Positions 1-24,995 of a stretch of 24,995 nt of DNA are shown piece by piece (position 1 is the stretch's first letter; each line of letters starts with the position of its first letter). The stretch is taken from assembly GCA_021204285.1 (NCBI GenBank), contig JAJPZP010000065.1, positions 1-24,995 on the forward strand, in the 5' to 3' direction. Both the position numbers and the translations under genes were made by a program. Origin of the DNA: Lachnospiraceae bacterium (GTDB taxonomy: Bacteria; Bacillota; Clostridia; Lachnospirales; Lachnospiraceae). A model generated the notes under the pieces. That model was not told the origin of the DNA. It did no database searches and saw only the letters and a list, made by a program, of their open reading frames with translations.

Positions 1-1
1 G

Positions 2-673
2 ATCGATACGGTCGTATTTTTCCAGATCACGGACCCGAAGCTCTTCGCCTATGGCGTGGAGAACCCGATTATGGCGATCGAGAATCTGACCGCTACGACG
101 CTGCGTAATATCATCGGTGACCTGGAGCTTGACCAGACGCTGACATCCCGCGAGACGATCAACACCAAGATGCGCGCGTCTCTCGACGTTGCGACCGATC
201 CCTGGGGCATCAAGGTGAACCGCGTCGAGCTGAAGAACATCATCCCACCGGCGGCGATTCAGGATGCGATGGAGAAGCAGATGAAGGCGGAGCGCGAGCG
301 CCGTGAGGCGATTCTACGGGCCGAGGGCGAGAAGAAATCCACGATCCTGGTGGCCGAAGGCCATAAGGAGTCCGCAATTCTGGACGCGGAGGCGGAGAAG
401 CAGGCCGCGATCCTGAAGGCCGAGGCACAGAAGGAGAAGATGATCAAGGAAGCCGAGGGCCAGGCGGAAGCGATTATCAAGGTTCAGCAGGCGAATGCGG
501 ACGGCCTTCGCTTCCTGAAAGAGGTCGGCGCCGATGAGTCAGTCATCCAGCTCAAGAGCCTGGAGGCCTTTGCAAAGGCCGCAGATGGTCAGGCGACAGA
601 GATCATCATCCCCTCGGAGATTCAGAAGCTGGCCGGGCTGGTTACCTCCGTCGCTGAGGTGGCGAAGGAGTAA
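2..673 (+). CDS. SPFH/band-7 domain protein, 3' part (5' end outside window)
   Basis: An open frame runs in from the window edge (frame 2) to TAA at 671-673, giving about 223 residues of the C-terminal part. The visible start reads IDTVVFFQITDPKLFAYGVENP, typical of the middle of an SPFH (stomatin/prohibitin/flotillin) domain. It is followed by the conserved stretch around WGIKVNRVELKNI and then a long Ala/Glu/Lys-rich coiled coil with repeated AEGxK and AEAxK units. The family (paraslipin/QmcA-like) is membrane-anchored by an N-terminal segment and forms oligomeric scaffolds, but that anchor is upstream of the window. The internal ATG at 56 is not a real start because homologous sequence continues before it. 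An NfeD partner is often adjacent in this family, but none can be seen here. Family assignment is firm; the cellular role is not. Confidence 0.9.
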   Translation: MDTVVFFQITDPKLFAYGVENPIMAIENLTATTLRNIIGDLELDQTLTSRETINTKMRASLDVATDPWGIKVNRVELKNIIPPAAIQDAMEKQMKAERERREAILRAEGEKKSTILVAEGHKESAILDAEAEKQAAILKAEAQKEKMIKEAEGQAEAIIKVQQANADGLRFLKEVGADESVIQLKSLEAFAKAADGQATEIIIPSEIQKLAGLVTSVAEVAKE

Positions 674-693
674 GGCTTTAAACAGGAATATCC

Positions 694-723
694 GGGCTGG
701 CGCTCTTTACCTGGCGCCAGCCC
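694..723 (+). terminator. Perfect 10-bp hairpin between the SPFH gene and argF
   Basis: GGGCTGGCGC (694-703) is exactly complementary to GCGCCAGCCC (714-723), with a 10-nt loop. The stem is very stable and sits 20 nt after the upstream stop. The following bases (gtctact) hold no real T run, so it may be a weak or factor-assisted terminator, or a 3' end stabiliser. Confidence 0.55.
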
Positions 724-751
724 GTCTACTATGCAGGAGGAAAGATAAGAG

Positions 752-1738
752 ATGGATTTAAAAGGAAGAAATTTTCTGAAGCTTTTGGACTACACGCCGG
801 AGGAGATTGCGTATCTCCTCGACCTTGCGGCTGAACTGAAGGAAAAGAAGAAGAAGGGTATCCCGATAGACACATTGCATGGAAGGAATGTGGCGCTGAT
901 CTTTGAAAAGACGAGTACACGGACCCGCTGTTCTTTTGAGGTGGCGGCACATGACCTTGGAATGGGGACGACCTATCTCGACCCGTCGGGTTCTCAGATC
1001 GGAAAGAAGGAGAGTATTGCGGACACGGCGCGTGTACTCGGAAGAATGTATGAGGGTATTGAGTACCGGGGATTCGGGCAGGAGATTGTGGAGGAGCTTG
1101 CGAAGTATGCGGGCGTTCCGGTCTGGAACGGCCTGACGAATGAGTTTCACCCGACGCAGATTCTCGCGGACATGCTGACAATTCGCGAGCATTTCGGTTC
1201 CCTGAATGTTAAGCTTGTCTACATGGGCGATGCCCGTTATAACATGGGAAATTCCTGGATGGTCGGTTGCGCGAAGATGGGTATGGACTTCACCGCCTGC
1301 GCACCGAAGAAGTACTGGCCGTCTCCGGAACTGATCGCGCAGTGCCAGGAGATTGCGAAGGGGACAGGGGCAAAGATATCCTTTGAGGAGGATGTAAAGA
1401 AGGCAACGAAAGACGTGGATGTGATCTACACGGACGTCTGGGTATCGATGGGTGAGCCGGACGAGGTCTGGGAGGAGCGTATCCGGGAGCTTTTCCCGTA
1501 TCAGGTGAACGCTGCAGTTATGAAAAACGCCGGCCCGCAGGCGATCTTCCTGCACTGCCTTCCGTCCTTTCACGATCTGGGCACGGGAATTGGCCGTCAG
1601 ATCAATGAAAAGTTTCAGATCGATGCGATGGAGGTGACCGACGAGGTCTTTGAGTCGTCTCAGTCGCTGGTCTTTGAAGAAGCGGAGAACCGCATGCACA
1701 CGATTAAGGCGGTCATGGCGGCTACATTGGGTGCTTAA
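752..1738 (+). CDS. argF: Ornithine carbamoyltransferase
   Basis: This 328-residue protein transfers the carbamoyl group of carbamoyl phosphate to ornithine, giving citrulline (arginine synthesis, or in reverse the arginine deiminase pathway). Visible motifs are the carbamoyl-phosphate loop STRTR at residues 55-59, HPTQ about residue 131, the ornithine-side loop VSMG about residue 230, and HCLPSFHD near the C-terminus (the family norm is HCLPAFHD). The SMG loop separates it from aspartate carbamoyltransferase. The length is normal for the family. ATG 752 has AGGAGG at 735-740. No other arginine gene is adjacent, so anabolic (argF) and catabolic (arcB) roles cannot be distinguished by context. 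Confidence 0.95.
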
Positions 1739-1756
1739 GGTCTGCGGAGCGCGGAT

Positions 1757-2026
1757 ATGAGATGGATTCTGGAAAAATATGAGAATATCTCCGTCTGGCT
1801 GAGCCTGTTCATCCTGGCTATGGCGGCAGTGGCGCTGACGGATGATACCTGGAGGCTTCGGAGCATGGCGCTGGCGTTCCTGGCGGGGACACTGCTGTTC
1901 GGACTTGGCGCGGCAAGAGGATGGCGGCTTGGCCACCGTCCGCAGGCTTTTGTGGAGATGGGGCTTACCGTCTGTACAGGTGCTGTGCTTGTGCTGCTTC
2001 TTTTGCATATGGGAGGATTTCTATGA
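1757..2026 (+). CDS. Small three-helix membrane protein of unknown function
   Basis: This 89-residue hydrophobic protein has three likely transmembrane segments at about residues 12-28, 36-53 and 69-87, with short charged loops (TDDTWRLR, RGWRLGHRP). It starts 18 nt after argF and its TGA overlaps the ATG of birA (ATGA at 2023-2026), so the two are translationally coupled. The ribosome binding site is weak (a GGAG at 1746-1749). No family is recognised. Coding status is supported by the coherent membrane pattern and the tight overlap, not by homology. Confidence 0.7.
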   Translation: MRWILEKYENISVWLSLFILAMAAVALTDDTWRLRSMALAFLAGTLLFGLGAARGWRLGHRPQAFVEMGLTVCTGAVLVLLLLHMGGFL

Positions 2027-3003
2027 GATCAGAACTGCTGAGGCTGTTGCGTCAGGCAGATGATTATGTCTCCGGGCAGCAGTTGTGCAGTCGTTTTGGC
2101 GTGTCCCGGACGGCTGTGTGGAAGGCGATTCGCCAGCTGCAGGAGGCGGGCTATGAGATTGACGCGGTGAACAATCGCGGATATCGTCTTCTGTCTGCGC
2201 CGAACCTGCTCACGGCAGATGAGATCAGAAGCCGTCTGTGTACCAGCTTTATGGGGCAGAACTGCATTTGCCTTAACAGCGTGGATTCCACGAATAATTA
2301 TGTCAAAAAGCTCGCGGAGGATGGAGCGGAGGAAGGAACGCTCGTACTCGCCGAGGAGCAGACCGGCGGCAAGGGACGCCGCGGACGCGCCTGGGCGACG
2401 CCGAAAGACAAAAATATCGCGATGTCGCTGTTGCTGCGTCCGAAGGTTCATCCGGCGCATGCTTCGCAGCTCACTCTGTTGATGGCGATGGCAGTCGGAA
2501 AGGCGATTCGCAGCTGCACCGGACTTGAAGCCGGGATCAAGTGGCCGAATGATATTGTTGTGAACGGTAGAAAGGTTTGCGGCATCCTGACGGAGATGAA
2601 CACCGAGGTGGATTATATCAATTATGTGGTCATCGGAACCGGTATCAATGTGAACCAGCGGGAGTTTTCCGGGGAGCTCAGCGGTATTGCAGGCTCTCTT
2701 TATCAGAATCTCGGGCAGGAGACGAGCCGGGCGGCGATCGTGGCGGCGAGCATGGACGAGCTGGAACGACTGTATGGAATTTTTCTGCAGACAGAAGATC
2801 TGTCTGCACTGAAGGATGAGTACAATCGGGTCTGTGTGAACTGCGGCCATGGAATTCGCGTTATGGAGCAGTCAGAGGCCTATACCGGGACGACGGAGGG
2901 AATCAATGGGCACGGAGAACTTGTCGTCCGGAAGGACAGCGGCGAGGAGGTACTCGTTTACGCGGGCGAGGTATCGGTAAGGGGACTCTACGGTTACACA
3001 TAG
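2023..3003 (+). CDS. birA: Bifunctional biotin-[acetyl-CoA-carboxylase] ligase / biotin operon repressor
   Basis: This is a 326-residue protein. It makes biotinyl-AMP and attaches biotin to the lysine of carboxylase carrier domains. The N-terminal helix-turn-helix is at about residues 4-57 (SGQQLCSRFGVSRTAVWKAI, then the wing NNRGYRLL), so it is the group II type that also represses biotin genes. The catalytic domain shows GGKGRRGR (115-122), the biotinyl-AMP loop, and KWPNDI (173-178) followed by GRKVCGILTE. A C-terminal SH3-like domain completes it. I chose ATG 2023, overlapping the upstream stop and preceded by GGGAGGA. The frame is open further upstream to 1921, but that region encodes the small membrane protein in another frame. 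Confidence 0.93.
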   Translation: MRSELLRLLRQADDYVSGQQLCSRFGVSRTAVWKAIRQLQEAGYEIDAVNNRGYRLLSAPNLLTADEIRSRLCTSFMGQNCICLNSVDSTNNYVKKLAEDGAEEGTLVLAEEQTGGKGRRGRAWATPKDKNIAMSLLLRPKVHPAHASQLTLLMAMAVGKAIRSCTGLEAGIKWPNDIVVNGRKVCGILTEMNTEVDYINYVVIGTGINVNQREFSGELSGIAGSLYQNLGQETSRAAIVAASMDELERLYGIFLQTEDLSALKDEYNRVCVNCGHGIRVMEQSEAYTGTTEGINGHGELVVRKDSGEEVLVYAGEVSVRGLYGYT

Positions 3004-3044
3004 CATCTGAAGATCGGAGAGCCTGGTGAAAGGAAGGAAAGTAG

Positions 3045-3377
3045 ATGTATCAGGAGCGTGTGACGCTCTGCGCGGCCAGTGCATACGAAAAAAAATATTA
3101 TCTGAATGAAGATTTTAAGGGACTTCCGCAGCAGATTCGCGATGAGCTGCAGATCATGTGCGTACTCTTTACGGAGGATGTGGGCGGTATCCTGACGCTT
3201 GTCTTTGATGAAGATGGCTCTCTGTTGCTGGAGGTGGAAGCGGATGAGGGTGATCTCCTCTACGACGATATTGGGAGCGAGCTGAAGATCCGGCAGATTA
3301 AGCGTGAGAAGAAGGAGCTTCTCCAGATTCTGGAGCTCTATTACAAAGTCTTTTTCGTCGGAGCGGATCTGGAATGA
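3045..3377 (+). CDS. Conserved hypothetical protein (possibly the DUF6145 family)
   Basis: This 110-residue soluble protein has alternating beta-rich (GGILTLVFDEDGSLLLEVEA) and helical C-terminal (IKREKKELLQILELYYKVFF) stretches. The start ATG 3045 follows AGGAAGG. Its TGA overlaps the dusB start (ATGA at 3374-3377), so the two are coupled. It resembles small proteins found beside dusB in Lachnospiraceae, and I recall DUF6145 as the family, with low certainty. No catalytic motif is visible and no function is proposed. Confidence 0.8.
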   Translation: MYQERVTLCAASAYEKKYYLNEDFKGLPQQIRDELQIMCVLFTEDVGGILTLVFDEDGSLLLEVEADEGDLLYDDIGSELKIRQIKREKKELLQILELYYKVFFVGADLE

Positions 3378-4336
3378 GAGGGGAACTTGCAATCGGCAAT
3401 GTGCGGCTTCCGAATAATCTGATTCTCGCACCGATGGCAGGCGTCACGGATCTGCCATTTCGCCTCCTCTGCAGGGAGCAGGGAGCAGGGCTGCTCTGCA
3501 TGGAGATGGTCAGTGCGAAGGCAATCTATTACCGGAACAAAAATACAGAGGCTTTGCTGACAGTTGACGAAAAAGAGCCACCGGTCTCACTGCAGCTCTT
3601 CGGCTCCGATCCGGATATCATGAGCGAGATGGCAAAACGCATCGAGGAGCGTCCGTTCTCGATTCTGGACATCAATATGGGCTGCCCGGTGCCGAAGGTT
3701 GTAAATAACGGCGAGGGCTCGGCTCTCATGAAAAATCCGAAGCTTGCCGGGGAGATCATTTCCCGGGTTGTACGTGCGATTAAAAAGCCGGTCACGGTGA
3801 AGATCCGCAAGGGCTTTGACGCGGCACATGAGAATGCAGTTGAGATTGCGCGGATCGCAGAAGATGCCGGAGCGGCGGCGGTCGCGGTACACGGCAGGAC
3901 ACGTGAGCAGTATTACAGCGGCAGGGCGGACTGGGAGATGATCCGCCGGGTGAAGGAGGCTGTGCATATTCCGGTTATCGGGAACGGCGACGTGGACTCG
4001 CCGGATGCGGCTCTGAAGATGCTCATGTCGACAGGCTGCGATGGAGTCATGATCGGCCGTGGCGCGCGCGGGAATCCCTGGATTTTTCATCAGATCCTGC
4101 ACCGGATGGAAACCGGGGAGGAGGAGAAAGCGCCGTCTTCCGCTGAGTTAAAGGAGATGATGCTGCGTCACGCGTGGATGCTTGCAGATTATAAGGGCGA
4201 ATATACAGGCATCCGGGAGATGCGCAAGCATGTTGCCTGGTACACAGCCGGTTATCCGAATTCCGCGAAGCTGCGTGCGCGTGTCAACGAGGCGGGGAGT
4301 CTCGAGGAGCTGGAGGAGCTGATTCGGGGGCTTTGA
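3374..4336 (+). CDS. dusB: tRNA-dihydrouridine synthase, DusB type
   Basis: This 320-residue FMN-dependent TIM-barrel enzyme reduces uridine in the tRNA D-loop to dihydrouridine. Seen in order are the FMN-binding N-terminus APMAGVTDLPFR, EMVSAKA, the catalytic-cysteine segment NMGCPVPKVVNNGEGSALM, VKIRKGF, AVHGRTREQYYSG, PVIGNGDV and the phosphate-binding GVMIGRGARGNPWIF. These match the DusB/NifR3 group. The length is typical. It starts inside the upstream stop (ATGA) and probably shares a transcript with the small hypothetical before it. Confidence 0.94.
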   Translation: MRGELAIGNVRLPNNLILAPMAGVTDLPFRLLCREQGAGLLCMEMVSAKAIYYRNKNTEALLTVDEKEPPVSLQLFGSDPDIMSEMAKRIEERPFSILDINMGCPVPKVVNNGEGSALMKNPKLAGEIISRVVRAIKKPVTVKIRKGFDAAHENAVEIARIAEDAGAAAVAVHGRTREQYYSGRADWEMIRRVKEAVHIPVIGNGDVDSPDAALKMLMSTGCDGVMIGRGARGNPWIFHQILHRMETGEEEKAPSSAELKEMMLRHAWMLADYKGEYTGIREMRKHVAWYTAGYPNSAKLRARVNEAGSLEELEELIRGL

Positions 4337-4419
4337 GTATGGTGTCATGTGCAGCGGATAGCGGCATAGGCAGTATTCAGGATCATATATATAAAAGAAA
4401 AATGATAAGGCGAAAGCCC

Positions 4420-4878
4420 ATGAATTTTTTCCGAAGATTATTCTTCCTGTGGAAAAAGGAGGAGCCCGAATCAGGGAAGGCGGATGATCTGCGGCGGACT
4501 TTTTTTGAGTACCGGGAGAAGGCGCCGGAGGTGCTGTGCTATCTTCGCCGTGAACGAAAAATCGCACGGCGTGATCTGGAACTGATCGTGATTGATAACG
4601 AGGAGGAGCCGGCCTGGCAGGTTTGTCACGTGCTTCAACGTCTGCTGCCGGAGATGAAGCTGCTGACGATTGTCACCGGACGGCAGGAGTATTTTTCCAG
4701 GCTGGCCCGGGATGCTTTTGAAGAATATGGCCTTCTCGTTGCCATGACTGCCGGGTATGGCGAAAAGCCGGCTGGAAATCTTGTGCTGGATCTGCGCGAC
4801 TGGGAAAAGCAGCTTACGATGCTTGGTGATATGAGCACGGAACAGCGCGTCGGAAAAGACCAGTTCAGCGAGGCGTGA
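4420..4878 (+). CDS. Hypothetical protein, 152 residues
   Basis: The frame runs to TGA at 4876-4878. I chose ATG 4420 because AAGG lies about 10 nt upstream and the product starts with a plausible amphipathic, basic N-terminus (MNFFRRLFFLWKK). ATG 4402 and the TTG overlapping dusB at 4333 are less likely. The middle (LELIVIDNEEEP, LLTIVTGRQEYFSRLA, NLVLDLRDWEK) reads like alternating strands and helices of a Rossmann-type fold. I recognise no family and no catalytic motif. It ends the housekeeping block just before a strong terminator. Confidence 0.75.
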   Translation: MNFFRRLFFLWKKEEPESGKADDLRRTFFEYREKAPEVLCYLRRERKIARRDLELIVIDNEEEPAWQVCHVLQRLLPEMKLLTIVTGRQEYFSRLARDAFEEYGLLVAMTAGYGEKPAGNLVLDLRDWEKQLTMLGDMSTEQRVGKDQFSEA

Positions 4879-4894
4879 GAAGCGACGTGTGGAA

Positions 4895-4937
4895 AAAGCC
4901 CCGGATCGGTTGATCTGCTCTGCCGGTCCGGGGTTTT
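4895..4937 (+). terminator. Strong intrinsic terminator
   Basis: An 11-bp stem pairs 4899-4909 (CCCCGGATCGG) with 4923-4933 (CCGGTCCGGGG), with one G-U pair and a 13-nt loop. It is preceded by an A run and followed by TTTT. It lies 20 nt after the stop at 4878 and isolates the downstream riboswitch promoter. Confidence 0.9.
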
Positions 4938-4963
4938 CCTGTGCTGTGAAAACAGGAAAGGAA

Positions 4964-4992
4964 TTGCAATTCCGGAGAGCTGATGCTATAGT
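4964..4992 (+). promoter_or_regulatory. Sigma-A-type promoter of the cobalamin block
   Basis: A -35-like TTGCAA (4964-4969) and a -10 TATAGT (4987-4992) are separated by exactly 17 bp. This places the transcription start near 4999-5001, right at the 5' edge of the cobalamin aptamer. It lies downstream of a terminator, so it is the only visible promoter for the block. Confidence 0.75.
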
Positions 4993-5000
4993 ATACGTTA

Positions 5001-5165
5001 ATCGCAGGTGTCGGCGGAGCGATTCGCCGGTGAAAAGGGAAACGGGTGAGAATCCCGCGCGAGACTCGTCACTGTATGCCGGGAGCGAGAGGCCAGATAC
5101 GCCACTGAGAGATTGGGAAGGCGGCCTCGATGTGATGATCGGCGAGCCAGGAGACCTGCCTGTGA
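5001..5165 (+). ncRNA. Cobalamin riboswitch aptamer
   Basis: The leader carries the hallmark blocks of the adenosylcobalamin-type aptamer in the right order: GCAGGT near 5004-5009 (P1 left side), CGCCGGTGAAAAGGGAA about 5035-5051, GGTGAGAATCCCGC, the CACTGT/GCCACTG core about 5081-5107, GGGAAGGC about 5114-5122, and the B12 box GCCAGGAGACCTGCC at 5146-5160. ACCTGC in the B12 box can pair with the 5' GCAGGT to close P1. Binding of B12 normally lowers expression of downstream biosynthesis and transport genes. It precedes an exported CbiK and the whole cobalamin block, a fitting target. Confidence 0.95.
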
Positions 5166-5240
5166 GGATGGGAGCGATGAGCTCCCCAGGCCACGAGTAA
5201 CTGGTCGCAAATGAAAAATTTCATTGCGTCCTCTTACGCC

Positions 5241-5276
5241 GTGCCCCCCAAAAACGGGAGGGCGCGTTTTAGTTTA
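5241..5276 (+). terminator. Terminator-like expression platform of the riboswitch
   Basis: GTGCCCCCC (5241-5249) pairs with GGAGGGCGC (5258-5266) with one C-A mismatch and a U-G pair, followed by TTTTAGTTTA (5267-5276). It lies between the aptamer and the CbiK ribosome binding site. Other possible hairpins upstream are GGGAGC/GCTCCC (5170-5186), an imperfect CGCAAATGAAA/TTTCATTGCG (5207-5228) and GCGT/ACGC (5226-5239). These could supply the anti-terminator, but I cannot determine the switch pairing by eye. Confidence 0.6.
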
Positions 5277-5309
5277 TGCCGAAAAGGCGAAAAAGAGGAG
5301 GAAAAGGAA

Positions 5310-6551
5310 ATGAAAAGGAAACTGGCAATGTTACTGGCGGGCGTCATGGTCTTCGGACTGCTGACGGGCTGCGGCAGCAGCACAACGACGGAGACGACGG
5401 AGGAGGTCGTCGAAGAGACGGAAGAGACCGAGGAAGCTGCAGAGGAAGAGGCCGCGGAGGAGACCGAAGAAGTCGACGCGGATCAGGCGGCCGCTGACGA
5501 GGTGGCGGCTCTGATCGACGCGATCTATGTACAGGAGTGGACCGAGGATACCGCAGATCAGTGCGCGGCGGCGAAGGCAGCCTGGGACGCACTGACCGAC
5601 GAGCAGAAGGAGCTGGTCGAGGGTGAGAACGCCGATCCGGATTACTTCGGAAGAGATACCGGCGACGCTTCCCTGGACGATGCGAGAAATCAGGATGATA
5701 TCGGAGAGAACGAGATTCTGGTTGTGAGCTTCGGTACTTCCTTCAATGACAGCCGTGTGACGGATATCAAGGGCATTGAGGATGCGCTGCAGGAGGCTTA
5801 TCCGGACTGGTCCGTGCGCAGAGCTTTCACGGCGCAGATTATCATCAACCACATCCTGGCGCGTGAGGGATATCAGATCGACAATATTGATCAGGCCCTG
5901 CAGCGCGCGGTCGACAATGGAGTGAAGAACCTTGTCGTACAGCCGACGCATCTGATGCACGGAGCGGAGTATGACGAGATGATGGAGGCGGTCGAGTCTT
6001 ACGCGGATCAGTTTGAGACGGTGTCCGTGGCGGAGCCGCTGCTCGGCGAGGTCGGTTCTGACGCGAGCGTGATCAATGAGGACAAGACCGCGGTTGCGGA
6101 GGCGGTTGTCGCCGCGGCGGTCGAGGATTCTGATTACGACAGCCTGGATGCGATGGCTGAGGACGGCACGGCGATTGTGCTGATGGGACATGGAACTTCC
6201 CATACCGCGAACGTGACCTATGACCAGATGCAGACGCAGATGGAGGAGCTCGGCTATGAGAATGTCTTCATCGGAACGGTAGAGGGCGAGCCGGAGGATA
6301 CGGAATGCTCGGTTGTAATTGAGAAGCTTGCGGAGGCAGGTTATACGAAGGTCATCCTTCGCCCGCTGATGGTGGTGGCCGGTGACCATGCGAACAACGA
6401 TATGGCCGGTGACGACGAGGATTCCTGGAAGAGCATGTTTGAGGCGTCCGGCAGCTTTGAAAGCATTGAGACGCAAATCGCGGGTCTTGGCCGCATCGAG
6501 GCAGTAGAGGCGCTCTATGTCGAGCACACGGCCGCGGCGATGGCGGAGTAA
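5310..6551 (+). CDS. cbiK: Exported lipoprotein sirohydrochlorin cobaltochelatase (CbiK type)
   Basis: This 413-residue protein comes first after the riboswitch. Residues 1-20 form a lipoprotein signal peptide with lipobox LTGC (Cys21). Residues 24-57 are an acidic Glu/Thr/Ala linker, and about 60-105 form a short helical module (AALIDAIY...AAWDALTDEQKELV) like those in Gram-positive surface proteins. From about 135 to the end is the chelatase domain: LVVSFGTSF, QPTHLMHG, MGHGTSH (His294), TVEGEP (Glu325) and VAGDHANNDMAGDDEDSWK (His360). The three metal ligands match the His-Glu-His set of Salmonella CbiK. The family inserts cobalt into sirohydrochlorin; a periplasmic CbiK is known in Desulfovibrio vulgaris. 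ATG 5310 is chosen because GAGGAGG lies upstream; ATG 5211 lacks a ribosome site and would bury the signal peptide. The odd point is an extracytoplasmic location for a normally cytoplasmic step. Confidence 0.92.
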   Translation: MKRKLAMLLAGVMVFGLLTGCGSSTTTETTEEVVEETEETEEAAEEEAAEETEEVDADQAAADEVAALIDAIYVQEWTEDTADQCAAAKAAWDALTDEQKELVEGENADPDYFGRDTGDASLDDARNQDDIGENEILVVSFGTSFNDSRVTDIKGIEDALQEAYPDWSVRRAFTAQIIINHILAREGYQIDNIDQALQRAVDNGVKNLVVQPTHLMHGAEYDEMMEAVESYADQFETVSVAEPLLGEVGSDASVINEDKTAVAEAVVAAAVEDSDYDSLDAMAEDGTAIVLMGHGTSHTANVTYDQMQTQMEELGYENVFIGTVEGEPEDTECSVVIEKLAEAGYTKVILRPLMVVAGDHANNDMAGDDEDSWKSMFEASGSFESIETQIAGLGRIEAVEALYVEHTAAAMAE

Positions 6552-6563
6552 GCCAGATGCAAG

Positions 6564-6600
6564 ATGCCGCAGAGTTCGCTGATGGCGGGCTCTGTGGCAT
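6564..6600 (+). repeat. Intercistronic 11-bp hairpin between cbiK and the next lipoprotein gene
   Basis: ATGCCGCAGAG (6564-6574) pairs with CTCTGTGGCAT (6590-6600) with a single G-U pair and a 15-nt loop. There is no T run after it, so read-through is expected. It could stabilise the cbiK mRNA end or tune expression of the downstream genes. The rest of the 124-nt gap shows nothing else clear. Confidence 0.5.
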
Positions 6601-6675
6601 ACGGATGGCCTGCACAGACGTGTGGACAACGGTTCTTTGCAGACGGAGATGCTGTAAGGACGGAGATGAGAATTT

Positions 6676-7287
6676 ATGAAAAGAGTGATTACTTTACTGG
6701 CTGCGTTTTTCCTCACAGCCGCGCTCTGCATCGGATGCGGCGGCAGCGCACAGGGAGAGAGCACGGCGGACACGGCCTCCGGGGAGGAGGTCGTGCCTGA
6801 CGAGGAATCCGGAGCAGCGGAGGAGAGCGTATCGGGTGAGGAATCCGCTGCGGAAGAAGAGACAGGGTCGGACGAAGTCGCCTCCGCGGAGGAGACGGCC
6901 GTCCAGGAAGCCGAACTGGAAGACGGCTTTTATCTGGCGGACTTTGACACGGACAGTTCGATGTTCCACGTCAATGAATCCTGCGACGGAAAGGGAACTC
7001 TGACGGTGGAGAATGGCGTGATGACGATCCATGTCTCGCTGGTGTCCAAAAACATTGTCAATCTCTATTATGGACTGGCGGAGGACGCACAGCAGGACGG
7101 CGCGGAGCTGATCGAGCCGACGCTCGACACCGTCACCTACAGCGATGGTTACACGGAGGAGGTCTACGGTTTTGACATTCCGGTACCGGCGCTGGATACG
7201 GAATACAATGTCGCGATCATCGGCACAAAAGACAACTGGTACGACCATACGGTCAGCGTGTCGAACCCTGAGATGCTGGTGGATTAA
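6676..7287 (+). CDS. Lipoprotein with acidic linker and NEAT-like beta domain
   Basis: This 203-residue exported protein has a signal peptide at residues 1-20 ending at Cys21 (ALCIGC, an imperfect lipobox because -3 is Cys). Residues 22-78 are an extremely acidic Glu/Ser/Ala linker. About 80-200 form a beta-rich domain opening DGFYLADFDTDSSMF, then GTLTVENGVMTIHVSL, YGFDIPVPALDTEY and WYDHTVSV. The order of these strands recalls NEAT (heme-binding, near-iron-transporter) domains, but the resemblance is by eye only. It sits in the riboswitch-controlled block between an exported chelatase and an ABC importer, which suggests a role in binding a metal or tetrapyrrole at the surface. GGACGGAG lies upstream of ATG 6676. 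Confidence 0.75.
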   Translation: MKRVITLLAAFFLTAALCIGCGGSAQGESTADTASGEEVVPDEESGAAEESVSGEESAAEEETGSDEVASAEETAVQEAELEDGFYLADFDTDSSMFHVNESCDGKGTLTVENGVMTIHVSLVSKNIVNLYYGLAEDAQQDGAELIEPTLDTVTYSDGYTEEVYGFDIPVPALDTEYNVAIIGTKDNWYDHTVSVSNPEMLVD

Positions 7288-7296
7288 TGTGATCAC

Positions 7297-7351
7297 GCGC
7301 CCCCGTTTTCGCGAAAAACGAAGCGGGGGCACTTTCCATACTCTGGAAAGT
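7297..7351 (+). repeat. Two tandem hairpins in the 188-nt gap before the membrane-anchored NEAT-like gene
   Basis: First hairpin: GCCCCCG (7299-7305) with CGGGGGC (7324-7330), enclosing the self-complementary TTTTCGCGAAAA. Second hairpin: ACTTTCC (7331-7337) with GGAAAGT (7345-7351), followed by caggctttt. The first starts 12 nt after the stop and may act as a partial terminator or an mRNA 3' end barrier, but the T run is poor. I see no clear promoter or second riboswitch in the remainder (7352-7475). Confidence 0.5.
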
Positions 7352-7475
7352 CAGGCTTTTAAAGCGGCTGCGAGTTTCCTCATCTGACGAGGAGAGGGGT
7401 GCGCAGCGCGAAAGAAAGCAGATCCTTCCTTATTACCTGTGCCGTCGTTTGAAGGATGGTGGAATGGAGATTGTC

Positions 7476-8018
7476 ATGACAAAGAGAAATTTTATATGGA
7501 TTCTGACAGCAGCATTTGCCATCCTTCTGGTGTGGACGCCGCTTACCGTCCGCGCGGAGGCGCCGGAAGCGGCCTGGATCGAGATGGAGGACGGTGAATA
7601 TGCGATCGATGTGGCGATGGAGGGTGGCAGCGGAAAGGTGACGATCAGCTCTCCGGCGATTCTGATCGTCGAGGACGGACGCGCCTACGCGCGCATTGAG
7701 TGGAGCAGTACCCATTATGACTATATGAAGGTCGGTGATGAGACCTATTATCCGATCAATGAAGATGGGGGTTATTCCACCTTCGAGATTCCGATCACGG
7801 TGTTCAATGAGGCGATGACGGTGATCGGCGATACAACGGCGATGAGTATGCCGCACGAGGTCGAATATACGCTCGTTTTTGAATCTGACTCGATCACTTC
7901 CAGGAGCCAGACGCCGCAGGCGGCAGCACAGAGGGTCGTCTATATGGCGATCGCGATCATCGCGGTCTGCGCGGTGGTTTCTATTATTAAGAAGAGAAGA
8001 GGGTATTCCGCAAAATGA
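7476..8018 (+). CDS. Secreted, C-terminally membrane-anchored NEAT-like protein
   Basis: This 180-residue protein has a Sec signal peptide (residues 1 to about 28, VWTPLTVRAEA), a beta-rich domain about residues 35-145, and a C-terminal transmembrane helix (VVYMAIAIIAVCAVVSII) followed by the basic tail KKRRGYSAK. Such tails hold proteins in the membrane with the domain outside. The domain shows DGEYAIDVAM, SPAILIVEDGRAYARIEW, YDYMKVGDETY, FEIPITVFNEAM and MPHEVEYTLVF. This strand order and the Tyr-rich spots recall NEAT heme-binding domains; a database profile search is needed. ATG 7476 follows GGAG at 7466-7469, and ATG 7464 (with AAGGA upstream) is an equally possible start. Its TGA overlaps the next start (ATGA at 8015), coupling it to the binding lipoprotein. 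Confidence 0.8.
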   Translation: MTKRNFIWILTAAFAILLVWTPLTVRAEAPEAAWIEMEDGEYAIDVAMEGGSGKVTISSPAILIVEDGRAYARIEWSSTHYDYMKVGDETYYPINEDGGYSTFEIPITVFNEAMTVIGDTTAMSMPHEVEYTLVFESDSITSRSQTPQAAAQRVVYMAIAIIAVCAVVSIIKKRRGYSAK

Positions 8019-9166
8019 GAAAGAGATGGATGGCAGCGGTTCTCCTGCTGACTGCGGCACTTGCGCTGGCGCTTACAGCCTGCGGCTCGTCTGCGGAAAC
8101 GTCTTCGGCCGCGCGGGATACCGATATCAGCGAAGAGCTGGTTTATACGGAGAGTATGGAACTCTCCTGTGCGGAAGAATTTTCCGTGGATTACTATGAA
8201 AATGGTTTCGCGCTGATCACGATCGCGGACAGTGCCCGCTATCTGCTCGTCCCGGAGGGGGAGAGCGCTCCGGAAGATCTCGACGGGGAAATCGTGATTT
8301 TACAGCAGCCGATGGAAAATATATATCTTGTGGCTTCGGCCGTGATGGATATGTTCGTCTCCATGGACGCGCTGGACGCGATTCGCTTCAGCGGCACACA
8401 GGCGGATGGCTGGTACATCGAGGAGGCGAAGACCGCGATGGAAAATGGGGATATTCTCTATGCGGGCAAATATTCCGCACCGGATTATGAGCAGATTCTT
8501 GCGGAGAACTGCGGCCTTGCGATCGAGAATACGATGATCTATCACGCGCCGGAGGTAGAAGAGCAGCTGGAGAAATTCGGCATTCCGGTGCTTGTCGACT
8601 ATTCGAGCTATGAGGCGGAGCCGCTTGGTCGGACCGAGTGGGTAAAACTCTACGGTCTGCTGGTCGGCGAGGAAGAGGCCGCGGAAGAGGCCTTCGCGGC
8701 GGAGATCGACGAGTTCGCGACCGTGGCGGATGCGGAGCAGACGGGGCTGACAGTTGCCTTCTTCTACATTACGACGAACGGAGAGGCGAATGTCCGGCAA
8801 TCCAGCGACTATCTGCCGAAGATGATCGAGCTGGCGGGCGGCACCTATATTTTCGAAGATCTCGGCGACGAGGATACGGCCTCCTCGACCGTGACGATGA
8901 CGATGGAGGAGTTCTACGCGGGGGCGAAGGACGCTGACTATATTATCTATAACAGCACGATCGACGGGGAGCTCACGTCGGTCGATGAGCTGCTGGGCAA
9001 GAGCTCGCTTCTCGGCAATTTCAGTGCCGTACAGAGCGGAAATGTTTACTGCACGTCGAAGAATCTTTACCAGTCTTCAATGGAGCTTGGTACGATTACC
9101 GCGGATATCCACCGGATGCTGACCGGGGAGGATGAGGAACTTACTTACCTGTATAAACTGGAGTAA
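8015..9166 (+). CDS. ABC importer substrate-binding lipoprotein (BtuF/FecB/FhuD-like)
   Basis: This 383-residue lipoprotein has lipobox LTAC at Cys23. The two-lobed class III binding-protein features are visible: VDYYENGFALITIADSARYLLVPEG, a central DGWYIEEAKTAMENGDILYAGKYSAPDYEQIL with AENCGLAIENTMIYHAPEVEEQLEKFGIPVLVDYSSYE, then WVKLYGLLVG, SSDYLPKMIELAGGTYIFED and MEEFYAGAKDADYIIYN. This matches the BtuF/FhuD family, which delivers corrinoids, heme or ferric siderophores to FecCD permeases. Permease and ATPase genes follow directly. B12-riboswitch control favours a corrinoid, cobalt complex or related tetrapyrrole as ligand, but the exact ligand cannot be read from sequence. Confidence 0.9.
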   Translation: MRKRWMAAVLLLTAALALALTACGSSAETSSAARDTDISEELVYTESMELSCAEEFSVDYYENGFALITIADSARYLLVPEGESAPEDLDGEIVILQQPMENIYLVASAVMDMFVSMDALDAIRFSGTQADGWYIEEAKTAMENGDILYAGKYSAPDYEQILAENCGLAIENTMIYHAPEVEEQLEKFGIPVLVDYSSYEAEPLGRTEWVKLYGLLVGEEEAAEEAFAAEIDEFATVADAEQTGLTVAFFYITTNGEANVRQSSDYLPKMIELAGGTYIFEDLGDEDTASSTVTMTMEEFYAGAKDADYIIYNSTIDGELTSVDELLGKSSLLGNFSAVQSGNVYCTSKNLYQSSMELGTITADIHRMLTGEDEELTYLYKLE

Positions 9167-9170
9167 AGGG

Positions 9171-10181
9171 ATGAAGAATAGAAGATACTGTCTCGCATTT
9201 CTTATACTGGCCGCATTGCTGCTCGTGCTTCTGGCGGTGAACGTCTGCATCGGCAGCGTGGGGATCCCCTTCGCGGAGGTGCTGCGCATTCTGACCGGGC
9301 ATGGCGCAGATGTGACCTATGCTGATATTGTCATGCAGATCCGGCTGCCGCGTGCACTGGCAGCGGCGATCCTCGGTGGAGCGTTGGCGCTGTCAGGTTA
9401 TCTTCTGCAGACCTTTTTCCATAACCCGATTGCGGGACCCTATATTCTCGGTATTTCGTCGGGGGCAAAGCTGGTCGTCGCGCTCGTGATGGTTTTTGCC
9501 CTGGGACAGGCGGTTGTTGTGAACTCAGGAGTGATGATTATCGCGGCATTTATCGGCTCCATGATTTCGATGGGTTTTGTGATTCTGATGTCGCGCTATA
9601 TGGAGCAGATGTCGATGCTGATCGTGAGCGGCGTCATGATCGGTTATATCTGTTCGGCGATCACGGAATTTGTTGTAACCTTTGCAGATGATGCGAATAT
9701 CGTGAATCTGCACAGCTGGTCACAGGGAAGCTTCTCCGGTATTTCCTGGAACAATGTGGCCGTGATGTCGGTCGTCACTTTCCTTGCATTTGCCGTAGTG
9801 TTTCTGATGTCGAAGCCGATTATGGCATATCAGATGGGCGAGTCCTACGCGAAAAATATGGGGCTTAACATCCCACTGTTCCGCGTGCTGCTGGTGCTGC
9901 TTTCCAGCATTTTGTCAGCCTGTGTGACCGCGTTTGCGGGTCCGGTTTCCTTCGTCGGCATTGCGGTGCCGCATCTGGTGAAAAGCCTTTTTAAGAGCTC
10001 GAAGCCGCTGCTTCTGATTCCTGCGTGCTTTCTCGGTGGCGCTTCCTTCTGTCTGTTCTGCGACCTGCTCGCACGGACGCTGTTTGCGCCGACAGAGCTC
10101 TCGATCAGTACGGTAACCGCGGTTTTCGGCGCGCCGGTTGTGATCTATATCATGGTAAGGCGCAGAAAGGAGCGGACGTAA
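9171..10181 (+). CDS. FecCD/BtuC-family ABC permease
   Basis: This 336-residue multi-spanning membrane protein fits the FecCD family (usually about 330 residues and ten helices). Landmarks are IRLPRALAAAILGGALALSGYLLQTFFHNPIAGPYILGISSGA near the N-terminus, LHSWSQGSFSGISW in the middle, and the cytoplasmic coupling region FAGPVSFVGIAVPHLVKSLF near the C-terminus, which contacts the ATPase. It transports the ligand passed on by the lipoprotein encoded 4 nt upstream. ATG 9171 follows GGAG at 9160-9163; an in-frame ATG at 9132 lies inside the upstream gene and would add residues before the first helix. Confidence 0.94.
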   Translation: MKNRRYCLAFLILAALLLVLLAVNVCIGSVGIPFAEVLRILTGHGADVTYADIVMQIRLPRALAAAILGGALALSGYLLQTFFHNPIAGPYILGISSGAKLVVALVMVFALGQAVVVNSGVMIIAAFIGSMISMGFVILMSRYMEQMSMLIVSGVMIGYICSAITEFVVTFADDANIVNLHSWSQGSFSGISWNNVAVMSVVTFLAFAVVFLMSKPIMAYQMGESYAKNMGLNIPLFRVLLVLLSSILSACVTAFAGPVSFVGIAVPHLVKSLFKSSKPLLLIPACFLGGASFCLFCDLLARTLFAPTELSISTVTAVFGAPVVIYIMVRRRKERT

Positions 10182-10185
10182 GCGG

Positions 10186-11400
10186 ATGAGTATTGAGAAC
10201 TTATCGGAGGTTTCGTCCGATTTTGGCAAAGATGCAGAAGAAAGAGCAGCGCAGGTTGTTCCCGGCGGAAACGCGTACCCGTCGTGCGAAACACGTGAAG
10301 AAACGGATATGCTGTACTTTCGGACAGAAGGACTGACAGTCGGCTACAACGGCGTCCCGCTGATCCGGGACATCGAGCTCTCGATGAAGCGTGGAGAGAT
10401 CCTGACACTGATCGGGCCGAACGGGGCCGGAAAGACTACGATATTAAAAAATATCATAAGACAGCTCGAACCGATCGGCGGGACGGTGTTCCTCGACGGG
10501 AGGAAGCTTCCGGAACTCTCCGGGCACGAGCTCTCGACGCAGATGTCGGTTGTGCTGACCGAGCGGGTGAAGCCGGAACTCATGAGCTGTGAGGATGTCG
10601 TAGCCACCGGACGCTATCCCTATACCGGGAGGTTCGGCGTGCTCTCGGAGGAGGATCACCGCATCGTGCGGGAGTCGATGGAACTTGTCCATATTTCGGA
10701 GCTTAAGGAACGCGATTTTTCCGAGACGAGCGACGGGCAGAAGCAGCGCGTCATGCTGGCGCGGGCGCTCTGCCCGCAGCCGGATATTCTTGTGCTCGAC
10801 GAGCCGACTTCCTTTCTCGATATCCGCTACAAGCTGGAGTTCCTCGCGATCATTCAGGAAATGTCGCGGAAGAGAGGCCTTTCGGTTATCATGTCGCTGC
10901 ATGAGCTTGATCTGGCGGGACGGATTTCGGATAAGCTGGCCTGTATCCGTGGAGATAAGGTGGACCGCTTCGGCACGCCGGAGGAGATCTTTACGGAGGG
11001 CTATATCCAGGAACTTTACCAGATGACAGTCGGTTCCTATGATGAGCGGACCGGCAATCTGGAGCTGACGCCCGTGAAGGGGGATCCGGAGGTCTTCGTG
11101 ATCGCCGGGAACGACCACGGCACGGACTGTTACCGCAGCCTGCAGCGGCGCGGCATTCCCTTTGCGACGGGCATCCTCTGGGAGAATGATCTCGATTTCC
11201 CGACGGCGCATGCGCTGGCGGCAGAGCTGGTCAGCGTGCCGGCGTTTCACGAAATCTCCACAGAAGAGCTGAGACGCGCGAAGGAGATTATGGATCGCTG
11301 TGGGCACGTGATCTGTACCCTGGATGAGAATGCGTATCTGCCGGATGCGCTGCAGGAGCTGATCGCCTACGCAGAGAGTAAAAAATATATTGAGATATAA
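10186..11400 (+). CDS. ABC importer ATPase (FepC/BtuD-like) with an unusual C-terminal domain
   Basis: This 404-residue protein is about 150 longer than typical FepC/BtuD subunits (about 250). The ABC core runs from about residue 43 to 270, with Walker [10 protein letters not shown] (77-85), a signature reading TSDGQ (181-185, where SGGQ or SGGE is usual), Walker B ILVLDEP (201-207) and the H-loop histidine in SLHE (239). Residues 300-404 form an extra soluble domain ([40 protein letters not shown], then a helical end) that I cannot assign. The first 42 residues before the core are also extra. ATG 10186 has AGGAGCGG upstream, 4 nt after the permease stop; ATG 10309 would give a conventional N-terminus but has a weak ribosome site. 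It powers import with the preceding permease. Confidence 0.9.
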
Positions 11401-11413
11401 GGAGAGTGTACAC

Positions 11414-12112
11414 ATGGCAGGAAAAATCTATGGTATCGGGGTGGGACCGGGAGACCCGGAGCTTCTGACTCTGAAGGCAAAGAAGATACTGGACGCGGCG
11501 GACGTGATCGCCGTCCCGGTCAAGGAGGCGGGCGAGTACAGTACGGCGCTGGAGATCATCCGCCCGGTCGTTGATCTGGATGGAAAGGAGATCGTCGAGG
11601 TTGTCTTCCGCATGCTGCGGGACGAGGAGGAGCGCAGGAAATGTCGTGCCGCGGCCTGCGAGCAACTGGCGGACCTGCTGCGCGGCGGCAAGGATATCGC
11701 GATGATTACCCTTGGAGATGTATCGGTCTACAGTACCTATATGTATGTAAATAACTACCTTGCAGAAGCCGGATTTGAGACGGAGATCATCCCCGGCATT
11801 CCGTCCTTCTGCAGCGGGGCAGCGAAGGCGCAGCTCGCGCTTATGGAGGGCAACGAAGGCCTGGCGATCGTGCCTTCGGCGAAGGAAAACCTGCTTGTGG
11901 ACGCCGCGCTCGATCATTTTGAAAATATTGTCGTCATGAAGGCCGGCGGCAGCATTGAGAAACTGATCGGAAAGCTGAAAGCACGCGATATTCCGCTTTC
12001 TGCGGCGACCGTCTTAAGCTGCATCGGCATGGAAAATGAATATATCGGACCGCTTGATCCGAAGCGTGAGTACAGTTATTTCACCACGGTTATCATCAAG
12101 AAGGGGGAGTAG
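11414..12112 (+). CDS. cbiL: Cobalt-factor II (precorrin-2) C20-methyltransferase
   Basis: This 232-residue tetrapyrrole methylase transfers a methyl group from S-adenosylmethionine to C20 of cobalt-sirohydrochlorin (cobalt-factor II), the first ring methylation after cobalt insertion. The N-terminal SAM loop [18 protein letters not shown] (residues 9-26), [18 protein letters not shown] and [11 protein letters not shown] match the CbiL/CobI group. The anaerobic name is preferred because cbiK lies in the same block. ATG 11414 follows GGAG at 11401-11404; the in-frame ATG at 11390 lies inside the ATPase gene. It begins 13 nt after the importer ATPase. Confidence 0.93.
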
Positions 12113-12118
12113 AAAGTC

Positions 12119-12874
12119 ATGGTATCATTTATCGGAGCGGGGCCGGGCGATCCGGAGCTCCTGACGATCAAGGGAAAGAAGATTATCGACAGCGCGGATG
12201 TGATCATCTACGCCGGCTCACTTGTCAATCCGCAGGTGCTCGCGGACGCAAAGGAGGGCGCTGTCATATATAACAGCGCGACGATGAACTTAGACGAGGT
12301 GATCGACGTCATGAAGGAGGCAGAGGAGAAGGGTCTCAAGGTGGCGCGTGTGCACACCGGTGATCCGGCGATCTATGGCGCGCACCGGGAGCAGATGGAC
12401 CGGCTCGACGAGCTGGGCATCGACTATGAGGTGATTCCGGGTGTGAGTTCCTTCCTTGCGACCGCGGCGGTGCTGAAAAAGGAGTATACGCTGCCGGGCG
12501 TCAGCCAGACGGTCATTCTGACCCGGATGGAGGGCAGAACGCCGATGCCGCCGAAAGAGAAGCTGCTCGACCTCGCGCAGCACAACGCGACGATGATCAT
12601 TTTCCTGAGCGTCGGCATGCTGGACGAAATGTCGGCGATTCTGCGTCAGGCCTATCGCGATACCACACCGGTGGCGGTCGTCTACAAGGCGACCTGGGAA
12701 GATCAGAAGATCGTGTACGGCGATCTCACGAATATCGCGGAGCGCGTGCGTGAGGCGGGCATCCGCAAGACCGCTCTCACAGTCGTGGGTGATTTCCTTG
12801 GGGATGAGTATGAGCTCTCGAAGCTCTATGACAAGACTTTTACTACAGAATTCCGAAAAGGAGTGACGGACTGA
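12119..12874 (+). CDS. cbiF: Cobalt-precorrin-4 C11-methyltransferase
   Basis: This 251-residue SAM-dependent methylase methylates C11 of cobalt-precorrin-4. Motifs are the N-terminal [18 protein letters not shown] (residues 6-23), YAGSLVNPQVL, HTGDPAIYGAHREQ (79-92), the long conserved PGVSSFLATAAVLKKEYTLP, and LTRMEGRTPMPPKEKL. These are characteristic of the CbiF/CobM subgroup. Length is typical. It starts 6 nt after cbiL and its TGA shares an A with the hemA ATG at 12874, so all three are probably co-translated. Confidence 0.95.
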   Translation: MVSFIGAGPGDPELLTIKGKKIIDSADVIIYAGSLVNPQVLADAKEGAVIYNSATMNLDEVIDVMKEAEEKGLKVARVHTGDPAIYGAHREQMDRLDELGIDYEVIPGVSSFLATAAVLKKEYTLPGVSQTVILTRMEGRTPMPPKEKLLDLAQHNATMIIFLSVGMLDEMSAILRQAYRDTTPVAVVYKATWEDQKIVYGDLTNIAERVREAGIRKTALTVVGDFLGDEYELSKLYDKTFTTEFRKGVTD

Positions 12875-14055
12875 TGGGTATCACACTGATCAGCATCAGC
12901 CATCAGGCGGCGCCGCTCTCCATCCGGGAGATGTTCGCATTTCCGGAGGAGCAGCAGGGCGAACTGATGAAGCAGATGATCGGGAAGGGCATTGCGGATG
13001 AATGCGTGATCATCAGCACCTGCAACCGGACCGAAGTCTATACATATTCAGAATGTGCGGACAGTAATTTTGCCGAAATGCAGGAACTGCTGCTTGCCTT
13101 TGCAAACGCGGAGAATGTGGAACACATGGGCGATTATATTCGCCTTTACAGTGGGACAAAAGCAATTCGTCACCTGTTCCGCGTGACCGCAGGACTGGAC
13201 TCGATGGTGATGGGAGAGGACCAGATTCTCGGTCAGGTGAAACGCGCGCACGAGTTCGCGCATGAGACGGGAAGCTGCGGCGTGTATCTGAATACGCTGT
13301 TCCGCTATGCGGTGACGGCAGCGAAGAAGGTGAAGACGGAGACAGACCTCTCCCGCACGACGGTGTCGACGGCGACGATGGCGATCAAAGCGGCGGAGCA
13401 GACCTTCGGCTCCCTGCACGGGAAAAAGGTCATGCTGATCGGCGCCTCCGGTAAGATCGGCAGCACGGTGCTCAAGAATCTGCAGTGCATCGAGGGCGCG
13501 AGTGTGTACATCACTGCCCGGAATATGGGTCAGGCAACAGCGGATCCACACCATAAGATCAGTTATCAGATGATGGATTATGAGAAGCGCTATGAGCTTG
13601 TGGATGAGATGGACGTGATTGTCAGCGCGACAACAAGCCCTCACTATACGCTCACTTATGATAAGCTGGCGAAATGTCTCGTGACGGAAAAGCCGCGGGT
13701 CTTTGTCGATCTGGCGGTGCCGATTGATATCGATGCGCGAGTGGAAAAGCTGCCCGGTGTAAAGCGCTACGATATCGACGACTTCCGTGAGCTGGCAGCC
13801 GTAAATAATGAGAAGAAACAGCATGAGGCGTTCGAGGCGGAGCAGATGCTCGAGGAATCGCGCAAGGATTTCGAGCGCTGGATGATCTTCCAGCAGGGGC
13901 TGCCGAAGATTGCGAAGACGAAGGAATGGATGCTGCGCGAGGCGGAGAAGAAGGGCTTCGAGCGGGCGATCGACAAGATGTTCTACCGGTTGAGGGACAA
14001 CTCTGAGCCGGAGGAGCTGCAGGCTTTCCTTGAACATCTGGGGAGCGCGGAGTGA
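12874..14055 (+). CDS. hemA: Glutamyl-tRNA reductase
   Basis: This 393-residue enzyme reduces glutamyl-tRNA(Glu) to glutamate-1-semialdehyde, the first committed step of the C5 route to 5-aminolevulinate. The catalytic cysteine is in ISTCNRTEVY (Cys50). MGEDQILGQVKRAH (112-125) is the conserved catalytic-domain segment. The NADPH-binding domain has GASGKIGS (190-197), a slight variant of the usual glycine loop. The C-terminal helical dimerisation domain is present. HemL and HemB, needed next, are not in this window. It is embedded between two corrin methyltransferase genes, so its level rises when B12 is scarce and precursor supply follows corrin demand. Confidence 0.95.
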   Translation: MGITLISISHQAAPLSIREMFAFPEEQQGELMKQMIGKGIADECVIISTCNRTEVYTYSECADSNFAEMQELLLAFANAENVEHMGDYIRLYSGTKAIRHLFRVTAGLDSMVMGEDQILGQVKRAHEFAHETGSCGVYLNTLFRYAVTAAKKVKTETDLSRTTVSTATMAIKAAEQTFGSLHGKKVMLIGASGKIGSTVLKNLQCIEGASVYITARNMGQATADPHHKISYQMMDYEKRYELVDEMDVIVSATTSPHYTLTYDKLAKCLVTEKPRVFVDLAVPIDIDARVEKLPGVKRYDIDDFRELAAVNNEKKQHEAFEAEQMLEESRKDFERWMIFQQGLPKIAKTKEWMLREAEKKGFERAIDKMFYRLRDNSEPEELQAFLEHLGSAE

Positions 14056-14129
14056 AGGGCTGTATTTTGGATGTGATAAAAAGCATGTGGCGGGAAATGT
14101 AGAAAAGACAGGAAGGACAGGAAATTTTT

Positions 14130-14867
14130 ATGGGGAAATTATACGTGGTTGGCTTCGGCCCGGGCGGGAAGGAGCACATGACGCAGAAGGCGATCGACGT
14201 GATCACAAAGGCGGATGTCGTGACCGGTTACACCACTTACGTCAGGATTCTGAAGGAATATTTTCCGGATAAAACCTATATTGCGACGCCGATGATGCAG
14301 GAAGTGAAGCGCTGTGAGATGGCGGTTGAGGAGGTGATGAAAGACCAGACGGTCGTGATGGTCTCCAGCGGCGACAGCGGGATCTACGGCATGGCCGGCA
14401 TCATTTATCAGGTGGCGGATGAGAAGCAGGCCGATATCGAGATCGAGACCGTGCCGGGCGTGACCGCGGCCAGCGCGGCGGCCTCTGTTCTGGGTGCACC
14501 GCTGATGCACGACTTCGCGGTGATTTCCTTAAGCGACCTGATGACGCCGCTCGAACTCATCATGAAACGCGTGGATTGTGCAGGCCAGGGAGATCTGATC
14601 GTCTGCCTCTACAATCCGAAGAGTAAAAAGCGAACGGGTTATGTGGAGCAGGCCGCGGATATTCTGATGAAATACCGCTCTGCTGAGACGCCGGTCGGCA
14701 TCGTGCGGAATGCGGGCAGGAACGATGAATCTTCCTGCATCACGACGCTCGGAGAGCTGAAAAATGCAGAAATTGACATGTTCAGCGTCGTCATTATCGG
14801 AAATTCCCAGACCTACACAAAGAACGGGAGAATGATCACGCCGAGGGGCTACGCAGTGAAGCAGTGA
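14130..14867 (+). CDS. cbiH: Cobalt-precorrin-3 (precorrin-3B) C17-methyltransferase
   Basis: This 245-residue tetrapyrrole methylase carries out C17 methylation with ring contraction in the anaerobic corrin pathway. SAM motif GFGPGGKEHMTQKAI (residues 8-22), GYTTYVRIL, VVMVSSGDSGIYGMAG (75-90), PGVTAASAAASVLGAPLMHDFAVISLSDLMTP and LYNPKSKKR are diagnostic of CbiH/CobJ. Length matches CbiH alone, so it is not fused to a CbiG domain. GACAGGAAGGACAGGAAA lies upstream of ATG 14130. The 74-nt gap after hemA shows no clear signal. Confidence 0.95.
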   Translation: MGKLYVVGFGPGGKEHMTQKAIDVITKADVVTGYTTYVRILKEYFPDKTYIATPMMQEVKRCEMAVEEVMKDQTVVMVSSGDSGIYGMAGIIYQVADEKQADIEIETVPGVTAASAAASVLGAPLMHDFAVISLSDLMTPLELIMKRVDCAGQGDLIVCLYNPKSKKRTGYVEQAADILMKYRSAETPVGIVRNAGRNDESSCITTLGELKNAEIDMFSVVIIGNSQTYTKNGRMITPRGYAVKQ

Positions 14868-14890
14868 GCCGCGTGGCGCAGGGAGGAATT

Positions 14891-17335
14891 ATGCAGAGTA
14901 TCATACGTATCGGGACCAGAAAGAGTCAGCTCGCGCTGGTTCAGACGGAGATGGTAAAACGGAAGATTGAGGAGCTTTTTCCGGAAATCCAGGTGGAGCT
15001 GGTGACCTTTTCAACGAAGGGCGACGAGCTGCTCGATCGCTCGCTCACCTCCTTCGGCGGGAAGGGCGTGTTTACGAAAGAGCTCGAGGAGGCGCTGCTA
15101 AGCGGAGAGATTGATCTCGCCGTGCACAGTGCGAAGGATATGCCGATGGAATTCCCGGAGGGACTGCAGATCGGCGCGGTCTTGCCGCGGGCGGCGGTGG
15201 AGGATGTGATTGTTACGCGCGCAAGGTCCGTGACGGATGACAGGAATCAGGCGGCGGGCGAAAGACCGGAGGCTGAGAGTCCGGCTGAAGTGACACTGGA
15301 AAGTCTTGCCCCCGGCAGCGTCGTCGGCACGAGCAGTCTTCGCAGAGAGCTGCAGATCCGCAGAATCAATCCCCTCGTGAAGATCAAAATGCTGCGCGGC
15401 AATGTGCAGACACGGCTCCGCAAGCTGTCGGAGGGACAGTATGACGCGATCGTCCTCGCGGCGGCGGGCCTGAAGCGCCTCGGGCTCGATCAGGATTCTT
15501 CTTTCCATTATGAATATCTCTCGCCGGAGCGGTGCCTTCCGGCAGCCGGGCAGGCGATTCTCGCGGTAGAGAGCCGGGAAGGGCACCTCACGGAACTGCT
15601 TGAGAAGCTGAACGATCCATGTGCGGCGGTGATGCTGAGTGCGGAGCGCGCGTTTCTGACAGAGATTGGCGGCAGCTGCAACGCGCCGGCGGCGGCGCTC
15701 AGCCGATTGGATGGAAATCTTCTGCGCATGGACGCGATGTTTGCCTTTGACGGCATTCATATGAGAAAAGTTTCCGGGGAAAGCATGACCGGACTGGATA
15801 CCGGGAAAGCGGCAAAGCTCGGTACAGCGCTTGCAAAAAAAATACGGACGGGTAAGGTCTGGCTCGTCGGCGCAGGCCCCGGAAATAAAGACCTGATCAC
15901 ACAGAAATGTCTTTCCTGTGTGCGCGCAGCTGACGTGATCGTCTATGACAGTCTCGCAACAGATTCGCTTTTAAATGAGGCGCGGCCTGACGCGGAACTC
16001 ATCTACGCAGGGAAGCGTTCCTCCCACCATCATCTGAAGCAGGAGGAGACGAATGCGCTGCTCATTCGCCTGGCGAAGGAGGGAAAGGATGTCGTGCGCC
16101 TCAAGGGCGGCGATCCCTTCATCTTCGGGCGCGGCGGCGAGGAAGCCGAGGAGCTGCTGGCGGCGGAGGTCCCCTTTGAGATCGTCTGCGGCGTGTCGTC
16201 CTGCTACAGCGCCCCGGCCTATGCGGGGATCCCGGTGACACATCGCGACCACGCGTCATCTTTTCATGTGATCACAGGTCATGAGGGCAGCCATAAGACC
16301 TCGAACGTACTCGACTATGCGACACTCGCGCGGGAGGAGGGGACGCTCATCTTCCTGATGGGCCTTAAAAACCTTCCGAATATTGTGAAAAACCTGATCG
16401 AAAACGGAAAAGATGGCGGTACGCCCGCCGCGGTGATTCAGGAAGGCACGACCGCGCGGCAGAAGGTGGCGGTCGGCACACTTGCTACGATCGTGGAGGA
16501 TGCGCAGAAAGCGGGAATTCAGACCCCGGCGATCACGCTTGTCGGTGATGTAGCTTCGCTTCGCGAAAAGATTGACTGGTTTGGCAAAAAACCGCTCTCC
16601 GGGAAACGGGTGCTTCTGACCGCAACGCCGAAGATGGTGAAAGAGCAGGCGGAGATTCTCGAGGCAGAGGGGGCGGAGACGATCCGCTTCAGCCTGATCT
16701 ATACGCAACCGCTCCTTTCGGAGGAAATCGCCCGGGCAGTGGAGCAGCTTTCCGACTACAGCTGGCTTGTCTTCACGAGCAGCAATGGCGTGGATATTTT
16801 CTTTGATTATCTGCTGGATTGCGGGAAAGATCTGCGCAGTCTTGCCGGAATCAAGATCGCAGTGATCGGCGAGGGGACAAAGCGTGCGCTTGCCGCGCGC
16901 GGCCTGCAGGCCGATTTCGTTCCGGAATCCTTCAGCAGCAAAACGCTCGCGAAGGAGTGGATCCCGACGCTTGCAAAGACGGACCGCGTCCTGCTTCTGC
17001 GCGCCGAGGAGGCCTCGCAGGAGCTGAACCTGGCGCTTGAAGCGGCGGGAATCTCCTATACGGCGGATGTGCTCTACTGTACGGCGATCGACGGGCGTAA
17101 AGAGGAGGAGCTGCGCCGACTTCTGCAGGATGTGGACTATGTGACCCTGTGCAGTGCCTCCGCGGCGCGGGCCTTTGCCTCGATGACGCAGGGACTGGAA
17201 TACCACGCACAGGTCGTCTGCATCGGTCCGGTGACGGAGAAGGCGGCACGCGCGGAAGGAATCCCGGTGGGACAGTCCGCGGTGGTCTACGACGCGGAGG
17301 GCATCCGGGATGTACTGCTCTATGAGGTGAGATGA
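14891..17335 (+). CDS. hemC-cobA-hemD: Triple fusion: hydroxymethylbilane synthase / uroporphyrinogen-III C-methyltransferase / uroporphyrinogen-III synthase
   Basis: This 814-residue protein carries three consecutive steps from porphobilinogen to precorrin-2. Residues 1-315 are HemC: RIGTRKSQLALVQ, AVHSAKDMP with catalytic Asp83, GTSSLRR, and IGGSCNAPA with dipyrromethane-cofactor Cys263. Residues 321-562 are CobA/SUMT: VGAGPGNKDLIT (326-337) and RLKGGDPFIFGRGGEE (403-418). Residues 570-814 are HemD, which is poorly conserved as usual (GKRVLLTATPK, VFTSSNGVDIFF, VIGEGTKRAL). HemC has an extra, poorly ordered 25-residue insertion at about 111-135 just before GSVVGTSS. No stop or frameshift breaks the junctions, so it is a true fusion. 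ATG 14891 follows GGGAGGA; a GTG at 14864 overlapping cbiH is also possible. CobA-HemD fusions are common in clostridia; HemC at the N-terminus is less so. Confidence 0.95.
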   Translation: MQSIIRIGTRKSQLALVQTEMVKRKIEELFPEIQVELVTFSTKGDELLDRSLTSFGGKGVFTKELEEALLSGEIDLAVHSAKDMPMEFPEGLQIGAVLPRAAVEDVIVTRARSVTDDRNQAAGERPEAESPAEVTLESLAPGSVVGTSSLRRELQIRRINPLVKIKMLRGNVQTRLRKLSEGQYDAIVLAAAGLKRLGLDQDSSFHYEYLSPERCLPAAGQAILAVESREGHLTELLEKLNDPCAAVMLSAERAFLTEIGGSCNAPAAALSRLDGNLLRMDAMFAFDGIHMRKVSGESMTGLDTGKAAKLGTALAKKIRTGKVWLVGAGPGNKDLITQKCLSCVRAADVIVYDSLATDSLLNEARPDAELIYAGKRSSHHHLKQEETNALLIRLAKEGKDVVRLKGGDPFIFGRGGEEAEELLAAEVPFEIVCGVSSCYSAPAYAGIPVTHRDHASSFHVITGHEGSHKTSNVLDYATLAREEGTLIFLMGLKNLPNIVKNLIENGKDGGTPAAVIQEGTTARQKVAVGTLATIVEDAQKAGIQTPAITLVGDVASLREKIDWFGKKPLSGKRVLLTATPKMVKEQAEILEAEGAETIRFSLIYTQPLLSEEIARAVEQLSDYSWLVFTSSNGVDIFFDYLLDCGKDLRSLAGIKIAVIGEGTKRALAARGLQADFVPESFSSKTLAKEWIPTLAKTDRVLLLRAEEASQELNLALEAAGISYTADVLYCTAIDGRKEEELRRLLQDVDYVTLCSASAARAFASMTQGLEYHAQVVCIGPVTEKAARAEGIPVGQSAVVYDAEGIRDVLLYEVR

Positions 17336-18393
17336 AGATGGAACTCCTGCACGGCGGAAATATTTACGATGAAAATCTGAATACCGAAGATGGCGCTCCG
17401 CTCCTGGATTTCTCGGCAAATATCAATCCGCTGGGGATGCAGGACAGCGTGCGGCGCGCGGTATGCGGCGCGCTGGATTTCGCGCACAATTACCCGGATC
17501 CACTGTGCAGGAAGCTGCGTGCGGCGCTGTCGGAGGAGTACGCTCTTTCGGCAGAGTTTTTTCTGTGCGGAAACGGCGGTGCGGATCTCATTTACCGGCT
17601 GGCCTATGCCCTGCGTCCGGGACGTGCGCTCCTGACTGCCCCCACCTTCGCAGAATATGAGGAAGCTCTGAAGCAGACGGGGACAGAGCTTTGTTTTTAT
17701 GAGATGCAGAAAGATTTTGTTGTGCGGGAGGATATCCTCACGCGAATGGACGAGTCTGTCGATGTGATGTTTCTGTGCAATCCGAACAACCCGACCGGGC
17801 TGCTTGTGGATCAGAGGCTGCTGACCCGTATTCTGAAAAGGGCGCGGCAATGCGGGATTCTGCTCGTGCTGGACGAATGTTTCCTTGACTTTACCGGGCA
17901 GCCGGAGCGCTCACTTGTGCCGTATGTGGAGAAGTCCCCGTATCTTCTGATCCTGAAATCTTTCACAAAGATGTATGCGATGCCGGGGCTGCGGCTCGGC
18001 TACTGTATCTGTTCTGACAAAGAGCTTCTTGCGCGTATGGCTGCCGCCGGGCAGTGCTGGGGCGTCAGCGTTCTGGCTTCCGAGGCGGGGGTCGCCGCGC
18101 TGAAGGAAAAAGAATACACGCAGCGTGCAATCCGCCTTGTCCGTAAGGAGCGTATCTTTCTGAAGTCGGAACTGGAGAAGCTGGGCTTCGGGGTCTGGGA
18201 TGGACAGGCGGACTATCTGTTCTTCCGCACGCCGGGCGTGCGCGATCTCTACGAGCGGCTTCTGCCGCAGCGCATCCTGATTCGCCGCTGTGCGAATTAC
18301 CGCGGTCTGGATGACACATACTATCGTGTCGCGGTAAAAGGCCATGAGGAGGATGAGCGGCTGATAAGAGCCATCGCATCTGTTGTAATATAG
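17332..18393 (+). CDS. cobD: L-threonine-O-3-phosphate decarboxylase (class I PLP fold)
   Basis: This 353-residue PLP enzyme makes (R)-1-amino-2-propanol O-2-phosphate, the linker attached to the corrin ring by CbiB. Motifs are HGGN (7-10), LDFSANINPLG (25-35), FLCNPNNPTG (147-156), the PLP-contacting Asp181 in LVLDECFLDF, and the Schiff-base region LKSFTKMYAMPGLRLGY (Lys213). HGGN plus DFSANINP separates CobD from its relative histidinol-phosphate aminotransferase HisC, and the cobalamin context agrees. The ATG overlaps the fusion gene's stop (ATGA at 17332-17335). It is the last gene before a terminator. Confidence 0.92.
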   Translation: MKMELLHGGNIYDENLNTEDGAPLLDFSANINPLGMQDSVRRAVCGALDFAHNYPDPLCRKLRAALSEEYALSAEFFLCGNGGADLIYRLAYALRPGRALLTAPTFAEYEEALKQTGTELCFYEMQKDFVVREDILTRMDESVDVMFLCNPNNPTGLLVDQRLLTRILKRARQCGILLVLDECFLDFTGQPERSLVPYVEKSPYLLILKSFTKMYAMPGLRLGYCICSDKELLARMAAAGQCWGVSVLASEAGVAALKEKEYTQRAIRLVRKERIFLKSELEKLGFGVWDGQADYLFFRTPGVRDLYERLLPQRILIRRCANYRGLDDTYYRVAVKGHEEDERLIRAIASVVI

Positions 18394-18410
18394 ACCGTTA
18401 TTTTCTTTTT

Positions 18411-18437
18411 GCGCAGTATTCAAACTGCGCATTTTTA
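18411..18437 (+). terminator. Intrinsic terminator closing the cobalamin block
   Basis: GCGCAGT (18411-18417) pairs with ACTGCGC (18424-18430) with a 6-nt loop, followed by ATTTTTAT. It lies 18 nt after the cobD stop and separates the cobalamin block from the sugar operon. Confidence 0.85.
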
Positions 18438-18512
18438 TCAATCCTGTCAATTTGAACAAAAACGTTGTGCAATTTGCAAAAAAAATCAACAGAAATTTCA
18501 GTAAAAACGCCG

Positions 18513-18526
18513 AAAAAACGTTTTTT
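18513..18526 (+). promoter_or_regulatory. LacI-family-type operator, upstream copy
   Basis: A 14-bp perfect palindrome AAAAAACGTTTTTT is centred on CG at 18519/18520, just upstream of the -35 box. CG-centred palindromes are typical of LacI/GalR regulators. A weaker CG-centred site (AAAAACGTTG) lies further up at about 18457-18469. Confidence 0.55.
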
Positions 18527-18538
18527 TGAAAAAATGAA

Positions 18539-18568
18539 TTGACAGAAAGCATAAAAAGGGTATAGAAT
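18539..18568 (+). promoter_or_regulatory. Sigma-A-type promoter of the sugar operon
   Basis: A perfect -35 TTGACA (18539-18544) is followed by TATAGAAT (18561-18568). TATAGA gives a 16-bp spacer and TAGAAT an 18-bp spacer. The box sits in an AT-rich 180-nt stretch between the cobD terminator and the ATPase gene and lies between two palindromes. Confidence 0.8.
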
Positions 18569-18579
18569 TCAAATTACAG

Positions 18580-18591
18580 AAAAACGTTTTT
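18580..18591 (+). promoter_or_regulatory. LacI-family-type operator, downstream copy
   Basis: A 12-bp palindrome AAAAACGTTTTT is centred at 18585/18586, about where transcription should start. It is 66 bp centre to centre from the upstream copy and shares a longer context (gaaaaacgtttttttga in both). Placement over the start site fits a repressor site. Confidence 0.6.
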
Positions 18592-18617
18592 TTGAGAAAT
18601 TAAGAGAGGTGAAAAGT

Positions 18618-20129
18618 GTGGAAGATACAAAATATGTACTGGAAGCCAGAGACATATCCAAATCCTTTTCCGGCGTAAAGGTTTTGGAAGGTGCAGAACT
18701 TCTGATTGCTCCGGGCGAGGTACACGCACTGATGGGAGAGAATGGTGCGGGGAAATCGACGCTGATGAAGATTATCATGGGCGTCTACACCAAAGATGGC
18801 GGACAGGTACGCTTTGAGGGACAGGATGTGAATTTTGTATCTGCCAAAGATGCCTTGACTGCCGGGATCTCGATGATTCATCAGGAGCTCAGCCCCATAC
18901 CGGAGATGACCGTTGCGGAAAATATCTACCTGGGAAGAGAAGACAAGAAGGTAGCGGGACTCCCCTTTGTGGATAAGAAGAAGATGAACGCCAGGACACA
19001 GGAGCTGCTGGAAGAATACGATCTGGCCGATTATATTCATCCGGAGATGAAGATGAAGCGGCTGAATATCGCGCAGGTACAGATGGTGGAGATCATCAAG
19101 GCGATATCCTATAATTCGAAAGTCATCATCATGGACGAGCCGACATCCTCTCTGTCAGAAAGGGAATCACAGACGCTGTTCAAGATGATTGATCTTCTGA
19201 AGAAGGAAAACAAAGCGATCATTTACATCTCACATCGTATGGAAGAGGTTTTTGAGCTGGCCGACAGAGTTTCCGTATTGCGGGATGGCAAATTCATCGG
19301 TTGTGTCCGGGTTGGGGAGACTTCCCGGGAAGCACTGGTCAACATGATGGTCGGACGTGAGCTGGAGGGTGGCTATCCTCCCAATACCGCCGAGAAGGGT
19401 GAGGTCGTCCTGGAGCTGAAGGATTTCAACAGCAAGGGCGTGTTTGAAAACATCAATCTGAAGGTGCACGCGGGAGAGATCCTGGGCATGGCGGGACTGG
19501 TAGGAGCCGGCAGAAGTGAGATCATGAGAGCCCTTGTGGGATATGATCCGCTGGATTCAGGTGAGATCATCCTGGAGGGAGAGAAGATCACAATCCATAA
19601 TCAGAAGGATGCGGTCCGCCATCATATTATCATTGCGTCGGAGGACAGAAAAGCACTCGGTCTGGTGCTCGACCGGAATATCAGAGAGAACATAGCGCTC
19701 CAGAATTTTGCTGAGCTGAGCAATGCGGGATTCATCAACAAGCCGCTTGAGAAGAAAGAATGCAGGGAATATGCCGATCAGATGACAGTTAAGATGAACG
19801 GGATAGAAGATATCGTCGGCGGCCTTTCCGGCGGCAACCAGCAGAAGGTTGTCCTTGCAAAATGTATGCTTTCGCATCCCAAGGTCCTGATTCTGGATGA
19901 ACCAACGAGAGGTATTGACGTTGGCGCGAAGGCGATGATCTACAATCTGATGCTCGACATGGCGAAGCAGGGGATTGCGATCATCATGATCTCCTCTGAA
20001 ATGCCGGAGCTCATTGGCATGAGCGATCGTATCATCGTCATGTCCGGTGGCAAGATCACAGGTGAAGTAGAGGGCGACGAGGCGAAGGATCAGGAGAAAA
20101 TCTTAAAATTAGCACTGGGAGGGCTTTAA
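18618..20129 (+). CDS. Sugar ABC importer ATPase (RbsA-like, two ABC domains)
   Basis: This 503-residue protein has duplicated nucleotide-binding domains, as in RbsA/MglA/XylG. The N-terminal half has Walker A GENGAGKST (residues 40-48), the signature-like RLNIAQVQMVEI and Walker B VIIMDEPTSSLSE. The C-terminal half has the degenerate Walker A GLVGAGRSE, signature LSGGNQQKVVLAK and LILDEPTRGIDVGAK. This asymmetry is normal for the CUT2 class. I chose GTG 18618 because AGAGAGG (18603-18609) is 8 nt upstream; GTG 18609 overlaps that site. It is the first gene of the sugar operon, 4 nt ahead of the permease. Confidence 0.93.
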   Translation: MEDTKYVLEARDISKSFSGVKVLEGAELLIAPGEVHALMGENGAGKSTLMKIIMGVYTKDGGQVRFEGQDVNFVSAKDALTAGISMIHQELSPIPEMTVAENIYLGREDKKVAGLPFVDKKKMNARTQELLEEYDLADYIHPEMKMKRLNIAQVQMVEIIKAISYNSKVIIMDEPTSSLSERESQTLFKMIDLLKKENKAIIYISHRMEEVFELADRVSVLRDGKFIGCVRVGETSREALVNMMVGRELEGGYPPNTAEKGEVVLELKDFNSKGVFENINLKVHAGEILGMAGLVGAGRSEIMRALVGYDPLDSGEIILEGEKITIHNQKDAVRHHIIIASEDRKALGLVLDRNIRENIALQNFAELSNAGFINKPLEKKECREYADQMTVKMNGIEDIVGGLSGGNQQKVVLAKCMLSHPKVLILDEPTRGIDVGAKAMIYNLMLDMAKQGIAIIMISSEMPELIGMSDRIIVMSGGKITGEVEGDEAKDQEKILKLALGGL

Positions 20130-20132
20130 AAA

Positions 20133-21077
20133 ATGGAAAAGAAAAACATTGCGTCAATGATCAGAAGTTTTGCGCTTGTATTCATCATCATCGCGATCTG
20201 CATCGTTATGACGATCGTATCGCCGGTCTTCATGACATCGAGAAACATTATCAACATCATCCGGCAGATCTCCATCAACGGAATCATCGCAGTTGGCATG
20301 ACCTTCGTCATTCTGCTGGGATGCATTGACCTTTCAGTGGGCTCGATTGTAGCTATCACGAGCGTTATCTGCGGCTTCATGCTCCAGGCTGGATACCACT
20401 GGCTTGTCGCCTGCATCGTTGCGCTGATCGTTTCGATCATATTCGGCTGCTTCAATGGCTTCCTGATTGCCTATGTAAACTTCCAGCCGTTCATCGCGAC
20501 ACTGGCGACGGTCACCATGGGAAGCGGTATCGCGCTCGCGTTCTCGGACGGCAAGCCGTACACGATCTCGGATCCGGCCTTCCTTGCGATCGGCCAGGGC
20601 TATGTCGGTGCGATTCTGATTCCGATCATTCTGCTGGTCATCGTGGTGGCTGTCGGACTGGTCATTCTGAATATGACGACTTTCGGACGTTACGTGTTCG
20701 CAATCGGTGGTAATGAGAACGCTGCAAAATTATCCGGTATCCGGACGAAGAGAGTGAAGCTTGCGGTCTATGTGATTTCCGCTATCTGCGCATCGATCGT
20801 CGGCATGATCCTTTCCGCCCGTATCAGTTCCGGTCAGCCGACTGCCGGTGATGGATATGAGCTGGACGCGATCGCGGCTACCGCAATCGGCGGCACGAGT
20901 ATGAACGGCGGCATCGGTTCCCTGACAGGTACGATCTTCGGTTTCATCCTGCTGGGTCTGCTGACCAACTCCATGAACCTGCTGAACATCAATTCCTTCT
21001 ATCAGCAGATTGCCAAGGGCATCCTGATTATCATTGCCGTATTCATTGACATGACGTCCAAGGGAAAGAGCAGATAA
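20133..21077 (+). CDS. Sugar ABC importer permease (RbsC-like)
   Basis: This 314-residue multi-spanning membrane protein belongs to the BPD_transp_2 family (RbsC/XylH/AraH). Landmarks are RNIINIIRQISINGIIAVGMTFVILLGCIDLSVGS, the C-terminal EAA-like cytoplasmic region GNENAAKLSGIRTKRVKLAVYVISA, and GYELDAIAATAIGGTSMNGGIGS. The length is typical. It follows the ATPase by 3 nt with GGGAGGGC as ribosome site. Substrate cannot be read from the permease. Confidence 0.93.
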   Translation: MEKKNIASMIRSFALVFIIIAICIVMTIVSPVFMTSRNIINIIRQISINGIIAVGMTFVILLGCIDLSVGSIVAITSVICGFMLQAGYHWLVACIVALIVSIIFGCFNGFLIAYVNFQPFIATLATVTMGSGIALAFSDGKPYTISDPAFLAIGQGYVGAILIPIILLVIVVAVGLVILNMTTFGRYVFAIGGNENAAKLSGIRTKRVKLAVYVISAICASIVGMILSARISSGQPTAGDGYELDAIAATAIGGTSMNGGIGSLTGTIFGFILLGLLTNSMNLLNINSFYQQIAKGILIIIAVFIDMTSKGKSR

Positions 21078-21133
21078 TGGTTTAAGCATCTGCGGATGTT
21101 TAGATAAAAAAAAGAAAGAGCGAGGTAAAAGAA

Positions 21134-22165
21134 ATGAAAAAGAAGTTACTGGCAGCATTGTTGGCAGGAGTCATGGTGATCTCCACCGCACTGGTAGGAT
21201 GTGGCAGTTCTAGCTCCACTTCCAGCAGCAGTGACACGACCGAGGCAGAGGAAGCCGGGGACACAGAGGAAGCGTCTGAGGAGACGACGACAGCAAGCGG
21301 CGACATCACGATTGGATTTTCCTCCAAGATGAACTCCGACACCTTCGTAAAGGCGATCGCGGACGCTGCGGAAGCGGCAGCAGATGAAGCAGGCGTGAAG
21401 CTGATCATGGCTGACGCGGAAGGCGATGTGAACAAGCAGATCAGCGACTGCGAGACTCTGATCGCGCAGCAGGTTGATGCACTGATCGTTATCCCGCAGG
21501 ATGTGGAGGGCAGCGCGCCGGTCGTCTCCATGGCGAACGAGGCAGGCATCCCGATCATCGTCTGCAACGGTGATATCGCTGATACGAACTACACTGCGTT
21601 CGTAGGCTGCACCGACCAGGAATCCGGTGAGATCCTCGGCACCTGGTTTAACGAGAACCTTGAGCACGGCTCCAAGATCTGCATCGTGGAAGGCCCGATG
21701 GGACAGTCCGGACAGGTTGGACGTTATGCCGGTTTCGAAGCGGTAGGCATGCTTGACAACTTTGAGGTGCTTTCTACGCAGACCGCAAACTGGAAGCGTG
21801 ACGAGGCGATGTCCCTTGCTGAGGACTGGCTGACGACCTACGGCGACGAGCTGAAGGGTATCGTATGCGAGAACGACGATATGGCTCTTGGCGTACTCTC
21901 CGCATGCAAGGCGGCCGGCAGAACCGATATCCTGATCGGCGGTGTTGACGGACTTGAGGATGCTGTACAGGCGGTTAAGAACGGTGAGCAGGGCGTATCC
22001 GTACTTCAGGACTCGCAGGGACAGGGCGCAGGCGCGATCGAAGTCGCACTGCAGATCATCAACGGCGAGGATTATGAAGTTGATACCCGTATCCCCTTCA
22101 GAGCGATCACGGCTGAGAACGTAGACGCTTACCTGGAGGGCGGCGTAGAGGCGATTTCCGAGTAA
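21134..22165 (+). CDS. Sugar-binding lipoprotein of the ABC importer (RbsB-like)
   Basis: This 343-residue lipoprotein has lipobox ALVGC (Cys23), an acidic Ser/Thr/Glu linker at about 24-57, and a type I periplasmic-binding fold (Peripla_BP_4) from about residue 58. Fold signs are ITIGFSSKMNSDTFVKAI, AEGDVNKQISDCETLIAQQVDALIVIPQD, GIPIIVCNGDI, FVGCTDQESGEILG, and VCENDDMALGVLSACKAAG with IGGVDGLEDAVQAVKNGEQGVSVLQD. It captures the sugar at the surface for the RbsAC-like pump encoded just upstream. CGAGGT gives a modest ribosome site before ATG 21134. Confidence 0.93.
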   Translation: MKKKLLAALLAGVMVISTALVGCGSSSSTSSSSDTTEAEEAGDTEEASEETTTASGDITIGFSSKMNSDTFVKAIADAAEAAADEAGVKLIMADAEGDVNKQISDCETLIAQQVDALIVIPQDVEGSAPVVSMANEAGIPIIVCNGDIADTNYTAFVGCTDQESGEILGTWFNENLEHGSKICIVEGPMGQSGQVGRYAGFEAVGMLDNFEVLSTQTANWKRDEAMSLAEDWLTTYGDELKGIVCENDDMALGVLSACKAAGRTDILIGGVDGLEDAVQAVKNGEQGVSVLQDSQGQGAGAIEVALQIINGEDYEVDTRIPFRAITAENVDAYLEGGVEAISE

Positions 22166-22199
22166 TCGAACCGTAACTTACGCAAACAGAGTAAAATAG

Positions 22200-22253
22200 G
22201 ACAAAGCACCATCATCTGGACATCATAGTGTGAACTTTTGATGGTGCTTTGTC
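22200..22253 (+). repeat. Perfect 15-bp hairpin after the sugar-binding protein gene
   Basis: GACAAAGCACCATCA (22200-22214) is exactly complementary to TGATGGTGCTTTGTC (22239-22253), with a 24-nt loop. There is no terminal T run (tacgtta follows). It most likely terminates some transcripts or protects the mRNA of the upstream transporter genes, lowering expression of the catabolic genes downstream. The flanking sequence up to 22285 has no clear promoter. Confidence 0.7.
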
Positions 22254-22285
22254 TACGTTAGGGGACTGTTTGGAAAGGAGAAGAC

Positions 22286-22717
22286 ATGCTGAGGAACATT
22301 CCAAAGATATTGCCGCCGGATCTGGTGAAATATATGATGGAGATGGGGCATTCCGATTTTATGGTTATCGCGGACGCCGGATTCCCGGGAACCGCTCACG
22401 CGAAGCGGATTGTCCGGATGGACAGCGTCGAGATTCCGCAGTTGCTTGAGGCGATTCTGCAGCTCTTCCCGCTGGATTACTTCGTGCCCGACCTGGTCAG
22501 ACTGATGCAGAAACTGGATCACGAGCCGGAGGTCACGATCTGGGATACTTATAGAGAACTGCTCGGGAAATATGATAAGGATAACGCTTTTCATGATTTT
22601 GCGTACCTGGACCGGCTGGCATTTTATGAGCATGCGGAAGATGCGTATGTGATCGTGCAGACCGGCGATACGTCGCGTTATGGAAACATTATCATCCAGA
22701 AGGGCGTGTGTGTATAA
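22286..22717 (+). CDS. FucU/RbsD-family sugar mutarotase
   Basis: This 143-residue protein interconverts sugar anomers (alpha/beta pyranose, and for RbsD pyranose/furanose), giving the form used by the next enzyme. N-terminal PPDLVKYMMEMGHSDFMVIADAGFP contains the conserved MGH...D (His22, Asp30). The C-terminus has the family ending FYEHAEDAYVIVQTGDTSRYGNIIIQKGV. The spacing and FYE/YGNI motifs lean toward FucU (L-fucose mutarotase) over RbsD, but specificity is uncertain. AAAGGAG lies upstream of ATG 22286. Confidence 0.9.
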   Translation: MLRNIPKILPPDLVKYMMEMGHSDFMVIADAGFPGTAHAKRIVRMDSVEIPQLLEAILQLFPLDYFVPDLVRLMQKLDHEPEVTIWDTYRELLGKYDKDNAFHDFAYLDRLAFYEHAEDAYVIVQTGDTSRYGNIIIQKGVCV

Positions 22718-22765
22718 AGCGTCCGGGGTAACAAAAACTTGTTGACAGTCAGGAGGGATTATACA

Positions 22766-24067
22766 ATGACAGAAAAGGAATTGACGATCAAGGCGAGCGA
22801 GGACCTGGATAAAAAGCTTGCGGAAGCGAAAAAGACAGGCAACCTCGTGGTGAAGGATGCGTCGGAGGATCCGGCGCTGGTGCGTGAAACTTTTGAAAAA
22901 GGCCAGGGCATCCTGCGTCTGTTCCCGGCTTTTGTGCCGAGACGTTTTAATAAGGCCGGACGCAGACTGAGACTGCATTCGGATGACTATTTCGCTTTTG
23001 GTATGGAGAGAGGCTCCATCATAGAGAGATGGTTCTCGGCAACGATCGCGGCAAACAACGGACCGACCGCAAAGGCGGACGAGGGAATGTCCTATGTATG
23101 TGTTGACTATAATACGGATCAGAAATTTTCCCTGCGTACGGCGGTAAAAGTGCTGGGCGCTGAGCTGGTTGGCGAGGAGCTGATGGAGAAATACAACGGC
23201 TGGCCAATGTATTCGAAATTCTTTGACAACGAAGCGCCGCTTTTCCATCACCTGCATCTGACCTTTGAGGATGCCGCGCGTGTGGGCAAGCTCGGCAAGC
23301 CGGAGTGCTACTACTTCCCCAAGCAGCTGAACAACTGGTTTGGAGAGGCCGACTATACCTATTTTGGTTTTGATCCGGATGTAGATCCGGAGGAGATAAA
23401 GGAAAGACTTCGTCATTTTGATGACGACGATACCCGGATTACCGATCTGTCCCGCGCATATCGGATCGAGCTGGGCACAGGCTGGTACACGCCCGCAGGC
23501 GTGATCCATGCGCCGGCGTCTGTCCTGACCTATGAGCCGCAGTGGAACAGCGATGTAAACTCCGTATATGAAAATATTGTATCCGGCGAGGTATATCCGC
23601 ATGAAATGCTCAACGAGGAGTGCCCGCCTGAGGATAACGATGTCGACGCGGTATTTAATCTCCTTGACTGGGAGAAAAACGTTGATCCGCATTATCGCAA
23701 GCATTATTTCCGCCGTCCGGTTGTGGAGACGGAGAATGAAGCTTATACGCAGAAATATGTGGTATATGCGAATCCTTACATCGCGGCAAAGGAGCTGACG
23801 GTGAATCCGGGACAGACCGCAGTGATCAAGGATGGCGCGGCTTACGGCTGCATTACGATCCAGGGACATGGCAAACTCGGCGTTTATGACTGCGAGGCTG
23901 CTACGCTGATCCACTTTGGACAGCAGAGCACGGATGAGTTCTTTGTATCCGAGAAGGCGGCTACGGAAGGCGTGACGATCACCAACTTAAGCCAGGTGGA
24001 GCCGCTCGTGATGCTGAAGCATTTCGGACCAAACTGCCCGGGTGTTCCCGCAGAACCTAACAACTAA
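22766..24067 (+). CDS. Cupin-family protein, candidate sugar isomerase
   Basis: This 433-residue protein is not firmly assigned. A cupin-like metal site is suggested by HHLHL (His162 and His164), Glu180 in GKPECYYFP and His248 in TPAGVIHAP. This order resembles type I phosphomannose isomerase (the HKPE and PHAY regions), and a second beta-rich cupin-like part lies at about 335-425 (NPGQTAVIKDGAAYGCITIQGHGKLGVYD). Lying between a mutarotase and a sugar kinase, it may be the aldose-ketose isomerase of the pathway. ATG 22766 has AGGAGGG at 22751-22757; the TTG at 22739 would sit before that site. The Trp/Tyr-rich segment LNNWFGEADYTYFGFDPDVD looks family-specific. Confidence 0.82.
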   Translation: MTEKELTIKASEDLDKKLAEAKKTGNLVVKDASEDPALVRETFEKGQGILRLFPAFVPRRFNKAGRRLRLHSDDYFAFGMERGSIIERWFSATIAANNGPTAKADEGMSYVCVDYNTDQKFSLRTAVKVLGAELVGEELMEKYNGWPMYSKFFDNEAPLFHHLHLTFEDAARVGKLGKPECYYFPKQLNNWFGEADYTYFGFDPDVDPEEIKERLRHFDDDDTRITDLSRAYRIELGTGWYTPAGVIHAPASVLTYEPQWNSDVNSVYENIVSGEVYPHEMLNEECPPEDNDVDAVFNLLDWEKNVDPHYRKHYFRRPVVETENEAYTQKYVVYANPYIAAKELTVNPGQTAVIKDGAAYGCITIQGHGKLGVYDCEAATLIHFGQQSTDEFFVSEKAATEGVTITNLSQVEPLVMLKHFGPNCPGVPAEPNN

Positions 24068-24127
24068 TATTTCATCAGGCCGGAAATGGGTGGAATTGTA
24101 CCAAGCTGCGGAAAGGAGCAGAAAAGA

Positions 24128-24995
24128 ATGAAGTATTTGATGGGGATTGATAATGGAGGTACGTTTTCAAAAGCGGCCATATTCGATGAAAATGGGGATC
24201 AGATTTCTGTTGCCAGTCTGCCGATGGTTACAATTACACCCAAGCCCGGCTATACAGAGAAGGATATGGACGAGCTGTGGCGGGTGAACGCGCAGGCCTG
24301 CAGGGAGGCGATTGAAAAAAGCGGGATCGACCCGAAGGATATCGCCGGCGTATCTTTCTCCGGACATGGCAAGGGTCTTTACATGGTTGGCGCTGACGGA
24401 AAGCCTTCCTATAATGGCATCGTATCGACGGACACAAGAGCCTGGGCACAGGTGAAGAAATGGTATGGGGACGGCACGAACAAAAGAGTATACGAAAAGA
24501 CCTTCCAGGAGATCCTGGCCGTGCAGCCGGTCGCGCTGCTCGCCTGGTTTAAGGAAAATGAGCCTGAGGTGCTCTCCCGCACGAAGTATATTTTCGCGGT
24601 GAAGGATTATATCCGTTACATGCTGACAGGCGAGGCTTACAGCGAATATACGGACTGCTCGGGCTCCAATCTGGTGAACCTGACTACCGGGCAGCATGAC
24701 AGGGAACTGATGGCGCTGTTTGGCCTGGAGGACTGCTTTGACAAGCTTCCGCCGCTTCGGCATTCGGCTGATATCTGCGGATACGTGACGAAGGAAGCGA
24801 GTGAGCTGACACTCATTCCTGAGGGTACGCCGGCGGCTGCGGGTATGTTTGATGTGAATGCCTGCGGTATTGCCTCCGGTTTGTGTGATGAGAAGCAGAT
24901 GTGCATGATCGCAGGTACGTGGAGCATCAATGAGTTTATCAAGAAGGAGCTGGTGACCAACGGTACGGTGGATCTGAATTCTTTCTTCTGCATCC
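24128..24995 (+). CDS. lyxK: FGGY-family sugar kinase, 5' part (closest to L-xylulose kinase)
   Basis: The first 289 residues are in the window and the frame runs off the end. The N-terminal ATPase motif GIDNGGTFSKAAIFD (6-20) marks the FGGY/actin-fold kinases. PGYTEKDMDELW, SFSGHGKGLYMVGADGKP, STDTRAW, VKDYIRYMLTGEAYSEYTDCSGSNL and GTPAAAGMFDV track E. coli LyxK (L-xylulose kinase) as I recall it better than XylB or RhaB. It would phosphorylate the ketose made by an upstream isomerase. AAAGGAG precedes ATG 24128. The 60-nt gap from the cupin gene shows no signal. The FGGY kinase call is firm; the L-xylulose specificity is tentative. Confidence 0.88.
   Translation, partial: MKYLMGIDNGGTFSKAAIFDENGDQISVASLPMVTITPKPGYTEKDMDELWRVNAQACREAIEKSGIDPKDIAGVSFSGHGKGLYMVGADGKPSYNGIVSTDTRAWAQVKKWYGDGTNKRVYEKTFQEILAVQPVALLAWFKENEPEVLSRTKYIFAVKDYIRYMLTGEAYSEYTDCSGSNLVNLTTGQHDRELMALFGLEDCFDKLPPLRHSADICGYVTKEASELTLIPEGTPAAAGMFDVNACGIASGLCDEKQMCMIAGTWSINEFIKKELVTNGTVDLNSFFCI

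Follow-up and report, generated by a model that had tools for sequence, protein, structure and literature searches.

The locus described here raises the question of why a cobalamin riboswitch should precede, in one run with genes of corrin synthesis, a chelatase bearing an export signal, surface proteins that recall NEAT domains and a three-part importer. It belongs to a Lachnospiraceae bacterium (assembly GCA_021204285.1) and lies in a window of 24,995 nucleotides, positions 1 to 24,995 of the forward strand of contig JAJPZP010000065.1. According to the original prediction, the riboswitch is followed by a lipoprotein CbiK, by an importer composed of a BtuF-like lipoprotein, a FecCD permease and an ATPase, and then directly by cbiL: the order was confirmed by matches to RF00174, Pfam and TIGR01467, and the importer was borne out by the Pfam scan (Table 1). 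We consider it probable that the module, under repression by B12, serves to acquire an early precursor of corrin: cobalt would be loaded externally, and NEAT-type domains would hand over the product for import into the cbi pathway.

Table 1. The module and the genes downstream of it, in window positions
Feature	Position	Strand	Evidence or remarks
Cobalamin riboswitch RF00174, full length	4989..5177	+	105.6 bits, E 8e-26, gathering score reached
Exported CbiK-type chelatase	5310..6551	+	Lipobox-like signal, acidic linker, further N-terminal stretch, CbiK domain
Lipoprotein with domain B, suspected to be NEAT-like	6676..7287	+	No significant Pfam match
Membrane-anchored NEAT-fold protein, domain C and C-terminal helix	7476..8018	+	
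BtuF-like substrate-binding lipoprotein	8015..9166	+	Peripla_BP_2, E 3.7e-27
FecCD permease	9132..10181	+	Top NCBIfam model BtuC, below cut-off
Importer ATPase with C-terminal extension	10186..11400	+	Top NCBIfam model PRK09536 corrinoid ATPase, below cut-off
cbiL	11390..12112, likely start 11414	+	TIGR01467, 208.8 bits (cut-off 163.25)
cbiF	12119..12874	+	TIGR01465, 339.6 bits (cut-off 259.65)
hemA (glutamyl-tRNA reductase)	12874..14055	+	
Tetrapyrrole methylase, presumably CbiH-like	14130..14867	+	Pfam TP_methylase only
hemC-cobA-hemD fusion	14864..17335	+	TIGR01469, 292.7 bits
Aminotransferase, presumably CobD-like	17332..18393	+	Pfam Aminotran_1_2

The first gene of the module encodes a CbiK domain (241.5 bits, Pfam scan) and misses the NCBIfam equivalog cut-off of NF047852 (188.5 of 400 bits); the nearest PDB chains are 9b86, FetB of P. 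gingivalis (140 bits), 1qgo, CbiK (130 bits), and the chelatase 2xvx (115 bits). The CbiK alignment comprises 87 rows, those with fewer than about 200 aligned residues being dropped, and its bootstrap has not settled. E88, H162 and H228 of the domain are kept in 39 out of 39 exported copies, exported and cytosolic forms being assigned from their N-termini by eye, without a signal-peptide program; the conserved glutamate and two histidines of CbiK are presumably metal ligands. The exported protein is predicted to be a class II cobaltochelatase, which would insert cobalt outside the cell.

The membrane-anchored beta protein had been proposed to be NEAT-like, and a structure model of its domain C does adopt the NEAT fold: most of the solved structures nearest to it belong to heme proteins, and the NEAT entries that it matches bind tetrapyrroles. 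In the Pfam scan, domain C remains below the NEAT gathering score (16.9 of 32.8 bits, 31.6 for the best relative), and Pfam NEAT is found at E 0.01 in 9 of 52 domain C members. A PHE..Y motif is present in 102 of 114 C domains, while YxxxY, the usual heme motif, is found in only 2. Domain B is suspected to be NEAT-like as well: all 8000 of the 8000 candidates scored in its sequence search matched, several of the matches listed carry a NEAT domain, and one relative features a weak NEAT match over its B region. PDB sequence searches with the C alignment, the B alignment and one fused relative gave nothing significant, the best hit for C being the NEAT chain 3sik (E 0.094). Homology between B and C, proposed by profile comparison with 100% probability, was discarded as an artefact, the same fused proteins being contained in both alignments.

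The genes of the module had been expected to stay together elsewhere, as is indeed the case in the relatives. B/C domains were found near exported CbiK in 35 of 37 loci and in none of 50 cytosolic CbiK loci, so that a chance association was rejected. In turn, CbiK accompanies the B domain in 76 of 80 loci drawn from named records; these 80 are the best of at least 572 relatives among at least 592 pattern matches, and the titles of their records include Roseburia hominis, Coprococcus catus, Eubacterium ramulus and Blautia luti. Of the 38 genes for exported CbiK, 34 have a B12 box within the 900 nt upstream; of the 50 for cytosolic CbiK, 2 do. Relatives also feature fusions of the module's parts with each other (CbiK-B, CbiK-B-C, B-C, C-BtuF, B-C-BtuF and B-BtuF) and of the ATPase with corrin enzymes (ATPase-CbiD and ATPase-CbiA/GATase_3). 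In some relatives a cytosolic CbiK is fused to an ABC ATPase that we read as CbiO.

The supposed tie to corrin synthesis proved strict among 120 genomes of one family, one per genus. Exported CbiK was found in 38 of them, all CbiD-positive (Fisher p 8.6e-12, shared descent ignored), and in none of the 49 CbiD-negative ones; B/C matches occur in 47 genomes, 45 of them CbiD-positive, the other two being marginal (E 5.6e-4 and 6.1e-4). By type of CbiK, the 71 CbiD-positive genomes are divided into exported-only (23), both (15), cytosolic-only (29) and neither (4). In the same order, CbiN was detected in 0, 3, 19 and 0 genomes, and HemB, HemC and CobA are all absent from 15, 0, 1 (genome 051) and 3, the HemC of G006 being counted as present despite a weak 28-bit match. 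The distributions of exported CbiK and of cytosolic CbiK with CbiMNQO are largely complementary; CbiM-family matches, one below cut-off, were found in 6 exported-only genomes. Within this class exported CbiK is the sole CbiK/CbiX-type chelatase detected: the PF01903 search, which mostly re-detects CbiK and whose matches were compared by eye with CbiK positions, gave no separate CbiX, except for a weak match in G069.

The 15 exported-only genomes without HemB, HemC and CobA, out of 23, display the pattern of tetrapyrrole precursor salvagers. In the stretches examined, CbiD, F, H, J, E and T are present in all 15, CbiG in 14, CbiA in 13 and CbiC in 9. Since the early trunk is absent and later cbi enzymes are kept, import of a ready-made tetrapyrrole is close to necessary in these genomes, if the assemblies are as complete as estimated. 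SirC (PF13241) cross-matches other proteins, in 120 of 120 genomes, and was left out of the final table; when strong matches alone are counted (E below about 1e-20), 14 of the 22 exported-only genomes besides that of the window have no SirC. CbiL is absent from 11 of the 23 exported-only genomes, so that the ligand may lie at factor III or beyond it, unless a different enzyme takes the place of CbiL. In the CbiL counts over all genomes, 007 and 051 were taken as positive at 162.5 and 163.0 of 163.25 bits. In G105, taken to be Roseburia hominis An869, HemB, HemC and CbiL are missing, but a CobA fusion is retained.

The importer combines Peripla_BP_2, FecCD and ABC ATPase domains, as do the BtuFCD corrinoid importers; no TonB-dependent receptor gene was found among the module genes scanned. 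Its ATPase may alternatively start internally, at 10309. The importer is also present in 3 of the 4 CbiD-positive genomes lacking CbiK; it lies within or beside the corrin cluster both in G109 and G077, which have no CbiK at all, and in G006, along with a cytosolic CbiK-CbiL fusion.

According to the reading that we favor, the exported CbiK, acting on the outer side of the membrane, would load cobalt into a tetrapyrrole of the isobacteriochlorin type (sirohydrochlorin/factor II, perhaps factor III); NEAT-type domains would hold the metallated ring and pass it on; and the BtuF-like lipoprotein, the permease and the ATPase would import it, to join anaerobic corrin synthesis at the CbiL step or immediately beyond. 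In many relatives the module would stand in for cytosolic CbiK and for the CbiMN cobalt importer, and often for the entire trunk to precorrin-2. This reading is built on gene order, fusions, export signals recognized by eye, the riboswitch, a model that gives C a NEAT fold, and the pattern of presence and absence. The original prediction of capture and metallation at the surface, followed by import into corrin synthesis, gains support from co-location, from the tie to CbiD and from the loss of the early trunk; the ligand and the metallation by CbiK outside the cell are what we infer, as are repression by B12 and the order of hand-over. A counterpoint is offered by the 15 genomes in which exported and cytosolic CbiK occur together, and another by genome 051, which lacks the early trunk although its CbiK is cytosolic only.

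The module might instead acquire cobalt only, CbiK and the NEAT-type domains capturing cobalt or a cobalt chelate, the importer bringing in cobalt, and the macrocycle coming by another route. CbiN, found in none of the exported-only genomes and in 19 of the 29 cytosolic-only ones, is distributed as if the module did the job of CbiMN, and B12 riboswitches control many cobalt transporters, as the available text of PMC7689651 has it. We nonetheless hold this to be improbable: the missing ring of the 15 genomes without HemB, HemC and CobA would go unexplained, the NEAT entries matched bind tetrapyrroles, and the one CbiK/CbiX-type chelatase detected would remain outside the cell.

The riboswitch is also in line with the uptake of finished corrinoids (B12, cobinamide), in which CbiK would be an accessory, and so are the top NCBIfam models of permease and ATPase, BtuC and corrinoid ATPase; neither protein, however, reaches its equivalog cut-off (211.7 bits of 334 for the permease, 206.9 of 537 for the ATPase), and the ATPase-CbiD fusion and the location inside corrin clusters also make this unlikely. 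Such an importer, moreover, would be expected in CbiD-negative genomes too, where exported CbiK occurs in 0 of 49 and B/C, marginally, in 2 of 49, as judged by CbiK and B/C rather than by the permease. Heme or iron acquisition, as proposed for the Iht system of P. gingivalis, with CbiK removing iron from heme, would agree with the NEAT fold, the heme proteins closest to it and FetB as the nearest PDB chain to CbiK. Given the B12 riboswitch, the strict tie to CbiD and C domains that carry PHE..Y and hardly ever the heme motif, we regard it as very unlikely.

In the window's own genome the early pathway is present (HemA, HemB and HemC-CobA-HemD), with two SirC-like fragments at contig ends, so that salvage is not required and the organism falls outside the class of tetrapyrrole precursor salvagers; the assembly is 88.5% complete, and a cytosolic CbiK may be missing from it. 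Here the module may recycle self-made sirohydrochlorin. A more tentative proposal, which we consider rather doubtful, is that in this organism, whose one detected chelatase lies outside, sirohydrochlorin acts as a secreted "cobaltophore", which would leave the cell, be loaded with cobalt by surface CbiK, be caught by the NEAT-type domains and be re-imported as a direct substrate of CbiL; relatives without the early trunk would then be cheaters, importing rings that others have released. Metal capture and cofactor synthesis would, if this were true, form a single cycle.

No description of a NEAT domain with a cobalamin riboswitch, or with a cobaltochelatase, riboswitch and ABC transporter, was found in open-licence papers, where the one match for corrinoids with NEAT domains concerns S-layer proteins and is unrelated; as far as these papers show, the combined system seems not to have been described before. 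The favored reading makes the module a widespread candidate import route for tetrapyrrole precursor salvagers, predicted for years with no importer named in the text available (PMC6461909). It could explain how species, including many gut bacteria of the family, complete B12 although they cannot begin the ring. If it is true, a cofactor pathway straddles the cell surface, its metal being inserted on the outer side, and gut communities exchange early corrin rings as well as finished cobamides.

Among known systems, the closest is Iht/FetB of P. gingivalis, where we take FetB and IhtB to be the same protein. Like the module, it associates a CbiK-like lipoprotein with a binding protein, a permease and an ATPase (PMC10913741, available part). 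In the accessible text of a 2026 review, FetB is a chelatase putting manganese into protoporphyrin, the product accumulating on the outer membrane (PMC13402209), and P. gingivalis is given as lacking the steps to precorrin-2 (PMC6461909, in part). Iht differs in belonging to a Gram-negative bacterium, in having a TonB receptor and in being considered a heme/iron system, with no NEAT domains mentioned in the portions available, whereas the module is preceded by a B12 riboswitch, includes NEAT-type domains and runs on into corrin genes; a second look at Iht as a corrin-precursor importer is suggested. The tetrapyrrole precursor salvagers of Shelton et al. (2018), which have corrin genes but no early trunk (PMC6461909), with a precorrin-2 class listed in the available part of PMC8123684, share their genome pattern with module-bearing relatives; that work, in the text at hand, defines the phenotype and names no import system. 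From NEAT heme uptake (Isd, IsdX1, Hbp2) the module differs by a score below the Pfam cut-off, another ligand motif, the exported chelatase and the B12 riboswitch. Chain 2xvx is, we assume, the Desulfovibrio vulgaris CbiK, located, as in the module, outside the cytoplasm; D. vulgaris has a second CbiK, and we know of no NEAT domains associated with the exported one. With cytosolic CbiK and CbiMNQO, finally, the module has in common the chelatase family, its residues and the anaerobic corrin pathway, and differs from it in the export of the chelatase and in a largely complementary distribution.

In the family Lachnospiraceae, sampled as 120 genomes (G numbers), one per genus and the source genome of the window included, CbiK was found in 69. 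Every listed CbiK place except the window's own was examined, and the resulting 87 loci (L numbers) were divided, by N-termini judged by eye, into 37 exported and 50 cytosolic ones. The original prediction had joined the lipoprotein chelatase to two NEAT-like proteins, lipoprotein B and membrane-anchored C, and this association was borne out across the family: B and/or C domains were found at 35 of the 37 exported-CbiK loci and at none of the 50 cytosolic ones. A B12 box (at most 2 mismatches, within 900 nt upstream of the CbiK gene) precedes 34 of 38 exported CbiK genes, two being in one locus, versus 2 of 50 cytosolic ones. Gene fusions at the CbiK loci are CbiK-B (8 genes), CbiK-B-C (2), C-BtuF (5), B-C-BtuF (2), B-BtuF (1) and also B-C. 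A second set, collected via B in named records and made of the best 80 of 572 relatives, some clipped at contig ends, contains CbiK in 76 loci, C in 75, BtuF in 73, FecCD permease and ATPase in 72 each, and a B12 box in 70; Rfam recognized a riboswitch in all 7 named-record loci checked (L134, L153, L166, L170, L188, L193, L197).

L033 (5473-9412, G085) features a B12 box-CbiK unit followed in tandem by a second B12 box and a CbiK-B fusion. Several B/C-like matches fall in each of a few very long open frames, of about 900 to 1800 codons, at G085:C1:2650941-2652185, G101:C7, G107:C248, G066:C2 and G019:C104; their products are perhaps large surface proteins that serve the same ligand route.

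Features of the module in the window
Feature	Position	Arrangement
Cobalamin riboswitch, full-length	4989-5177	upstream of same-strand gene run
Exported CbiK	5310-6551	same-strand run, first gene after riboswitch
Lipoprotein B	6676-7287	same strand as exported CbiK
Membrane-anchored C	7476-8018	same strand as exported CbiK
BtuF-like lipoprotein	8015-9166	same strand as exported CbiK
FecCD permease	9132-10181	same strand as exported CbiK
ATPase	10186-11400	same strand as exported CbiK

In the window, the ATPase gene is followed, on the same strand, by cbiL, cbiF, hemA, a CbiH-like methylase gene, a hemC-cobA-hemD fusion and a CobD-like aminotransferase gene. A consensus scan of 4700-11500 found promoter-like sites at chance level (4 versus 3.9) and 9 terminator-like sites versus 4.0 expected; on the + strand the stretch from the riboswitch to 7955 is free of the latter, and further ones, starting at 7955, fall within genes, so that no operon break is seen in this interval. 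Upstream of the riboswitch, the open frame 4333-4878 has no Pfam or NCBIfam match. Downstream, 18609-24994 holds an unrelated sugar locus (ABC sugar-type importer, RbsD/FucU, FGGY kinase), including a 442-aa protein (22739-24067) with no Pfam match.

The window CbiK opens with a lipobox-like signal followed by an acidic linker. Its nearest solved structures are 9b86, FetB of P. gingivalis (140 bits), 1qgo, a CbiK (130), and 2xvx (115); FetB is presumably the same protein as P. gingivalis IhtB. Glu 88, His 162 and His 228 (CbiK domain numbering), which we take to be the metal site, are conserved in 39 of 39 exported copies. On the CbiK tree the exported label changes only twice, versus a shuffled mean of 28.9, the copies falling into a group of 11 rows and another of 28, each adjoining a signal-less CbiK.

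Exported CbiK occurs in 38 of the 120 genomes, all 38 with CbiD, which is found in 33 of the 82 others (p 8.6e-12, genomes being assumed independent, as for the p-value below). Matches to B/C-type proteins came from 47 genomes; CbiD is present in 45, and in the remaining two the matches are marginal.

Corrin synthesis genes in the 71 CbiD-positive genomes, by type of CbiK (CbiL: borderline genomes 007 and 051 scored as present)
Gene	Exported only	Both	Cytosolic only	Neither
CbiN	0/23	3/15	19/29	0/4
HemB	5/23	11/15	18/29	1/4
HemC	7/23	15/15	28/29	1/4
CobA	8/23	15/15	28/29	1/4
CbiL	12/23	13/15	29/29	0/4
HemB, HemC and CobA all absent	15/23	0/15	1/29	3/4

Among CbiD-positive genomes, having exported CbiK only is associated with lack of the early trunk, scored as HemB, HemC and CobA all absent (p 1.2e-6). 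Trunk loss seems to have arisen repeatedly, because the permease tree, with 33 rows, requires 8 changes of this label, 4 of them forced by well-supported branches. A separate CbiX was not found in the family genomes, except for one weak match in G069; CbiM-family matches persist in 6 exported-only genomes, one below cut-off. Sixteen of the 71 genomes have HemC and no HemB, like a porphobilinogen salvager, and 14 of these have a cytosolic CbiK.

In the fetched stretches of the 15 exported-only trunkless genomes, outside which missing genes may sit, profiles seeded from the window and L046 label CbiD, F, H, J, E and T in all 15, CbiG in 14, CbiA in 13 and CbiC in 9. With the trunk missing and later steps kept, these genomes, if their assemblies are as complete as estimated, need a ready-made ring that carries at least the methylation of precorrin-2 and has not gone beyond CbiH. 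Sirohydrochlorin or its cobalt form would suit the genomes that keep CbiL, and factor III or its cobalt derivative those lacking it (11 of the 23 exported-only genomes), provided that no other enzyme replaces CbiL.

The importer (BtuF-like lipoprotein, permease and ATPase) is present in 3 of the 4 CbiD-positive genomes without a CbiK match. It lies within the corrin cluster, downstream of its own riboswitch, in G109; together with a C domain it adjoins corrin genes in G077, where the permease nests in the module clade; in G002, which has a complete trunk, importer and a B-C protein are on a short contig ending at the expected place of CbiK. In G031, the fourth genome, only the corrin cluster was seen. 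The importer is retained with an early corrin step even where the exported chelatase has been lost. In G031, G077 and G109 (L225-L228) corrin genes are present with no CbiK, HemC, CobA or CbiL match, and these genomes may import a ring that already carries cobalt. In G006 the importer adjoins a cytosolic CbiK-CbiL fusion. Fusions of the importer ATPase occur in G003, with CbiD, and in G065, with a cobyric-acid-synthase-like CbiA/GATase_3 protein (L046 10135-12087, L042 9853-12189). Cytosolic CbiK is joined to an ABC ATPase that is probably CbiO, and elsewhere to CbiH, a HemC-like part or CbiL (L061, L062, L064, L065; also L063, L060, L050); this is the reverse arrangement, perhaps tying chelation to intracellular cobalt import.

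We consider it likely that the module imports an early corrin-pathway ring, and somewhat favour cobalt insertion into that ring by exported CbiK on the outer face, ahead of import. The combined scheme, in which chelatase and NEAT-type domains could act in either order, appears reasonably probable. In the genome of the window the trunk is present, and cytosolic CbiK and CbiN were undetected at 88.5% completeness, which leaves room for an overlooked cytosolic enzyme. In this organism the module may scavenge rings or, with low probability, recycle self-made sirohydrochlorin as a cobalt carrier.

We regard the system as real, conserved and repeatedly rewired. In the open-licence literature, no report linking NEAT domains to either cobalamin riboswitches or cobaltochelatase was found, and the only one found on NEAT domains and corrinoids is unrelated; as far as searched, the parts of the module are known, while their combination and inferred function are new. 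Tetrapyrrole precursor salvagers are defined in PMC6461909, and PMC8123684 lists a class for precorrin-2; the relevant text of both has the precursor taken up or produced by a novel pathway, and names no importer. The closest parallel to the module is the IhtB/FetB system of P. gingivalis, an organism without the steps to precorrin-2 (PMC6461909): IhtB is described as a CbiK-like lipoprotein, within a system including an ABC importer (PMC10913741), and FetB, in a 2026 review, as a chelatase inserting manganese into protoporphyrin (PMC13402209).
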